This document shows positions 1 to 64,000 of a stretch of 64,000 bases of DNA, piece after piece. Every line of letters begins with the position of its first letter. Position 1 is the stretch's first letter. The notes under the pieces were generated by a model. The model made no database searches. It had not been told where the DNA came from and saw nothing but the letters and a program-made list of their open reading frames with translations. Source of the stretch: Shouchella oshimensis (GTDB lineage: Bacteria; Bacillota; Bacilli; Bacillales; Bacillaceae_D); NCBI RefSeq assembly GCF_002019765.1, contig NZ_KV917380.1:610707-674706 (forward strand), read 5' to 3'. The position numbers and the translations under genes were made by a program.

Positions 1-1
1 T

Positions 2-1159
2 TCAGCAAATCCAGATCGAGATGACTTTAAATTAACGATGGATCGAGTGGAACAATTTAATGAAGAACACGATGACATTCAATTAAAAATTGAAACCACA
101 CCGCATGCTGATTATCGGACGCGGTTAAATACACAAGCGGCAGGAGGGCAGCTGCCGGATATTTTTCAAGTGTGGCCAGGAGCGGAACTTCAACCTCTTG
201 TGGATGGCAATGCAGTAGGCTCCCTTAACGCTATTGTGGATAATTGGACTGACAATGGCTTGTTAAATGAAGACGCCCTTGCCGATTTTACGTTTGATGG
301 AGAGGTGTATGCCATTCCTTCTGTTCAGAATCCAACAAGCTTTGTCTTTTATAATGTCGATATGCTTGAAGAATTGGGCTATGATGAATTTCCGCAGACG
401 TATGATGCGTTTAAGAAACTGATTACGGATTTACGTGGAGACGATACGACTCCTATTGCTTTAGGCAATTCGGCTTCATGGGTGCTGCAATCGGTTTACA
501 TTTCAACGATTGCTGATCGGTTTACAGGCAATGATTTTATTCCACAAGTACTTGAAGGAGAGCGGTCGTTCACAGATTCAGATTTCGTTGATGCTCTTGG
601 GGTGATAGAAGAGCTTGTTGAAATAGAAGCCTTTAATGAAGATTTGAACACCATTGATGATAACCAGATGATTGAATACTTTTTACAAGAGCGCTCTGCC
701 ATGGTCATTGACGGGAACTGGGGTGCGATTAGCATCTTAACCAATAAACCGGATGACGTGAATGTTGGGATTGCCCCGTTTCCTTTAGGAGATTCAGGAA
801 CCATCTCCACTGTTTATGGAAATTCATGGTCGCTGAACGCAGACTTATCGGATGAAAAACGAGAAGCAGCTGAGGCATTTTTAAAATGGATGTTTGATGA
901 AGAATTTTATCAAGAGCTAATTGGCGTAGGTCGGGTTGTCGCTGCAGACGTCGATATGCCTGAAGATGCGGATCTGGATCCACTCTTTTTAGATATGCTT
1001 GCACTTTCTCAAGATGCTCCGCCAGCACCAGTATATGACGCTGTTCTTCCTCAGGCCATAAACAACGTCCTGCAAAATGAGCTACAAGCCATTACGATCG
1101 GACGGTCAACGCCAGAAGAAGCTGCACAGAATATCCAAAATACGGTAAACGCACAATGA
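2..1159 (+). CDS. Sugar ABC transporter substrate-binding protein (5'-truncated)
   Basis: Extracellular solute-binding protein of family 1 (MsmE/MalE type), which captures a sugar or oligosaccharide outside the membrane and delivers it to the permeases encoded downstream. The frame is open from base 2, so the signal peptide and lipobox lie upstream of the window and this is a partial gene. The visible start has the usual VEQFNEEHDDIQLKIE strand, and the C-terminus (PEEAAQNIQNTVNAQ) is typical of the family. A histidine kinase and response regulator gene sit between it and its permeases, as in YesM/YesN-linked oligosaccharide importers. The substrate cannot be told from sequence. Confidence 0.85.
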   Translation, partial: SANPDRDDFKLTMDRVEQFNEEHDDIQLKIETTPHADYRTRLNTQAAGGQLPDIFQVWPGAELQPLVDGNAVGSLNAIVDNWTDNGLLNEDALADFTFDGEVYAIPSVQNPTSFVFYNVDMLEELGYDEFPQTYDAFKKLITDLRGDDTTPIALGNSASWVLQSVYISTIADRFTGNDFIPQVLEGERSFTDSDFVDALGVIEELVEIEAFNEDLNTIDDNQMIEYFLQERSAMVIDGNWGAISILTNKPDDVNVGIAPFPLGDSGTISTVYGNSWSLNADLSDEKREAAEAFLKWMFDEEFYQELIGVGRVVAADVDMPEDADLDPLFLDMLALSQDAPPAPVYDAVLPQAINNVLQNELQAITIGRSTPEEAAQNIQNTVNAQ

Positions 1160-1175
1160 TGCTATAGTAAAAGAC

Positions 1176-1216
1176 AAAGAGCAGACCATTCTTCAGTAGA
1201 ATCGTACTGCTCTTTT
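1176..1216 (+). terminator. Stem-loop after the binding-protein gene
   Basis: AAAGAGCAG (1176-1184) pairs with CTGCTCTTT (1207-1215), then a short T run. It lies between the binding protein and kinase genes. It could be a partial terminator that keeps the binding protein more abundant than the downstream products. Confidence 0.55.
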
Positions 1217-1249
1217 CCAACTACTCATATAAAGGGATTGTCGCTTACG

Positions 1250-3088
1250 ATGAAAAATGGGGTGTCGTTTCGTCATTGGAGTTTACGCTGGAAGTCAATT
1301 TTGATTTTATTGTCACTGATTCTTATTCCTGCATTAACCATTAGTTTATTGGTTTACTATCAGTCCAACTCCATTTTAGAAAAGCAAGTCATTGAACGGA
1401 ATGAACAAAACTTGCGTCATATTGAATCAAGCTTACTCGGTGTCATGGAAGAAGTAGAGGAATTATCAAGCTACATTATTTACAGCCAAGAATTTCGGCA
1501 ATACTTTACTCTCCCTGTTGAGGGGGCTGGCAGTCATCCAGAAGAGATGCAGCGGCTCCGAGATCATATTCGAGGCTTCTTTACGTTTCATTTAAACAAT
1601 AAACCGTACTTTCACTCGGCGCAGATTGAAGGAATGAACGGTTCCCAACTTCACCTTGGAGAGAGGATAAGCGGGGATGAAACAAAGTGGGAAGAAGCGG
1701 CTAGAGGAGAGCTTGGAAGGGTAGTGTGGACAGACCCTTACGTACTCACACGAAGCGGCTGGGAGACAGGAGAGTATACGATCGTTTCACTTTTTCGGAT
1801 CATCAATAATTTGTACGATATTACTGAACCGATTGGGAATGTACGCATTCGTTTAGACGAACGGGAGTTATTTTCCCACATCACAAGTGGCTATTTGCAT
1901 CCAAATGATGACATGATTTTGATGCAAGAAGAAGGTCTCGTGCTCTCTCATCGCAATGCCGATCTTGTTGGGAATCGGTTCGCTAATCAAGACGTTGTTC
2001 AGAACGTGCAAGATGGAGCTACACTTTTTCAATATGAGGAAGATGGAGATGTGTATTATGCGGTTGTACGCTACGTAACAGGTACCGATTTATCCCTTAT
2101 TTCAACTGTAAAAGAAGAGTTTATTCTAAATGAATTTCAAGGTATGCGGCAAACGATGCACATGATCATGCTTGTGGCTGGTGGGATTGGTCTTGTAGCC
2201 ATTGTCGGATTTATGTTGACCATCATCAAACCCATTACAGAATTAACAAAAGAGACAAAGCGCCTTGAGGAAGGGGATTTTGCTGCACGCGTGAAAGTGC
2301 GTTCACGAGATGAGATTGGACAATTAGGTTCTCGCTTTAATAACGCTGTTAGTCAAATTCAGCGATTAATTGAGACGAAATATAAACTTGAAATTCAGAA
2401 TAAAGAGTCAGAATTAAAAGCATTACAAAGTCAAATGAACCCACACTTTTTATACAATACATTGGACATGATTCGTTGGACAGCAAGGCTGGAGAACGCA
2501 TTTGAGACTGGAAAAAGTATTGAGCATCTGTCCAAGTTATTTCGGATTAGCCTCAGTCAAGGGAAATTATGTATCCCTCTCAAAGACGAACTAGCATATG
2601 TCCAAAGCTATTTAGACCTGCAAAAACGGCGTTTGGGCAATCAGTTGACATTCTCAGTCTTTATGGAGGCAGGCATTGAACAAAGCCTGACGTTAAAGCT
2701 TATTTTGCAACCGCTAGTGGAGAATAGCCTTCGTCATGGTTTTACTGAACTAAAACAAACGAATACCATCACCATTCGAGCGTATCGTGAAGGAGCGTAT
2801 GTTGTCATTGACGTGCTAGATAATGGTGTTGGGTTTCATATGGACGTTGATACGTTTAATCATGTCGTACAAGGCCCGGATCGTAGGGAGAGAGGCTTTG
2901 CTTTACGAAATACACACCAACGTCTCATAAAAACCTTTGGATTTACCTGTGGACTAATGGCAATGGAAACGGATGAAGGGGCACATATTCGTATACGTAT
3001 GCCATTCATAGAAAGTGAAGCGGAGAAAAAACGATTCGTTCACGAGGAGGGCGTCAGTTATGAGCATACGGATGCTAATTGTAGATGA
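1250..3088 (+). CDS. YesM-like sensor histidine kinase
   Basis: Membrane sensor kinase of the LytS/YesM class, likely sensing the sugar or its loaded binding protein. Seen in the sequence: TM1 near residues 15-38, a large extracytoplasmic sensor region, TM2 near 305-325, a HAMP segment (KPITELTKETKRLEEGDF), a His_kinase domain with phospho-acceptor H399 in QMNPHFLYNTLD, and an ATPase domain with LVENSLRHG. The ATG at 1250 is preferred over TTG 1238, which lies only one base from the AAAGGGA ribosome site. The 3' end overlaps the response regulator gene by 29 bp, which suggests translational coupling. Confidence 0.88.
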   Translation: MKNGVSFRHWSLRWKSILILLSLILIPALTISLLVYYQSNSILEKQVIERNEQNLRHIESSLLGVMEEVEELSSYIIYSQEFRQYFTLPVEGAGSHPEEMQRLRDHIRGFFTFHLNNKPYFHSAQIEGMNGSQLHLGERISGDETKWEEAARGELGRVVWTDPYVLTRSGWETGEYTIVSLFRIINNLYDITEPIGNVRIRLDERELFSHITSGYLHPNDDMILMQEEGLVLSHRNADLVGNRFANQDVVQNVQDGATLFQYEEDGDVYYAVVRYVTGTDLSLISTVKEEFILNEFQGMRQTMHMIMLVAGGIGLVAIVGFMLTIIKPITELTKETKRLEEGDFAARVKVRSRDEIGQLGSRFNNAVSQIQRLIETKYKLEIQNKESELKALQSQMNPHFLYNTLDMIRWTARLENAFETGKSIEHLSKLFRISLSQGKLCIPLKDELAYVQSYLDLQKRRLGNQLTFSVFMEAGIEQSLTLKLILQPLVENSLRHGFTELKQTNTITIRAYREGAYVVIDVLDNGVGFHMDVDTFNHVVQGPDRRERGFALRNTHQRLIKTFGFTCGLMAMETDEGAHIRIRMPFIESEAEKKRFVHEEGVSYEHTDANCR

Positions 3089-4637
3089 TGAACCAGTGAT
3101 ATGCCAAGGACTTGTTCAAACGATTCCTTGGGAAAGCCTTGGCGTGCAGGAGGTAGACATGGCGTTTAACGGCAAGCAAGCCCTAGAAAAACTAGCAGAC
3201 CAATCATTCGACTTGATTCTGACGGATATTTCCATGCCTGAAATGGATGGGCTTGCAATGGCAGAGCACATTGTTCATGAAAAGCCAGATACAAAAATGA
3301 TCATTATTAGTGGTTTTGATCATTTCGATTATGCACGGCAAGCACTTCGGCTAGGAATAGAAGACTATTTACTTAAACCGGTGGATGTAGACGAACTAAT
3401 GGCGCTCGTCAAACGAGTAAGGAACAAGATTGTGGCACACAAAGAGCGGAAAAATAGTCTCCTTCAAGATTGGATGGCGGAACAGCTTCGTCATAGGCTT
3501 TTTCACTCCCCTCTATCTGAACGGATAAAAGAAAAACACGCACCATGGACTGGTCGTTACCGGCTACTGATTAGCGAGGTATCTGGTTACGCTTATCTAC
3601 AGAACACCTTACCGAGCGAAGCTTTTGAAGGTGTACAGGAGGATGTACGACATGTTGTAGAAAAAACATGTAGAGCCTATGGTATGAAACATGTTTCTCT
3701 TTTTGGTCACGAGAATGAGCTGTTAACCCTTGTGTATAATGAGCATTCCGATATGCTCGATGACAGCAAGCTTCGTGAGATATGGGGAGACATTATGGAA
3801 CAGAGTCCCTACCCCATTCAAACGGTAAGCTCGTCAGTCGGTCAGTCTTTATCCGAATGCTACGATCATTACCAGAAAGGGCTTATCCTCCTTGATGATG
3901 TGCGTGGTAAAGAGAGTGGTCTCTTTATAGAAAGCCAACAGTGTTTTAAAGAAACTGTCGATTGGAAGGGTCTCAATCACCGTTTATTGGAAGATCTCCT
4001 CAAAGGGGATGAAAGCAAACTTGAAGCGTGTATACATCAGGTAGTGGCAGAGCTATTGGAAAAAGAGAAGACCTTTAGCCAAATGGTAGAGAGGTGTCGC
4101 TCTCTTGAAGTAGCGCTAAAACAAAAACTTCAAGAACGATTTCCTGCCAAATCCTTTGATCGAGTGGCGCTACGGTTACAAGAGGAACTGGAGTTACGTA
4201 AATGGAACACTTCTAATGTCATTGAGCAGCTTTTCCTTTGCGATCTTATCCATTTACTTGGGGAATTAAAAGAAGATGGACAGAACAACTGGATGATCGA
4301 AAAAATGAAACGGTATATTCATAAGCATTATCAGCACGATTTGCGAGCAGCAGAAGTGGCGGAGCGCCATTTTATTACACCTAATTATTTCAGTATGCTG
4401 TTTAAAAAGGAGACGGGGCAAAGTTTTTCAGAGTATGTTAATGGTCTCCGTATTCAAAAATCAGTAGAGCTGTTGCTGAACACGTCCAATAAAGTGTTTG
4501 AAATTGCCGAATATGTTGGTTATAAAGAATACAAATATTTTGTGCAAGTTTTTAAAAAGCAGGTTGGTTTCACGCCAACTCAGTATAGGCGTATGAATGC
4601 AGCGCAAGAAAGTAGAGAAAAACAGATAGAATCGTAA
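3060..4637 (+). CDS. YesN-like AraC-family response regulator
   Basis: Cytoplasmic response regulator partnered with the preceding kinase; probably activates the sugar importer genes around it. The N-terminal receiver has the acidic pocket (LIVDDEP), phospho-acceptor D56 in ILTDISMPEMDG and the conserved Lys in YLLKPVD. A variable central region of about 260 residues follows, then an AraC-type double helix-turn-helix at the C-terminus (HFITPNYFSMLFKKETG ... KYFVQVFKKQVGFTPTQYR). The ATG at 3060 follows a strong GAGGAGGG site and opens directly on the receiver. Length (about 525 residues) fits the family. Confidence 0.88.
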   Translation: MSIRMLIVDDEPVICQGLVQTIPWESLGVQEVDMAFNGKQALEKLADQSFDLILTDISMPEMDGLAMAEHIVHEKPDTKMIIISGFDHFDYARQALRLGIEDYLLKPVDVDELMALVKRVRNKIVAHKERKNSLLQDWMAEQLRHRLFHSPLSERIKEKHAPWTGRYRLLISEVSGYAYLQNTLPSEAFEGVQEDVRHVVEKTCRAYGMKHVSLFGHENELLTLVYNEHSDMLDDSKLREIWGDIMEQSPYPIQTVSSSVGQSLSECYDHYQKGLILLDDVRGKESGLFIESQQCFKETVDWKGLNHRLLEDLLKGDESKLEACIHQVVAELLEKEKTFSQMVERCRSLEVALKQKLQERFPAKSFDRVALRLQEELELRKWNTSNVIEQLFLCDLIHLLGELKEDGQNNWMIEKMKRYIHKHYQHDLRAAEVAERHFITPNYFSMLFKKETGQSFSEYVNGLRIQKSVELLLNTSNKVFEIAEYVGYKEYKYFVQVFKKQVGFTPTQYRRMNAAQESREKQIES

Positions 4638-4680
4638 CTTTTCGGATTTTTATAAAAGAAGGGTCTCGTTACAATGAGTT

Positions 4681-4696
4681 TAGAAAACGCTTCCAA
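4681..4696 (+). promoter_or_regulatory. Candidate cre (CcpA) site
   Basis: TAGAAAACGCTTCCAA matches 14 of 16 positions of the Bacillus cre consensus WTGNAARCGNWWWCAW. It lies about 30 bp upstream of the permease genes, where CcpA could repress the importer in rich sugar. The assignment is by pattern only. Confidence 0.5.
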
Positions 4697-4724
4697 CATG
4701 AGGCGATGAAAGGACGTGATCCAG

Positions 4725-5609
4725 GTGCATTTATTAAAAAGCCGGTGGAAGATTGCACTTGGCGTAATTCCAGCGTTGCTCGTTTACTGTATCTTCAGCA
4801 TCATTCCCATCTTTATCTCGTTTTACTATTCCTTTATGTCATGGAACGGGTTCTCGCCAATGGAATATGTGGGTCTTGCTAACTTTCGTGCCATTCTTAA
4901 TGATTCTGTGTTTTGGCTATCCGTTCGGAACAATTTAATTGTTGTGGCAGCCTCTGTCTTCGGACAAATCCCGATTGCCCTCGTGCTCGCTTTGCTATTG
5001 AATCGAAAAATCAAAGGAGCCAAGTTTTTCCGAACAATTGCTTTCCTTCCTGTGGTCATCTCGACGGTTGTCATTTCACTAACATGGCGTATGATTTACA
5101 ACGTGGAGCAAGGCTTATTGAACCATCTCCTAAACAATCTCGGCTTAAGTGCCCTTGCGCAAAACTGGCTTGGGAACCCCGATTATGCGATGTATGCAAT
5201 CGCAGCCGTTATTATTTGGCAGTTTGTAGGGCTTTATTTCATCATTTTCCTATCAGCTTTACAAACGGTACCAAAAGACATTTTGGAAGCGGCAGAACTA
5301 GATGGCGCCACTGAATGGCAAAAAACCCGTTATGTCACGTTACCATCCATTTGGGGTGTCATTATCATCGCCGTGATTCTTTGCATTAGCGGGAGCTTGA
5401 AGACCTTCGACTTGATCTATGTAATGACAGGTGGTGGGCCAGCGAATGCCACGGAAGTAATGGCTACCTATATGTATACAGAAACATTCCAAGGGCTGCG
5501 CTACGGCTATGGCAGTGCGATTTCAGTTTTAATTTTCGTCTTTAGTATCGCCATTATCGTATGTGCGAATATGCTTCTAAAAAAACGTACTGGCACGAAA
5601 CGGGCATAA
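4725..5609 (+). CDS. Sugar ABC transporter permease, MalF/UgpA type
   Basis: First integral membrane subunit of the carbohydrate importer. About six hydrophobic segments are visible, starting near residue 10 (IALGVIPALLVYCIFSIIP). The EAA loop that docks the ATPase is present as ILEAAELDGATEWQKTRYVTLPS. GTG 4725 lies 10 bases after AAAGGA; GTG 4716 is in frame but almost touches that site. The partner permease follows after 13 bp. No ATPase gene is present, so a shared MsmX-type ATPase encoded elsewhere probably energises it (inference from Bacillus systems). Confidence 0.87.
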   Translation: MHLLKSRWKIALGVIPALLVYCIFSIIPIFISFYYSFMSWNGFSPMEYVGLANFRAILNDSVFWLSVRNNLIVVAASVFGQIPIALVLALLLNRKIKGAKFFRTIAFLPVVISTVVISLTWRMIYNVEQGLLNHLLNNLGLSALAQNWLGNPDYAMYAIAAVIIWQFVGLYFIIFLSALQTVPKDILEAAELDGATEWQKTRYVTLPSIWGVIIIAVILCISGSLKTFDLIYVMTGGGPANATEVMATYMYTETFQGLRYGYGSAISVLIFVFSIAIIVCANMLLKKRTGTKRA

Positions 5610-5622
5610 GGAGGTTTACAGA

Positions 5623-6513
5623 ATGCAAGTAGATCAACAACCATTATCACCAGTCCCGAGAAAAGAAATAAATGAAAAAACAGCTTGGTTTAAGAAACGG
5701 GCATCGCGGTTGCTTATTTATCTGATCTTAATTACATTTGCGGTTATTAATGCCTACCCCATTGTTTGGATGATCCTTAATTCATTTAAATCAGGTCAGG
5801 AATTCGCTTTAAATCCATTTGGTTTACCGACAGAGTGGGTATGGACGAATTATGTCGATGCTTGGTTTACAGCGAATATTAATACGTACTTTTTTAATAG
5901 TGTGTTTGTTGGCGGTGTCGCCGTTATCTTAACGGTCCTATTTGGTGCACTTGCTTCCTATTTCTTAGCAAGATTTCAATTTAGAGGCCAAAAGGTGCTT
6001 TATTCATTTTTTATCCTAGGCTTGCTTGTACCGATTCATGCAACGCTTGTTCCGATGTTTATTTTGATGCAAAACATTGGATTACTGGATACTCGATTGG
6101 CGCTCATTTTCCCGTATATTGCTTTCAATTTATCAATTACGATCTTCTTATTAACAAGCTTTATGAAGTCGTTTCCTCATGAAATTGAAGAGTCAGCCGT
6201 TATGGATGGCGCTGGCGTTTTTAAGATTTTCTGGTCAATTATTTTGCCAATGACACGCCCTGTTCTTGCGACCGTCATTATTATTAACTTCATTAATAAC
6301 TGGAATGAGTTTAGCTTTGCTCTCGTTCTTATCAATGACGACCTCTTGCGGACATTACCACTTGGTCTTGCTAATTTTGCAGGACAGCACTCTACAAACT
6401 ATACAGCTCAAATGGCAGCATTAACCATTGTACTCGTGCCGACTATTCTTTTCTATTTATTTATGGAAAAGCAAATTGTTGAGGGCATGACTCAAGGAGC
6501 GGTAAAAGGATAA
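5623..6513 (+). CDS. Sugar ABC transporter permease, MalG/UgpE type
   Basis: Second permease of the same importer. It opens with about 30 cytoplasmic residues, followed by six predicted transmembrane segments. The EAA loop is IEESAVMDGAGVFKIFWS followed by ILPMTRPVL. The C-terminus (EKQIVEGMTQGAVKG) is the usual MalG-type ending. A strong AAGGAGG ribosome site precedes the ATG, and the gene shares an operon with the preceding permease. Transcription probably ends at the stem-loop at 6641. Confidence 0.87.
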   Translation: MQVDQQPLSPVPRKEINEKTAWFKKRASRLLIYLILITFAVINAYPIVWMILNSFKSGQEFALNPFGLPTEWVWTNYVDAWFTANINTYFFNSVFVGGVAVILTVLFGALASYFLARFQFRGQKVLYSFFILGLLVPIHATLVPMFILMQNIGLLDTRLALIFPYIAFNLSITIFLLTSFMKSFPHEIEESAVMDGAGVFKIFWSIILPMTRPVLATVIIINFINNWNEFSFALVLINDDLLRTLPLGLANFAGQHSTNYTAQMAALTIVLVPTILFYLFMEKQIVEGMTQGAVKG

Positions 6514-6640
6514 ACGGTGTTTCAACGAGGGTACATTCTGATTAAAGGGACCCTTATCATAGACGTGGACGTAAATGGTTTGTCTATAGTGCAGAATCAT
6601 GAAACGTGTTGTACCCTTCAAGAGTGTAAATCACGATTAA

Positions 6641-6678
6641 AACGCGGAAGAATGAACATCACTCTTCCGCGTTTTTTT
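6641..6678. terminator. Bidirectional rho-independent terminator
   Basis: AACGCGGAAGA (6641-6651) pairs perfectly with TCTTCCGCGTT (6663-6673), followed by a T run on the plus strand and with A residues on the other side. It separates the importer from the convergent reductase gene and could serve both. Confidence 0.8.
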
Positions 6679-7393
6679 AATGTGTTACTTCTTCTGAAAG
6701 GAAATTCGGTCGTTGCTGCTCGTGTTTATCAAGCATGATTTGCTCTGAATGGACACCTTGCTTATGTAACAATGAGATGTTTTCTACAAGGAAGTCATCG
6801 CTACCGACAATATAGAAGAGCCCGTTTTTATCTTGAGCGAGATGTTTCACCTCTTCGTAATAAGCGGCTCGGTTATCGACAAATTGAGTTGTAAGCTTCT
6901 GATTTGGGTTACTTTCAAAGATGTTTGTGAATAAGAAAGCCCTTGATGAATCAACGTTTAAGGAATGAATCTGGTTGACGTTGTCGTTACGCTGGAGATA
7001 ATCAAGTACAAGTGGACGGAATGTAGCTAGACCAACTCCTGCTGATAATAAGTAAATGTTTTTGTTTTCCCGCTTTAGCGGTACATTGGAGTGGGTTTTG
7101 AAAAGAGCCACCTCATGCCCCACTTCGAGATTTCGTAAAATCGATTTAAATTCCGAGCATTGTTCTTTAATGCGAGTGGTAATACCAATGGATCCCTCAT
7201 GGGGCAAAGTGGATATAGACATATGTCGAATTAAGCTACGGTTTGGCTTCTCATCGGCATTAAATCCCTCTAGCGCAAAGTGTGTGTGTGAGCCTTCTTC
7301 CCATGTAAACCCTTCAGGACAGTCAAGCATATAGGTTTTTACTTCTGCTGATTCTTCAATAATTTGATTAATCTTCGTCCAATAGATCTGCAT
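6677..7393 (-). CDS. FNR-type flavin/NAD(P) reductase, Fur-controlled
   Basis: Resembles ferredoxin-NADP reductase family proteins. The N-terminal FAD-binding barrel has RHMSISTLPHEGSIGITTR, equivalent to the RxYS flavin motif, and the C-terminal nucleotide domain has LLSAGVGLATFRPLV, equivalent to the GGxGITP loop, and YIVGSDDF. At 238 residues it is a stand-alone two-domain reductase with no [2Fe-2S] cysteine cluster. An exact Fur box overlaps its promoter, so iron-starvation expression is likely and a role in ferric-siderophore or haem-iron reduction is reasonable. Reductant and substrate are unknown. Confidence 0.72.
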   Translation of the reverse strand: MQIYWTKINQIIEESAEVKTYMLDCPEGFTWEEGSHTHFALEGFNADEKPNRSLIRHMSISTLPHEGSIGITTRIKEQCSEFKSILRNLEVGHEVALFKTHSNVPLKRENKNIYLLSAGVGLATFRPLVLDYLQRNDNVNQIHSLNVDSSRAFLFTNIFESNPNQKLTTQFVDNRAAYYEEVKHLAQDKNGLFYIVGSDDFLVENISLLHKQGVHSEQIMLDKHEQQRPNFLSEEVTH

Positions 7394-7432
7394 ATGATCG
7401 TCTCCTTTTCAGTGAGTTTCCTATTAGCAATA

Positions 7433-7461
7433 AGTATACTACGAATGATAATCATTATCAA
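7433..7461 (-). promoter_or_regulatory. SigA-type promoter overlapped by a Fur box
   Basis: On the minus strand, TTGATA (7456-7461), a 17-base spacer and TATACT (7433-7438) form a good promoter for the reductase gene. TGATAATCATTATCA at 7446-7460 matches the 7-1-7 Bacillus Fur box TGATAATNATTATCA at every defined position and covers the -35 and spacer. Fur-iron would block RNA polymerase there. Confidence 0.8.
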
Positions 7462-7602
7462 TTACTGATTTGAATCATAGATGCTAGATACTCTTTGTTA
7501 TTTTTTCGTTTTTATCCAACATATTTTATTTTTCTTCGCTAGATATGGTGGTGAAGAGAGAAGATAATAGGATCAAGCACGTTGAACTTAGGAGGAAAGC
7601 AT

Positions 7603-7737
7603 ATGGGTTACATCCACTCTGAGAAGAAATGGACAAAAGCGTGGAGACCGTTATCCATTATCGGATTTAAATATTTTTATGATGAAGATGGTGGTCTTTA
7701 TCGTAAGGCTGGAAATAAATTAAAGCGCGTCAAATAA
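7603..7737 (+). CDS. Small basic hypothetical protein (44 aa)
   Basis: A 44-residue protein beginning MGYIHSEKKWTKAWRP and rich in Lys, Arg and aromatic residues, with no signal peptide or membrane segment. An excellent GGAGGAAAGC ribosome site precedes the ATG, and a perfect 12-bp terminator follows within 10 bp of the stop, so it looks like a genuine single-gene unit. I do not recognise the family. It could be a small nucleic-acid-binding or regulatory protein, but nothing in the sequence proves that. Confidence 0.65.
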   Translation: MGYIHSEKKWTKAWRPLSIIGFKYFYDEDGGLYRKAGNKLKRVK

Positions 7738-7745
7738 TAAAGGAA

Positions 7746-7786
7746 GCTCTGTCAGATGTTGATTATCTGACAGAGCATTTTTGTTT
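7746..7786 (+). terminator. Rho-independent terminator
   Basis: GCTCTGTCAGAT (7746-7757) pairs perfectly with ATCTGACAGAGC (7765-7776), 7-base loop, then a T-rich tail. It ends the 44-residue gene. Confidence 0.85.
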
Positions 7787-7861
7787 AGAAGAAAAGATTT
7801 TAAATGAAGTCGAGTGAATTATGCGATAAAAATCTAATTCGATGTTTTAAATCTACATTTT

Positions 7862-7891
7862 TCGACAAAGCCAATATGCTATCTTTATACA
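7862..7891 (+). promoter_or_regulatory. Possible SigA promoter of the helveticin-like gene
   Basis: TCGACA (7862-7867), an 18-base spacer and TATACA (7886-7891) lie about 30 bp upstream of the start codon. Both boxes are imperfect. Confidence 0.35.
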
Positions 7892-7918
7892 GGAAAACTG
7901 AATAAGGAGACTAGTTAA

Positions 7919-8935
7919 ATGAGTACAAGTTTAATAAGAGGATTTAGTATAGTCACATTGGCATTATTGTTTTTCTTCTTAGGCGAAATAGTAGTTCAGG
8001 CGAACCCTATTTCTGAATCAAGAACAATTGATCGAGCATTTCAATATGAGGGCTTAAAGAGTAAGAGAGCAATTCAAACATTTGATTATGGAAATAAGAA
8101 TGAAGTATTTGTGACGCAAAGAGTTGATGCCACAACGATCTTATCACGCTGTGAAGTGAGTGGCGCAACGTGCAACGTTAAAGATTATGTGGAGTTGCAA
8201 AATTTTGGTCACGGTGAGTCATTAGAAGTTGTAAAAGAAAACGGAAAAACATTTATTTGGATTGGAAATACGGCTAATAGTGAGATAAGTCAGAAGTGGT
8301 CTACAGATGTCTCATTAATTGAATATAAAGTGAATCCTTCTAAAGCAACAGGTGCAGAAGTAATAAATGTTAAGACAATAAAAGGTCTAGAAAAGGTAGC
8401 ACCTAATGTAAAAGGAAAAGCTTACCGGACGGCGGTAGCAATTGCAGATGACAGCAACCGTATGGCTTTTCGGGTACAGATTGGGCCAGCAGCGAAAGAT
8501 ACCTACTATGCCATTTATAAAACGAGTGAAGTGACTAAAGCACTGAGGAATTCACCTAAAAACACATTGAACATTCAGGATATTAGCCACTTACAATTGA
8601 CACATTTTACGGGAGTTCCTCGTCCAAATAATTCGTTTCAAGGTTTTGACATTACGGGTGTAGGTACTGATAATAAATTTCTTTATTTATTTGGTGGCGC
8701 TGCAGGGGAGACGCCGACTATTTTTAAGTATTCTTACACAAATGGAGGGAACGTTAAACACCTAAAAACCATTAAGATAAAAGGAAGCTATGTAGGTACC
8801 TTAGAAGCAGAAGGAATAAAAGTTGAACGTGATCCAAACAATGCGAATAAAGAGACGATCTTTATCGGACTTAAACCGGGTTTAGATGAAGCAGGTAACC
8901 AGAAGCCTTTTCGTCTATATAAATTTCTTGAATAA
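7919..8935 (+). CDS. Secreted helveticin-J-like protein
   Basis: A 338-residue exported protein. Residues 1-29 are a clear signal peptide (FSIVTLALLFFFLGEIVVQA, then NP). The mature part is made of beta-strand blocks with GHGESLEVV, a tryptophan-containing strand (KTFIWIG) and FQGFDITGVGTDNKFLYLFGG, spaced like the repeated blades of helveticin J family class III bacteriocins (about 330 residues). It contains a Cys pair (RCEVSGATC). No immunity gene or dedicated transporter is adjacent, and it stands alone between terminators. Family assignment is from remembered similarity and is moderate; a generic secreted beta-propeller is the alternative. Confidence 0.5.
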   Translation: MSTSLIRGFSIVTLALLFFFLGEIVVQANPISESRTIDRAFQYEGLKSKRAIQTFDYGNKNEVFVTQRVDATTILSRCEVSGATCNVKDYVELQNFGHGESLEVVKENGKTFIWIGNTANSEISQKWSTDVSLIEYKVNPSKATGAEVINVKTIKGLEKVAPNVKGKAYRTAVAIADDSNRMAFRVQIGPAAKDTYYAIYKTSEVTKALRNSPKNTLNIQDISHLQLTHFTGVPRPNNSFQGFDITGVGTDNKFLYLFGGAAGETPTIFKYSYTNGGNVKHLKTIKIKGSYVGTLEAEGIKVERDPNNANKETIFIGLKPGLDEAGNQKPFRLYKFLE

Positions 8936-8964
8936 AAAAGTAAAGCTATAATTTTTAGGACAAA

Positions 8965-9006
8965 AGCCTTTTGGTTGCTTAAACAGCCAAAGGGCTAATT
9001 TTTTGA
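8965..9006 (+). terminator. Rho-independent terminator
   Basis: AGCCTTTTGG (8965-8974) pairs with CCAAAGGGCT (8987-8996) with one wobble, followed by a T run. Ends the helveticin-like gene. Confidence 0.75.
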
Positions 9007-9152
9007 AGCTGTATTTATTGCTATGTGCGATGGGGGGTAAGAATGTAACATTAACAAATAGGATAAGAACCTCTTGCAACAAAAAGAAGTTTGGACATCT
9101 TAAAATAGGAAATAAACATCTAATAAATACCCTGATCCGTTAGAAAGGGGAG

Positions 9153-9857
9153 ATGACGGTGAAAACGTGGCTTCGTATAAGTGCACTGTGGGCAATGTTG
9201 CTAATTGTAGGATGCAATACTGCCAATAACCAACAAGAGCTTGAAGAAGAGACACAGGAAGATCCTAGTACTGAACAACCATCAGTAGAGGATGAAGGAG
9301 TGGACAATGAGGATGATCGTTTAGCAGTGGAACATGAATTTACAAACAACTTTTTAGTGGAGATCGATGTGGAGCCAGGTTTTCACCAAATGAGAGGGAA
9401 GCTTGATGGTTTTGAGATGTTAATTCCGGAAAATGGGATTATTTCCGATCTGCTTCATGCAACTGAAAACAATGATGCTGAAACAGTCATTTACACGTTC
9501 AATAATGAGCCTGAAAAAAAACTATACGATGTTCAAGTTATGTATCAAAGCCACTATCCTGAAGGATTAGAACAAAGTTATTTGAATGTGTTTAAACATG
9601 CTAATAATTTTGAAGGGGAATATGAGTATACAGAAGTTAATGATTTAGAAGTGTATTACGGGAGCTATGAAGATGAGGATGAGTACGGCCCGTATTTGAA
9701 ATATTTTGGTTACCTATTTTCGGCTGACAACAATCAATTAATTTCATTTTCTTTTACAGTTATGTGCCAAGGGGAAGAAAATTGTAACTTTAACCATGAA
9801 GAAGAAGCGGAAATGGCGGAAAAGCTAATGTATTCTATTCGTTTGTTAGACCAATAG
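9153..9857 (+). CDS. Lipoprotein, putative lipase-immunity paralog 1
   Basis: A 234-residue lipoprotein with lipobox LLIVGC, then a strongly acidic linker (QQELEEETQEDPSTEQPS) and a globular domain starting near residue 50 (FLVEIDVEPGFHQMRGKLDGFEMLIPE). It is the first of four paralogs upstream of a T7SS-linked lipase gene. In Staphylococcus aureus the secreted lipase TslA is neutralised by TilA lipoproteins in a comparable arrangement, so immunity at the outer membrane face is the best inference. The ATG at 9153 sits very close to the AAAGGGG site; GTG 9159 is an alternative two codons in. Confidence 0.7.
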   Translation: MTVKTWLRISALWAMLLIVGCNTANNQQELEEETQEDPSTEQPSVEDEGVDNEDDRLAVEHEFTNNFLVEIDVEPGFHQMRGKLDGFEMLIPENGIISDLLHATENNDAETVIYTFNNEPEKKLYDVQVMYQSHYPEGLEQSYLNVFKHANNFEGEYEYTEVNDLEVYYGSYEDEDEYGPYLKYFGYLFSADNNQLISFSFTVMCQGEENCNFNHEEEAEMAEKLMYSIRLLDQ

Positions 9858-9973
9858 GAAAGATAAGAAGCTCTTTCAACAAAAAAGAAGTTTGGATATC
9901 TTAAAATAGGATATAAACAAATAATTATTCATACATAAAATGAAATGATACCCTGATCCGTTAGAAAGGGGAG

Positions 9974-10684
9974 ATGACGGTGAAAACGTGGCTTCGTATA
10001 AGTATACTTTACGCAGTGTTGATAATTGTAGGATGCAATACTGCCAATAACCAACAAGAGCTTGAAGAAGAAGAGGAACAGGAAGGCCCTAGTACTGAAC
10101 AACCATTAGCAGAGCATGAAGGAGTGGGCAATGAGGATGATCGTTTAGCTGTGGAACATGAATTTACAAAAGAGTTTTTGGTGGGTACTGACGTGGAGCC
10201 AGGTTTTCATCAAATGAGAGGGAAGCTTGATGGCTTTGAGATGCTAATTCCGGAAAATGCCATTATACCTTCTATGCTTCATGTAATTGAAAACAATAAA
10301 ATTGAAACTTTAATATATGCTGCTATCAATAATAACCTTGAAAAAAAACAATACAACGTACAAGTCATATATCAAAGTAAATATCCTCAAGAATTAAAAC
10401 AAAACTATCTAAATGTCTTTAAAGACGAAATGGGCTTTGAAGATGAATATGTCCGTGTAGAAACCAACGATCTGGAAATTTATTATGGTAAGGTTGACGA
10501 CAAGGACAAGTACGGTCCTGTTTTAAAGTATTTTGGTTATCTTTTTTCAAAAGAACAGAATCAGGCCATTAGCTATGAATTTATGGCTATGTGTCAAGGG
10601 AAAGATGAATGTGAGATCTCACTTGAAGAGGAAGCGGAAGTGGCGGAAAAGCTAATGTATTCTATTCGTTTACTTGATTCATAG
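9974..10684 (+). CDS. Lipoprotein, putative lipase-immunity paralog 2
   Basis: Second paralog, 236 residues: lipobox LIIVGC, Glu-rich linker, and the same VEPGFHQMRGKLDGFEMLIPE block. It differs from paralog 1 mainly in the central region (residues 95-190), including MLHVIENNKIETLIYAA and YVRVETNDLEIYYGKV. The C-terminus EVAEKLMYSIRLLD is nearly invariant across the array. Variation in the middle with conserved ends would suit immunity proteins matched to different toxin variants, but that is inference. Confidence 0.7.
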   Translation: MTVKTWLRISILYAVLIIVGCNTANNQQELEEEEEQEGPSTEQPLAEHEGVGNEDDRLAVEHEFTKEFLVGTDVEPGFHQMRGKLDGFEMLIPENAIIPSMLHVIENNKIETLIYAAINNNLEKKQYNVQVIYQSKYPQELKQNYLNVFKDEMGFEDEYVRVETNDLEIYYGKVDDKDKYGPVLKYFGYLFSKEQNQAISYEFMAMCQGKDECEISLEEEAEVAEKLMYSIRLLDS

Positions 10685-10759
10685 AAAAAGAGTTTCAAAA
10701 TATATGAATAGACAAAAAACATTCATACATAAACAACTCTAATCCTTTAGAAAGGGGAG

Positions 10760-11479
10760 ATGACGGTGAAAACATGGCTTCGTATAAGTACACTTTGCGC
10801 AGTGCTGCTAATTGTAGGATGCAACACAGCCAATAACCAACAAGAGCTCGAAGAAGAAGAGGAACAGGAAGGCCCTAGTACTGAACAAATGCCGGAGGAC
10901 GATGAAGCTGAACAGGAAGGAGTGGACAATGAGGATGATCGTTTAGCTGTGGAACATGAATTTACAAAAAGCTTTTTAGTGGAGACTGACGTGGAACCAG
11001 GTTTTCACCAAATAAGAGGGAAGCTTGATGGTTTTGAAATGGTGATTCCGGAGAATGGGGTTATTTCCGATCTGCTTCACGCAATTGAAAACAATGCAAT
11101 CGAAACACTTATTTATACGTTTAATAATCATAATGAACAGAAACAATACCATGTCAAGCTGATGTACTACAGAAAATACCCTGAAGAAGTAAAACAAAAC
11201 TATTTAAATGTCTTTAAAGATGAAGTAGGTTTTGACGGGGAATATCAATATGAGGAAGCCAATGATTTAGAAATTTATCACGAGAGCTATGAAGACGATG
11301 GGGAATACGGTCTTGTTTTAAAGTATTTTAGCTATATTTTTTCAAAACACAGGAATCAGGCTATTTCCTATGAATTTATAGGTGTTTGCCAAGGTGGAGA
11401 AGAATGTTCCCTCAGCCTTGAAGAAGAAGCGGAAATGGCTGAAAAGCTAATGTATTCTATTCGTTTGTTAGACCAATAG
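10760..11479 (+). CDS. Lipoprotein, putative lipase-immunity paralog 3
   Basis: Third paralog, 239 residues, lipobox LLIVGC. The acidic linker is longer than in the first two copies (adds MPEDDEAEQEG). The core domain block reads VEPGFHQIRGKLDGFEMVIPE. Its central part (KYPEEVKQNYLNVFKDEVGFDGEYQY) is closest to that of paralog 4, so these two probably arose from a recent duplication. It lies 75 bp after paralog 2 and has its own conserved AAAGGGGAG ribosome site. Confidence 0.7.
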   Translation: MTVKTWLRISTLCAVLLIVGCNTANNQQELEEEEEQEGPSTEQMPEDDEAEQEGVDNEDDRLAVEHEFTKSFLVETDVEPGFHQIRGKLDGFEMVIPENGVISDLLHAIENNAIETLIYTFNNHNEQKQYHVKLMYYRKYPEEVKQNYLNVFKDEVGFDGEYQYEEANDLEIYHESYEDDGEYGLVLKYFSYIFSKHRNQAISYEFIGVCQGGEECSLSLEEEAEMAEKLMYSIRLLDQ

Positions 11480-11598
11480 GAAAGATAAGAAATTCTTGCA
11501 ATAAAAAAGAAGTTTGGATATCTTAAAATAGGAAATAGACAAATAAACAAATAATTAATAATACATAAAGTGATACCCTGATCCGTTAGAAAGGGGAG

Positions 11599-12342
11599 AT
11601 GACGGTGAAAACGTGGCTTCGTATAAGTACACTTTGCGCAGTGCTGCTAATTGTAGGATGCAATACTGCCAATAACCAACAAGAGCCTGAAGAAGAAGTG
11701 AACGGAGAAGAGAAGCAGGAAGATTCTGATGCTGAACAAACATCAGCAGACGATGACACTGAGCAGGAAGGGAAGAGCGAAGGAGTGGAGAATAACGAAG
11801 ATTTTCTAGCGATTGAAGATGAATTTACAAAAGAGTTTTTGGTGGATACTGACGTGAAACCAGGTTTTCACCGAATGAGAGGGAAACTTGATGGTTTTGA
11901 GATGTTGATTCCGGAAAATGGGATTATTTCTGATCTGCTTCATGATATTGAAAATGATGCAATTGAAACACTTATTTTTACGTTTAATAATTTTAGTGAA
12001 AGAAAATTGCATGATGTTAAACTGATGTATTATAAAAAATACCCTGAAGAAGTAAAACAAAATTATTTAAATGTCTTTAAAAATAAAGTAGGTTTTGACG
12101 GCGAATATCAATATGCGGAAGCCAATGGTTTAGAAATGTATTATGAAAGCTTTGAGGATGAGGATGACTATGGTCCGTATATGCGATATTTTGGTTACCT
12201 TTTTGCCGAGGATAGGAACCAGGCGATTTCATACACGCATACTGCGATGTGCCAAGGTGGAGGAGAATGTTCCATCAGCCTTGAAGAAGAATCAGAAATA
12301 GCTGAAAAGCTAATGTATTCTATTCGTTTGTTAGACCAATAG
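11599..12342 (+). CDS. Lipoprotein, putative lipase-immunity paralog 4
   Basis: Fourth and longest paralog (247 residues) with lipobox LLIVGC and the longest acidic linker (NGEEKQEDSDAEQTSADDD followed by further acidic residues). It ends only 15 bp before the lipase gene and is therefore the copy most likely co-transcribed and co-expressed with the present lipase, making it the best candidate for the cognate immunity protein. The core block reads VKPGFHRMRGKLDGFEMLIPE. Confidence 0.72.
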   Translation: MTVKTWLRISTLCAVLLIVGCNTANNQQEPEEEVNGEEKQEDSDAEQTSADDDTEQEGKSEGVENNEDFLAIEDEFTKEFLVDTDVKPGFHRMRGKLDGFEMLIPENGIISDLLHDIENDAIETLIFTFNNFSERKLHDVKLMYYKKYPEEVKQNYLNVFKNKVGFDGEYQYAEANGLEMYYESFEDEDDYGPYMRYFGYLFAEDRNQAISYTHTAMCQGGGECSISLEEESEIAEKLMYSIRLLDQ

Positions 12343-12357
12343 GAAAGGTGATTGGGG

Positions 12358-14079
12358 ATGGGCAGTGTTTTTGATGATGAAATGGTGCAAATGCGAATTA
12401 CAGACCTTGAGTATCAATTCCCGGAGATGACCGATGAGGAGATTATTGAAGCGATTGAACGAATATACCTTGAAGAAATGGGGAGGCCCATTAACACGAA
12501 GATTACTATAGACCGAATGGACGGCTATTCGGAATCGTCGGATGCAAAAGGGACGGCGCTTGTTTTGGCTGACAAAGAAGATCCTGATGAGGTGAACGAA
12601 GTGGTATTTATTTCACGGGGCAGTGTTTCTACTGAAGACTGGATTGACAATTTGTTTAGTGTTGGTGTGGGGACTGGGGGTGCTGGATATGCGTTAGATA
12701 CTGAAATATACCTTGATCGAATTAAAGAACAATTCCAACTTGAGGATAACATTCCTATCTATGCTCTCGCTCATTCAAAAGGTCACAATACGGTAGCAGC
12801 TATTCAACTAAGCGAAGATTATTTTTCTCAAGTAAACACATTTAACGGAGCACAAACTAATGCTGTCCAGCAAATACGTTATGACGATGACTTCAGATTA
12901 GCTGTAGAAAGGGAATTTAACCACCCACGATTAAATACGGAATCTGTCCAATCCATCCCCCCTGCAGAACTAGAAGCGTTCGCTAAGGAGTATTACAAAG
13001 ACAAAGAGTCTAGTATCCATCAAACCCGCTCCAAGAGTGATTTTTTGTATGCGCTTGATTCCTTTCCGTGGATGTTTGCTGTGGGCAATGTTACAACGTA
13101 TCGTACAGACCATGAGAACAAAGGGTTTGTGGGGGCAGTGGAAGCGATTCCTCAAGAAGAGCTGCAGGCGTTGCTTGATTTTTTAGCCCCATACGGCCAT
13201 GTTTATGGGGATGAAGGGGTTGCTGGTGTCATGGACGAGGCGTTTAGCGATGCATTGACTTATTACAAGGATCATCCTAACGCTGATCCGCTTGATTTTG
13301 ATACGATGAAATCAACAGTCTCTGTTCTCGTCGATGAGTTGGAGACCGCCGGGTATTTGTCTGAGGAAGATGCGAGCCAGTTGAGATGGGAATTGCAAAT
13401 TTTTCTGACAGGAACAGAAGGGATTTATATGCGGATTCATGAAGGTGAAGGTACGTCAATTTCTCGATTAGTAGAAGATGCTATTTTTACTGGGGTTTCA
13501 TATAAGTTAATGATGGAGAATCAAATTGCCTCGATCAATACGTTGTTTGAGGGAGTGGCCAAATCGGCGGAAGCGCACCATAAGCTTGAGGCGCTTATGA
13601 ATGAAATCGCCGAGGGCAAGTCTTATCATGGTGGCGACTTGTATTTGGAAGGTTCAGCTGGTGGGGACGAAATTAAGCTTAATTTGAGCAAGACGTTAGA
13701 CGCGTATGAAGCAGTGCAGAAGGTTCTCGATCAACAAGATACGCTGCTTGAACGCTACTTGGCTATGATGGAGCATGAGTATATAGACTTTTATCAACAT
13801 AAGAAGAAACAATTAGCTTCAAAGATGAGTGTGATGGAGAGCAATTACCGCAGTTATCAGCATTTGTTGCCTAGCTCTTACGGCGGGCTTATCACCAATT
13901 TGCATTTTCGTGAATCCTTTTTGCCGCTGGAAGGCGCGCCACTTGAAGGGGTTGCTTCGTTAGTCAAGCAAAATCGGGAGTCCATCGGGGAGAAAGCGGA
14001 GGCGATGCGTCAAGCAGTGGAAGAAATGTTTGATGTCGACTACAATGTGGCGGGCATGTTTACTTATTTATCAGGTTGA
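12358..14079 (+). CDS. Putative T7SS lipase toxin, N-terminal catalytic domain
   Basis: A 573-residue protein without a signal peptide. Residues 1-250 look like a class 3 lipase: FISRGSVSTEDWIDNLFSV resembles the F-RGT...DW-D region, and ALAHSKGHNTVAA carries the nucleophile elbow with Ser near 140 (first Gly of GxSxG replaced by Ala). Residues 360-573 are almost all long amphipathic helices, resembling an LXG-type targeting domain placed at the C-terminus. This reversed order is known from the S. aureus T7SS lipase toxin TslA. A helical partner gene and the T7SS genes lie immediately downstream. The ATG at 12358 follows AAAGGTG by 7 bases. Sequence homology to TslA itself was not tested. Confidence 0.65.
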   Translation: MGSVFDDEMVQMRITDLEYQFPEMTDEEIIEAIERIYLEEMGRPINTKITIDRMDGYSESSDAKGTALVLADKEDPDEVNEVVFISRGSVSTEDWIDNLFSVGVGTGGAGYALDTEIYLDRIKEQFQLEDNIPIYALAHSKGHNTVAAIQLSEDYFSQVNTFNGAQTNAVQQIRYDDDFRLAVEREFNHPRLNTESVQSIPPAELEAFAKEYYKDKESSIHQTRSKSDFLYALDSFPWMFAVGNVTTYRTDHENKGFVGAVEAIPQEELQALLDFLAPYGHVYGDEGVAGVMDEAFSDALTYYKDHPNADPLDFDTMKSTVSVLVDELETAGYLSEEDASQLRWELQIFLTGTEGIYMRIHEGEGTSISRLVEDAIFTGVSYKLMMENQIASINTLFEGVAKSAEAHHKLEALMNEIAEGKSYHGGDLYLEGSAGGDEIKLNLSKTLDAYEAVQKVLDQQDTLLERYLAMMEHEYIDFYQHKKKQLASKMSVMESNYRSYQHLLPSSYGGLITNLHFRESFLPLEGAPLEGVASLVKQNRESIGEKAEAMRQAVEEMFDVDYNVAGMFTYLSG

Positions 14080-14093
14080 GGGAAGTGTCATCG

Positions 14094-14423
14094 ATGAATA
14101 CATTTGGTTATAGTGGGACCTATACGCTTGAACAAGCACGAACACACGACGAGAAACGCAACCTTGTGGTGGAACTGTTGCAAACGAAGATGGACAAGCT
14201 TGGCGAGTTGAAGCAGGATGTCCAAGGCATTCTTGACTCGAGCAAAGGGGAAATCATTTTGGCGACTATTGAAGAGTTGGAGTCTGAGGCGGTAAAAGGA
14301 CAGGGCCGTATCCAAACGGCGGTTGACGAATTGATTCGCTTTCATTGGAAGTTTGAAGACGTCATCGATCATGGGAAAACGCAGCCGTTTACGATTACCT
14401 ATACAGAAGTGCCAAAGGATTAG
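14094..14423 (+). CDS. Small helical partner of the lipase (WXG100-like size)
   Basis: A 109-residue protein dominated by two long helices (EKRNLVVELLQTKMDKLGEL and ELESEAVKGQGRIQTAVDEL). It has no signal peptide and no WXG motif, and ends in a short beta-like tail (TQPFTITYTEVPKD). It follows the lipase gene after 14 bp, behind GAGGGA. Size, helical content and position match the small accessory proteins (Lap/TlaA type) that bind the helical domain of LXG-type T7SS substrates to aid export. That role is inferred. Confidence 0.6.
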   Translation: MNTFGYSGTYTLEQARTHDEKRNLVVELLQTKMDKLGELKQDVQGILDSSKGEIILATIEELESEAVKGQGRIQTAVDELIRFHWKFEDVIDHGKTQPFTITYTEVPKD

Positions 14424-14784
14424 CACTAGCTGTTGATCGGCTTCTAGTTGAAGGCCATCACTTCTTGAGTCCTATCAAGAAGACGAAATAAAGGGAAATC
14501 GTTTAGCAGTAAGTATAGGCTCATTCATTTGTCTAAATAATAATATAAAATAATTATTTTTATAAAAGATGCTTCATAAGTTGGTTGTTACTACGGTTAA
14601 AGTATACGAAATAGAGCTGTTTGATTAGAACAATTATTCTGGTTCGAAAGAACTATTAGAAGTGTGAGAAAATTAATAATATCAGTACTATATTACCATT
14701 TTACGAAAATATGTAAGATGATGGTTGACTAGTAAAATCTTCACTGGCTACCATGAGACTATAAAACGTAAAGGAGGAGTTAAT
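14424..14784. other. Intergenic region before the T7SS core genes
   Basis: Contains a perfect hairpin, CTTCTTGA (14461-14468) with TCAAGAAG (14475-14482), lacking a T run, possibly an RNA end or stability element of the lipase transcript. The rest is AT-rich with a possible promoter near 14725. No gene is seen. Confidence 0.5.
14725..14754 (+). promoter_or_regulatory. Possible SigA promoter of the T7SS operon
   Basis: TTGACT (14725-14730), an 18-base spacer and TACCAT (14749-14754) lie about 30 bp upstream of the esxA start codon. The -10 is a partial match. Confidence 0.35.
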
Positions 14785-15078
14785 ATGTCTGGATTGATTC
14801 GCGTTACACCTGAAGAACTTTACCAAAAAGCTGATGACTATAATCGCTCAAGTGGAGAGGTGCATGACCTCATAAGCAGGTTAGATGGTTTCAGAGATCA
14901 GTTACAAGGTATGTGGGATGGTCAAGCTTCTGAAGCGTTTGTTCAACAGTATGACGAATTAAAGCCATCCTTTGTCCGTATGGGCGATTTGCTTGGCGAA
15001 GTATCTGAGCAGCTACGCAACAGTGGACGGACCCTTGAAGAAACAGATCAACAAATTGCAGGCAACATTCGCGGTTAA
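14785..15078 (+). CDS. esxA: WXG100 protein EsxA/YukE
   Basis: A 97-residue helix-turn-helix hairpin secreted by the type VII pathway. The turn carries the diagnostic motif MWDGQASEAF (W-x-G) near residue 42, and the C-terminal helix has the YxxxD/E-type export region around ETDQQIAG. The protein starts at ATG 14785 behind AAAGGAGGAG, eight codons' worth of upstream frame being non-conserved. It heads the core secretion operon in the usual Bacillus order and is expected to form dimers that engage the EssC ATPase. Confidence 0.93.
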   Translation: MSGLIRVTPEELYQKADDYNRSSGEVHDLISRLDGFRDQLQGMWDGQASEAFVQQYDELKPSFVRMGDLLGEVSEQLRNSGRTLEETDQQIAGNIRG

Positions 15079-15102
15079 TTGGTCAGGAATAGAAACAACT
15101 GT

Positions 15103-15129
15103 GGGCGCAATTTTTTTACAATTGCGTCC
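15103..15129 (+). terminator. Hairpin between esxA and esaB
   Basis: GGGCGCAATT and AATTGCGTCC form a stem of about 9 bp with a T-rich loop. It lies in the only sizeable gap after esxA and may act as an attenuator or mRNA stabiliser, letting EsxA be made in excess over the membrane components. Confidence 0.5.
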
Positions 15130-15153
15130 TTCCTTATGAAAGGGTGGCATTTG

Positions 15154-15393
15154 ATGTACATCACTGTAACGGTTGACATGAAACGGTATTCAGGAAAACG
15201 GTTTGACTTGCGGCTATCTGATCAATATACGGCAAAAAAAGTCGTTGATCTTATTTGGAGCATCGAGGAGCTTGAAGTTCCTCAGCGTGATGGGAGTTGG
15301 ATCCGTGTTCAAAACAAAGAAACTCATGTCTACGGTAGCCAAGTACTCGCTGAACGTGGTGTAACAAATGGAGACCGCATAGAGATTTTATAG
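15154..15393 (+). CDS. esaB: EsaB/YukD ubiquitin-fold protein
   Basis: A 79-residue cytoplasmic protein of the YukD family, a ubiquitin-like fold that regulates or assists type VII secretion. The sequence runs MYITVTVDMKRYSGKRFDLR, a helix (AKKVVDLIWSIEEL), then strands ending in NGDRIEIL, as expected for the beta-grasp fold. The C-terminal diglycine of ubiquitin is absent, as normal in this family. ATG 15154 follows GAAAGGG. Position between esxA and essB is conserved in Bacillus. Confidence 0.88.
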   Translation: MYITVTVDMKRYSGKRFDLRLSDQYTAKKVVDLIWSIEELEVPQRDGSWIRVQNKETHVYGSQVLAERGVTNGDRIEIL

Positions 15394-15419
15394 CACTGGT
15401 TGAAGGGATCGGACATGGA

Positions 15420-16724
15420 ATGGACAAAAAGCGATTTTATTTGGAAGAGCAGACAGGTGCAACCTTTATTAGGGACCCTGAAACAAATACATACACACTA
15501 ACATTTCAAACTGCGGAAATTAAGCAATCTCATTCGTTAGAATCGGAGTTGTTAAAGCAACAAGATCCGCTCCTCAAACGTACAATTTCTGAAGATGAAG
15601 ATGAGCTTGTTATTACTGTTCATCCACAAGAGACAATGTTACCTTTTAGTAAATTTCGAAACAAAGGTGACTATGCAAAACAAGTTATTGGCTACTCACT
15701 TATTCGTGCAGTTGTGGAGCATTCTAGTTCCAGACTACATTTAATTGTTTGTCCGGAGAATGTATTAGTAACAGAAGGGCTTGATATACACTTTATTCAT
15801 TATGGCATTAAAGAAAGCCTTCCGCCTTATGAAAAAAATGACGATAAGCTGTTTGCGGAGCTAAAGACAACATTGCTTGTATTGCTTGATGGTGAGTATC
15901 GCTTTAGTGAGTACATGAGTTTTACAGACACGATGAAACTATCGGCACGAGCAAAAAAATTGCTAGAGACTGAAACAATTGATGCGCTTTTGAGTTGTGT
16001 CGAGACGTGGATCCATGAAGAAGAACAGCGCGCTAGACAAGTACATATGGTGCCGAAGAAAAAGTGGCGCTTGCAAAAAAGTTTGTTTTTTGCTGTGGCA
16101 GGGTTGCTTGTACCGACTATTATTTATACCATCTATGTGCTTTTTTTCCTTCATCCACGTTACGATGCTTTTATTGCCAGCAATGAAGCCTATATCAATA
16201 GTAACCCTAGTGAAGTCATTACTGCCTTGGAACCATATAATCCGAGCCAAATGCCTCGCGTCGTACAGTACCAGTTGGCTCAATCCTATGTCGCCAATGA
16301 AGACTTGAATATGGATCAAACAGCAAATGTACAAAATACATTGACCCTTCAAGCAGAACCGCTTTATTTTGACTATTGGATTACGATTGGTCGTGGTGAT
16401 TATGAGGAAGCAAACGAAATCGCACGTCAATTGCAGGACGGAGAACTAGAGATGTATGCCAATTTAAAGTGGCGAGATGCCGTTCGTCAAGATACTAGCT
16501 TGTCCGGAGATGATCGTGAAGAATTACTGAACGATATTCAAGCGGATATTGACCGTTATCTACGAGAGCAAGAAGAACGGGAAGCGGAAGAAGCGGACGC
16601 AACTGCAGATGACACCGAGGCTGAAGAAGACAATGAGGCGAATTCTGAACCAAACGAGGACGAAGAAAATGAGCGTGACGATGACGCTGAACAAAACGAA
16701 GAAGAAGAGAACGAAGATGAATAG
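15420..16724 (+). CDS. essB: EssB/YukC membrane pseudokinase component
   Basis: Core T7SS membrane protein. Residues 1-210 form the cytoplasmic pseudokinase-like domain, a single transmembrane helix lies near 222-242 (LFFAVAGLLVPTIIYTIYVL), and the external domain follows (residues 245-370). The last 50 residues are an extreme Glu/Asp/Asn tail (EEADATADDTEAEEDNEANS and on), which may suit an alkaline or saline exterior. EssB is known to interact with EssC and EsaA in the translocon. The gene lies 26 bp after esaB and 23 bp before essC. Confidence 0.88.
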   Translation: MDKKRFYLEEQTGATFIRDPETNTYTLTFQTAEIKQSHSLESELLKQQDPLLKRTISEDEDELVITVHPQETMLPFSKFRNKGDYAKQVIGYSLIRAVVEHSSSRLHLIVCPENVLVTEGLDIHFIHYGIKESLPPYEKNDDKLFAELKTTLLVLLDGEYRFSEYMSFTDTMKLSARAKKLLETETIDALLSCVETWIHEEEQRARQVHMVPKKKWRLQKSLFFAVAGLLVPTIIYTIYVLFFLHPRYDAFIASNEAYINSNPSEVITALEPYNPSQMPRVVQYQLAQSYVANEDLNMDQTANVQNTLTLQAEPLYFDYWITIGRGDYEEANEIARQLQDGELEMYANLKWRDAVRQDTSLSGDDREELLNDIQADIDRYLREQEEREAEEADATADDTEAEEDNEANSEPNEDEENERDDDAEQNEEEENEDE

Positions 16725-16747
16725 GGGCGCACGTAGGAGGTGGAACA

Positions 16748-19700
16748 ATGGATCGATTATGGGTATTTTATGATAAGTATGTGCAGCAGCTTGAATTAAG
16801 CCAAACAGAGCGTTTGTTAGGCTCAAGCGAGGACGTCGACTTACTCGTTCCGCCTCTCCGAGCTAAGATTATCGCTAAAATCGCTCATGACCAGAAGCAA
16901 TGTGTACTTGATAGTGAAGGTATAGGTGAGCATATTCTAGCTGCCGGTGAGACCTTTCAATATAAAGAAGATAACGTTCTTTTTACATTCGTGTATGAAA
17001 GCGAACCGATAAGCGAATGGGTGTATTACATAGGGAAAGAATCGTTCCTTTCGATCGGGCACGAGAGTTCAGCTGACATCGTGTTGCCGAAGGAAAGTCC
17101 TACTTCGTCATGTGCATTAATTAAGCAAGACGACTGTTGGTATGTGTATCCAGAAGAGCATGCCCGTGTGTTTATGAATGGAGAAATTCTAACAAAGAAG
17201 CAACCAGTAAAAAATGGAGATATCGTATTACTTGGCTATACAATGTTTGTTATTAAGGAAAGCGATTTATTGACGATTGAATCAACGGAGCCTATACAAA
17301 CGAGACTCTCTCCCATAGCCGTTCCTACTTCCGAAAGTAAAAAGAAGTACCCTGAGTATCGTCGAACGCCGCGAATTATTTATGAAGAACCAAAAGAAAA
17401 AGTGAATTTCTCCATTCCGGGTCAGGAGTTGGACGATAACCATCGAGCCCTCTGGCTCATCGTATTGCCACCACTAGCGATGCTCATTGTAATGGGAATC
17501 GTTGCTTTGCTCATTCCCCGGGGGATTTTTATCATTATTTCGGTCACAATGTTCACCGTAACGCTCATTACTTCGACGGTCAATTATTTTCGAGAACGGA
17601 AAATCCGTAAACAAAAAGAAGAAAAGCGTCAACGTGTTTATACTCGCTACTTGAAAGAGAAACGGGTCGAACTTCAAGAAATAGCTGATAAGCAACGGCA
17701 TGTACTCGACTATCATTTTCCATCTTTTGAGGAAAGTAAATACATGGCAGCTAACTTAAATCGTCGTATCTGGGAGAAAACGGTCGGTGACGATGATTAT
17801 TTGTATGTCCGTGTTGGAAAATCGTCCATCCCAAGTAGTTTTCAAATTGGTGATCCAGGTGGCGATTTAGCGAATCGAGATCGTGACGAGCTGCTAGAAG
17901 AAGGCGAAACGTTAAAAGAGCATTATTCCTATATTCATGATGCGCCCCTTAGCCTCAGCTTAGCGAGCGGTTCTATTGGCTATGTCGGCCAACTGAAGAC
18001 AATCCAACGGGAAGTCGCTCAAATGGTCGGGCAACTTACTTTTTTTCAAAGCTACCATGATCTTCGTTTCGTTGCTGTTTTCAACGAAGATCAGTATGCA
18101 AGTTGGGAATGGATGAAATGGCTCCCTCATTTTCAATTGCCGCATATGTATGCAAAGGGATTCATCTACAATGAACGGACACGGGACCAACTGTTGACAT
18201 CCATTTATGAAATGGTACGAGAACGGGAGTTGGAGCAAAGCCAAGGCAAACCAAAGCGTTTCATGCCTCATTTCGTTTTTTTAGTCGCCAATCGCAGCTT
18301 GATTAGTGACCATGCAATCATGGAATATTTAGAGGGACCGGACAAGCTTCTAGGGATGTCGGTTATTTTTCTCACGGATGCACAAGAAAATTTAACTGAA
18401 TATGTTCACACAATCATTAAGGCCGTCAATCAAAAGGAAGGCGAAATTGTCATTCGAGAACGGAAAGCGGAACATAAACGCTTTACCTTTGATTCGCACG
18501 ATGCAATAACCAATGAGTGGTATGCCCGCTTGCTAGCATCATTGAATCACCAAAGAGGTATGAGTCGATCGATACCGGATATGGCTTCTTTTCTTGAAAT
18601 GTTTGGCGTCGATCACACAGAAGAATTAGCAATAGAACGCCGGTGGGAAACGACAAACAGCGCCGAATCACTTGCAGTGCCTGTCGGATTTAAAGCGAAG
18701 GATGAACTTCTTGAGCTAAACATCCATGAGAAGGCTCATGGGCCCCATGGTTTGCTAGCAGGAACAACCGGTTCAGGGAAAAGTGAGTTTCTGCAAACGT
18801 ATATTTTATCGTTAGCCGTTCACTACCATCCCCATGAAGTAGCTTTTCTTCTTATTGACTATAAAGGTGGGGGAATGGCACAGCCATTTAAAACGATTCC
18901 TCATTTGCTCGGAACGATTACGAATATCAATGATAGCAAGAATTTTAGTATGCGAGCGTTGGCATCAATCAAAAGTGAATTACGAAAACGGCAGAGATTA
19001 TTCGACCAAAATGTAGTAAACCACATTGATGACTATATGGAATTGTATAAAAATAAACAAGTTATGGAACCAATGCCTCACCTATTCATCATATCCGATG
19101 AATTTGCGGAATTAAAAAACGAGGAACCTGAATTTATTCAAGAACTCGTAAGTGCAGCACGAATCGGACGGAGCCTAGGTGTCCACCTTATTCTTGCGAC
19201 ACAAAAGCCAGGTGGCATCATTGACAACCAAATTTGGAGCAACGCTCGTTTTCGCGTCGCGTTAAAAGTACAAGACGCTCAAGATTCGAAAGAAATTTTG
19301 AAAAACCCCGATGCGGCTAACTTAACTGTAACAGGGCGGGCTTATTTACAAGTTGGTAATAACGAGCTATATGAATTGTTTCAATCTGCATGGAGTGGTG
19401 CGCCGTATTTGCGAGAAACTCATGAAGGTGAAGAAGATGTTGCCTTAGTTACGGATGCAGGGCTAGTACCTATATCCAACGTCCAAACAGTTGCTAGTAA
19501 AAAAGTAAAGAGCATCACGGAAATGGAAGCGGTTGTGAAAGAGATCGAAGTAACAACGGAGCGTTTAAGCATACAAAAAGCGTCAAGCCCATGGCTTGAA
19601 CCGCTTGAAGAATGGCTTCCCCCCGTACAAAAAGATACAGAGGCAGGTATGTTTCCTCTGGCGCTTGCTGATGAGCCAGAAACACAAAGGCAATTCGATG

Positions 19701-21172
19701 TTCAGTATCAATGGCTAAAAGACGGTAATGTTGCTGTCTTTGGATCTGGTGGATATGGGAAATCGACAACGTTAATGGCATTAATGCTTTCTTTTGCCAA
19801 GTCGTTTCATCCAGAAGCGCTTCACTTTTACATTTTTGATTTTGGAAATGGAGCGTTGTTACCGTTTAGGCAGCTACCTCATACAGCCGATTACTTTAAA
19901 ATTGATGAAAAACGTAAAATTGAGAAAGCGATTGCCTTGCTAAAAGCAGAGATGGACGATCGCCGCGAACGATTCCTCGTTCAAGAAGTCAATAGTTTGA
20001 CGATGTATAACCAAACAGCAACAGAGCCTTTGCCTGTTCTATTTATCTTTATTGACAACTTTGATTTGATCAAAGAGGAATATGAGCAATTGGAATCCAC
20101 ATTTATTCAATTTGCTCGCGATGGGCAATCGTTAGGAATGTATGTAAGCTTAACAGCTACAAGAGCGAATGCCTTGCGTCAGCCACTCATGAATGCCATG
20201 AGGACGAAAATTGTCCATTTTATGAATGACCGAAACGATGTCATTACATTGCTTGGTCGCAGTAAGTACGAAATCGAACCAATACCTGGACGGGCCATTA
20301 TAGCGAAAGACAGCCATTCCTTTACACAACTGTATTTGCCAGAAGCTGGTGAAAATGACATGGAAATGATGGAAGCAACAAGACAGACGATCGCCCAATT
20401 AGGACGGCGTTACCAAGACGCTAGGCTGCCGGAAAAAATTGCAATGTTACCTACACAGCTTTCGTTGGAAGCTTTCAAAACACGTGTTGGCGATCCAGGC
20501 GACAGTATTCCTTTTGCTCTTGATGAAGATACCGTTAAGCCAGTATTCTTACAATCAAAATCGGAGCCGCATTTAGTAGTTGTTGGGCAGCCAAGGAAAG
20601 GGAAGACGAACGTTGTCAAAGTTCTATTAAACTACTATTTGCAACAAGAAGTAGAGGAGATTGGATTAGTTGATGGCGCAGACCGCAAGTTGTCTGCTTA
20701 TGTAGGGCAGAAGCTTATTTCCTATATAGATCAAAAAGAACAGATAAAAGACTGGGTGTCAGCGACTGAAGAAAAAATGGCTGTTCGAGAACAAGCTTAC
20801 ATGGATGCGTTAAACAATGGAAGAACGGTCACCGCTTTTCCACCAGTGTTATTAGTAATCGACAGCCTCATCCGTTTCCAACAAACGGTTGATGCGACCA
20901 TACAAGATAAACTAGCGAAGCTAATCAAAAATTCGAGCCATCTAGGTTTTCGAATGATTGTATGTGGCAACTCTGCGGAATTCACGAAAGGCTTCGATCC
21001 TCTGACTGCAGAATTGAAATTGGTGCGTCACTATATAATCGTCATGAAAAAGTCAGACCAAACCCTTGTCAATCTTTCTTTCACGCGAAATGAAGAGGAG
21101 ATCGCACCAGGTTTTGGTTACTATGTCGTCAATGGAATTGAAACAAAAATTAAAATACCAGAAGCTCCATAA
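16748..21172 (+). CDS. essC: EssC/YukBA FtsK/SpoIIIE-type T7SS ATPase
   Basis: The 1474-residue motor of the type VII secretion system. Two FHA-like domains occupy about residues 1-190 (second one IGKESFLSIGHESSADIVLP), followed by two transmembrane helices near 235-275 and three tandem FtsK/SpoIIIE ATPase domains. Walker A motifs are GTTGSGKS near 673, GSGGYGKST near 998 and GQPRKGKT near 1280; Walker B of domain 1 is LFIISDEFAELK. All three P-loops retain Lys and Ser/Thr. It is full-length and fused as in most Firmicutes. The C-terminal domain is where substrate specificity varies among strains. Confidence 0.95.
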   Translation: MDRLWVFYDKYVQQLELSQTERLLGSSEDVDLLVPPLRAKIIAKIAHDQKQCVLDSEGIGEHILAAGETFQYKEDNVLFTFVYESEPISEWVYYIGKESFLSIGHESSADIVLPKESPTSSCALIKQDDCWYVYPEEHARVFMNGEILTKKQPVKNGDIVLLGYTMFVIKESDLLTIESTEPIQTRLSPIAVPTSESKKKYPEYRRTPRIIYEEPKEKVNFSIPGQELDDNHRALWLIVLPPLAMLIVMGIVALLIPRGIFIIISVTMFTVTLITSTVNYFRERKIRKQKEEKRQRVYTRYLKEKRVELQEIADKQRHVLDYHFPSFEESKYMAANLNRRIWEKTVGDDDYLYVRVGKSSIPSSFQIGDPGGDLANRDRDELLEEGETLKEHYSYIHDAPLSLSLASGSIGYVGQLKTIQREVAQMVGQLTFFQSYHDLRFVAVFNEDQYASWEWMKWLPHFQLPHMYAKGFIYNERTRDQLLTSIYEMVRERELEQSQGKPKRFMPHFVFLVANRSLISDHAIMEYLEGPDKLLGMSVIFLTDAQENLTEYVHTIIKAVNQKEGEIVIRERKAEHKRFTFDSHDAITNEWYARLLASLNHQRGMSRSIPDMASFLEMFGVDHTEELAIERRWETTNSAESLAVPVGFKAKDELLELNIHEKAHGPHGLLAGTTGSGKSEFLQTYILSLAVHYHPHEVAFLLIDYKGGGMAQPFKTIPHLLGTITNINDSKNFSMRALASIKSELRKRQRLFDQNVVNHIDDYMELYKNKQVMEPMPHLFIISDEFAELKNEEPEFIQELVSAARIGRSLGVHLILATQKPGGIIDNQIWSNARFRVALKVQDAQDSKEILKNPDAANLTVTGRAYLQVGNNELYELFQSAWSGAPYLRETHEGEEDVALVTDAGLVPISNVQTVASKKVKSITEMEAVVKEIEVTTERLSIQKASSPWLEPLEEWLPPVQKDTEAGMFPLALADEPETQRQFDVQYQWLKDGNVAVFGSGGYGKSTTLMALMLSFAKSFHPEALHFYIFDFGNGALLPFRQLPHTADYFKIDEKRKIEKAIALLKAEMDDRRERFLVQEVNSLTMYNQTATEPLPVLFIFIDNFDLIKEEYEQLESTFIQFARDGQSLGMYVSLTATRANALRQPLMNAMRTKIVHFMNDRNDVITLLGRSKYEIEPIPGRAIIAKDSHSFTQLYLPEAGENDMEMMEATRQTIAQLGRRYQDARLPEKIAMLPTQLSLEAFKTRVGDPGDSIPFALDEDTVKPVFLQSKSEPHLVVVGQPRKGKTNVVKVLLNYYLQQEVEEIGLVDGADRKLSAYVGQKLISYIDQKEQIKDWVSATEEKMAVREQAYMDALNNGRTVTAFPPVLLVIDSLIRFQQTVDATIQDKLAKLIKNSSHLGFRMIVCGNSAEFTKGFDPLTAELKLVRHYIIVMKKSDQTLVNLSFTRNEEEIAPGFGYYVVNGIETKIKIPEAP

Positions 21173-21200
21173 CCAACGGAATTTAAGCGAGGTGGCTTAC

Positions 21201-24200
21201 GTGCAGAAAAAACATATCGTCAAGCTGTTATTGCTTGTCGCAATCATCATTGCTATCCCTTTTGCCTTTTTTCACTACATAGGGCAAGAACCTATGAGAG
21301 AAGAATTAAAAGCTTCCGGCAAAATGGTAGTAGTTAATGAGGACAACGGATACCAATATGAGGAAAATGAACCACTTATTTTAGGTAATGATATTGTATC
21401 CACATTGCAAGGTGACTCGGAATATGAATGGGTAGTGGCTGGTAGAGCTTCTGCTCAAGCTGGATTAGCGAACCAAGAATATGACGCGATTGTCTATATT
21501 GATTCTTCTTTTTCCGAGAACATTATGTCGTTTCAAGATTCACTCCCAAATCAGGCGAGTGTAAATTATGAAATCTATAATAATTTAAATGCAGAGAACC
21601 AAGAACGGGTGCAAAAAGAATTAGAGAGTGCCCAATTAAAAATGAATCAGCAAATTAGCACACAATATTGGCGCTATGTATCGGAGGAAGTGGACCGAGT
21701 TAGAGGAAACTTTACTGACGTGTTGCAAAAAGAAGTTGACTTCTTAAATGAAATGTACTCATTTTACTCGCCAAGTTCACAAGAATTAGCTGAGGAAATT
21801 GAGGTGCAGCGAAGCCGTCTTGATCAGTATTTTTCAGCTACTTCGGATACAGCCAATTTATCTGAAAGCTCTCGTGCGAATCTAGAAGAAGCCCAAGAGG
21901 GATTTAACGAACTTACTGATGCAATGGATCTTTACATGAACTATCAGAATGAGCAAACAGAGATGATGTTACAAGCGAACACTCAAAATGGCGACCTTGT
22001 CAACCAAGCAGTGAATGAGTTTCAACAAGCTTTACAAGTAGGAAGCGGAAATGTACAAGAAAATCAGAGTGTTTTTGCGCCCCAATTCGCCAATGATGGT
22101 GACAGAGTCGTTTCTTTGCTCGGTAACTGGGCAATCGGTTCGTATAAATTTACTGACGACATGAATCGGTTTAATCGCGACATTAACCAAGTATATGCTG
22201 CCCAAGACGAAGCAGTTGATCGCATTCCAAATGCACAGGCTGAACTAATCGGACAATATGCAAATGCAACGCAAGAAGAACGGGCAGAAGCGCAGTTCCG
22301 CCAAACGTTATATGTACGCTACCATTTATCACGGGACGAGGATCCACAGGAAAGCCCTTCTCGACCTGAACAGCCGGAAGAACTGCTAGAGTCGATTGAT
22401 GAAGATCTTCTAAACGACATAGAAGAAACGATTGCTGAAATCGAAAAATTAGTCGGTAGATTAAATCCTGGAGAAATAGACATTCCAGAACCTGATCCAA
22501 CAGAACCAGAATCACCGTCAGAACCTGATCCGGATAATGGAGACAGCGATGAAAATGAGCAACCAGCGCCAGGAGATCGTGATGATAATGGAAGCGGTGA
22601 TGAAGATCCTCCTTCACAGCCAACAGAGCCTCCAAATGAGGAAGAGAATAACGAAGGCGGGAATGAAGAGGAGGAAAGAGGCGAAGAGTCTGAACAAGAA
22701 CCTCCATTAGAAGAAGAGGAGGACCAAGAAGATGTAAATACAGCTCTTTCCTTTACACCGTACCGTGCAGAATTTGTTACTTTTTCTCAGGATGAACTGC
22801 AACGGGTATGGACAAAGGCAATGGAACTACTTAACAACATGGAACCAACATTAAAAGTAGCACAGTGGAGAATAGAGGATCATAGAGAAGTGACCGAGGC
22901 ATTTCTTGATTATGTAGAAAACCTTGAAGACTATGCATCACGTTTGGAACAATATGTTGAACAGCTTGAAGCGCAAGTGATTGACCCAGTTATTGAGGAA
23001 GTTCGCAAGCAAGAACAAGCCGTTTTCAACCGAATAGGTGCATCGCCTTCCTTAATTGACAGTCCAATCCTGTCAACAAATGTACAAGAACTACTTACCT
23101 ATTATGGAGAATTAGCCAAATTAGATTGGGCATATAGTCAGCTAGGTAATTTAAATCAAGACCGAGTGAAGCAACTTGTCGATGAAGACAATCGTGTCCG
23201 TGAGGTTCAGGCTACCATTGATAGGGCACGACAATCCGTCAGTTCGTTTATGGGCAACCAAGCGCAGCTAGAGGAAGCCCAACAATCCGTGGAGGAAGCA
23301 GAAGTAGAGTTTACTCAATTTGTTGCGGATGCAAATAATGTGCTGAACGAGTTAGAGCAATCAATTGCTCAAGAACAACAAGCCATTCTCGAAGAAGTGG
23401 CGGCAATGGCGGAAGCGAGTAACGCTATTGGCGGGAATCTATCTGAAAGCTATGAAGCGATTACTATAGAACCAGCACCGGTGGATGGCTTAAATGGGCA
23501 AATGGTCGTTTCCAATCAACAAATGTCATTAGATGAAGTTCAACAATTAGGAGCATCTGTTGAATCTCTTAGCAACCGCCAAGATGATATTATTGCCCAA
23601 ACAGAAGATCTTCATAGCAATGTGACTGAAGTTCAAGCCAAATCAGATGATTTGAACTCAAGATGGTCAGACAACGTTCAAACAACGGAACTGGTTTACG
23701 AAGACATTCACACGATTTTAGCCAACGCTTTGACTGATGGACATCACAATGACTATGTCTATAACCATCTTTCCAGTCCTGTTGGTGTAAGTGGAGAGCA
23801 AGGAACGGGACCAGCTGAAAGCCTAACACCACCAATCGTTGTGCTTGTCATTGTATTACTATCAAGTTTGCTGATTGGGTTTTTAACACACCACTATAGT
23901 TCGGTGCCAATCTTGGTTAATCTGTCGTTGTTTAGCATGTTATCAATCATTGTTGGTTTAGTCATAAGCATTTATGGCTTATCAATTTACACGATGAGTG
24001 GAAGTCAATCGATACAATGGACCATTATTACGGTTCTCTTGATCTTGGCAACAGCTGGCCTAATCCGTGTTGCCTTTATGGCTGGTCCGTGGGTTGGATG
24101 GCTACTTAGTGTTGCGTGCGTCCTATTCTTTACAAGCCCGCTCCTTGATATGGCCATGCCAAATTTCAGTACGAATAATCTAATTGCGGAACTCTATATT

Positions 24201-24344
24201 TCCATTCAAGCAAGCTCGCAAAATGCATTTCTTACAGGCATGCTTCCATTGGCGCTTATTGCAGCGCTAACGATTGCTGTTCCAATCGTTCGTCATGCGG
24301 TCGTAAACCGCAAAAAAGAAGAGGATGACGTTTATGAAATGTAA
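21201..24344 (+). CDS. esaA: EsaA/YueB membrane protein of T7SS
   Basis: A 1047-residue translocon protein with one N-terminal transmembrane helix (LLLLVAIIIAIPFAFFHYIG), a very long extracellular region with coiled-coil stretches, and about five C-terminal transmembrane helices (from IVVLVIVLLSSLLIGFL). In Bacillus subtilis the homolog YueB is the phage SPP1 receptor. The extracellular part carries an insert of roughly 85 residues rich in Pro, Glu, Asp, Gly and Asn (about 420-505). GTG 21201 follows GAGGTGG and places the membrane helix at the N-terminus; it lies 28 bp after essC. Confidence 0.88.
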   Translation: MQKKHIVKLLLLVAIIIAIPFAFFHYIGQEPMREELKASGKMVVVNEDNGYQYEENEPLILGNDIVSTLQGDSEYEWVVAGRASAQAGLANQEYDAIVYIDSSFSENIMSFQDSLPNQASVNYEIYNNLNAENQERVQKELESAQLKMNQQISTQYWRYVSEEVDRVRGNFTDVLQKEVDFLNEMYSFYSPSSQELAEEIEVQRSRLDQYFSATSDTANLSESSRANLEEAQEGFNELTDAMDLYMNYQNEQTEMMLQANTQNGDLVNQAVNEFQQALQVGSGNVQENQSVFAPQFANDGDRVVSLLGNWAIGSYKFTDDMNRFNRDINQVYAAQDEAVDRIPNAQAELIGQYANATQEERAEAQFRQTLYVRYHLSRDEDPQESPSRPEQPEELLESIDEDLLNDIEETIAEIEKLVGRLNPGEIDIPEPDPTEPESPSEPDPDNGDSDENEQPAPGDRDDNGSGDEDPPSQPTEPPNEEENNEGGNEEEERGEESEQEPPLEEEEDQEDVNTALSFTPYRAEFVTFSQDELQRVWTKAMELLNNMEPTLKVAQWRIEDHREVTEAFLDYVENLEDYASRLEQYVEQLEAQVIDPVIEEVRKQEQAVFNRIGASPSLIDSPILSTNVQELLTYYGELAKLDWAYSQLGNLNQDRVKQLVDEDNRVREVQATIDRARQSVSSFMGNQAQLEEAQQSVEEAEVEFTQFVADANNVLNELEQSIAQEQQAILEEVAAMAEASNAIGGNLSESYEAITIEPAPVDGLNGQMVVSNQQMSLDEVQQLGASVESLSNRQDDIIAQTEDLHSNVTEVQAKSDDLNSRWSDNVQTTELVYEDIHTILANALTDGHHNDYVYNHLSSPVGVSGEQGTGPAESLTPPIVVLVIVLLSSLLIGFLTHHYSSVPILVNLSLFSMLSIIVGLVISIYGLSIYTMSGSQSIQWTIITVLLILATAGLIRVAFMAGPWVGWLLSVACVLFFTSPLLDMAMPNFSTNNLIAELYISIQASSQNAFLTGMLPLALIAALTIAVPIVRHAVVNRKKEEDDVYEM

Positions 24345-24789
24345 AGCCATGGTTACGGGGATAGGAGTATGTTCAGTGCTACTCCTGTCTTCGGTAATGC
24401 CAAGCTTTGCCCAAGAAGAACGAGTGGAACCTGGTGTTTATAAAGAGCGAGAAGTGTTGTTAGAGCTCCGTCAATACAAACCAGAAGCGGAACAGCGGGA
24501 AATTAGAGTGCCTGAAGAACAAAAAATACTCACATTTACTCAGCCTCTAGAAGAAACATACACAGAACTTCAAGATACCTTGTTTGCAAGTAGTGCTGAA
24601 GCGACCCACGAGGAAAATGTAGCTGCTAGCGCCGGGTTGTTCACAGAGGAGAAAGTGTTGGCGCGTCATGTGGTCCCGCTAGAAGAAAGTGGAAATGTGC
24701 TACCATGGATATTAGCAGCTGTAGCGACGGTGCTTGTTTCGATTTTATTGATTTATATTATCCCGAAAACAGCGCAATGGAACGAGTAG
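24334..24789 (+). CDS. essA: EssA-like T7SS membrane protein
   Basis: A 151-residue protein with a signal peptide (VCSVLLLSSVMPSFAQ), an acidic extracellular domain and one C-terminal transmembrane helix (ILAAVATVLVSILLIYIIP). This architecture and its position at the end of the esaA gene match EssA/YueC, an essential T7SS component. It overlaps esaA by 11 bp. ATG 24334 is preferred, with GAGGA 8 bases upstream; ATG 24325 is also in frame. It is the last gene of the operon. Confidence 0.8.
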   Translation: MKCKAMVTGIGVCSVLLLSSVMPSFAQEERVEPGVYKEREVLLELRQYKPEAEQREIRVPEEQKILTFTQPLEETYTELQDTLFASSAEATHEENVAASAGLFTEEKVLARHVVPLEESGNVLPWILAAVATVLVSILLIYIIPKTAQWNE

Positions 24790-24954
24790 CTATATTTCTG
24801 TGGAAATAGAAATTAAGGCGAACCCTGAGGATTAAGGCACACATGCGAAGGTAATCATACTCATTGCAATAGGTTGCGTGTTTATAGTGGAAGGTATGAA
24901 GCGGAAAGTGAATAAAAGAAGCGCATAGGGCGATGAATTGTTGGGAGACGTCCA

Positions 24955-25152
24955 TTACTCTTTTAGCTTCTTTTTTTCTTCCCATTTGATCATATAAGGC
25001 CGTATGAAAAAGCCATATAAAAAACCTCCTATAGCAAAGCCGAGGGTGGAAAGCCAATCTGGATTGCCTTCACGTAAAACAAGGCTCATAATGAGCATCA
25101 TTGTTGCATAAACAAAACTGAACAAGAGACCGTCCTTTAACCGGGTATTCAC
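24955..25152 (-). CDS. Small membrane protein (65 aa)
   Basis: A 65-residue protein with two hydrophobic helices (FSFVYATMMLIMSLVL and LGFAIGGFLYGFFI) and a lysine-rich tail (KWEEKKKLKE). It starts with GTG, whose bases overlap the TGA stop of the upstream 55-residue gene, so the two are probably translationally coupled. Both lie behind a sigma-B-like promoter. The function is unknown; small stress-induced membrane proteins of this type are common in Bacillus. Confidence 0.6.
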   Translation of the reverse strand: MNTRLKDGLLFSFVYATMMLIMSLVLREGNPDWLSTLGFAIGGFLYGFFIRPYMIKWEEKKKLKE

Positions 25153-25316
25153 GAGGGTGCCTTCATTTCCGACGCCATGAAGTGAAAGATTGTATAAGTC
25201 AATCCTGAAAGAACGGTTGCGCTAATAATGTTAACGGTTTGATAACCAGTAGCAAGAATGACAAGTAGCCAAACAACGACAGCGATTGCGATGCATAATG
25301 TATAGGTTCCTTTCAT
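25149..25316 (-). CDS. Small membrane protein (55 aa), sigma-B-type promoter
   Basis: A 55-residue protein beginning MKGTYTLCIAIAVVVWLL with two transmembrane segments (through LATGYQTVNIISATVLSGL). The minus-strand ATG follows GAGGAACTCCT. Its stop codon overlaps the GTG of the next gene, making a two-gene unit. A near-consensus sigma-B promoter lies 40-65 bp upstream. I do not recognise the family; the pair may act together in the membrane under stress. Confidence 0.6.
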   Translation of the reverse strand: MKGTYTLCIAIAVVVWLLVILATGYQTVNIISATVLSGLTYTIFHFMASEMKAPS

Positions 25317-25354
25317 TAGGAGTTCCTCATTTCGATTTTATTTGTTCTCTGTAT

Positions 25355-25379
25355 ATACCCTGATAAAAGGGTTATAAAC
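25355..25379 (-). promoter_or_regulatory. Sigma-B-like promoter
   Basis: On the minus strand GTTTAT (25374-25379), a 13-base spacer and GGGTAT (25355-25360) match the general-stress consensus GTTTAA-N12-15-GGGTAT at 11 of 12 positions, upstream of the two small membrane protein genes. Confidence 0.6.
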
Positions 25380-25385
25380 GAGTGT

Positions 25386-25417
25386 AAAAAAACAGCAAGG
25401 CGCTTAGCCTTGCTGTT
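25386..25417 (-). terminator. Rho-independent terminator
   Basis: AACAGCAAGGC (25391-25401) pairs perfectly with GCCTTGCTGTT (25407-25417). Read on the minus strand it ends in a T run, directly after the 48-residue gene. Confidence 0.8.
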
Positions 25418-25420
25418 TCT

Positions 25421-25567
25421 TTAGAGTTTCCGGCGGCCAGAGATAAGTTGAAAAATAAGAACGACGAGTGCAATAACTAATAAAATATGTACAAGGTTTC
25501 CGCCGATTTCTCCGATAAATCCAAGTAACCATAATACAACTAAAACGACTAAAATTGTCCACAACAT
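25421..25567 (-). CDS. lmo0937-family small membrane protein (48 aa)
   Basis: A 48-residue hydrophobic protein beginning MLWTILVVLVVLWLLGF, with a second helix LLVIALVVLIFQLI and a basic end SGRRKL. This matches the short lmo0937 family of Gram-positive membrane proteins, whose members are often induced in the general stress response; their biochemical role is unknown. A GGAGGAAGC ribosome site precedes the minus-strand ATG, a sigma-B-like promoter lies 34-58 bp upstream and a strong terminator follows. Confidence 0.75.
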   Translation of the reverse strand: MLWTILVVLVVLWLLGFIGEIGGNLVHILLVIALVVLIFQLISGRRKL

Positions 25568-25600
25568 GGTAGCTTCCTCCTTTTTTTAACGTCTTACTCT

Positions 25601-25625
25601 TTTCCCTCTATTTAAAAGGTGAAAC
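25601..25625 (-). promoter_or_regulatory. Sigma-B-like promoter
   Basis: Minus strand GTTTCA (25620-25625), 13-base spacer, GGGAAA (25601-25606). It fits the relaxed GTTTMA-N12-15-GGGWAW pattern of sigma-B promoters, ahead of the lmo0937-family gene. Confidence 0.55.
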
Positions 25626-25762
25626 TGAGAAGAATTTCCTTATTAACTTCCTTTTAATTGTAAAAGAAACGGGTACTGTAACATATATAACAAAACTATT
25701 GTTAAGTAGTTTCTTACTAACAACCATAAATTAGTCTATGAATTGAGTCAGTAGTAGATAAA

Positions 25763-25819
25763 TCGATTATAGAATTGATTGACAATTATAATTTATTGAA
25801 TTAAGCTAATCTTATATTT
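25763..25819 (+). promoter_or_regulatory. Probable promoter region of the precursor-peptide genes
   Basis: The 437-bp space 25568-26004 holds no gene apart from the divergent promoter above. A perfect TATAAT occurs at 25787-25792 with a weak TCGATT 18 bases upstream, and a perfect TTGACA at 25779-25784 without a good partner at normal spacing. The transcription start is therefore uncertain, and a long untranslated leader is likely. Confidence 0.35.
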
Positions 25820-26004
25820 TTTGATAATCTTCATTTTATATCTTTGTCAGTTGTATTACTAGGAAGAATGATTACTAACCGTTATAATTCCAGAAAAATA
25901 TTCTGAGTAGTTGGAAAAGTGAGTGATAGGTTCAGTGCTCAGCATTATAGCAATCAAAACAAAAGATAGAATGATCCTTTTTAATTAGAAAGGAGGTGAA
26001 CATA

Positions 26005-26085
26005 TTGGCTAAAATTGAATCAAAAGAAACACCTGTTGTTAATTTGGATTTAGAACTGCTAGGTGGATCACGTCCTAGGCGATAA
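26005..26085 (+). CDS. Candidate RiPP precursor peptide 1 (core SRPRR)
   Basis: A 26-residue peptide starting at TTG behind AGGAGGTG. Residues 1-21 (MAKIESKETP followed by VVNLDLELLGG) form a leader nearly identical in all three copies; the tail is SRPRR. The LxLELLGG ending resembles double-glycine leaders removed during export. The peptide is too short and too conserved in its leader to be chance, and the neighbouring operon encodes arginine- and PLP-type enzymes with an exporter. I infer it is the substrate of those enzymes, with Arg residues as modification sites. The exact cleavage point is unproven. Confidence 0.75.
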   Translation: MAKIESKETPVVNLDLELLGGSRPRR

Positions 26086-26136
26086 CCGTCATCTTTTTTA
26101 TACTTATGGATTTTATTTGGAAAGGTAGTGAGAAGA

Positions 26137-26220
26137 ATGGCTAAAATCGAATCAAAAGAAACACCTGTTGTTAATTTGGATTTAGAATTACTAGGTGGAT
26201 CGCGTCCAAGAGTTCACTAA
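26137..26220 (+). CDS. Candidate RiPP precursor peptide 2 (core SRPRVH)
   Basis: A 27-residue peptide with the same leader as peptide 1 and a tail SRPRVH, two residues longer than the minimal SRPR. It starts at ATG behind AAAGGTAGTGAG. The nucleotide sequence differs from copy 1 at several silent positions, so the leader protein sequence is under selection rather than being a fresh duplication. The variable extension after SRPR suggests that SRPR is the essential part and the extra residues are tolerated or trimmed. Confidence 0.75.
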   Translation: MAKIESKETPVVNLDLELLGGSRPRVH

Positions 26221-26269
26221 CATCCGTTTAATCATACTTAATCAACTAATAATAAAGGTGGTGTAATGA

Positions 26270-26347
26270 ATGGCTAAAATTGAATCAAAAGAAACGCCTA
26301 TCGTTAATCTAGACTTAGAATTATTAGGTGGATCACGTCCAAGATAA
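26270..26347 (+). CDS. Candidate RiPP precursor peptide 3 (core SRPR)
   Basis: A 25-residue peptide, leader identical except Val11 to Ile, ending exactly at SRPR. ATG follows AAAGGTGGTG. It is the last of the three precursor genes and is followed by a perfect hairpin before the enzyme operon. Because this copy stops at SRPR, the minimal product unit may be this tetrapeptide. Confidence 0.75.
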   Translation: MAKIESKETPIVNLDLELLGGSRPR

Positions 26348-26360
26348 CAAGGCAATTAAA

Positions 26361-26396
26361 GAAACCTTAATAGATGGCTATTAAGGTTTCTCTCTT
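26361..26396 (+). terminator. Hairpin separating precursors from enzyme operon
   Basis: GAAACCTTAATAG (26361-26373) pairs perfectly with CTATTAAGGTTTC (26378-26390) around a 4-base loop, followed by a pyrimidine-rich TCTCTTG. It is a likely partial terminator or processing site that gives abundant precursor mRNA and lower enzyme mRNA, a common RiPP operon design. Confidence 0.65.
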
Positions 26397-26450
26397 GAAA
26401 AAGAACGAATGGGATGTGTAACAGTATGCTTATGGAGGGTGATTACACTG

Positions 26451-27635
26451 TTGGATCATTTATATAAACAGCCTGATGGAAAGATATTCGAGCTTGTCGA
26501 TCAACTGAGGGAACCGACGATGATTTATGATTTAGACGGAATAAAACATACAGTGAGAGTATTGAAAGAGGATATTGAGTTAATTGACAATGCCTTTCTT
26601 CATCTAGCGGTAAAAGCAATACATAACAAGGAAATGTTGAATCATTTTGCTCATCTAGGTCTCGGATGCGATGTTGCGAGTGTTGGAGAATATCGTCTTG
26701 TTCAAGATAGTGGCTTTAGAAAGATAACGACGACAAGTCCATATTATAGCCGCGATAGCATGAGAACGTTTGTCGAGAACGATATCGTTATGGATTTAGA
26801 TTCTATGGATCAACTAAATGATTTTGTTGAAATGGGTTATTCGAAAGAAGTAGGCTTGAGGATTGCAATCCCTATTCCAGAAGAAATGGATACAATTGCT
26901 ACCTTTGGCTTGGATAGCAGATTTGGGATTGATTTTTATGAAAGCAAAGATGAACTAATACGGTTGAAAGAAACATACGATTTAGCAATTAGCAATCTTC
27001 ATATTCATACAGGGCAATCTACCGGTGCTTCTTTTCAGTTTAAACTAAAGTATTTATTAGAGATTGCAAGTCAAATAGATACAATTAAAACGATTAATCT
27101 TGGCGGTGGTCTTTTTTATTTATTTCATAATCGTGAAGAAACGCGAAAACTGTTTAAAGAAATGAATCTGCTTATACGTAATTGGGAAAACGTTCATGGC
27201 AGAAAGTTAGAGTTTATTTTTGAACCTGGTGGTGCTTTGTTAGCTGGTAATGGTTATTTGATTTCAGAAATTGTCTCGAAGAAAGTACATAAGAAAAGAA
27301 ATGTTACGATGTTGCAGTGCGATACATCATTTTGGAATTTATCCCCTTGGATACGCAGCAATCCGATCTTTCTAAATCGTTCTGATGAAGTGGAGCGCGT
27401 TGTTTTTGTTGGAAATACGTTATTTGAAGGAGATTCTTTATCGGATTTTAAAGAATATGAAGTACCCAAGGTAAAAAAAGGCGACAAGGTACTCTTTCCA
27501 GCATTTGGGGCTTACGCTCTAACGAATGCTAGAAGATTTAATAGGCTTAATCTACCAAACCAATATGTGTTAATTGATGGAGAAATCCATTCTTTAGAGG
27601 AGGAAATACGAGGTGAACCGTTCCACTCGATATAA
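26451..27635 (+). CDS. Fold-III PLP enzyme, decarboxylase-like (1)
   Basis: A 394-residue relative of ornithine/diaminopimelate decarboxylases (alanine-racemase-type barrel plus beta domain). PLP lysine K55 lies in LAVKAIHN, the phosphate-binding glycines in INLGGGLF, and EPGGALLAGNG corresponds to the family's EPGR region but with Gly for Arg. At the dimer-interface motif, normally with a catalytic Cys (CESGD), the protein has GNTLFEGDS with Leu at the Cys position, so normal decarboxylation is doubtful. TTG 26451 follows GGAGGG by 11 bases and begins the conserved part. The gene overlaps the arginase gene by 23 bp. Possible activities are decarboxylation, epimerisation or transamination of a peptide or a free amino acid. 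Confidence 0.75.
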   Translation: MDHLYKQPDGKIFELVDQLREPTMIYDLDGIKHTVRVLKEDIELIDNAFLHLAVKAIHNKEMLNHFAHLGLGCDVASVGEYRLVQDSGFRKITTTSPYYSRDSMRTFVENDIVMDLDSMDQLNDFVEMGYSKEVGLRIAIPIPEEMDTIATFGLDSRFGIDFYESKDELIRLKETYDLAISNLHIHTGQSTGASFQFKLKYLLEIASQIDTIKTINLGGGLFYLFHNREETRKLFKEMNLLIRNWENVHGRKLEFIFEPGGALLAGNGYLISEIVSKKVHKKRNVTMLQCDTSFWNLSPWIRSNPIFLNRSDEVERVVFVGNTLFEGDSLSDFKEYEVPKVKKGDKVLFPAFGAYALTNARRFNRLNLPNQYVLIDGEIHSLEEEIRGEPFHSI

Positions 27636-28821
27636 AGTAAATCCAAATGTGTCTGTGATACGTACTAGTGCTCAAGACATCATCCTCACCAACATGGGGA
27701 AGGGGAGGGAATACCACATACCACTAGATATGTTTACTCTTCTTTCTTCGTTCAATGTCCCTGTAAACGTAGAGCAGGCTATATCGATTTATAGGAACTC
27801 CAATCAACAAGCACAAGCACTTGAAGAAGCGGAATTACTAGAATCCATAGAAGAGCTTGAAAAGAATGATCTCATTGTGCTAGCTAATGTAGATGTTCAA
27901 ATGGCAAATAGTGTTGCCCAGTCAACAAATCGATTCTTTAATTTTAATGGAATGAGAATGGAAGAGGTCATTAATGTTGGTGCTCATATACCTGATACTG
28001 TCGCTATTATTGGTATGCCGTTTGACCACAATGTAACTAATTTACCAGGCAGTCGATTGGGCCCAGAATATTTAAGACGCCATAGTCGATCGATTGTTCC
28101 CTATGGTTTCCCTCAAGTAGAAGTGAAAGGTCAACATACAGAAGGGGTCCATTTAGCGAGTAAAGTGTTTGATTGTGGAGATATTTCTGGACACGTATTT
28201 GATCGAAACGGTAGGCAGCAAAGACAGTTAGAGGAAATTGTGAGGAAACTAACATTAGCGAAGATTAAGCCAGTGATCGTCGGTGGTGATCACTCGATTA
28301 CGTATTCGTCATTACAAGGGATTCTCTCGCATAAAAAAATTGGTTTGATCCATATTGATGCCCATTACGATGGTGGGGGAACCGAACAAGTATCATTCAA
28401 AGATATCCACCATGGAAACTTCATGGATGGTTTTTTAAATGAAAGGAATCTTGAACATATCCTTCAAATTGGTCAAAGGCAAAGAGTGGATCAAGAGCAT
28501 GTACAAGCCGAGAAGATTGATGTCGTTCCTTCTGATGAACTGGATATCGGTCGCTATTTAAGAGAGGGATTGCCCTACTACATAACACTTGATGTCGATG
28601 TATTAGACCCTAGTTTTATGTCTTCTACAGGTACCCCAGTCCCACTTGGTATGCACCCTAAAGAGTTGATGGCTATCTTAACTAGTATAAGAGAACATGA
28701 CATTATAGGTGGCGACGTGGTTGAATTTCTTCCATCCGAGCATAAAGTTCATGAAGCCTTACTTGTAAATGAGCTGTTGCTAACGTTAATCAGTATGATG
28801 ACGAAGGTGGATTTATCATGA
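27613..28821 (+). CDS. Arginase-family enzyme with N-terminal RRE-like domain
   Basis: A 402-residue fusion. Residues 1-95 (VSVIRTSAQDIILTNMGKGR, then a helical part ending ELEKNDLIVL) have the strand-helix pattern of PqqD-like RiPP recognition elements, which bind leader peptides. Residues 130-402 are a ureohydrolase with all manganese ligands: H227 in GGDHS, D249/H251/D253 in DAHYD, and D327/D329 in DVDVLDP, plus E371. The fold converts arginine to ornithine and urea; known peptide arginases such as OspR do this on ribosomal peptides. Given the Arg-rich precursors upstream, peptidyl-Arg hydrolysis is the leading hypothesis; agmatinase is an alternative. GTG start behind GGAGGAAA; overlaps both neighbours. 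Confidence 0.78.
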   Translation: MNRSTRYKVNPNVSVIRTSAQDIILTNMGKGREYHIPLDMFTLLSSFNVPVNVEQAISIYRNSNQQAQALEEAELLESIEELEKNDLIVLANVDVQMANSVAQSTNRFFNFNGMRMEEVINVGAHIPDTVAIIGMPFDHNVTNLPGSRLGPEYLRRHSRSIVPYGFPQVEVKGQHTEGVHLASKVFDCGDISGHVFDRNGRQQRQLEEIVRKLTLAKIKPVIVGGDHSITYSSLQGILSHKKIGLIHIDAHYDGGGTEQVSFKDIHHGNFMDGFLNERNLEHILQIGQRQRVDQEHVQAEKIDVVPSDELDIGRYLREGLPYYITLDVDVLDPSFMSSTGTPVPLGMHPKELMAILTSIREHDIIGGDVVEFLPSEHKVHEALLVNELLLTLISMMTKVDLS

Positions 28822-29978
28822 GTCTATTTCCTGAACTCCCTCAAAACATGCTTCATAGGTCTAACGAGATTAAGAGCCCGGCAGTTGTGTATGATGCAGA
28901 ATCATTAACTCATGTTGTGAATCACTTAAGACGTCGTTTAGGTAGTGTGAAAAAAATGAAACTCTACGTTTCAATGAAAGCGAATCGAAATGTGGGTTTA
29001 AATGCATATATGTCGAAGGTTGTTGACGGGGTTGATGTCTCTTCGTACGAAGAATATCAAGTTGCTACAGTAGCTGGTTATTCGCGCATTAGTGCAACAT
29101 CTCCAGGAATCAAAATCGAGCATATCCATGAAATGATCGAAAACCATGTGCAGTTTGATTTTGATAACGTGGAGCAACTATATGCCTATTCATGTCAGTA
29201 CAATGAAAGCAGGCAACCCAAGGATATTGGCTTACGATTAAATATCCCGATTGAATCAAAAGGTGCCACGACTTATCTATCAAAAAGTCGATTTGGCATT
29301 AACGTAAGTCAATCAGACAATCAACAGGCGCTTAAGGAGATTTTAAAAGAGTTCCACTATAAAGTGACTAGCATCCATATCCACATTGGCGAGTTAAACA
29401 ATTTTAATACGGTTAAGGACACCCTTAACTATTTAGTTGATATTCTTTCTCTTTTTCCAGATGTCCAGACATTAAACCTTGGCGGTGGTCTCACGCGGTT
29501 ATTCTCAAATGAAGAAGACCTAGATAAAACATTCGAACTCATACAATCCTATACGGAACAGTATTTACCGAAACTGAAAGAAGTCATATTCGAACCTGGT
29601 ATGCTTGTTTATGTCATGGCTGGTTATTTAAAGACGAGTGTTTTATCTGTGAACAATGGGGTAGTCAACATGGATTCTTCTGCTTGGAATTTAATAGAAT
29701 GGACAAAAGGGAATGTAAAGATTGTTTACACTAGTTCGAATGGAGAGGTGGAACAACAAACCATTGCTGGTAACACATGCTATGAAAAAGATATCTATTT
29801 CGAGAACACGGCTTCTAATAAACTGTCTTTAAACGATTATATCGTGTTGTTTCCATTTGGAGCCTACACCGTTTCCATGAGTAAATCCCTTCACGGTCTT
29901 CCGAGCCCAAAAGAATACTTGTATATAAACGATAAATTTACAGAATTATCTGTTGGTGAAGGTCAGGTGCACGCATGA
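28818..29978 (+). CDS. Fold-III PLP enzyme, decarboxylase-like (2)
   Basis: A 386-residue paralog of the enzyme at 26451 from the ornithine/diaminopimelate decarboxylase superfamily. PLP lysine K54 lies in VSMKANRN; the glycine loop is LNLGGGLT; the late motif reads GNTCYEKD, keeping the Cys and Asp equivalents that the first paralog lacks. The EPGR equivalent is EPGM, again without Arg. The pair could form a heterodimer, since family active sites are shared between subunits and one partner keeps the Cys. It starts inside the arginase stop codon (ATGA overlap), so it is translationally coupled. Substrate unknown. Confidence 0.75.
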   Translation: MSLFPELPQNMLHRSNEIKSPAVVYDAESLTHVVNHLRRRLGSVKKMKLYVSMKANRNVGLNAYMSKVVDGVDVSSYEEYQVATVAGYSRISATSPGIKIEHIHEMIENHVQFDFDNVEQLYAYSCQYNESRQPKDIGLRLNIPIESKGATTYLSKSRFGINVSQSDNQQALKEILKEFHYKVTSIHIHIGELNNFNTVKDTLNYLVDILSLFPDVQTLNLGGGLTRLFSNEEDLDKTFELIQSYTEQYLPKLKEVIFEPGMLVYVMAGYLKTSVLSVNNGVVNMDSSAWNLIEWTKGNVKIVYTSSNGEVEQQTIAGNTCYEKDIYFENTASNKLSLNDYIVLFPFGAYTVSMSKSLHGLPSPKEYLYINDKFTELSVGEGQVHA

Positions 29979-31357
29979 AAAACCATCTACTTAGTGAACT
30001 GGATCTTTTAAACTGTATGTCTGAAGATCTACAACTAGATCTATCGATAGAAGCGGATGCTATTGAGAACCAAATCAAAGCAAATGACAATGCATTCTTA
30101 ATTGAACAGAAGCTAGAGGAACTGTCTCAAACAATTAGAATGAAATGGATTTGTAAGAATATCCAACATACGTCTACGTTTATGAGATCGCCACTTCAAA
30201 CCCCAACTACTTATGGAGGAACGGTCCATGACTTTTCGTACGAACGAAATATAGAGACAACTTCCTTAGAAGATAAGATCCAAACGAGTAACGAACAAGT
30301 ATGTTGGAATAATACGGCCTTAGCTTTTTCAAGCGGGATGGCTACATTGAGTACGCTGTTCAATAGCTTATTGTCATTCTATTCCCCAAGTCAAAACAAT
30401 CCATTATCGATGGTTTGTTTTGCAGACTACTTTGAAAGCAAAGGGTTGTTAGAAGTAATCGCTAGAGAGCATTTATCGATTACGTATGCAGACACTGGAG
30501 AAATTGATTTTAATGGGTTCGATATTATCTACATTGAACCAACGAGATATGACTGGAAAATGAATTACTTTGATACGGATCAAAGTTTTGAAAACACGAT
30601 TGAAGATAAGAAAAAGTTTACATTCATTATTATTGATAGTACTTTATCTCAAGACAATACTACAAGAGACGCTATTCTGGCTAAATGCAAACATCAGCCA
30701 TTTACTGTTGTTATGGAATGTTCATCTGGTTTAAAGCTTCATCAATTTGGATTAGAACTTTGCAACTTTGGCTATGTGAATATTTATTGTCGAAAGGATG
30801 ACGCGGACATTATCGATAGTATTAAGCTAAAACAATACATAAAAAAGGTTCGTACTCTGAACGGAAGCGCCTTATCCTTCGAATCTGCCAGTGTGCTTGA
30901 TGCTCCTTTTATTTTCAATGAGATCAAGACAAACCATTATATTGATCGAGTGTTTGAAAACAACCTAAAGTTAAAAAAGAATACGCGCGTTGGTGGATTA
31001 TTTAAAGAGATATCTACTGCTGAAAAAGGGTCTCCGTTCGTAGTATTTCAGATTGAGAACAATGATTTAGATGATTATGGCTACTTAATGGGTGTGTTAG
31101 ATGATCAGTCTAAACAAGCAGGAGCACTGTTTTATAGAGGGTCAAGTTTTGGTTTTAGACATCATCGATATGAGACCATTATCCCTGACAACAAAGTACG
31201 TAAAGGCTTATTTAAAATTGCTATGGGATTTCGAAAAGGACCATCCTTTGAATTTATCCTACGTTTTATGAGGGAGCTTTCAGAACTTAATAACATGAGA
31301 GAGCTGAGAACGAGATTTCCTGCTATAACGCCTGTAAGCTTCGATCATTTAGATTAA
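29975..31357 (+). CDS. Fold-I PLP enzyme, Cys/Met-metabolism lyase-like
   Basis: A 460-residue divergent relative of cystathionine gamma-synthase/lyase enzymes. ALAFSSGMATLSTLF matches the PLP phosphate-binding SGM loop, D221 in FIIIDSTLS matches the pyridine-nitrogen Asp, and K254 in ECSSGLKLHQFG fits the Schiff-base lysine (normally STKY-GGH). The first 75 residues do not match the usual family start. The gene overlaps the previous one by ATGA. Classical relatives do gamma- or beta-elimination and replacement; here it may act on Ser or on an ornithine side chain of the peptide. This is inference. Confidence 0.68.
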   Translation: MKNHLLSELDLLNCMSEDLQLDLSIEADAIENQIKANDNAFLIEQKLEELSQTIRMKWICKNIQHTSTFMRSPLQTPTTYGGTVHDFSYERNIETTSLEDKIQTSNEQVCWNNTALAFSSGMATLSTLFNSLLSFYSPSQNNPLSMVCFADYFESKGLLEVIAREHLSITYADTGEIDFNGFDIIYIEPTRYDWKMNYFDTDQSFENTIEDKKKFTFIIIDSTLSQDNTTRDAILAKCKHQPFTVVMECSSGLKLHQFGLELCNFGYVNIYCRKDDADIIDSIKLKQYIKKVRTLNGSALSFESASVLDAPFIFNEIKTNHYIDRVFENNLKLKKNTRVGGLFKEISTAEKGSPFVVFQIENNDLDDYGYLMGVLDDQSKQAGALFYRGSSFGFRHHRYETIIPDNKVRKGLFKIAMGFRKGPSFEFILRFMRELSELNNMRELRTRFPAITPVSFDHLD

Positions 31358-31374
31358 TTGAAGGTGGTTTGGAG

Positions 31375-31416
31375 ATGAATGTCTATATAAGAACGATTGT
31401 GAATGAAAATGAATAA
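31375..31416 (+). CDS. Possible 13-residue leader ORF before the exporter
   Basis: MNVYIRTIVNENE starts 5 bases after a GGAGGTG-like site (GAAGGTGGTTTGGAG), and its stop overlaps the beginning of the exporter gene, which has no ribosome site of its own. It probably serves to couple translation to the exporter. It could also be non-functional. Confidence 0.35.
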   Translation: MNVYIRTIVNENE

Positions 31417-33088
31417 CGATTTGTTGCAAATTGTTAGAAAGATCAAAATTCCTAAACGCATTCTTACTGTGGGATTAATGTTATCCATCGCATTTGCTGT
31501 ATCAGCAGTCATTACACCGTTAATTATTAAAAACTTCATTGATGATGTTACCTATAACAATGAGGTGAATAGTCAACTGCTTTATGCTCTAATTGGGCTC
31601 TTTTTAATTCAAGGTTTACTAAATGGGCTATCCACGTATATCTTAAGTTTGCTTTGTGAAACCATGATTTATCGACTGAGACTGCAGTTATGGAGTAAGA
31701 TTTTAACGTTACCACTTCGGTTTTTTAACGATAATCGGCCCGGTGAACTAGTAAGTAGATTAATAGGTGATATAGAGGAAATTAATATGTTCCTAACTGA
31801 ACAAGTTCCGAAATTATTGACGAATGTTGTGTTAATTATCGGTTCATTAATTGCTCTTTCGCTCATTTCCTTTCATATGGTACTCTTCATCGTTATTGCG
31901 TTAGCGCTATTCTTGTGCGTTATTGTTCCGTTTAGCAAGAAGATGCAAACCATTTCTTATGATTTTCGATTAAACGTTGCCAGATTGTCTGCTTATTTTT
32001 TAAGAATTATTGAAAACATTGAAGTGGTAAAAGTATACAAAACCGAAGAAAAAGAAGTAGACAATGGGAAAAAAACCTTACACTCTATTTTTAACTTGGG
32101 CATGAAAGAAGCAAAGGTCTATGCGTTTTTAGAACCTCTTGTGATGATTCTTTCCATCATTCTGCTAACAGCAGTAATGGGATATGGGAGCTATTTAATT
32201 TCTCAAGGAACCTTAACGTTCGGAGGATTTTTAGCAGCATTTTTAATTTTGTTCCAATTATTTAGTCCTTTAAGAGCTTTTTCAAGTATATGGGTATCGT
32301 ACAGGACAGCCGCAGGTGCCTCTGTTTTTATCCATTCTATTTTTTCGTTCAAATCGGAAGTAACAGAAGAATTAGCCCAAGGTCCTAAACAAGATGCTGT
32401 TGAAATAAGAAATCTTACGTTCTCCTATAAAGAAACTCCTGTTTTAAAAAAGGTGAATATAGAATTAAAGCATGGAGAAGTAGTGGCAGTTGTTGGTCCT
32501 TCTGGCAGTGGGAAAAGTACATTATTGAAACTTCTTTTAGGTCTCTATTCGCCAGATAGTGGATCTATTCTGTACAATGGCGAACGTGTTTCTCACTCTG
32601 CATTCTATAAAAGTAAGATTGGCTATATTCCTCAAGATAGCTTATTGTTTGATGCAAGTGTTGAAACAAATGTGTTTTATGGTAATGAAACGAAGTCAAG
32701 CGATGCGTTTCTAACGTTACTTCATCAAAACTTTATGAATTTTGACTATGAGTCATTGAAAGATGAGTTTGCTCCTAATTTATCAGGGGGGCAAAAACAG
32801 CGAGTCAATATTTTAAGAGCCCTTTCTAAAGAAAGAGAGATCATTTATTTAGATGAGCCTACTTCAAACTTAGATAGTGAAAGCGAAGCCATTCTTCAAA
32901 AGTATTTGCACCGTAATGTGGAGAACAAACTAGTCGTCATTATTGCTCATAGGTTATCAACAATTATTAACGCCGATCGAATTATCTTTTTAGACAATGG
33001 ACAGGTGACAGGTGAAGGCACCCATCACACCCTTTACAATACACACCAAAAGTATCGAAGCTATGTTGATTTTCAAGTCTTACAGTAA
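31403..33088 (+). CDS. ABC exporter (membrane domain fused to ATPase)
   Basis: A 561-residue half-transporter, working as a dimer, with about six transmembrane helices in residues 15-300 and a nucleotide-binding domain at 330-561: Walker A GPSGSGKST, Q-loop YIPQDS, signature LSGGQKQR, Walker B IIYLDEPTSNLD and switch IIAHRLST. All catalytic motifs are intact. It lacks the N-terminal C39 peptidase domain typical of double-glycine exporters, so the leader must be removed by another protease or after export. ATG 31403 or 31409 are both possible. It most likely exports the peptide product. Confidence 0.88.
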   Translation: MKMNNDLLQIVRKIKIPKRILTVGLMLSIAFAVSAVITPLIIKNFIDDVTYNNEVNSQLLYALIGLFLIQGLLNGLSTYILSLLCETMIYRLRLQLWSKILTLPLRFFNDNRPGELVSRLIGDIEEINMFLTEQVPKLLTNVVLIIGSLIALSLISFHMVLFIVIALALFLCVIVPFSKKMQTISYDFRLNVARLSAYFLRIIENIEVVKVYKTEEKEVDNGKKTLHSIFNLGMKEAKVYAFLEPLVMILSIILLTAVMGYGSYLISQGTLTFGGFLAAFLILFQLFSPLRAFSSIWVSYRTAAGASVFIHSIFSFKSEVTEELAQGPKQDAVEIRNLTFSYKETPVLKKVNIELKHGEVVAVVGPSGSGKSTLLKLLLGLYSPDSGSILYNGERVSHSAFYKSKIGYIPQDSLLFDASVETNVFYGNETKSSDAFLTLLHQNFMNFDYESLKDEFAPNLSGGQKQRVNILRALSKEREIIYLDEPTSNLDSESEAILQKYLHRNVENKLVVIIAHRLSTIINADRIIFLDNGQVTGEGTHHTLYNTHQKYRSYVDFQVLQ

Positions 33089-33124
33089 CATTGTATCCGT
33101 AATAAATAGAGTGGAGGGCTTTAT

Positions 33125-34009
33125 ATGATACAGATTTTTAAAAAACCGCAATTAACGGAAATAGCGAGGTTCATCGCTAACATTAATTCGGCACCAGAGC
33201 ATCACGTGGGGTTTTGTGGAAAGAAAGAGGAAGAAATTCTACATACATTAAAAGAAGATTTTGGAGATATACCGGCAATGGATGCTTTTGTCTTAGCAAT
33301 AGAGGATGAAAAAACAGTTGGTGTGTGTGGTTTTGATGCGGATATGGAAAGAGGGAGTGCAGAGATCTGGGGGCCATTTGTAAACAGTAAGCAAGCAGCT
33401 AAAGTGACAGAATTACTTTGGACTTCTCTGCTTTCAGAAATGCCTACAACAATAAAAACGGTAGAATTATTTCCTGAAAAAAAGAATACAAGCGTTCTTA
33501 CTCTCGCTAAAGAGTTCGACTTTTCACATGGAAGCGATCAAACGATTTTAACCTGTTCTAAACATACCTTTATGGATAAAAAAGTAGAAACCGAAACCAT
33601 CACCAGCATCCAGTCTAACGAGTACAACCCATTTATACACCTCCATGATCGTTTATTTCCTAAAACCTATTTGTCTGGAAAAGAAATGATCGATCAACTT
33701 GGCGAAGCGTCCCAGGTTTTTATTGCTAGCGATGAGGAAGGACGAGTCATAGGTTATGTGTATGTTGAAGCCAGCCCAGATTTTGGAGAAGGTAGTATTG
33801 AATTCTTAGGAGTAGACACCCATTCACGTGAAAAAGGAATTGGGACAGCTCTTCTTTCAAAAGGGTTAGAATGGTTGTTTTCTTTTGAAACGATCGATGA
33901 AATTACATTATGTGTAAATTCAGCTAATGAAAAAGCGATTCATATTTATCAAAAGCTCGGTTTTCATACAGAACATGAACTTATCTCTTATGAAAAGAAT
34001 CTTAATTAA
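33125..34009 (+). CDS. Tandem GNAT acetyltransferase
   Basis: A 294-residue protein with two GNAT-like halves. The C-terminal half has a good acetyl-CoA loop (REKGIGTALLSKGLEWLF) and the usual NEKAIHIYQKLGF ending; the N-terminal half (residues 1-140) is degenerate. It is the last gene of the peptide operon before a terminator. It may acetylate an amino group (ornithine side chain or the peptide N-terminus), either as a tailoring step or as self-protection against the product. ATG follows GTGGAGGGC. Confidence 0.75.
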   Translation: MIQIFKKPQLTEIARFIANINSAPEHHVGFCGKKEEEILHTLKEDFGDIPAMDAFVLAIEDEKTVGVCGFDADMERGSAEIWGPFVNSKQAAKVTELLWTSLLSEMPTTIKTVELFPEKKNTSVLTLAKEFDFSHGSDQTILTCSKHTFMDKKVETETITSIQSNEYNPFIHLHDRLFPKTYLSGKEMIDQLGEASQVFIASDEEGRVIGYVYVEASPDFGEGSIEFLGVDTHSREKGIGTALLSKGLEWLFSFETIDEITLCVNSANEKAIHIYQKLGFHTEHELISYEKNLN

Positions 34010-34020
34010 CAATGATGGTC

Positions 34021-34060
34021 GGGACCTTCTACAAGTTGTGATGGGAAGGTCTCTTTTTTG
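34021..34060 (+). terminator. Rho-independent terminator of the peptide operon
   Basis: GACCTTC (34023-34029) pairs with GAAGGTC (34045-34051), then CTTTTTT. It marks the end of the operon beginning at 26005. Confidence 0.75.
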
Positions 34061-34159
34061 CATTTGTACATATAAAAGATGAACAAGGGAATGTCATGAT
34101 TGATAAGTCAGCGGAAGAATGAAGGCATTTAGTTAAAAGAAAAGCGTATGAATAAGACG

Positions 34160-34434
34160 GAGGCTGGGACAAAAGTAGATAGACAGACAAAAATGACGAA
34201 CATTCCTGAAAATAGGAACGTTCGTCGTTTGTTTTATATGAAAATGAGCGGAAGGAGAATCTGAAGACTCCTGGGGGATCAGCACGTGTCTGAAGACTCT
34301 GGAGTGGCGGTTTTCCAAGGAGGAGGCTGAGGCCGTGTCCCCGGAAAGTGAAGGATTCTCCTGTAGTGGTGCTACTCAGAATATTTTAGACTATTCGTCT
34401 TTTCAAATACTACTTTTCGCTATGTCCCAGCCTC
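34160..34434. repeat. Dispersed 275-bp repeat, copy 1
   Basis: Starts with GAGGCTGGGAC and ends with the inverted GTCCCAGCCTC. Inside, a hairpin CGAACATTCCT / AGGAACGTTCG and several direct repeats occur. It shows no open reading frame of note. Nearly the same sequence occurs at 60113 and, shortened, at 36195. It fills most of the 617-bp gap between the acetyltransferase and BCCT genes; the remainder (34435-34626) is AT-rich and presumably carries the BCCT promoter. Confidence 0.9.
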
Positions 34435-34626
34435 TTTTTCGTTAATATCCCGCATTTTTGCTTCGCTTTCTTAAATGTAATCAAAATGTAATAAAAGAAC
34501 TCTTTTAGCATAAGACTAAGCATTTTACGCGTTGATTCATAAAAGTATGGATCGATTTATCACATATGTGCTTTCTTTTTTGCTAAAGTATAGACTTGTG
34601 GTTTTGAGCAGTGAAAGGGGAAAAAG

Positions 34627-36180
34627 ATGGCAAAAGGTCAACAGAAAGTGTTACAGACCGTAAATTGGCCAGTTTTTATCATGAGCGGAGGATTCTTACT
34701 TCTCTTTGTCGTGATGGCTTTTACAAATATGGAATTAACATCCTTTATAGTCGATAAAGGATTTCAACTCGCCATAACGTATTTTGGTGGGTATTGGCAA
34801 GTATTATTACTAGCGACGTTTTTAGTTGGAGCGGTTCTTGCGTTTTCAAAGCTTGGGTCCGTTCGCATTGGAAAATTAGATAAACCGGAAATGGGCTTTT
34901 TTAAATACCTGGCTATCGTTGTCACAACAGGGCTTGGAGCTGGAGGGGTCTTCTGGGCTGCGGCAGAGCCGTTGTATTATTTTCTGGAAGCACCACCTAC
35001 GTATAGTGGCATTATTGAAACGACGAACGATGCCATTCAAGTGGCGCTTGCACAAAGCTTTATTTCCTGGGGATTTTCTGCTTGGGCAGTGTATGGCGCG
35101 ATTTGTTCCATTGTAATGGTTTACGCGCATAACCATAAAGGTATGCCGTTAAAGCCACGTACGATTCTTTACCCTATTTTAGGGGATCGCATACAAGACA
35201 GTAAATGGGGAACAGCTGTTGACGTGTTCTGTATTATTGGAGCCGCCGCTGGTACCATTGGTCCGATTGGGTTCCTAGGGTTACAAGTGAGCTATGGGGT
35301 GAATGCGTTATTTGGCTGGCCAGATACGTATGTAACCCAAGTCACCATTATTTTAACCCTTACGAGTATTGTTTTACTTTCAACATTAACTGGGATTGAA
35401 AAAGGGATTCAGTGGCTTAGTAAAGTAAATGTGAATACAGCCTTGTTTATCGGTGTTTTTTTAGTTTTGTTCGGCCCAGGTATTTTTCTAATTGATTCCT
35501 ACATTTCAGCTACAGGAACCTATCTGTCCCATTTTATAGAAATGACCACGTTCAGAGGCGATAATGAATGGTCTGGCGCATGGATGCTCTTCTTTTTTGG
35601 CTGGTTTATTGGCTTTGGTCCAATGGTAGCACTTATGGTGGCGCGCATTTCTCGCGGAAGAACGATTCGAGAGTTATTTCTCGTTGTGGCGATTATTACG
35701 CCAATCCTAACAAATATTTGGTTTACGATATTAGGTGGCTCAGGTATTTTCTATGAGATTCAAACACCTGGATCCATTGCGACTCCATTAGAAGAAAACG
35801 GGTTACCGGCTGCCATTATAGCGATTGCAAGCCAAATGCCTCTCGGTAGTATGATGCCGTTCCTTTTCCTTTTACTAACGATCTTGTTCGTTGTAACAAC
35901 AGTGGATACAATGTCGTATTCACTTGCCATGAGTGTCACAGGTAAAGGGAATCCAGCAAAAAGCATTCGATTTTTCTGGGCTTCCATTATGTCTATTATA
36001 GCCATGATTTTAATTAATGTAGGAAATGGTGGAGTCAATGCGCTCCAATCATTTGTCGTTATAGCAGCAGTACCTGTATCACTTATTTTATTACCACTCT
36101 TGTGGGGGGCGCCAAAAATAGCGTTCCTTCTGGCTAAAGAACAAGGGATTATTTCTAGCGAAGAAAAAAACAATAAATAA
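34627..36180 (+). CDS. BCCT-family transporter
   Basis: A 517-residue betaine/carnitine/choline-type secondary transporter with about 12 transmembrane helices. Diagnostic segments are GLGAGGVFWAAAEPLYYFLE (substrate and coupling region of TM3-4), GTIGPIGFLGLQVSYGVNAL and FFGWFIGFGPMVALMVARIS followed by RGRTIREL, the family signature. It probably takes up quaternary-ammonium osmolytes with sodium. The C-terminus is short, without the long osmosensor helix of BetP. The gene is bracketed by two copies of the dispersed repeat. Which substrate it uses is not clear. Confidence 0.85.
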   Translation: MAKGQQKVLQTVNWPVFIMSGGFLLLFVVMAFTNMELTSFIVDKGFQLAITYFGGYWQVLLLATFLVGAVLAFSKLGSVRIGKLDKPEMGFFKYLAIVVTTGLGAGGVFWAAAEPLYYFLEAPPTYSGIIETTNDAIQVALAQSFISWGFSAWAVYGAICSIVMVYAHNHKGMPLKPRTILYPILGDRIQDSKWGTAVDVFCIIGAAAGTIGPIGFLGLQVSYGVNALFGWPDTYVTQVTIILTLTSIVLLSTLTGIEKGIQWLSKVNVNTALFIGVFLVLFGPGIFLIDSYISATGTYLSHFIEMTTFRGDNEWSGAWMLFFFGWFIGFGPMVALMVARISRGRTIRELFLVVAIITPILTNIWFTILGGSGIFYEIQTPGSIATPLEENGLPAAIIAIASQMPLGSMMPFLFLLLTILFVVTTVDTMSYSLAMSVTGKGNPAKSIRFFWASIMSIIAMILINVGNGGVNALQSFVVIAAVPVSLILLPLLWGAPKIAFLLAKEQGIISSEEKNNK

Positions 36181-36194
36181 GCGAATGGTAAAAA

Positions 36195-36370
36195 GATGCT
36201 GGGACAAAAGTAGATAGACAGACCAGAACGACGAACATTCCTGAAAATAGGAACGTTCGTCGTTTGTTTTATATGGAAATTAGCGGAAGGATTCTCCTGT
36301 AGCGCTGCTACTCAGCATATTTTAGACTATTCGTCTTTTCAACTACTACTTTTCGTTATGTCCCGGCCTC
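36195..36370. repeat. Dispersed repeat, copy 2 (internally deleted, 176 bp)
   Basis: Same ends as copy 1 (GATGCTGGGAC...GTCCCGGCCTC, one base changed in each arm). About 99 bp are missing from the middle, and the junction lies at a short GAAGGA direct repeat that flanks the missing block in the full copies, consistent with slippage or recombination. It fills much of the 415-bp gap 36181-36595; the rest holds no recognisable gene. Confidence 0.88.
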
Positions 36371-36595
36371 TTTACCTTTGCCTTCTATGGTGACACGATT
36401 CGTAACAACCAGTTACCTTTATGTTGAAAGCGGTTTACAGATGTAGAATAGCATTTCCAATGAAAATATACTTGCTACTATGGCTCAAGTTTCGGTAAAA
36501 TCGAATGCAGGGCCTTTTGTTTTAGGAACCACTTAAAAACGAGTAATGCAAGCATAAATAGAGAAAGTAACAGAAGAAAGGAACGAAACATCACT

Positions 36596-37576
36596 ATGAC
36601 AGCAAATTTTTGGCGTGAATTGCCACGGCCATTTTTTATACTTGCACCGATGGAAGATGTGACGGATGTCGTGTTTCGTCATGTGGTGAGCCATGCGGCG
36701 CGTCCTGATGTGTTTTTTACAGAGTTTACGAATTCTGAAAGCTATTGTCATCCGGATGGTAAGCAGAGTGTACGCGGTCGCTTAACGTTTACTGAAGATG
36801 AACAGCCGATGGTTGCCCATATATGGGGAGACAAGCCAGAATTGTTTCGGAAAATGAGTATCGGCATGGCAGAAGAGGGCTTTAAGGGAATTGATTTAAA
36901 TATGGGATGCCCGGTGCAGAATGTTGCTGGAAACGGAAAAGGTAGTGGCTTGATCCGTCGTCCCGAGATTGCAGCAGAGCTGATTCAAGCGGCAAAGGCT
37001 GGCGGTTTACCTGTAAGTGTGAAAACGCGCTTAGGCTATACGTACGTGGAAGAGTGGTTTGAATGGCTGACGCATGTATTAAAACAAGATATCGCAAACC
37101 TGTCCATTCACTTGCGGACGAAGAAGGAAATGAGTAAAGTAGATGCCCATTGGGAGCTCATTCCTGAAATTAAAAAACTGCGTGATGAGATTGCACCACA
37201 TACCCTGTTAACGATTAACGGCGATATTCCAAACCGTCAAGTTGGCTTAGAGCTTGTTGAAAAATATGGTGTTGATGGAGTCATGATTGGCCGCGGCATT
37301 TTCACAAACCCTTTTGCGTTTGAAAAAGAGCCGCGGGAGCATACGAGTGAAGAGCTTCTTGAACTTTTACGTCTCCAGCTGGACCTTCATGATAAGTATC
37401 ACGAAATTGAATCCCGAGCGTTTAAGCCGCTTCATCGTTTCTTTAAAATCTATGTTCGGGATTTCCGCGGTGCTAGCGAATTGCGAAATCAATTAATGAA
37501 CTCAAAATCAACGGATGAAGTTCGCCAATTGCTTGATGCGTTTCAAGCAGAACAAACAGAAACAGCTCCCCATTAA
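36596..37576 (+). CDS. tRNA-dihydrouridine synthase family protein
   Basis: A 326-residue FMN-dependent Dus enzyme that reduces specific uridines in tRNA. Visible motifs are [10 protein letters not shown] at the N-terminus (FMN binding), DLNMGCPVQ with catalytic C105, VKTRLGY (usually KxR-G), and [14 protein letters not shown] for FMN phosphate binding. The C-terminal helical tRNA-binding domain follows. It belongs to the subfamily that stands alone in Bacillaceae rather than in the folate-linked dusB operon. ATG follows AGAAAGGAACG. Confidence 0.88.
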
Positions 37577-37586
37577 AGGGGGGCTG

Positions 37587-38585
37587 TTATTTTGCGTTCT
37601 CGCGCTCTGCTTTAAACTTCTTTGTATAATGAACAAGGGTTTCCACGTTCAAATCTAACCCTTGCTCGTAAATCTTCTTAATTCCTTTCCCAAGTGACCA
37701 CGTCAGCGTTCCAGCGACTCCTGCACTAATCGCTGAGCCCCAGCCAGGAACGAACTTTGAAAGCTGACGAAAGGCTGTTCGACCAATGTTGCTAACAAGG
37801 TTGGTCACAATAAGTTCCTTTGCTCTGTCTTTCGTAATGGTTTTTTCATAAAGCTTTGCTAACTTAATCATTAACCCGACTTGTACAGCTGTAATAGGCA
37901 CAATATCAGATCCTGGTACTGGAATGGCGCCTGCTGAAGCTGCTGCAAGGGAAGAGCGGTTAATCCATTTATTCGCAATGCGTGATTTATCTTTTAACGC
38001 TTTGGCGAACTGCAATTCTTTATTTTTTTTTTGAAGAATATCACCAATTTGGTCTTCTAGCTCGCCAAGATTAAAGCCTGTTTTTGAAGAAAGCGGAATG
38101 ACTTTAAAGCGATAGCTCGTTTTTTCTTGAATATAATGAAGTAAGCTAGGCACATCGTCAGCAATGTCGACTTTGTTCAGGACAATTAGAATGTCTTTAT
38201 TAATGGTTGCAAGCTTTTCGAGTTCTTTAGCTTCTGTTTCTGAGAGTACTGTACCCGCTGCATTTAAGAAGAAAAGGACAACATCAGCATCCTTATAGAA
38301 TGTAATAGTCTCTTGCGAATGTGTTTGCACCACATCGTTCAAGCCCGGTGTATCGACGAATTGAATATGCTCTTTATACGCATATTTTTTTATTTCAACG
38401 GTTTTCCCTGGTAAGCCAGATGTTGGCGCAACGTCTGCGCCAAATAGAGCGTTAATTGTTGTTGATTTTCCAGTATTAATATCACCAATTAAGGCGAACA
38501 ACACATCTTCTTCTAGTGATCGGTTGATGCTTTCCATTTGTTCGTTAAACGTTTGATTAAATGCTGCATCAAATTTCGAAGCCAT
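37587..38585 (-). CDS. Era/dynamin-like GTPase with DUF697-type tail
   Basis: A 332-residue GTPase. G1 is GDINTGKST, G3 DTPG (FVDTPGLND), G4 NKVD and G5 SSK. The C-terminal part (residues 205-332) is a hydrophobic helical region (SLAAASAGAIPVPGSDIVPI, then GWGSAISAGVAGTLTW) resembling DUF697, which suggests membrane association. The role is uncertain; related proteins act in ribosome or membrane stress. Start chosen at the ATG opening MASKFD, 9 bases after GGAGG; three in-frame codons upstream start closer to the site. It converges with the Dus gene 10 bp away. Confidence 0.78.
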   Translation of the reverse strand: MASKFDAAFNQTFNEQMESINRSLEEDVLFALIGDINTGKSTTINALFGADVAPTSGLPGKTVEIKKYAYKEHIQFVDTPGLNDVVQTHSQETITFYKDADVVLFFLNAAGTVLSETEAKELEKLATINKDILIVLNKVDIADDVPSLLHYIQEKTSYRFKVIPLSSKTGFNLGELEDQIGDILQKKNKELQFAKALKDKSRIANKWINRSSLAAASAGAIPVPGSDIVPITAVQVGLMIKLAKLYEKTITKDRAKELIVTNLVSNIGRTAFRQLSKFVPGWGSAISAGVAGTLTWSLGKGIKKIYEQGLDLNVETLVHYTKKFKAERENAK

Positions 38586-38838
38586 TGGCATCATCCTCCG
38601 TCGTGATTCAATTGTGTGTCTGTTCTTATTATACTACGGGTGACTTTATTCGTCACAAAGGAGAGAAAGGTTTGTTATTGGGTGGGGGCTAGTACAAACG
38701 AAATAGCTAACCTTCCTAAATCTGAACTGAGAGCAATTCTCGTTCTGCTATTTTCCCAATTTTTTATAAGACCTTTCTTTTTATTTCGTGACACAAAACA
38801 ATTACAATGATTGTAAACTATTTAAAGGAGAGAGATTA

Positions 38839-39951
38839 ATGACACAATCACTTGCACCAACATTATTTGAAAAGACGCCTTTTGGTAAAGGAGAACTTCA
38901 GAGCAAAGTTGTCATGGCACCGATGACGAGGGTGTTTTCTCCTGATGGTGTACCGACGGAAGAAGTAGCGGCTTATTACAAAAGAAGGGCAGAACATGGT
39001 GTCGGTTTAATTGTAACGGAAGGCACGGCAATTGATCACCCGGCAGCTGTTATGCATAAGGATATACCTCGTTTCTACGGAGAGAAAGCGTTAGCTGGAT
39101 GGAAGCATGTGGTTGATGAAGTACATAGCGTAGGTGGGAAAATTATTCCTCAGCTATGGCATATCGGCTCAGCCAGAAAGCAAGGAAATACACCAAATGA
39201 AGACGCTCCTCCAGTAAGCCCATCTGGTTTAGCTGTTGATGGTAGTGAAAATGGTATAGCATTAACGAAAGACGAACTGAAATCGATCATTCGTTCGTTT
39301 GCTCAAGCGGCTGCTGATGCAGAACGCATTGGTTTTGATGGAATAGAACTTCATGGCGCACATGGTTATTTAATTGATCAATTTCTTTGGGAACGAACCA
39401 ATCAACGCACAGACGAATATGGTGGTGATCTTGAAGGACGAACTCGATTTGCCGTAGAAGTTGTGAAAGCATGCAGAGAAGTGGTAAGTCGAGATTTTCC
39501 TATTGTGTTTCGTTTTTCTCAATGGAAAGGCGGTGTCTATGACGCGAAGCTAGCACGAACACCTGAAGAGTTAAAACAGCTGTTAATGCCGCTTGCGGAA
39601 GCCGGGGTTGATATTTTCCATTGCTCAACTCGCCGAATTTGGGAAGCGGAGTTTGAAGGAGTCGAACCATTAAATCTTGCTGCATGGACGAAGCAGGTAA
39701 CAGGAAAACCTGTCATCTCTGTTGGTTCACTAGGGGTGGATTATGCATTTTTAAGTAAAAAAGGGAACGACGAGCACTCCATTGATGAAAATCTGCGCCT
39801 AGTTGATGAAAAATTACAGGCGAAAGAGTTTGATTTTGTTGCGGTAGGGCGCGCATTACTAGCGGATCCTGAATGGGCAGAAAAAATTCGAGACGGAAAA
39901 CAAGAAGACGCCATTTTATATACAAAAGAAGCAGAAAAAACCCTATACTAA
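38839..39951 (+). CDS. Old Yellow Enzyme family NADH:flavin oxidoreductase
   Basis: A 370-residue FMN enzyme that reduces activated C=C bonds or nitro compounds. Motifs: VVMAPMTRVFSPDG at the first strand, PQLWHIGS, the active-site pair in ELHGAHGYLIDQFLWERTNQ, then TDEYGG and AVGRALLADPEWAEKIRDG for FMN phosphate. It fits the classical NemA-type class rather than the short YqjM type. The ATG at 38839 follows AAAGGAGAGAG; an upstream in-frame ATG at 38788 lacks a ribosome site. Single-gene unit with its own terminator. Likely detoxification of electrophiles. Confidence 0.88.
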   Translation: MTQSLAPTLFEKTPFGKGELQSKVVMAPMTRVFSPDGVPTEEVAAYYKRRAEHGVGLIVTEGTAIDHPAAVMHKDIPRFYGEKALAGWKHVVDEVHSVGGKIIPQLWHIGSARKQGNTPNEDAPPVSPSGLAVDGSENGIALTKDELKSIIRSFAQAAADAERIGFDGIELHGAHGYLIDQFLWERTNQRTDEYGGDLEGRTRFAVEVVKACREVVSRDFPIVFRFSQWKGGVYDAKLARTPEELKQLLMPLAEAGVDIFHCSTRRIWEAEFEGVEPLNLAAWTKQVTGKPVISVGSLGVDYAFLSKKGNDEHSIDENLRLVDEKLQAKEFDFVAVGRALLADPEWAEKIRDGKQEDAILYTKEAEKTLY

Positions 39952-39964
39952 TAATCGTTTGAAT

Positions 39965-40003
39965 CCCTGTTCTGTAATAAGAATGAACAGGGGTTCTTTT
40001 TTA
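39965..40003 (+). terminator. Rho-independent terminator
   Basis: CCCTGTTC (39965-39972) pairs with GAACAGGG (39985-39992), followed by a long T run. Ends the oxidoreductase gene. Confidence 0.85.
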
Positions 40004-40125
40004 TTTTATATTGAAAGATGGAATGGATGAAGTTGTTGCAATTGGCCTCCTTTATCATAGGATGATAACAGTCCATTAGTTGTGGATATATTCGTTATTT
40101 ATGTTTTATAGATAAGAGGGGATAA

Positions 40126-43221
<3,096 letters not shown>

Positions 43222-43700
43222 AAAGTTTAACAACAGAATAGTAGGAAAGTCTGTTTGTAAACCGAACGAAATGTCACTTAAAGTTAGTTACCTTTGAACC
43301 GAAGAAAATCTGTATAGAGTTCGGTCAAAGGTGACTTGTTTTTAAAATTAGCAGGTCATTGAGTTCACGCGTACATAAATTTTACATCCAGAATTTATAA
43401 AGCAAGTTTATACTTTTTGTAAAGTTTTCAATTTACTCGTCTTACAAAAGGAGAGTTACGCTATTATTAGGTAAGCGATGATGGTAATTCCATTCTTTAA
43501 GCAGATAATTTTATGATGAAATGAAGCATAATTTCTATGAACTAAAATGATGCAAGATACAGATAATTGAGATATACTAAGAGTAACTTTTTTCGGAACG
43601 GACGTTCTAACTGGGAATTATTAGTAAAATTTAATAGGAATATTTAGCTCTTACATATTGTCTTTTAAAAAGTTATTAATATCATTTAAGGGGTTTTTTC
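43222..43700. other. Intergenic region between collagen-like gene and galU
   Basis: Contains a terminator-like stem (about 43290-43303 with 43320-43332, ACCTTTGA pairing TCAAAGGT, then TTTTT) after the collagen-like gene, AT-rich sequence, and a LexA-like palindrome at 43596. No coding sequence is supported. Confidence 0.6.
43596..43607. promoter_or_regulatory. LexA/DinR-like palindrome (weak call)
   Basis: GAACGGACGTTC fits the GAAC-RNRY-GTTC core of the Bacillus SOS box; the outermost bases (G and T) do not match the consensus C and G. It lies about 95 bp upstream of galU, which is not a known SOS gene, so a chance match is quite possible. Confidence 0.25.
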
Positions 43701-44594
43701 ATGTCTAAAGTAAAAAAAGCGATCATCCCAGCAGCTGGACTTGGAACACGTTTTCTACCAGCTACGAAAGCAATGCCAAAAGAGATGCTACCAATTGTAG
43801 ACAAACCTACGATTCAATACATTGTTGAAGAGGCTGTGGAAGCTGGTATTGAAGATATCATTATTGTTACAGGTAAAGGGAAGCGTGCTATTGAGGATCA
43901 TTTTGATCATTCGTTTGAATTAGAACAGAATTTATTTAACAAAGGGAAACTTGATATGCTTGAAAAAGTACAAGCTTCTTCAAAAGTAGAGATTCACTAT
44001 ATTCGTCAAAAAGAACCTAAAGGACTTGGTCATGCCGTCCATTGCGCACGCAAGTTTATTGGGAATGAACCATTTGCAGTACTTTTAGGCGATGATATTG
44101 TCCAAGCTGATACGCCTTGTTTAAAACAATTAATGAAGCAGTATGACGCAACAGAACGTTCCGTTATTGGTGTTCAAACGGTTCCATCCGAAGAGACACA
44201 TCGTTATGGAATCATCGATCCGGAGTCTAATCATGATCGTCTCTATCGCGTATCTCAATTTGTAGAAAAGCCGGAACAAGGCACAGCACCTTCTAACTTA
44301 GCGATAATGGGACGCTATATTTTAACACCTGAAATTTTTGATTTCCTTGAGAAGCAAGATACTGGTGCTGGAGGAGAAATCCAGTTAACAGATGCGATTC
44401 AAGCGCTTAACGAGTTCCAAAGTGTTTATGCGTATGATTTTGAAGGAAAGCGGTACGATGTAGGAGAAAAACTTGGGTTTGTTTTGACTCAAATTGAGTT
44501 CGCCCTTCAAAACGATGAAATTCGTGACAGTCTTCTTAAGAAAATGCAAGGCTATGTAGCTGAACTTGAAATTGGTCATGGTACTAGACAGTAA
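43701..44594 (+). CDS. galU: UTP-glucose-1-phosphate uridylyltransferase
   Basis: Makes UDP-glucose from UTP and glucose-1-phosphate for teichoic acid glucosylation, glycolipids and exopolysaccharide. The N-terminal nucleotide-binding motif ([20 protein letters not shown] followed by [10 protein letters not shown]) is complete, and [10 protein letters not shown] contains the metal-binding Asp. At 297 residues it has the normal length. The ATG follows TTAAGGGG. Bacillus GalU/GtaB and the paralog YngB are near-identical in motif, so paralog assignment is open. Confidence 0.93.
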
Positions 44595-44608
44595 TGGAAA
44601 GTAAGGTT

Positions 44609-44653
44609 CTTCCAATGGTTTCACTGTAAAAGTGAAGCTATTGGAAGTTTTTT
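44609..44653 (+). terminator. Rho-independent terminator
   Basis: CTTCCAAT and ATTGGAAG, extended by TTCAC/GTGAA, form a long stem followed by TTTTTT, just after galU. Confidence 0.85.
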
Positions 44654-44881
44654 AGGTTATGAACAAAACGTGTTATACATGTATGCCATTACTAGAATGA
44701 TAGAGAAAAATGTAAAAAACTATGTGCTAAAGAAAGCTTGTTTTTAATAGGGTTTCAAGAACGAATCGCTTATTTTTTGGGAACATTTTGTAACAATGTC
44801 AATAGACTGTAATCTGATTGAAATGGAATTTCTTCCAGACCGATGTTACAGTAGTGATCGACTATTAATTGGGAGGTCATT

Positions 44882-45718
44882 ATGAAAACTTTAAAATCAA
44901 CAGGTAGTAAAATTGTTTTATCAACTTCGTTTGTCGTAGGTCTTCTTTTTGTAACAGATATGAATAATGAGGCGTCCGCATATGCAGACCCTACTGAATA
45001 TAGCCCTCAACCATCTTCTTCAGAAACTGCTATTCAAGCAGACGTTCTTCGGGCTGGTGATCGTGGACAAGATGTTGAGAATTTACAGCAAGATTTAATT
45101 TATGCAGGTTACCCAGTTGCAGATGATGGCATTTTTGGTACGGAAACAGAGAACGCTGTTACTTCATTCCAACAAAGCCAAGGTCTTCAAGCAGATGGGA
45201 TAGCTGGTCCAGCAACACAAGGAGCACTTGATACTGTGGACGCTTCTACTCCAAGACAAGATTCAGCTATTGAAGTAACGGAAGTAAGTACCGATAATAG
45301 TGAGCCAGTTGTTACAACGGCAAGTAATGAGACATCTTCAGGACTAAGTCAGTCTATTGCAGATACTGCAAGAAGTGTGTTAGGTACACCGTATGCTTGG
45401 GGTGGATCTTCAACAGCAGGTATGGATAGCAGTGGCTTTGTAAACTATGTGTTTCAAAATAACGGAATTCAAGTAGAGCGAACACATGCAGGAATGTGGG
45501 CTAGCACTGGTGTTCATGTCAGCTTAAGTGACCTACAAATTGGTGATGTTCTATTCTATGAAGGAACCTATAATACACAAGGTGCTTCTCACAGTGGTAT
45601 TTATGTAGGGAATGGCCAAATGATTCACTCTGGTGGCGGAAGCGAAGGCGTTTCTTATGCTGATATTAACAACTCTTACTGGCAACAACATTTTATTGGT
45701 GTAAAGAGATTCTATTAA
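44882..45718 (+). CDS. NlpC/P60-like secreted protein with Cys-to-Ser substitution
   Basis: A 278-residue exported wall protein: signal peptide (to about residue 32), a PG_binding_1 domain (residues 53-118, LRAGDRGQDVENLQQDL and DGIFGTETENAVTSFQ), a Ser/Thr linker and an NlpC/P60 domain (155-278). The family's catalytic Cys sits in a D-C-S-G-F motif; here it is D-S-S-G-F with S183 (codon AGC at 45428-45430). The His region (ASHSGIYVGNGQMIHSGG) is intact. It may therefore bind peptidoglycan without cleaving it, or the change could be a recent mutation or sequencing error. ATG follows GGGAGG. Confidence 0.85.
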   Translation: MKTLKSTGSKIVLSTSFVVGLLFVTDMNNEASAYADPTEYSPQPSSSETAIQADVLRAGDRGQDVENLQQDLIYAGYPVADDGIFGTETENAVTSFQQSQGLQADGIAGPATQGALDTVDASTPRQDSAIEVTEVSTDNSEPVVTTASNETSSGLSQSIADTARSVLGTPYAWGGSSTAGMDSSGFVNYVFQNNGIQVERTHAGMWASTGVHVSLSDLQIGDVLFYEGTYNTQGASHSGIYVGNGQMIHSGGGSEGVSYADINNSYWQQHFIGVKRFY

Positions 45719-45770
45719 TCTATTGTTATGATTATAATGAACACATGTAGATAATGCATATATGAAAGAG

Positions 45771-45807
45771 GCTTCTTCTAACGAGATACGTTGAAGAAGC
45801 TTTTTTT
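45771..45807 (+). terminator. Rho-independent terminator
   Basis: GCTTCTTC (45771-45778) pairs with GAAGAAGC (45793-45800), then seven T. Ends the NlpC/P60-like gene. Confidence 0.85.
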
Positions 45808-45819
45808 CTGTGTACTAAT

Positions 45820-46015
45820 GGGCTAATTCACAACACGACTGGAGACATGTTGATACGAGCAGATATGCATAAAGGATGGCAAGCTGGAGATAAAACAGGC
45901 CGCGCCTATTGTTCTTGCCATCCTTTCTCATAAAGACGAGAAAGATGATGCTGTGGACGATCAGTTGATAGCCGAAGCGACTAAAGAAGTGCTGAATTTA
46001 CTAGGGGTAGAGTAA
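45820..46015 (+). pseudogene. Relic of a class A beta-lactamase gene (C-terminal part)
   Basis: From 45820 the frame reads GLIHNTTGDMLIRADMHKGW then QAGDKTG, matching the class A region that includes the KTG box. At about 45899-45902 the reading shifts frame and continues AAPIVLAILSHKDEKDD then AVDDQLIAEATKEVLNLLG and a stop at 46013, matching the enzyme's C-terminal strand and helix. About 15 residues normally between KTG and the APIVLA strand are missing, and the whole N-terminal two thirds (SxxK, SDN, omega loop) are absent. It is a dead remnant. Confidence 0.8.
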
Positions 46016-46065
46016 GAAAAAGGTATCCAAATTTATATGATTTTTGAATTTTTTTCAAAAAAGCG

Positions 46066-46090
46066 GTTTCATTTGTGTGTGTTAGGGAAA
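46066..46090 (+). promoter_or_regulatory. Sigma-B-like promoter
   Basis: GTTTCA (46066-46071), a 13-base spacer and GGGAAA (46085-46090) match the general-stress promoter pattern, about 95 bp upstream of the LPDTA protein gene. Confidence 0.55.
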
Positions 46091-46182
46091 CCAAGACAAC
46101 AGATAGGGAGATGGTACGAGCATCAAGAATAGGATCAACATAGAGGAGCCTCTACCTAAACAATTGTATAGGGGTTGTACAT

Positions 46183-47088
46183 ATGAAAAAAATGACATCA
46201 ATTACGGTAGCTAGTTTTTTTGTTCTTTCGATTACTGGTAACGCTTTGGCGAATGAGGAAAGTGCGGCTGACATTATTCAAATGTCCAATGAAGCCATGC
46301 TTGAGCTTGATAGCTTCTCAAGTGAAACGACAATGGAATTAACGATGCCTGATCCAATGTCTGGTGAAGAAGTAACTATTACAGTTCATACGATGGAAGA
46401 CGTTATTCTTGATCCATTTGCCATGCATCAAGTGTCGACAATTCATACACCTGATGGTGATCTCGAAACGACCGTCTATTGGACTGAAGAAGGGATGTAT
46501 GAGCAAGGACCAGATGGTGATTGGTACGTTTATGAAGGAATGAGTAGCGACGAAATGATGGCGCTTCTGCAAGCAACGTCAACCCGTGAACAAGCAGAAA
46601 TGCTTGGGGAAGATATGGATGTAACGGATGAAGGAGATTCTTATTTACTCACTTACACTGGTAATGGAGAACAACTGAACGAAATGATCGACGATCTTCT
46701 TGGTGAACTCATGATGGAAGAGGACATGCAAGGGGAGGAAGCATTGTTTGAGGCATTTGAAATTAGTGATTTAAGCTACGAGATGTTGGTTGAAAAAGAT
46801 ACGTACTACATGACAGAAATGACGATGGACATGACCATGGTGATTGATGATGGAGAAGAAAGCGTGGACATGCATATCTCACTAGATCAAACAGTCAGCA
46901 ACTTTAATGGTGTCGATTCGATTACAGTTCCAGATGAAGTCATTGAACATGCACAGCCTGTTGAAGGAGGAGCGTTGCCAGATACAGCGAGTCATCATTT
47001 GCTTTATGCAATGGGTGGATTAACGATAGCTGCTGGTGGACTTGGGCTTTCTGTACTTCATCGACGAAGAGTGCGTACCTCATCTTAA
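46183..47088 (+). CDS. Secreted protein with LPDTA sortase signal
   Basis: A 301-residue exported protein: signal peptide ending near NALA (residue 23), an acidic, Met-rich beta-type domain resembling the DUF6612/LolA-like lipid-binding fold (tandem ETTMELTMPDPM and DGDLETTVYWTEEGMYEQ strands), and a C-terminal wall-sorting signal LPDTA, hydrophobic helix (HLLYAMGGLTIAAGGLGLSV) and basic tail RRRVRTSS. LPDTA is the motif used by Bacillus subtilis YfkN and its sortase YhcS (class D). No sortase gene is in the window. Sigma-B-like promoter upstream. Confidence 0.75.
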   Translation: MKKMTSITVASFFVLSITGNALANEESAADIIQMSNEAMLELDSFSSETTMELTMPDPMSGEEVTITVHTMEDVILDPFAMHQVSTIHTPDGDLETTVYWTEEGMYEQGPDGDWYVYEGMSSDEMMALLQATSTREQAEMLGEDMDVTDEGDSYLLTYTGNGEQLNEMIDDLLGELMMEEDMQGEEALFEAFEISDLSYEMLVEKDTYYMTEMTMDMTMVIDDGEESVDMHISLDQTVSNFNGVDSITVPDEVIEHAQPVEGGALPDTASHHLLYAMGGLTIAAGGLGLSVLHRRRVRTSS

Positions 47089-47101
47089 CGAACGAAACAG
47101 T

Positions 47102-47142
47102 CAAAAGACTAGCCCCTACCAAGGGAGCTAGTCTTTTGTTTG
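47102..47142. terminator. Bidirectional terminator
   Basis: CAAAAGACTAGC (47102-47113) pairs with GCTAGTCTTTTG (47127-47138). It separates the convergent LPDTA protein and symporter genes and has T-rich tails in both directions. Confidence 0.75.
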
Positions 47143-47143
47143 T

Positions 47144-48733
47144 CTATTTTGCTATACCCATTGGTGAGAAGAACCAGTACATGCCGACGACAAGTATTAG
47201 GATGATAGCACTCACCCATTTCCTATGTTTCCATGGAGTAAGGTCGACTTTTGCTTCGATTTTTGGAAATTCAAATGGTGTCGTATTGGGTCCAAATCGA
47301 CTGATGACCCAGATTAGAAAGACGTCTACAAATAGGATGACACTGAACACATACAAGTAATGAATATCTGTAAACAGCTGGGAGGAGCCGTAGACAATAA
47401 TATGGAAAATAAATGTTACCTTCGCAGCAAATGGCGTTGCATACTTTGAATAGAAGCCGAGAAGAATGAGTGCAAGTAGCGGCATACTATAAAGCCCGTT
47501 AAATTGCTGAACTACGTGAAATAATCCAGCAGGTGCAAACGAGATAAGTGGTGCAATGAGTGCAGATGTTAGACCTATTGCGATGGTAAATACTTTCCCC
47601 ATACGACTTACTTGCTTGTCTGTCACATTTTTCTTTAACGGTTTATAAAAGTCTAATGTGAGAAGAGTCGTCGTTGCGTTAAGAGCCCCAACAAATGAAC
47701 TTAGGATCGCACCGAAGATAACCGCCGCGAAGATACCGAAAGCCCATTCAGGAAGTACTGCTGTGACGAGCATTGGATACGCATTGTCGGCAGGCGCAAC
47801 AGAATCTCCAAACATGTTATAGGCGATAATTCCTGGAAAGACAAGGAACAGTGCACCAAAAATTTTAAAAATCCCTACGTATAAGGCACCCTTCTGCCCC
47901 TCTTTTAAATCTCGACCAGCAAGTGCCTTTTGGACAATCATTTGATTTGTACACCAGAAAAATAGGTTATTAAAGAACAAACCTAAAAATAATGTCGGCC
48001 ACGGTACCATTTCCGAATTCACAGCACCAAAGGAACTTAACTTTTCAGGTGTGTTTGCTCGAATCGTTTCAAAACCTGCCAAAATACCTCCATCTCCCAA
48101 TGCAAGTAAAGCTAAAAATGGAATAGCGAGACCAGCGATTAATAAGCCAATCCCATAAACGGTGTCGCTAAAAGCACTGAGTCGTAACCCACCTATTAAT
48201 AAGTACAACAATCCGATGATGCCAGTGATGACCGATATGAGAGCAATCGCAACTAGTGAATGAACCCCTAACAGTTCGTCGATCGAAAAGATTTGATTAA
48301 AGACGAGTGAACCGGAATATAGAACCACAGGTAAAAAGGAAACGACATATGTAAAGATGAAAAGCAAAGAGGCAATGCGTTTCGTCGTTGTATCAAACCG
48401 AATTTCAATAAAATCGGTAACGGTATCAACGCCATACTTCAAATACTTTGGTAAGAAAATTAATGCAAGGGCGACAATGGCGACGGCCGCTGTTACTTCC
48501 CAACCCATCACTTCCATACCGGTTTCATAACTCTGTCCATTTTGTCCTACAATTTGTTCTGTTGAAAGATTCGTCATAACGATAGAGCCTGCGATCGTAA
48601 TGCCTGTTAAGCTTCGTCCACCAAGAAAAAGGCCTTCAGAACTGGACAAGTTAACTTTTCGACTACGAGTGTAGGCATAGAGCCAAATACCCGCAACGAT
48701 TACGGTAAAAATAATGAATGATAATAATCCCAT
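47144..48733 (-). CDS. Sodium:solute symporter (SSS family)
   Basis: A 529-residue transporter with about 14 transmembrane helices, closest in layout to SglT/YidK-type sugar symporters. The family's GGRSLTG motif (LFLGGRSLTGITIAGSIVM) follows TM1, and an unwound TM1-type segment precedes NLSTEQIVGQNGQSYE. Later signature-like parts are FFNNLFFWCTNQMIVQKALA and IFGAILSSFVGALNATTTLL. The ATG opening MGLLSFII is preferred over a longer in-frame start that would add a Cys/Arg-rich tail. Probable substrate: a sugar or other small solute; unproven. Confidence 0.83.
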   Translation of the reverse strand: MGLLSFIIFTVIVAGIWLYAYTRSRKVNLSSSEGLFLGGRSLTGITIAGSIVMTNLSTEQIVGQNGQSYETGMEVMGWEVTAAVAIVALALIFLPKYLKYGVDTVTDFIEIRFDTTTKRIASLLFIFTYVVSFLPVVLYSGSLVFNQIFSIDELLGVHSLVAIALISVITGIIGLLYLLIGGLRLSAFSDTVYGIGLLIAGLAIPFLALLALGDGGILAGFETIRANTPEKLSSFGAVNSEMVPWPTLFLGLFFNNLFFWCTNQMIVQKALAGRDLKEGQKGALYVGIFKIFGALFLVFPGIIAYNMFGDSVAPADNAYPMLVTAVLPEWAFGIFAAVIFGAILSSFVGALNATTTLLTLDFYKPLKKNVTDKQVSRMGKVFTIAIGLTSALIAPLISFAPAGLFHVVQQFNGLYSMPLLALILLGFYSKYATPFAAKVTFIFHIIVYGSSQLFTDIHYLYVFSVILFVDVFLIWVISRFGPNTTPFEFPKIEAKVDLTPWKHRKWVSAIILILVVGMYWFFSPMGIAK

Positions 48734-48909
48734 CTGTCTTCTCTTCTTTCGTAGTAGGTTGTAACATTTAGTGCAACACACAAAATGAAGTATTTTTGTA
48801 GATTACCCTCTTTAATGACGGTAAAACCCTTTTAAGTAAAAAAAATGCCCTATACACGAATGATACCGCTATCAATATCGTTGATCGTTTGGATTGGAAG
48901 ACGTAAAAA

Positions 48910-48964
48910 AACAACTATTTCCATCGAGGTCATGAGTAGGACCGAGTAGAAATAGCTGTTTTCT
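48910..48964 (-). terminator. Terminator downstream of the GlsB-like gene
   Basis: AACAACTATTTC (48910-48921) and GAAATAGCTGTT (48949-48960) form a stem with one mismatch; read on the minus strand a T run follows. Ends the 48970 gene. Confidence 0.6.
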
Positions 48965-48969
48965 CTTCA

Positions 48970-49221
48970 TTACGAACGAAATGCTCGTAAGACAAGACTA
49001 ACAATAAGGACTAAAATAATCGCTCCGATAAGAGCAGGAAAGATAGCGAATCCGCCAATAGATGGTCCCCAGCTTCCTAGTAGCCATGTACCAATATTTG
49101 CTCCAATAAATCCTGCAATAATATTACCGATAATACCAAAGGGAACGCCTTTTCCGGTTATTGCACCAGCAGCCCAACCAATTAAACCACCGATAATTAA
49201 ACTCCATATAAAACTCATCAT
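48970..49221 (-). CDS. GlsB/YeaQ/YmgE family membrane protein
   Basis: An 83-residue, Gly-rich membrane protein (formerly annotated transglycosylase-associated). Glycine-zipper helices are evident: IGGLIGWAAGAITGKG, GNIIAGFIGANIGTWLLG and IGAIILVLIVSLVLRAF. Family members are stress-linked; their function is unsettled. A strong AAGGAGG lies 7 bases upstream of the first ATG. It follows the 79-residue gene by 50 bp and may be expressed from the same sigma-B-like promoter. Confidence 0.82.
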   Translation of the reverse strand: MMSFIWSLIIGGLIGWAAGAITGKGVPFGIIGNIIAGFIGANIGTWLLGSWGPSIGGFAIFPALIGAIILVLIVSLVLRAFRS

Positions 49222-49271
49222 GATGTGTACCTCCTTGTTCGTTATGCGTTTCTACTGATGTATAGAGGCTT

Positions 49272-49511
49272 TTAAAAAGTAAATAGAAAGAACACGCCTG
49301 TGGCAAATAATAGCAACATTAGTGCATTATAAACGATGCCAATGATACCTGTTATTTTCCCACCTGTAGCCATTCCGGTGTTTACTCCTGAAGCCATTAC
49401 GACAGCTACAATACCTAATATCAGGCCAATATATGGGATAAGTAAAGATAAAATACCAAATACAAGTGCGCCAGTTCCATCAGATCCTTTTGATTGATGT
49501 GATGTTTCCAT
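49272..49511 (-). CDS. DUF4190-like small membrane protein
   Basis: A 79-residue protein with a polar start (METSHQSKGSDGTG) and two to three helices: GALVFGILSLLIPYIGLILG, IVAVVMASG and a C-terminal IVYNALMLLLFATGVFFLF. The LVFGILSLL...GLILGIVAVV pattern is that of DUF4190 proteins. A GGAGGCG ribosome site precedes the ATG and a sigma-B-like promoter lies 25-50 bp upstream. Probably stress-induced; function unknown. Confidence 0.7.
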   Translation of the reverse strand: METSHQSKGSDGTGALVFGILSLLIPYIGLILGIVAVVMASGVNTGMATGGKITGIIGIVYNALMLLLFATGVFFLFTF

Positions 49512-49536
49512 TGTTATCGCCTCCTGTGCTGATTCT

Positions 49537-49562
49537 TTACCTTTTTTATACTAGGTGTAAAC
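49537..49562 (-). promoter_or_regulatory. Sigma-B-like promoter
   Basis: Minus strand GTTTAC (49557-49562), 14-base spacer, AGGTAA (49537-49542): 9 of 12 matches to GTTTAA/GGGTAT, upstream of the DUF4190-like and GlsB-like pair. Confidence 0.45.
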
Positions 49563-49774
49563 CTTTTAATGAATAGGGAAAGGAATGTCTGCTCTTTACT
49601 GCTTCGTTTTTAAGCATGTTTGTAGTTGCTTTGTTTACTGACAAACGATAGTTGAGCGGTTTGAAAAAGCTATTCAGATTGAGTCAAACGTATATGAAAA
49701 ACGATCGATTTCGTTCATTCCTTTTCTAATTCATTTTGGTTCTTGAGTAGTTTCTCCAAAAGAAACAAAAACAT

Positions 49775-50665
49775 TTATTGTTTGTTGAAGGATTCCGTAA
49801 GCATTGATAGAAAAGATTCGCTTGCATGGGATAATGGCGCATGTTTAGTTGTGACAATACCAATGTGACGTTGTTTTAAGTGGGTTGTTAATGGAATTTC
49901 GTATAGTTCTTGCTGATTTAATGATTCTTGGACGAATTCTTTTGTAACGAAAGCGATACCCATGCCAATTTTTGTGCATGCTAACAAAACATCCATTGCG
50001 CTAACTTCGACTTCTGGTGTAACCGTTAACTGGTGCGAGGCGAATAATTCATCTAAGTAAATACGTGATTGGCTTTGTTGGGAAAACGTAACAATTGGAT
50101 ATTGGACTAATTGGCTAAGCGTTTTTGCTTTTTCTGTTAGCTGCTTGTACCGTGCACCAACAACAAAAGCGCTGTGAACGCTGTATGTTCCTCTAATGGA
50201 ATAGAGATGGTCGTCTATTGGAAGATGAACGAGAGCCATTTCTATCATGCCTTGTTGTAATTTTGCCAGTAGTTCTGGTGTTGAACCATTTTGAAGCTTT
50301 AAGTGTACATTTGGGTACTTTTTTTGGAACGATTGCACTTTTGGAAGTAAAAGGTATTTACAGGCTGAATCACTGGCACCAATAGCAACAGATCCTTGTT
50401 TTAATGTGGCTCGTTCTGACATCGTTTTTTCCGCTAATTTGATGGTTTCAAATGCAGGCTTAACTTGTTCAAATAGTCGCTTTCCTTCTGTAGTAAGAAT
50501 GACGCCTTTTGATAGGCGTTGGAAAAGTTGAGTTTGAAGGTGTGCTTCAAGCTGAGCAATACTTTGGCTGACACTTGGCTGTGTAATGAATAATCGTTTT
50601 GCTGCTCGACTAAAGTTCAGTTCCAATGCGCTTAGATAAAAAATATGATAAAGATCCATCTTCAT
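49775..50665 (-). CDS. LysR-family transcriptional regulator
   Basis: A 296-residue LysR regulator. The N-terminal winged helix-turn-helix is evident (FSRAAKRLFITQPSVSQSIAQLEAHL, read in two parts), followed by a linker helix and the periplasmic-binding-like effector domain starting near residue 92 (VAIGASDSACKYLLLP). It is transcribed divergently from an atypical aroA with about 80 bp between them, a classic arrangement for a LysR regulator and its target. The effector is unknown. ATG 50665 follows GTGAGGT by 7 bases. Confidence 0.85.
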   Translation of the reverse strand: MKMDLYHIFYLSALELNFSRAAKRLFITQPSVSQSIAQLEAHLQTQLFQRLSKGVILTTEGKRLFEQVKPAFETIKLAEKTMSERATLKQGSVAIGASDSACKYLLLPKVQSFQKKYPNVHLKLQNGSTPELLAKLQQGMIEMALVHLPIDDHLYSIRGTYSVHSAFVVGARYKQLTEKAKTLSQLVQYPIVTFSQQSQSRIYLDELFASHQLTVTPEVEVSAMDVLLACTKIGMGIAFVTKEFVQESLNQQELYEIPLTTHLKQRHIGIVTTKHAPLSHASESFLSMLTESFNKQ

Positions 50666-50755
50666 GATATAAACCTCACTTATAGCTGATGTTCAAAATA
50701 TTTATTTTACTTATAACATAACCGTGAGTAGAATAAAAGGAAGGAGATGGTGAAA

Positions 50756-52102
50756 ATGAAGGATGGCAATGTGGATGAGCGAGCAAGAAGTCCATGGACA
50801 CCTTTAAAGGGTGTACAACAAGTAGCGGTAGCTCCAAGCTCAAAGAAAATCGATGGAGAAGTAACGATACCTGGAAGTAAAAGTTTAACCAATCGGGCAT
50901 TCATTATGAGTGCACTTGCAAAAGGCACCTCAACATTAAAGGGATTTTTACGTAGTGATGATGCGTATTGGTGCATTGATGCGCTAAAGAAACTAGGTGT
51001 GTCTATCGATGTGGATGGAGATGTAGCAAAGGTTACCGGAACAGGCCAAAAATGGTCAAGTGACGATTTATACATTGGAGCGGCAGGAACGGTAGCCCGA
51101 TTTTTGCCTGGTAGCTTAGTAACGGCTAATGATGGTGAATGGAAGATCGAAGCAAGCGAAAGTATGACAAAGCGACCAGTGGCACCATTAATTGAAGCGC
51201 TACGTTCTTTAGGTGGTCACATTACTTATGAGAAGAAAGAGGGTTTCTATCCCCTTTTGATAAAAGGAAAACCATTAGATGGTGGGGAAGTAACGTTATC
51301 TGGAAAAATTTCGAGTCAATATATTAGTGGCTTGTTAATTGCTGGTCCTTATTTTAAGAGCCCTTTAAAAGTGAGCATAACGGATCACATTGTACAGCAT
51401 GCTTACGTGCGTTTAACATTGGATTTAATGGAAGCGTTTGGTGCTACTGTATCGTACAATGAAGAATTAACTGAAATGACTGTATCGCCTTCGGTTTATA
51501 CACCACAGGATGTGACTCTTGAGGCAGATGCGTCAACGGCATGTTACTTCTTTGCGCTAGCGGCGCTAAACAATGGGCGAGTGCGTGTGACGAATGTAAC
51601 TGTTGAGACAAAACAACCTGATATCGAATTTCTTACGATTCTAGAAAAGATGGGCTGTACAGTAACAAAGGGTAAAACGTATGTAGAAGTACAAGGGCCT
51701 GCTAAACTTAAAGGCGGCTTTCGTATATCAATGCGAGAAATGTCCGATCAGACGTTAACCCTGGCAGCGATGGCACCATTTGCAGACGGCCCCATCACCA
51801 TTACGGAAGTTGAACATATTCGGTATCATGAATCAAATCGAATCAAAGTCATGGCGGATTCGTTGAAAGCCCTTGGCATTAAAGTAGAAGAATATCAAGA
51901 TGGTTTGAAAGTATACCCAGGTACTCCGCAAGGAACAACCCTCGATACGTATGATGATCATCGTGTTGCCATGTCATTGGCGCTTATCGGTACGCAAGTG
52001 TCTGGAGTGGAGCTTGTCGATCCAGGATGTGTTTCAAAAACGTGTCCATCGTTCTTTGATCTTCTTGCAACATTTGGTGTGAATGTGATAGAAAAAGCAT
52101 AG
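50756..52102 (+). CDS. aroA: EPSP synthase (atypical class)
   Basis: 3-phosphoshikimate 1-carboxyvinyltransferase, sixth step of the shikimate pathway. Motifs: PGSKSLTNRAFIMSALA (phosphate/shikimate binding), DDHRVAMSLALIG and CVSKTCPSFFDLL near the end, with substrate Asp in TLEADASTACYF. The loop that in Escherichia coli reads LGNAGTAMRPL is IGAAGTVARFLPG here, keeping the Arg but with Ala for Asn and Phe for Pro, resembling the actinobacterial form. The gene stands outside an aro operon and beside a LysR gene, which hints at a second, regulated copy or transfer. ATG 50756 is 9 bases after AAGGAG. Confidence 0.85.
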   Translation: MKDGNVDERARSPWTPLKGVQQVAVAPSSKKIDGEVTIPGSKSLTNRAFIMSALAKGTSTLKGFLRSDDAYWCIDALKKLGVSIDVDGDVAKVTGTGQKWSSDDLYIGAAGTVARFLPGSLVTANDGEWKIEASESMTKRPVAPLIEALRSLGGHITYEKKEGFYPLLIKGKPLDGGEVTLSGKISSQYISGLLIAGPYFKSPLKVSITDHIVQHAYVRLTLDLMEAFGATVSYNEELTEMTVSPSVYTPQDVTLEADASTACYFFALAALNNGRVRVTNVTVETKQPDIEFLTILEKMGCTVTKGKTYVEVQGPAKLKGGFRISMREMSDQTLTLAAMAPFADGPITITEVEHIRYHESNRIKVMADSLKALGIKVEEYQDGLKVYPGTPQGTTLDTYDDHRVAMSLALIGTQVSGVELVDPGCVSKTCPSFFDLLATFGVNVIEKA

Positions 52103-52113
52103 ATGGAAGGAAA

Positions 52114-52146
52114 GGATGGTTGTTTAAAAAGCGACCTTCCTTTTTT
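52114..52146 (+). terminator. Terminator of aroA
   Basis: GGATGGTTG (52114-52122) pairs with CGACCTTCC (52132-52140) with one mismatch and one wobble, followed by six T. It lies just before the convergent aldolase gene. Confidence 0.7.
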
Positions 52147-52152
52147 ATGACT

Positions 52153-52959
52153 TTATTGGCCGATTGGAGCTCGGCAAGGGCCCATTGATAGCCGTTTTTT
52201 GATCTGTACTAAGAGGGATTCAGCATACAGTTCATCGACGATGTTCGTTAGTTTCTCAAAGTCAGCACTAGGGGTGGGTTTAAGTGTAGTGAGCTGTAAA
52301 AAGAGAGCTTTTATTTCTTTTGGGTACACATTTGCCGATATAGAAGAAAGACGATTAAACCCTAGCTCTATTTTAGAATATAAGTTTTGTTCGCCACCAG
52401 CGTAAAAAAAGAAAGGCTTTGTTAGCTGTTGCATCAGCTCAGGAATTTTTTCTGGGTTCCCTGCTTCTTTAATTCCAATAATCTGTTCATGTTCGCTTAA
52501 TGAAAGAATCGTTTCTACTGAGAGGTCAAACCCTGTACGTGCAGGATTGTTGTAAAGGATAACCGGTTTGCTTGTAGCAGAAAGTATCGCTTCTGTGTAA
52601 GCAATGGCTTCTCTTTGTGTAGGGCGAATATAAGGTGGGTAGCCAAGCAAAATACCAGCTATTGATGACTGTTCAAGGGACTTGGCAAGTTGTACCGCTT
52701 CGGTTTGCCGTATCGATGAGAGGCCAAATAAGATTTCCATATGGTCGATTAAGTGGCTTTCTTGTTGAATAGCATTCAGCAAGAGTTGTTTCTCATGAAG
52801 GGTTAAGCTGTGTTGTTCGCCGGTTGAACCACATAGTAGGACGGATTGAATATCGTTTTTAGCTAAGTGATTTATATGAGTCATTGTTGCCTCAATATAA
52901 AGGGTTTCATCTTCATAAAAAGCGGTTGGTACAGCCACATGGACATCTTCTCGTAACAA
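52153..52959 (-). CDS. DapA/NanA-family aldolase
   Basis: A 268-residue class I aldolase of the dihydrodipicolinate synthase/N-acetylneuraminate lyase superfamily. Motifs: LLCGSTGEQHSLT (substrate carboxylate loop), VILYNNPARTGFDLS with the catalytic Tyr, and IIGIKEAGN with the Schiff-base Lys. It is shorter at the C-terminus than true DapA (about 290) and stands alone, so a role other than lysine synthesis, such as keto-acid or sugar-acid cleavage, is likely. Substrate cannot be set from sequence. It converges with aroA. Confidence 0.78.
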   Translation of the reverse strand: MLREDVHVAVPTAFYEDETLYIEATMTHINHLAKNDIQSVLLCGSTGEQHSLTLHEKQLLLNAIQQESHLIDHMEILFGLSSIRQTEAVQLAKSLEQSSIAGILLGYPPYIRPTQREAIAYTEAILSATSKPVILYNNPARTGFDLSVETILSLSEHEQIIGIKEAGNPEKIPELMQQLTKPFFFYAGGEQNLYSKIELGFNRLSSISANVYPKEIKALFLQLTTLKPTPSADFEKLTNIVDELYAESLLVQIKKRLSMGPCRAPIGQ

Positions 52960-53050
52960 GGGATACGCCTCATTTCACTGGTACATTTTTCTTTATTATA
53001 GTCTGATTGTTCTGTTTTATAAAGGGGTATACTAATTATTTTCTTTAAAC

Positions 53051-53074
53051 GTTTATTCGATCATGATACGGTAT
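53051..53074 (+). promoter_or_regulatory. Possible sigma-B-like promoter
   Basis: GTTTAT (53051-53056), a 12-base spacer and CGGTAT (53069-53074): 10 of 12 matches to the sigma-B boxes, at the short end of allowed spacing. It lies about 20 bp upstream of the 64-residue membrane protein gene. Confidence 0.4.
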
Positions 53075-53093
53075 TTGTGTAGGGGGGAATTGT

Positions 53094-53288
53094 ATGATTG
53101 AAATAGCGAGAGATCGTCTATTTCAGTATTTTATGAAGGTTTTTCACACAGCTTTTATTGCAAATGTTCTAGGACAATTGCTAGTTGACGCAACCGTCCT
53201 TATGGAGCGGTTGACGCACCTCTTTTTGGTGGCACTTTTGGTAGCGCTGGCATATACCTTTGGAGTCGTGAAGGTAAAGGATACGTAA
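53094..53288 (+). CDS. Small hypothetical protein (64 aa) with a membrane helix
   Basis: A 64-residue protein starting MIEIARDRLFQYFMKVF with two hydrophobic stretches (TAFIANVLGQLLVDATVL and LTHLFLVALLVALAYTFGVV). ATG follows AGGGGGGAATTGT. It is not a family I recognise. It lies 42 bp upstream of the tautomerase gene and may share a transcript. Existence is supported by the ribosome site, spacing and the promoter-like sequence, but not by homology. Confidence 0.55.
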   Translation: MIEIARDRLFQYFMKVFHTAFIANVLGQLLVDATVLMERLTHLFLVALLVALAYTFGVVKVKDT

Positions 53289-53330
53289 TAGCGTTCGATA
53301 ATAGAAACTATTTTAAAGGAGGAAAGATTC

Positions 53331-53540
53331 ATGCCGTACGTCAATATAAAAGTAACAAAAGAAAATGGGGGTCTAACAAAGGAAGAGAAACACAAATTAA
53401 TTAAAGGCGTAACAGACTTATTGGAAGAAACGCTACATAAAAACCCGGCATCAACTGTAGTCGTGATTGATGAGATTGATATGGATAACTATGGACTAGG
53501 CGCTGAACAAATCTCTGATCGACGAAAACGAGGGCAGTAA
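53331..53540 (+). CDS. 4-oxalocrotonate tautomerase family protein
   Basis: A 69-residue enzyme of the tautomerase superfamily, acting as an oligomer. After Met removal the N-terminus is Pro1 (PYVNIKVTKENGGLT), the catalytic base of the family. The second half, ASTVVVIDEIDMDNYGLG, matches the typical beta strand and hairpin. It resembles Bacillus YwhB/YrdN. The ATG follows AAAGGAGGAAAG, a strong site. The physiological substrate of these small proteins is mostly unknown. Confidence 0.85.
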   Translation: MPYVNIKVTKENGGLTKEEKHKLIKGVTDLLEETLHKNPASTVVVIDEIDMDNYGLGAEQISDRRKRGQ

Positions 53541-53634
53541 GATATTGGCCATCTTTAGATCGTCTAAAGATGGTTTTGCTTCATTTATCTCTAGCTGCTA
53601 CAACAAGCGATTAGCAAGTGCATTAAAGGTTATT

Positions 53635-53870
53635 ATGGTGAAATTCACTGCTAATAATTTGGCTCATACAGCTGAACAATTACGAAGTCGGCAAGAGATG
53701 ATTGCCCAATTAAGTGCACCTATTATTAAGTTAAGTAAAGGTATTGCTCTCTTACCTTTAGTAGGGGAATTGGAAATGGATCGGCACGAACTTCTATTCA
53801 CATAGGTGTGGACTTTAAAGGAGTTAATGTGTATTCCTCTATTGAACGGGCACTTAAATCATTGCTTTAA
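53635..53870 (+). pseudogene. Relic of an RsbR-like STAS protein
   Basis: From ATG 53635 the frame reads MVKFTANNLAHTAEQLRSRQ, then EMIAQLSAPIIKLSKGIALL and PLVGELE, the N-terminal part of the stressosome STAS domain (usually QEMIxELSTPVIPLxDGILVLPLIG). It hits a stop at 53803. In another frame, 53800-53870 encodes IHIGVDFKGVNVYSSIERAL then KSLL and a stop, the end of the same domain family. The middle 60 or so residues are missing, so the gene is broken by deletion and frameshift. Confidence 0.7.
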
Positions 53871-53897
53871 GACTTCTAAGAGAGAAGTCTTTTTTTG
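53871..53897 (+). terminator. Rho-independent terminator
   Basis: GACTTCT pairs with AGAAGTC (53871-53890), followed by seven T. It follows the STAS relic directly, a leftover of its original transcription unit. Confidence 0.8.
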
Positions 53898-53991
53898 ATT
53901 TGAAAATTGGATCATCCTTGATTCAGTCTTTCTATTATCCAGAAGAGTGGGACCTCTTTATACTAAAAGAGAGAAAAAAGGAGGAATAACA

Positions 53992-54786
53992 ATGTCGATT
54001 AATTTTCATAGTGAAAAAAATAAATCAAGCTATGTCAACAGAGGGGCCCATAGTACGTGGAAGCAGGAGCTACTTCCTCTTCTTTCAGCACATCAACCAA
54101 ACCATGTTGTCGATTTGGGCTGTGGTGGTGGGATATATACACGAGCGCTAGCGGCAATGGGTGTTCCAAAAGTGACAGGGGTTGACTTCTCCAACGTCAT
54201 GCTTGAAGCAGCGACGCGACATAGTGATTCTTATCCGACGGTTGGTTATCAACTCGGTACAGCAACCAGCACGGGTTTAAAAGATCAAGGTGCAAATATG
54301 GTGCTGGCGAGAGCACTGCTTCATCATATAGATACCCTTAAACCTGTTTTTCAGGAAGTTGAGCGCATCCTTGACCAAGATGGTTTATTTCTTATCCAAA
54401 CGAGAACAACGGATGATTGCTTTTTGAAAGGTACAAACAATCATGTTCGAGGCCATTTCTTTGATTGTTTTCCTGCTTTAATGGGAGTTGAGAAGAAAAG
54501 AAGGCATTCAGTAGAGGAAATCTGCACAGCATTAAATGAATCTGGATGGATGCTCGAAAAAAATTGGACGTTTTGGGAAACAAGAGCACGTCATTCATCT
54601 AAGGAAGTATTACTTAATGACATTCGGTTACGGAAGGGCAGAAGTATTTTGCATGAACTGTCAGATAGCCAAATACAGGAGCTAATGACACATATGCAGA
54701 GGAACATTACAACAGAAGGCGCAATAGAGGAAAAGGATCGTTGGACGTTACTGGTAGCAAAGAAAAAAGGTACCCCCTTGCACTGA
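53992..54786 (+). CDS. SAM-dependent methyltransferase
   Basis: A 264-residue class I methyltransferase. Motif I is VVDLGCGGGIYTRALAAMG, motif II VTGVDFSNVMLEAA, and the post-motif segment ANMVLARALLHHIDTLKPVF fits the Methyltransf_11/25 type. The second half (residues 140-264) includes a helical part and LLVAKKKG strand. The substrate cannot be predicted; small-molecule or ubiquinone-type methylases look alike. ATG 53992 follows AAAAGGAGG. Its stop codon lies in the loop of the terminator stem. Confidence 0.82.
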   Translation: MSINFHSEKNKSSYVNRGAHSTWKQELLPLLSAHQPNHVVDLGCGGGIYTRALAAMGVPKVTGVDFSNVMLEAATRHSDSYPTVGYQLGTATSTGLKDQGANMVLARALLHHIDTLKPVFQEVERILDQDGLFLIQTRTTDDCFLKGTNNHVRGHFFDCFPALMGVEKKRRHSVEEICTALNESGWMLEKNWTFWETRARHSSKEVLLNDIRLRKGRSILHELSDSQIQELMTHMQRNITTEGAIEEKDRWTLLVAKKKGTPLH

Positions 54787-54802
54787 CAAGGGGGTACTCT
54801 TT
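54770..54802 (+). terminator. Terminator overlapping the methyltransferase stop codon
   Basis: GTACCCCCTTG (54770-54780) pairs perfectly with CAAGGGGGTAC (54787-54797); the gene's TGA is in the 6-base loop. A short T-rich tail follows. Confidence 0.8.
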
Positions 54803-54920
54803 AACCTACGATTTCTGTTTTGCCGAGAGTATGGAAATCGGGTTCGCTATCGGCTTGAGTAAAAAAGCTAGTAGACGATACGGCTAATACAATAATAAAC
54901 GCTGCGAATAATTTTTTCAT
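54801..54920 (-). CDS. phr: Phr signal peptide precursor
   Basis: A 39-residue exported peptide: MKKLFAAFIIVLAVSS then TSFFTQA, with a signal-peptidase site after TQA, and a short polar pro-peptide ending GKTEIVG. Its start codon overlaps the rap stop codon (ATGA), the standard rap-phr arrangement. In known Phr peptides five or six C-terminal residues are the mature signal imported by Opp and bound by the partner Rap; here TEIVG or KTEIVG is the best guess, comparable with EKMIG and ERPVG. Downstream of it are the last residues of the window's methyltransferase terminator. Confidence 0.85.
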   Translation of the reverse strand: MKKLFAAFIIVLAVSSTSFFTQADSEPDFHTLGKTEIVG

Positions 54921-56002
54921 ACTTGATCAGCTCCTAATTTGTTTTGATTGATTTTTGCTTTATAAGCAATTCGATAATACTTTAAGGACGTAGAATCGTC
55001 ATTACGTTGATCAGCAAGTTCTACCATCTCTTCTGCTAATTCACACACTTCGTACAGCAAGCTTGATTCGTATAAATCCTTTATCGCTTGATCGACTAAC
55101 GCGTGATCTTTAGCAATATAAAGACCGTCTAAATAAAGGCAGCGTGCCTTGTATTCTTTATTGTTGTAGTGATCAGCTTCTGATTTCGCTTGTTGAAACA
55201 GTTCTAATGCTTCGTTGCCTTGGTCAAGCTTAAAAAGAGTGTTCGAAAGATCATAACGTGTTTTCATACCGATCTGATGGCTTCGGTGTTCTTCATAGTC
55301 CAACGCTTGATAAAAATAGGTTTTCGCAGCTTCATACTCTTTTTGACGTAATTTGCTCAAGCCAAGTGTGCGCAAGATAAGCGCTGATGTGCGGGGAAAT
55401 GTTGATTCGCGAAAAGCCTCTTTAAGGATGGCATCGCCTGTTTCGAATTCGTGTAATTCAGAGCGTATGGCTCCAAGCACTTGCTTACAGTTAAGTGCTC
55501 TTTCGTAATAGCTCAAACGGTTGAAAATCGTTTCGGCTTGCTCCAAATAAGAGCTGGCTAATAAATACTGATTTAACCGATAGTACACTAATCCAATATA
55601 CAAATAAAATTCCGATTCCTCTGCATCATCATTTACGTGTTCCAGAAGGCGTTCGGCTTTACGGAACATCTTAATCGCTGAACGGTAACGCTCTTGTGTG
55701 TATTCGTATTGACCACTAATGAAATAGTAAAGGTACTTTAAATAACGATCCACCTCCGTTTCAACAAATTCAAATGTGTCACCTAATTCATGCTTCTTAT
55801 TAAATTCATCAATAAAAATATTGTGTCTAAACTCGACGAGTGAATAATAGGCTAAGATCTTGTCATTTGTTTGCATGTGGATAACGGCATGTCGCGCTTC
55901 TTCTTTTAACAGAATGGCTTGCTCATAAGAAGCTGAAATGATGCAGCTGTACCATTCAACGATCTTGGCACCTACTTCTTCAGGTGTTAATGTGTGTTGC
56001 AC
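54917..56002 (-). CDS. rap: Rap phosphatase/regulator (TPR protein)
   Basis: A 361-residue Rap-family protein: N-terminal three-helix bundle (residues 1-70, EEVGAKIVEWYSCIISASYEQA), then about seven TPR units (for example YLYIGLVYYRLNQYLLASSYL and LILRTLGLSKLRQKEYEAA). Rap proteins dephosphorylate Spo0F or block ComA/other regulators until their Phr pentapeptide binds. The conserved bundle region needed for Spo0F dephosphorylation is only partly recognisable, so the target is open. GTG 56002 is 6 bases after AGGTG; the GTG at 56011 lies within that site. Confidence 0.88.
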   Translation of the reverse strand: MQHTLTPEEVGAKIVEWYSCIISASYEQAILLKEEARHAVIHMQTNDKILAYYSLVEFRHNIFIDEFNKKHELGDTFEFVETEVDRYLKYLYYFISGQYEYTQERYRSAIKMFRKAERLLEHVNDDAEESEFYLYIGLVYYRLNQYLLASSYLEQAETIFNRLSYYERALNCKQVLGAIRSELHEFETGDAILKEAFRESTFPRTSALILRTLGLSKLRQKEYEAAKTYFYQALDYEEHRSHQIGMKTRYDLSNTLFKLDQGNEALELFQQAKSEADHYNNKEYKARCLYLDGLYIAKDHALVDQAIKDLYESSLLYEVCELAEEMVELADQRNDDSTSLKYYRIAYKAKINQNKLGADQV

Positions 56003-56189
56003 GCTTTTCACCTACTTGTTAGAGTATATGCTTATTCGTCATTGTAGCAGAAATTTCAATTAATTGTACAAAAAATAAATTTTCCCAACATCGAAAAGGA
56101 TAATATGGCTAGTCTACTTGCTTATGATCAGCACTAGCGAAGAGTAAATGATTTAGCTATGATAAAGATAGCTATAGGAGAGAGGAAAA

Positions 56190-56735
56190 GTGAATCGAAT
56201 GTATCGGAAGGTTTTAGAAACGTCTTTAGGGGCATTTACATTGGCAAGCAATGGGGAACAGTTAACGGGATTGTGGCTTAGAGGGCAGAAATATGAAAAG
56301 CAAACCATCCATACTACAGCAGTTGAAGACAATGATTTGCCTCTCTTTTTAAAAGTAGAGGAGTGGCTAGAGCGTTACGCGCAAGGTGAAGCACCTTCAA
56401 TAGATTTCTTATTAAAGCCTGAAGGAAGTACTTTTAGACAAGAAGTATGGAAGCATTTGCTCGCCATTCCATATGGAGAAGTGGAGACGTATGGCAACAT
56501 TGCGAAAAAAATGGAACGAAGCCATGGAAGAGCGATGTCTGCACAAGCGGTGGGAGGAGCGGTGGGGCATAATCCCATTTCTATTCTCATTCCTTGTCAC
56601 CGTGTAGTGGGTTCTAACGGTAGTTTAACAGGGTATGCTGGGGGGATCGATATGAAAAAGCACCTTTTAACGATTGAAGGTGTCCAAATGAACAGCCTCT
56701 ATGAACCGAGACCAGTCGTTAACAGACATCAATGA
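56190..56735 (+). CDS. ogt: Methylated-DNA-protein-cysteine methyltransferase
   Basis: A 181-residue suicide repair protein that takes alkyl groups from O6-alkylguanine. The active-site motif is IPCHRVVGSNGSLTGYAGG with acceptor C136, and the DNA-binding helix (RAMSAQAVGGAVGHNP) precedes it. The N-terminal ribonuclease-H-like domain is present, so it is a full-length Ogt-type enzyme. GTG start behind GGAGAGAGGAAAA. It is a stand-alone gene converging with the GNAT gene three bases away. Confidence 0.9.
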   Translation: MNRMYRKVLETSLGAFTLASNGEQLTGLWLRGQKYEKQTIHTTAVEDNDLPLFLKVEEWLERYAQGEAPSIDFLLKPEGSTFRQEVWKHLLAIPYGEVETYGNIAKKMERSHGRAMSAQAVGGAVGHNPISILIPCHRVVGSNGSLTGYAGGIDMKKHLLTIEGVQMNSLYEPRPVVNRHQ

Positions 56736-56737
56736 AG

Positions 56738-57205
56738 TTAGGTAATATTGGGAAATAAAGGTTTTTCCATTAACACAATGGGGATGCCGCGCGACATTTG
56801 TTCTTCTTTAATGGTGTAACCGAGAGATTGGTAGAGGGCAATATTTTTTGGGACGCTTACTCTTACTTTGCATTGGAGAAAGGGAACCGCGGCTTTTATT
56901 GCAATGGTTTCTAGCTCTTTTAAAAGCAAGGATGCAATACCTTGTCCTCTTTTTTCCGGAAGAACGGAGAGACGGAAAAAGGATAGTACGTTTGAATGTA
57001 AAGAATAACGTACAACACCAATCGGTTGTGAATTCTCAAGTACAAGTAAAGCTTGTTCCCCATTCAAGAGTTGATTGTGAATAGAAAGGATCGTTTCATC
57101 TAACGCACTTGAAGGAGGAAGCGCTTTTTCATACTCACGGAAAGCTGCTATCATAACAAGGTGGATGGCAGCAGCATCTTGTTCGGTGGCTTCAATAATG
57201 TTCAT
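56738..57205 (-). CDS. GNAT-family N-acetyltransferase
   Basis: A 155-residue single-domain GNAT. The acetyl-CoA pyrophosphate loop is LPEKRGQGIASLLLKELE; strands before it (GVVRYSLHSNVLSFFRLSV) and the ending KNIALYQSLGYTIKEEQMSR are typical. No substrate can be inferred. It lies tail to tail with ogt. Its ATG sits downstream of a weak AAAGGAAT-like ribosome site. Confidence 0.82.
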   Translation of the reverse strand: MNIIEATEQDAAAIHLVMIAAFREYEKALPPSSALDETILSIHNQLLNGEQALLVLENSQPIGVVRYSLHSNVLSFFRLSVLPEKRGQGIASLLLKELETIAIKAAVPFLQCKVRVSVPKNIALYQSLGYTIKEEQMSRGIPIVLMEKPLFPNIT

Positions 57206-57280
57206 GAACTTATTCCTTTCATTTGTTTTGTATTATTATACATTTAATTGATTAATTATTCAATTGTAGTTTAGTCACAA

Positions 57281-57490
57281 TTAAGAACGAAAAGCGTCCT
57301 CTGCTTTTTCGTATATCCAATGTGTAAGTAAGAATGAAAAAACGACTAATAAAGGAAAAAGGAATAGATGAATGGAATAGGTAACGCCGCGGTTAAACTT
57401 GGCAAAGATAAAGTCGATAAGTGGCATAAGAATCCAAAAAAGAAAACAAAAGCTGAACCCGAAGATCACTATTTTCAAAATCGCTTTCAT
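57281..57490 (-). CDS. Small membrane protein (69 aa)
   Basis: A 69-residue protein with two transmembrane helices: LKIVIFGFSFCFLFWILMPL and IHLFLFPLLVVFSFLL, plus an acidic C-terminus (EKAEDAFRS). The chosen ATG (opening MKAILKIV) lies 9 bases after a perfect AAAGGAGG; an in-frame start 33 bases upstream would place the site inside the gene. Family unknown; no operon partner. Confidence 0.62.
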   Translation of the reverse strand: MKAILKIVIFGFSFCFLFWILMPLIDFIFAKFNRGVTYSIHLFLFPLLVVFSFLLTHWIYEKAEDAFRS

Positions 57491-57639
57491 GGCTATGAAC
57501 CTCCTTTGTATTTCTATACCCACATTCGCGTGTTCCAGAATCGGAATATTCTGTTTAATAGTTTTGGATGAGTTTGTGGAAAGTCGCTGAAAGCGGTAAG
57601 TGTTACACGGTTACTCATAAGTTTACACTGGTTCTCCTT

Positions 57640-57669
57640 TTGACATACTAAGTACATAGGTGCAATGAT
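57640..57669 (+). promoter_or_regulatory. Possible SigA promoter of the alarmone synthetase
   Basis: A perfect TTGACA (57640-57645), an 18-base spacer and AATGAT (57664-57669, 4 of 6 matches) lie 40 bp upstream of the start codon. Confidence 0.4.
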
Positions 57670-57709
57670 AGACGTATACTTATTTACACAAAGAAAGGAT
57701 TCCACATCT

Positions 57710-58471
57710 ATGAGCAAACAAGGTAAAGCCGTTACGATGAATCAACTAAAAGAGGCAAAGAAAGAACTAACCCGTTTTATGATGAAGTATAAGTTTGCCT
57801 TAGACGAAATGACAACTAAGATCGAGATACTAGAAGAAGAATTTAGGTACATTCATGAATACAATCCGATTGAAAACATTTCATCCCGTTTAAAAACACC
57901 TGAAAGCTTATTGTTGAAAGTACAGCGGAAGCAGCTGCCTATTAACATAAATGAAATTAAGAAACATATTATGGATATTGCTGGTGTGCGGATTAACTGC
58001 TCGTTTCAAAAGGACATTTTTCTTCTGAAGGAAATGATTGAATCTCAAGACGATCTAAAAGTTATAGAAGTGAAGGATTACATTACAAAACCAAAACCGA
58101 ATGGCTATCGGAGTATGCACATCATTGTAGAGGTTCCGGTCTATTTATCAAACTGCCGCGAGTGTATTCCAGTGGAGATTCAAATTCGAACAGTTGCGAT
58201 GGACTTTTGGGCCAGTTTAGAGCATAAAATCTTTTACAAGTTTGAAAAAGAAGTCCCGTCTGAAATGACAACAGAACTTAAGAAGGTTGCTGACACGGCT
58301 GCTGAGCTTGATCAGCAAATGGAAGCCCTTCATAATGAGTCGTTAAAATATACAACAGAAGCAGATGAAAGTCAGTTGTTTGGCAGTTTGCGTTTTGACC
58401 AAGAACGTCTTCAGCTTCCGAACGAATTGTTAAACTCACTATCTGCATTACAAGAGAAGAAAGATTCGTAA
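57710..58471 (+). CDS. Small alarmone synthetase (YwaC/RelP-like)
   Basis: A 253-residue single-domain (p)ppGpp synthetase that transfers pyrophosphate from ATP to GDP or GTP. RelA/SpoT synthetase motifs are clear: GVRINCSFQKDIF, KDYITKPKPNGYRSMHIIVE and VPVEIQIRTVAMDFWASLEH followed by KIFYK. It lacks the hydrolase, TGS and ACT domains of full-length Rel. The AMDFWASLEHK signature is closer to YwaC (RelP) than to YjbM (RelQ), but this is from memory. ATG 57710 follows AAAGAAAGGA. It may respond to wall or alkaline stress as YwaC does. Confidence 0.87.
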   Translation: MSKQGKAVTMNQLKEAKKELTRFMMKYKFALDEMTTKIEILEEEFRYIHEYNPIENISSRLKTPESLLLKVQRKQLPININEIKKHIMDIAGVRINCSFQKDIFLLKEMIESQDDLKVIEVKDYITKPKPNGYRSMHIIVEVPVYLSNCRECIPVEIQIRTVAMDFWASLEHKIFYKFEKEVPSEMTTELKKVADTAAELDQQMEALHNESLKYTTEADESQLFGSLRFDQERLQLPNELLNSLSALQEKKDS

Positions 58472-58526
58472 CCATTGTACGGGATGTGTTCTTATTATCG
58501 AATATCAGCAAAAAACATACTAAGAT

Positions 58527-58570
58527 TAGTGGGTAAGATCATCGACGGATGAATCTTACCCACTATTTTT
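58527..58570 (+). terminator. Rho-independent terminator
   Basis: TAGTGGGTAAGAT (58527-58539) pairs perfectly with ATCTTACCCACTA (58553-58565), then five T. Ends the alarmone synthetase gene and probably marks the chromosomal side of the insertion element. Confidence 0.88.
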
Positions 58571-58771
58571 CGTTTAGGCGTATAGTGAGAGGTGAAAGAA
58601 AGCTCGACCTAAGCCTCAAGGATCTAGAATCCGTATTAAAAACCGAGCTTCTTCACTTTCATTACTGAATCAGGTTTAAGTATGTTGGGGCCATTGAGCT
58701 CGTGTAGAGGAAATTAGAATCGGAATGATTAAGTGAAGACCTTTCAATGCTAAATGAAAAGAGGAACAATG
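58571..58771 (+). ncRNA. Candidate bridge RNA region of the IS110 element
   Basis: The roughly 200-base non-coding left end precedes the transposase gene. In IS110-group elements the left end encodes a structured bridge RNA whose loops pair with target and donor DNA. No open frame is seen here, and several short pairings exist (for example GAAGAAGCTCGG-like segments around 58600-58650), but I did not fold it, so the RNA and its limits are inferred from position only. Confidence 0.4.
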
Positions 58772-59989
58772 ATGGAGTTTGTAGTCGCTTTAGATGTATC
58801 AATGGGGAAAAGTTACTCGGTCATTTATCAAGACCAAAGATGTTTGTACGAAGAAGAAATTGCTCATAATCAACTAGGATTTCAACAGCTATTCGATCAC
58901 ATTCAGACCCTTCCAGGTAGTGTGACCGTTGTCTTTGAAGCCACAGGGATTTATTCCAAACCAGTGGAGACGTTTTGCCAAAGGAATGCTTTACGTTACT
59001 GTCTTCTTAATCCGTTAGAGGCTAAAAAACAGCTTGAGCTAGGGACACTCAGAAGCTGGAAAACCGACAAACACGATGCCCACTTATTAGCTCAATCTCA
59101 TTCCCTTCACAGAAGAGAGGAAAATCAAACGCATTCCATCATCTATCAACATCTGCGTGACCTCTCGCGTTTTTATCAAGAGATTGAAGAGGAAATTAAA
59201 CGGATGCGTATGTATCTACACAATGCACTCCAGCTTAGTTTCCCAGAGCTTGAACAATTTTTCTCGAGTCGAATTACACCTTACGCTTTAAGTCTGATTG
59301 CGCTCTTTCCTCATCCCGATCTTGTTTTAAGGTCGAGTATCACAAAAATTAAAAATCAGCTCATCAATCATACGTTAAAAAACATTTCACAGAATCGCGC
59401 AAAACAGAAAGCAGTCGAGATCATGAGCTACGCTCACTCTTCTTACCCAGCCGTCTCTATAGAGAGTGTTCAAACTCAAAAGGTACGATACTATGCGCGT
59501 CAGCTTCTTCATCTTTTAGAAGAAAAAGAACGCGTATCTAAAGAACTGATCGAGGAAGCCAAAAACCTTCCTGAGTTTGATTTATTTCTTAGCGTACCTG
59601 GTATTGGAGAAATTAGTGCAGCTCTTGTGATGGGGGAACTTGGTGATCTGTCCCGCTTCTCAAATCACAAAAAAGTGAACGCCTTCGTGGGAATTGATAT
59701 CCGCAGATATCAATCTGGCAAATATCATGGACAAGACCATATTAATAAACGTGGAAATCCCAAAGGGAGAAAGATTTTATATCTCATCATTCGGAACATG
59801 ATCCGCCAGCAGAAAGCAGCTCCTAATCATATTGTCGAGTATTATTACAAATTAAAAAAGCAACCTACCCCCAAGAAGGACAAGGTTGCCGTTGTCGCTT
59901 GTATGAACAAGCTCATAAAGTGTATGTATTCCATGGCTAGGAATCATACAGAGTACGATTACTCGCACGCGGTCTCAATGGACCAATAA
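58772..59989 (+). CDS. IS110-family transposase (DEDD recombinase)
   Basis: A 405-residue intact transposase. The N-terminal RuvC-like domain begins FVVALDVSMGKSYSVIY, with the first Asp of the DEDD set, FEATGIYSKPVE gives the Glu, and WKTDKHDAHLLA the following Asp pair. The C-terminal Tnp_IS110 (transposase_20) domain has the helix-hairpin-helix LSVPGIGEISAALVMGELG and the Ser region NKRGNPKGRK. The coiled coil between them is present. No frameshift is visible, so it may be active. ATG 58772 lies 6 bases after AGAGGA. Confidence 0.9.
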   Translation: MEFVVALDVSMGKSYSVIYQDQRCLYEEEIAHNQLGFQQLFDHIQTLPGSVTVVFEATGIYSKPVETFCQRNALRYCLLNPLEAKKQLELGTLRSWKTDKHDAHLLAQSHSLHRREENQTHSIIYQHLRDLSRFYQEIEEEIKRMRMYLHNALQLSFPELEQFFSSRITPYALSLIALFPHPDLVLRSSITKIKNQLINHTLKNISQNRAKQKAVEIMSYAHSSYPAVSIESVQTQKVRYYARQLLHLLEEKERVSKELIEEAKNLPEFDLFLSVPGIGEISAALVMGELGDLSRFSNHKKVNAFVGIDIRRYQSGKYHGQDHINKRGNPKGRKILYLIIRNMIRQQKAAPNHIVEYYYKLKKQPTPKKDKVAVVACMNKLIKCMYSMARNHTEYDYSHAVSMDQ

Positions 59990-60112
59990 CTGTAGTATAC
60001 CATAGGAACCTTATTTAAAAATAGACAGGGATAAGGTTTATTTCCTATGCCTAGATTTAAAAATAACATCATCAGAATTATTATAAAAACCCTATTGACT
60101 AAACGTAGGAAA
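59990..60112. other. Right end of the IS110 element and flank
   Basis: CATAGGAA plus CCTTAT (60001-60014) pairs with ATAAGG (60031-60036) and TTCCTATG (60042-60049) around a bulge, a strong imperfect hairpin just after the transposase stop. It may be a terminator or a right-end structure. The rest up to 60112 is AT-rich without genes. Confidence 0.5.
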
Positions 60113-60387
60113 GAGGCTGGGACAAAAGTAGATAGACAGACCAAAATGACGAACATTCCTGAAAATAGGAATGTTCGTCGTTTGTTTTATATGAACATTA
60201 GCGGAAGGAGAATCTGAAGACTCCTGGGGGATCAGCACGTGTCTGAAGACTCTGGAGTGGCGGTTTTCCACGGAAGAGACTGAGGCCGTGTCCCCGGAAA
60301 GCGAAGGATTCTCCTGTAGCGGTGCTACTCAGCATATTTTAGACTATTCGTCTTTTCAAATACTACTTTTCGTTATGTCCCAGCCTC
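60113..60387. repeat. Dispersed 275-bp repeat, copy 3
   Basis: Same length and almost the same sequence as copy 1, with perfect inverted ends GAGGCTGGGAC (60113-60123) and GTCCCAGCCTC (60377-60387), and the T run following. It separates the IS110 element from the second sugar importer. Same orientation as the other two copies. Confidence 0.9.
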
Positions 60388-60396
60388 GTTTTTTTT

Positions 60397-61227
60397 TTAT
60401 TTAATGCCTGACATGGTGAATCCATCAACAATATATTTCTGGAAGATCGCAAAGATAATGAGAATCGGAACAACCATTACAGCTGATCCAGCCATTTGCA
60501 ATGCGTAGTTTTCACCGGCTTGTCCTTGAAGGAGGGCGAGTCCAACGGATAAGGTATAAAGGTCTTGAGAATTTGCAACGATTAATGGCCATAAGAAGCT
60601 ATTCCAAGCGCCGATGAAAGCAAGAATCCCTTGCACAGCTAGAATCGATTTAGCCATTGGCAGAACAAGTTTAAAAAAGATATAAAATTCTCCTGCTCCG
60701 TCTAATCGAGCTGCTTCTAATAGGGCATCTGGGATAGTCGTCATAAATTGCTTGAACAAGAATATGCTAAATGCGGCGACGAGTCCTGGCAAGACAATAC
60801 CCGGCATCGTATTGGTTAAACCCATTTCGTTAAGAATGAGATAAACCGGAATCATCGTCACTTGCCCAGGGATCATCATTGTGGCAAGTACAAGAAAGAA
60901 CAGGAGACGATTCCCTTTAAAATTAAATTTTGCAAAACTGTAGCCTGCCATTGCATTGAAAATTAATCCAATCAGAGCGCACCCAACTAAAATTAATGTA
61001 TTTCGTAGATACGTTCCGAAGTTCATTTCGGTAAACAGACGAGTGAAGTTTTCGACTGTCCACGTTTCTGGGAAAATTCGAACAGGTATTTGAATAAGCT
61101 CTGGATTAGGCTTAAATGCCGATAAAAGCATCCACAAAAAAGGAATTGAAAGAATAAACCCAATTACAATGAGAAGAATGGATACAAATCCAATCTCGAT
61201 CTTCGAGCGTTGTTGTTTTTCAGCCAT
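60397..61227 (-). CDS. Sugar ABC transporter permease, MalG type
   Basis: A 276-residue permease with six transmembrane segments and the EAA loop LLEAARLDGAGEFYIFFKLV, ending in the family's KYIVDGFTMSGIK. It is the last gene of the operon GH3 enzyme - binding protein - MalF - MalG, read leftwards. The preceding permease is 12 bp away. No ATPase gene is present, as in the first importer. Confidence 0.87.
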   Translation of the reverse strand: MAEKQQRSKIEIGFVSILLIVIGFILSIPFLWMLLSAFKPNPELIQIPVRIFPETWTVENFTRLFTEMNFGTYLRNTLILVGCALIGLIFNAMAGYSFAKFNFKGNRLLFFLVLATMMIPGQVTMIPVYLILNEMGLTNTMPGIVLPGLVAAFSIFLFKQFMTTIPDALLEAARLDGAGEFYIFFKLVLPMAKSILAVQGILAFIGAWNSFLWPLIVANSQDLYTLSVGLALLQGQAGENYALQMAGSAVMVVPILIIFAIFQKYIVDGFTMSGIK

Positions 61228-61239
61228 ACAAGCCTCCCC

Positions 61240-62151
61240 CTACATGTCGCCTTGTTTTCGACGTAGTGTAAACTGAATTAACGTAGCGATAATGATAATG
61301 ACAAAGAGCACAAATGATGCTGCAGCTGCATAGCCAAAATTACTATAACTAAACCCAGCTTGATAAATAAATAGAGCAATTGAAATTGTCCCGTCGAGTG
61401 GACCGCCTTCCGTCATAACGAATGGCTCTTCAAAGAATTGTAACCAGCCAATAAGCGTTGTCACCGTAATGAAAAACGTCGCAAACCCTAATAAAGGAAA
61501 GGTGATCTTAAAAAACTGCTGAGATCGGCTCGCACCATCAATGGTGGCTGCCTCATAGTAATCTTTAGGAATCGATTGTAATGCAGCTAAATAAATAAGC
61601 ATGTTTATGCCTATGCCTTTCCATACAGCTAAGAGGATCAAGGACAATTTAGCCATTGTTGGATCTTCTAACCACGGCACCGGTCCTGTATTAAAGAAAA
61701 GCAACACTTGATTGAAAAGTCCATAGGAGACGTTATATAGAAATCCCCATATAACAGCAATGGCAACAATATTCGTAATCGCAGGCATGTAGTAAATAAC
61801 TCGAAATAAACGGAATAACTTGTTTGAACTATAATTTAACAGTAAGGCTGCCCCTAATGAACTGATAATGACAAGAGGAACACCAATAACGACATAGAAA
61901 AAGGTGTTGTACATGGATGTCCAGAAAATAGGGTCAGACAAAAGTACACGGTAGTTCTCAATGCCCACGAAAGAAATATTCGACCAATCCGAAATGCCAC
62001 GTAAATCCATATCTGTAAAGCTAATCGTAAGAGCAATAATGATTGGTAATACGGCGAACAATAGGAGCAACAGAACGGCCGGAGCAATAAAGACGTAAGG
62101 GGCACTTTGGCGCTTTCCTTCTCTAGATGGTTTTTTTCGTACCAACTCCAT
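61240..62151 (-). CDS. Sugar ABC transporter permease, MalF type
   Basis: A 303-residue permease with an N-terminal Lys/Arg-rich cytoplasmic tail (MELVRKKPSREGKRQ), six transmembrane segments and the EAA loop YYEAATIDGASRSQQFFKIT. Its ATG directly abuts the stop codon of the binding-protein gene, so translation is coupled. Works with the MalG-type permease to import the sugar delivered by the lipoprotein. Confidence 0.87.
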   Translation of the reverse strand: MELVRKKPSREGKRQSAPYVFIAPAVLLLLLFAVLPIIIALTISFTDMDLRGISDWSNISFVGIENYRVLLSDPIFWTSMYNTFFYVVIGVPLVIISSLGAALLLNYSSNKLFRLFRVIYYMPAITNIVAIAVIWGFLYNVSYGLFNQVLLFFNTGPVPWLEDPTMAKLSLILLAVWKGIGINMLIYLAALQSIPKDYYEAATIDGASRSQQFFKITFPLLGFATFFITVTTLIGWLQFFEEPFVMTEGGPLDGTISIALFIYQAGFSYSNFGYAAAASFVLFVIIIIATLIQFTLRRKQGDM

Positions 62152-63393
62152 TTAGTTTTCCTCCTCTTCCTCATCGGTCACAATCATTGGTTCTATCCGG
62201 GATCGAAAGTCCTTTATTTCTTCTTCAATCGTGTAATCAGCTCTTGTAATCCGTTGTTCAGATCGTTTCCATTCATCATTGATTCGATTCCAATTTAAGA
62301 CTTGCGGTTGAGCACGTGAATGTTGCAGTTGCTCATAATAGGTATAGAGGCGTTCATCCTCTTGTAGGGCAGGGTCTTCCCAAGCATCAACTCGAGGTGG
62401 TAACACACGGACGTCCTTGAAGTAATCGATTTGTGTTTGACGATCTGAGAGGTAGGAAAGAAACGCCACTGCTTCATCTGGATGTTCTGTCCATTCGAAG
62501 ATCGCCATGTTTGAACCACCAATGACGGACGTATTGTTTTCTTTACTCGGCATTAATTTTGTATCCCACTCTTCAAATTCTGGATAATTATCAATCAATT
62601 GTTGATATCGGAATGGAGGCTCAAAAAACATTGGCTGAATCCCGTCAACAAACGACTGCATCGGATCTAATCCTAGTCCAAGAGGAGCAAGATCCTCTTT
62701 AAAGAAACGTGTGTAATAAGTAACTGCTTCAACAAAAGCAGGATCAGAGAAATCAACGCCTTTATCCGTCGTTTCAAACTCGACGCCGTTCTGCCAGGCA
62801 AAGATGTACGGAAGAGTGTCGTCGTTTTCAGGTAATGTCATAGCATATAAGCCGTCTCCTCGATCATATAACGCTTTTGAAGCTTCATACAATTCCTCCC
62901 ATGTGTCTGGACCTTCTGGAAAGCCGACATCAGCTAACAAGTCTGTCCGATAAAAGAGGACGCGTGTTTCTACATACCAAGGAACGGCAACTAATTCACC
63001 GTTGTAGATAGTAGAATCAACGGCACCTTCAAAAAAATGATCAGAATCTAAATTTGGATAGTCCTCAACGTACTCATCTAAAGGTAAAAACGAACCAGTA
63101 CTTGCAAAGTCAGCCATATAGGATGTACCCATTTGAACCACGTCAGGACCGCTACCGGAGGCAACGGCAGTGAGTAGGTTATCGTAAATATTTCCCCACG
63201 GAATGGCTTGAAGATTGACTTTTACGCCTGGGTGTTGCTGTTCAAACTGCTGAATATACCCTTCATTAACAAGTTGCTCTGCTTCCCAACCGATTGCCCA
63301 AACATCTAATGTAACGCCGTCTTCTTCACCATCTGAACATCCTACTAGTCCCATAGAAAGAAGCAACGGTAGTGCACCTAAACTTTTCCGCAT
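62152..63393 (-). CDS. Sugar ABC transporter binding lipoprotein
   Basis: A 413-residue solute-binding lipoprotein. Residues 1-20 are a lipoprotein signal with lipobox LLLSMGLVGC, then an acidic linker (SDGEEDGVTLDVWAIGWEA) and the family 1 SBP fold; SYMADFASTGSFLPLDEYV is a typical SBP_bac_1 segment. It shows the common QQLIDNYPEFEEW and aromatic-rich binding regions but no substrate can be assigned. The ATG lies 7 bases after AAAAGGAGA; an in-frame ATG 30 bases upstream lacks a good site. The gene is 16 bp after the GH3 gene, suggesting a beta-glucoside as substrate. Confidence 0.88.
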   Translation of the reverse strand: MRKSLGALPLLLSMGLVGCSDGEEDGVTLDVWAIGWEAEQLVNEGYIQQFEQQHPGVKVNLQAIPWGNIYDNLLTAVASGSGPDVVQMGTSYMADFASTGSFLPLDEYVEDYPNLDSDHFFEGAVDSTIYNGELVAVPWYVETRVLFYRTDLLADVGFPEGPDTWEELYEASKALYDRGDGLYAMTLPENDDTLPYIFAWQNGVEFETTDKGVDFSDPAFVEAVTYYTRFFKEDLAPLGLGLDPMQSFVDGIQPMFFEPPFRYQQLIDNYPEFEEWDTKLMPSKENNTSVIGGSNMAIFEWTEHPDEAVAFLSYLSDRQTQIDYFKDVRVLPPRVDAWEDPALQEDERLYTYYEQLQHSRAQPQVLNWNRINDEWKRSEQRITRADYTIEEEIKDFRSRIEPMIVTDEEEEEN

Positions 63394-63409
63394 AAGTGAT
63401 TCTCCTTTT

Positions 63410-64000
63410 TTAAGACTTAACAAGTGAGAAGGTTAACGTATTTTCCTGCTCACAAACACTGCTCCCATTTACATAAACACGAAATTGGCCAGAATCACTC
63501 GCATACGTTAAATCGCTATGGTAGTACTGCAACATATCATGAGTAATTTCGAATGTGATAGTTCTTGTTTCCCCTGGAGAAAGGGTAATTTTTTGAAAGC
63601 TTTTTAGTTCTTTAACCGGTCTAACTACTTCTCCAACCAGATCCTGAATATAGAGCTGGACTGTTTCAACCCCATCGATTTTACCAGTGTTTGTCACATC
63701 TACAGAGACGGTTAAACTGGCTGAACCATCCCATTCTACTGCTGATAGCGATCGGTTGCTATAACTGAACGATGTATAACTTAAGCCATAACCAAATGGA
63801 TACAAAGGTTCATTTGGAATGTCGATGTAGCGTGAAAAGAAACGCTCATTGCTTCCAGGAGGTAGTGGCCGTCCAGTTTGATAAGCATTGTAATAAACAG
63901 GAATTTGACCAGTAGCTCTTGGGAAAGACATGGTTAGTTTTCCGCTAGGATTAACTTCTCCAGATAGAAGGGCAACAGCAGCTTGTGCACCTTCTGAACC
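63410..64000 (-). CDS. GH3 beta-glucosidase, C-terminal part (truncated by window end)
   Basis: The frame stays open to base 64000, so only the last 197 residues are here. The visible part begins in the GH3 C-terminal domain (GEVNPSGKLTMSFPRATGQIP, then PLYPFGYGLSYTSFSY, a GH3 signature) and ends in a fibronectin type III-like domain (VSVDVTNTGKIDGVETVQLY). No signal peptide can be judged. It heads the sugar importer operon, so the imported compound is probably a beta-linked glucoside or xyloside that this enzyme hydrolyses. Catalytic residues lie outside the window. Confidence 0.87.
   Translation of the reverse strand, partial: GSEGAQAAVALLSGEVNPSGKLTMSFPRATGQIPVYYNAYQTGRPLPPGSNERFFSRYIDIPNEPLYPFGYGLSYTSFSYSNRSLSAVEWDGSASLTVSVDVTNTGKIDGVETVQLYIQDLVGEVVRPVKELKSFQKITLSPGETRTITFEITHDMLQYYHSDLTYASDSGQFRVYVNGSSVCEQENTLTFSLVKS

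Follow-up and report, generated by a model that had tools for sequence, protein, structure and literature searches.

A candidate RiPP pathway in Shouchella oshimensis combining very short precursor peptides with arginase-like and PLP enzymes

Analysis of the window (the whole 64,000-nucleotide stretch of Shouchella oshimensis DNA studied) revealed three mini-genes (26005-26347) on the plus strand, coding for near-identical peptides of 25-27 aa with GGSRPR at or near the C-terminus. Precursor peptide 1 (26005..26085, 26 aa, ending LDLELLGGSRPRR) has a TTG start preceded by AAAGGAGGTG with an AGGAGG site, while precursor peptides 2 (26137..26220, 27 aa, ending GGSRPRVH) and 3 (26270..26347, 25 aa, ending GGSRPR) have ATG starts and the weaker sites AAAGGTxGTG. 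The three genes are contained in three 100-nt direct repeats spaced by 132 and 133 nt, and GGSR-containing open reading frames of 20-70 aa ended at these three sites only on both strands of the 64 kb. The precursors displayed a pN/pS of 0.07 (386 synonymous vs. 80 nonsynonymous differences) when 11 copies in three Shouchella-group genomes were compared in 55 non-independent pairs. The original prediction of three conserved mini-peptides ahead of an enzyme operon is confirmed. A perfect 14-bp hairpin (26360..26391, plus strand; z -5.19, matched by 0 of 200 shuffles) lies between the precursor and enzyme genes and might set the ratio of their mRNAs; no T-run terminator was found at the hairpin, and the same interval in loci L009 and L005 folded no better than shuffles. 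Promoter-like sites were as frequent as expected (4 found vs. 4.1), and an Rfam scan of positions 24000-37000 returned nothing above the gathering score.

The precursors are followed, all on the plus strand, by genes for a fold-III PLP enzyme (type A, 26409..27635), an arginase-like ureohydrolase (27613..28821), a second fold-III PLP enzyme (type B, 28818..29978), a fold-I PLP enzyme (29975..31357), an ABC exporter with permease and ATPase parts (31403..33088; PF00664, PF00005), and a GNAT acetyltransferase (33125..34009) proposed for self-protection or tailoring. The ATGA overlaps described earlier were retained as 4-nt overlaps at 28818 and 29975, whereas the first overlap spans 23 nt, the arginase-like gene beginning with GTG at 27613, and the exporter and GNAT genes do not overlap their neighbors. 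No peptidase domain was among the Pfam matches listed for the exporter, and neither a methyltransferase (by Pfam) nor the ThiF-like adenylyltransferase characteristic of microcin C was found among the operon proteins. Pfam identified no radical SAM protein among the nine window proteins scanned (21066 to 36180), including any for the thiomorpholine-forming step of the enteropeptins, which is reportedly a radical SAM reaction. The idea of an island inserted at differing sites across Shouchella species was dropped, as the flanks are shared.

A precursor gene was located directly upstream of the enzymes in all ten arginase-type loci opened, including those of M. sciuri (fold-I enzyme 31%, arginase 36%) and Facklamia (23 and 30%, respectively). 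GGSR was conserved in 18/18 precursors with variable residues after it, and the fuller ending LDLxx(L/M)GGSR in 17 of them. Precursors left unconserved beside the enzymes in related genomes, the outcome named at the outset as contrary to the prediction, were encountered at none of the ten. Short precursors beside modifying enzymes, conserved together across genera in 10/10 arginase-type loci, thus make a RiPP pathway at this locus well supported. The mini-peptides could instead be pheromones for Rgg-type regulators with enzymes that only process or modify the signal, a reading suggested by the HTH-TPR or Rgg genes adjoining L009, L031, and L052; it is improbable, as the nine window proteins scanned (21066 to 36180) include no regulator and the Facklamia HTH protein shows no TPR.

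The ureohydrolase, a proposed peptide arginase, matches PF00491 (180.6 bits), its sole listed family at E ≤ 0.1 and thus not the OspR-type PF12640, and carries about 110 extra N-terminal residues. Its binuclear metal site is intact by residues, with H227, D249, H251, D253, D327, and D329 and also E371 invariant in 8/8 aligned arginases. The D-x-N, TSP(S/T)GN, and LDxGE motifs, whose residues presumably hold the amino and carboxyl groups of free arginine in RocF, were absent from all eight and present in 4/4 usable RocF rows (six fetched). Since the metal site is kept, the RocF-type residues are absent, and a PF00491 peptide arginase has been published for the enteropeptins, the predicted conversion of peptidyl arginine to ornithine is plausible. 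Agmatinases, guanidinopropionase, and proclavaminate amidinohydrolase are among its best matches of solved structure, and the enzyme fell short of the curated NCBIfam cut-offs for agmatinase (109.9 of 174.3 bits) and arginase (65.9 of 227.6 bits). Agmatinases as closest relatives, together with a carboxynorspermidine decarboxylase as top fold-III match (below), would fit a free polyamine route from agmatine or ornithine to putrescine or spermidine, with the peptides unrelated or regulatory. This alternative, raised with the original prediction, is weakened by a separate speE-like spermidine synthase gene adjoining an agmatinase gene in the genome; the low agmatinase score and extra N-terminal domain also count against it, and it leaves the precursors in 10/10 loci and the conservation of GGSR unexplained, making it very improbable.

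The same prediction described the arginase as fused to an RRE-like domain, of which the extra domain stands, whereas its RRE identity is putative and the weakest item of the locus reading. The predicted strand and helix order is RRE-like at low confidence (pLDDT about 45-65), and the AF2 models, two in all, were of poor quality (mean pLDDT 61 and 58; alignments of 4 rows). N-terminal domains searched alone against NCBIfam and Pfam matched no HMM, and profile comparison of the arginase domain with four ThiF N-terminal domains gave no match (probability 0.2%).

Both fold-III enzymes have the PLP lysine and match PF02784, the first in the operon (type A) at 77.8 bits and the second (type B, the proposed decarboxylase) at 73.1 bits. 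Type A displays GNTLFEGD, with leucine replacing the decarboxylase cysteine that we take to correspond to ODC Cys360, and type B displays GNTCYEKD, in which the cysteine is kept. One enzyme of each type was present in 9/9 loci with two fold-III genes, the cysteine being found in 9/9 type B and 0/9 type A enzymes, and the single fold-III enzyme of Facklamia has methionine at this position, so type A is perhaps not an ordinary decarboxylase. A tree of 16 fold-III rows placed A and B each on one side of a branch (76/97), while 8/13 inner branches were open, leaving Facklamia, E. faecalis, and G593 unplaced. The best solved matches were carboxynorspermidine decarboxylase (140.6 bits), level with DAP decarboxylase (139.4), followed by BtrK (126.7) and ODC (108.0), and further carboxynorspermidine decarboxylases scored well below the top (99.1, 89.4, and 78.7 bits). 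Carboxynorspermidine decarboxylase acts on an adduct of the 3-amino-3-carboxypropyl-amine type. Compared with the AR-fold decarboxylases for carboxynorspermidine, DAP, and BtrK, the fold-III enzymes belong to the same sequence family with the PLP lysine and differ in forming a group of their own, most of whose rows show a D-x-S-x-W-N-like motif, and in the lack of the cysteine in type A.

The fold-I enzyme, a proposed 3-amino-3-carboxypropyl transferase, is related to the cystathionine gamma-synthase (CGS) and methionine gamma-lyase group, although its PF01053 score (17.2 bits) is below the cut-off of 27. The PLP-site residues Y89, R91, S120-G121, Y152, D221, and K254, with functional roles that we assume from CGS, were invariant in 13/13 fold-I enzymes. 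A profile search against PDB sequences matched methionine gamma-lyase and CGL, and Foldseek with a weak AF2 model matched CGS (E 1e-8), albeit at TM-scores of about 0.2-0.4 to the best chains. We propose on these grounds a remote relation to the gamma-family. The profile's highest-ranking PDB sequence was an L-Ala/L-Glu racemase, level with methionine gamma-lyase at E 6e-5, so an epimerase function is possible. This tie, the remoteness of the gamma-family relation, and the missing cysteine in 9/9 type A enzymes would suit a RiPP pathway with peptidyl ornithine and other PLP roles, the fold-I enzyme serving as ornithine delta-aminotransferase, eliminase, or epimerase and the fold-III enzymes acting on the N-terminus freed once the leader is cut off. 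Such roles are unlikely, although their chance is appreciable: decarboxylation requires a free alpha-amino acid, which a peptide still attached to its leader does not present, and decarboxylases are the best-scoring matches of the fold-III enzymes, with some of their relatives taking large or carrier-bound substrates. They stand close to the model first put forward for this DNA.

The reading that we tentatively favor, at a little under even probability, is a RiPP pathway in which arginine is converted to a spermidine-like side chain. The arginase N-terminal domain would bind the PVVNLDLELL leader, and the ureohydrolase would convert the arginine after GGS, perhaps also the second arginine of SRPR, to ornithine (-42.02 Da). 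The fold-I enzyme may generate a vinylglycine-type intermediate from S-adenosylmethionine or O-acylhomoserine, to which the ornithine delta-amine would add at C-gamma (+101.05 Da), and fold-III decarboxylation of the newly attached alpha-amino acid (-43.99 Da) would give N-delta-(3-aminopropyl)ornithine, a net change of +15.04 Da per arginine. The PLP step of the earlier proposal is changed in this pathway, since decarboxylation at a chain end or on a free amino acid becomes unnecessary if the fold-I enzyme first attaches the 3-amino-3-carboxypropyl group. Types A and B might work at two separate sites, pair as a heterodimer, or differ in their chemistry. The ABC protein would export the peptide, the leader being removed, perhaps at GG, by a protease, of which none was recognized in the operon, and the GNAT enzyme may acetylate the product for self-protection or tailoring. 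The very short core behind GG and the strict GGSR with variable following residues (18/18) could also indicate a peptide scaffold on which arginine is modified before its proteolytic release as a small metabolite that is no longer a peptide, as for 3-thiaglutamate. This is rather unlikely, since neither a protease nor an aminoacyl-tRNA-using ligase was recognized among the operon proteins and the exporter gene suits a peptide equally.

The fold-I/fold-III pair was also found beside ThiF-like enzymes and flavoproteins and may therefore be a portable cassette. No arginase was seen in the ThiF-type clusters with the PLP pair, and no amine acceptor was apparent toward the C-terminal end of their mini-peptides; in the flavoprotein-type loci, both candidate precursors have lysine near the C-terminus (DKVY and DKVC). 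A broader and doubtful suggestion is a new RiPP class with polyamine side chains, for which a gamma-replacement enzyme and an AR-fold decarboxylase would form a two-PLP aminopropylation cassette. This cassette would recur in three or more peptide contexts: alongside an arginase that makes ornithine, alongside ThiF-like adenylyltransferases, and alongside flavoproteins, the possible amine in the last being a lysine of the C-terminal region. Plasmid loci L034, L035, and L036 were set aside, having a ThiF gene and no annotated PLP enzyme; in L034 and L036, the pair of hypothetical proteins that follow ThiF matched no PLP family. In the phylum sample, 2/398 matched at 1e-9, namely the window's own entry and a partial match of 37 bits. 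The order sample gave 67/397 matches at E ≤ 1e-3, the strong ones being G000, G007, and G212 only; the remaining 64 (E 1.5e-7 to 1e-3, partial) were taken for ordinary Cys/Met enzymes. None of 55 pattern stretches on viral contigs was confirmed as a relative, and phages yielded no relatives.

If the favored pathway is correct, the locus would define a RiPP class whose precursor is very small, at 25 aa, with a probable SRPR core. Spermidine-like residues, known from edeine and similar non-ribosomal antibiotics, would make the peptides highly cationic, and the arginase and PLP pair would be tools for peptide design, able to install ornithine and aminopropyl groups. Searches of open-licence PubMed Central found, among the matches listed, no paper on a GGSRPR precursor or an arginase-plus-PLP RiPP, and no earlier report of arginine converted to a spermidine-like residue on ribosomal peptides.

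Two PLP enzymes that act by transfer and then decarboxylation to form an aminopropyl group are known for loline (LolC/LolD), on small-molecule substrates and outside RiPPs. The same logic is described for muraymycin, where the PLP enzyme Mur24 transfers 3-amino-3-carboxypropyl from SAM and the PLP decarboxylase Mur23 acts on the resulting type of adduct (PMC10491745, PMC9814697); it differs in its small-molecule substrates, in the resemblance of Mur24 to ACC synthases, and in not being a RiPP. Microcin C, with MccD and MccE of the MccE/BtrK clade, is alike in logic (PMC7857480, PMC10491745, PMC12250964), combining 3-amino-3-carboxypropyl transfer to a ribosomal peptide, fold-III decarboxylation, an acetyltransferase, and an exporter. 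There, MccD is a methyltransferase-fold enzyme that works on a phosphate, whereas the present locus has no ThiF enzyme and codes for the decarboxylase and GNAT as separate genes. Peptide arginases of the OspR/FlmR/OhkR type convert arginine to ornithine on leader-bearing precursors, as proposed here, and belong to PF12640 (PMC12703449, PMC10028609), in contrast to the PF00491 family, extra N-terminal domain, and other precursors of this locus. For the enteropeptins, a PF00491 peptide arginase and N-methylornithine are described (PMC10028609), with an arginase that needs a prior thiomorpholine at the arginine C-alpha and a nitrogen that is methylated, compared to the PLP enzymes here. The two arginases have their Pfam family in common, and both systems would share ornithine on a ribosomal peptide with its nitrogen then alkylated.

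Three tandem mini-genes preceded the operon in the window, the first (26005-26085) with a TTG start and a complete AGGAGG site and the following two (26137-26220 and 26270-26347) with weaker ribosome-binding sites. Their products read (M)AKIESKETP(V/I)VNLDLELLGGSRPR plus zero to two extra residues, and, over both strands of the whole 64 kb, open reading frames (ORFs) of 20-70 aa that contain GGSR terminated at these three places only. The operon (26409-34009) encoded a type A fold-III PLP enzyme (26409-27635), a PF00491 ureohydrolase with an N-terminal extension (termed arginase; 27613-28821), a type B fold-III PLP enzyme (28818-29978), a fold-I PLP enzyme (29975-31357), an ABC exporter, and a GNAT protein with a putative role in the pathway. 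The ATGA overlaps of the original prediction were present at the arginase/type B and type B/fold-I junctions, while the type A and arginase genes overlapped by 23 nt. A perfect 14-bp hairpin separated precursor and enzyme genes (26360-26391; z -5.19) and was not matched in the corresponding interval of L009 from Bacillus sp. RO3 (z -0.15) or L005 from the Mammaliicoccus sciuri plasmid pWHA07 (z +0.60). The RO3 precursor gene was flanked on both sides by a 25-bp inverted repeat (96%; L009 5993-6017 and 6255-6279). Immediately upstream of the window island lay the type VII secretion genes EsaA and EssA (21066-24789), a flank common to Shouchella miscanthi.

Relatives of the fold-I enzyme or arginase were drawn from plasmids, one-genome-per-species contigs (where 4 of 54 pattern stretches were confirmed), and sampled whole genomes; loci were located via the enzymes and precursors were sought in them afterwards. 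Counting the own or starting genome each time, relatives occurred in 3/60 related genomes, 3/13 genomes of the genus, 3/398 genomes of the class, and 5/200, 2/36, and 2/108 genomes of three families, with three strong relatives among 397 genomes of the order. Eighteen loci with a fold-I relative were opened, the window included (L049 from genome G1335, perhaps RO3 itself, lies outside this set), and ten carried the arginase: the window, L008 (S. miscanthi), L026 (of the window's own genus), L009, L025, L052, L053, L005, L031, and L011 (Facklamia lactis). No arginase was recognized in L006, L007, L010, L027, L032, L054, L055, and L056.

Short ORFs lay directly upstream of the operon in all ten arginase loci, 18 in total and each preceded by a ribosome-binding site that was at least partial, identified mostly by motif scan, by reading upstream DNA (L005 and L031), or from a small-ORF listing (Facklamia). 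GGSR was present in 18/18, LDLxx(L/M)GGSR in 17/18, and GGSRPR in 16/18, with divergent ends in L031 (GGSRIDKDRL) and L011 (GGGSRLRQRMS); 21 to 51 residues led up to the GG, at which the peptides may be cleaved. Identity to the window enzymes was low in M. sciuri (fold-I 31%, arginase 36%, type A 38%) and Facklamia (fold-I 23%, arginase 30%), so mere recent copying of DNA does not account for the pattern. Given their presence in 10/10 loci, the divergent enzymes, and a pN/pS of 0.07 among Shouchella-group copies, the precursors are conserved beside the enzymes as originally predicted, and the product is very probably a RiPP. The free polyamine pathway named earlier as the main alternative is unlikely, given that the genome encodes a separate spermidine synthase next to an agmatinase and that such a route leaves the GGSR conservation unexplained. 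HTH-TPR or Rgg genes adjoined the arginase clusters in L009 (4656-5888), L031 (4942-6234), and L052 (2831-3706), an arrangement already described for RiPP clusters and quorum-sensing regulators; none was found among the nine window proteins scanned.

Residues H227, D249, H251, D253, D327, D329, and E371 were invariant in 8/8 aligned arginase family members. All eight lacked D-x-N, TSP(S/T)GN, and LDxGE, through which RocF binds free arginine by its amino and carboxyl groups and which were present in 4/4 usable RocF rows (six were fetched; one was a fragment and another was left out). The window arginase scored below the curated cut-offs of the agmatinase and arginase models, and its best solved relatives were agmatinases, guanidinopropionase, guanidinobutyrase, and proclavaminate amidinohydrolase; arginases for the most part ranked lower. 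The N-terminal domain, which may bind the leader, was predicted to have three main strands and then three helices (pLDDT about 45-65), an order that RREs share; HMM and profile searches gave no support for an RRE there. Conversion of arginine to ornithine is probably carried out on the peptide. PF00491 peptide arginases have been published for the N-methylornithine-containing enteropeptins (PMC10028609), the better-known OspR type being PF12640 (PMC12703449, PMC10028609).

Remote similarity linked the fold-I profile to Met gamma-lyase and CGL, an L-Ala/L-Glu racemase matching equally well (E 6e-5), and a weak structure model best matched Met gamma-lyase, CGL, and CGS. The signature SFGF was found in the aligned fold-I enzymes, and Y89, R91, S120-G121, Y152, D221, and K254 were invariant in 13/13 sequences from three cluster types. 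Gamma-family enzymes form an electrophilic C4 unit to which nucleophiles add. The fold-III profile scored 140.6 bits with carboxynorspermidine decarboxylase 3n29, 139.4 with DAP decarboxylase, 126.7 with BtrK, 108.0 with ODC, and 79-99 with three further carboxynorspermidine decarboxylases. All nine loci with two fold-III genes paired one type A (Leu) with one type B (the usual Cys), and the single Facklamia enzyme has Met at this position. Since loss of this Cys diverts the ODC reaction, type A may catalyze something else.

The fold-I/fold-III pair also accompanied a ThiF-like protein plus an acetyltransferase on plasmids of E. faecalis (L007 4303-12544; with an MFS exporter) and L. lactis (L006 3376-10180; fold-III gene split over two ORFs, and a split MFS-like gene recognized by eye), preceded by mini-ORFs ending in Arg-Thr (VERT and RVRT). 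Other pairs were grouped with an FAD oxidoreductase (L055 532-5413, L032 6726-11320) or lay near a PF02441 flavoprotein (L054 5829-10703), all three with MFS exporters; L055 and L054 had Rgg regulators and candidate precursors ending in DKVY and DKVC, respectively, among other short ORFs in the same listing. S. miscanthi (G012) has an additional fold-I gene with a shortened N-terminus next to an MFS-like gene (L027 5827-6612), perhaps left over from another cluster. No cluster was recognized around the fold-I relative at L010 10001-11342, where the contig, from a Rhodospirillaceae MAG, contains runs of N. The ThiF-type clusters parallel microcin C in ThiF, transfer, decarboxylation, acetyltransferase, and MFS, and a transferase role is therefore proposed for the fold-I enzyme; no amine acceptor was evident in L006 and L007, which weighs against a single reading of the pair.

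A fold-III decarboxylase requires a free alpha-amino and carboxyl group and a leader-bound peptide offers neither, a caveat already attached to the original prediction. It would be answered if the fold-I enzyme first attached a 3-amino-3-carboxypropyl group to the ornithine delta-amine, as this group would supply both for fold-III decarboxylation, giving N-delta-(3-aminopropyl)ornithine. This aminopropylation is advanced tentatively, as somewhat less probable than not. The precursors, their co-conservation with the enzymes, and the family and residue patterns were observed directly; all of the reactions, the binding of the leader, the cleavage at GG, and the function of the GNAT protein are inferred. 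Both RiPPs and peptide arginases are already known, the latter with PF00491 members among them; no report of this precursor, or of a RiPP pathway that combines an arginase and PLP enzymes, was found in the open-licence literature, outside which most subscription papers fall, and the PLP pair would represent new chemistry if the reading is true. Transfer of a 3-amino-3-carboxypropyl group followed by decarboxylation is also known from lolines. The same two steps are described for microcin C by MccD and MccE (PMC7857480, PMC10491745, PMC12250964) and for muraymycin by the PLP enzyme Mur24 and the PLP decarboxylase Mur23 (PMC10491745, PMC9814697).
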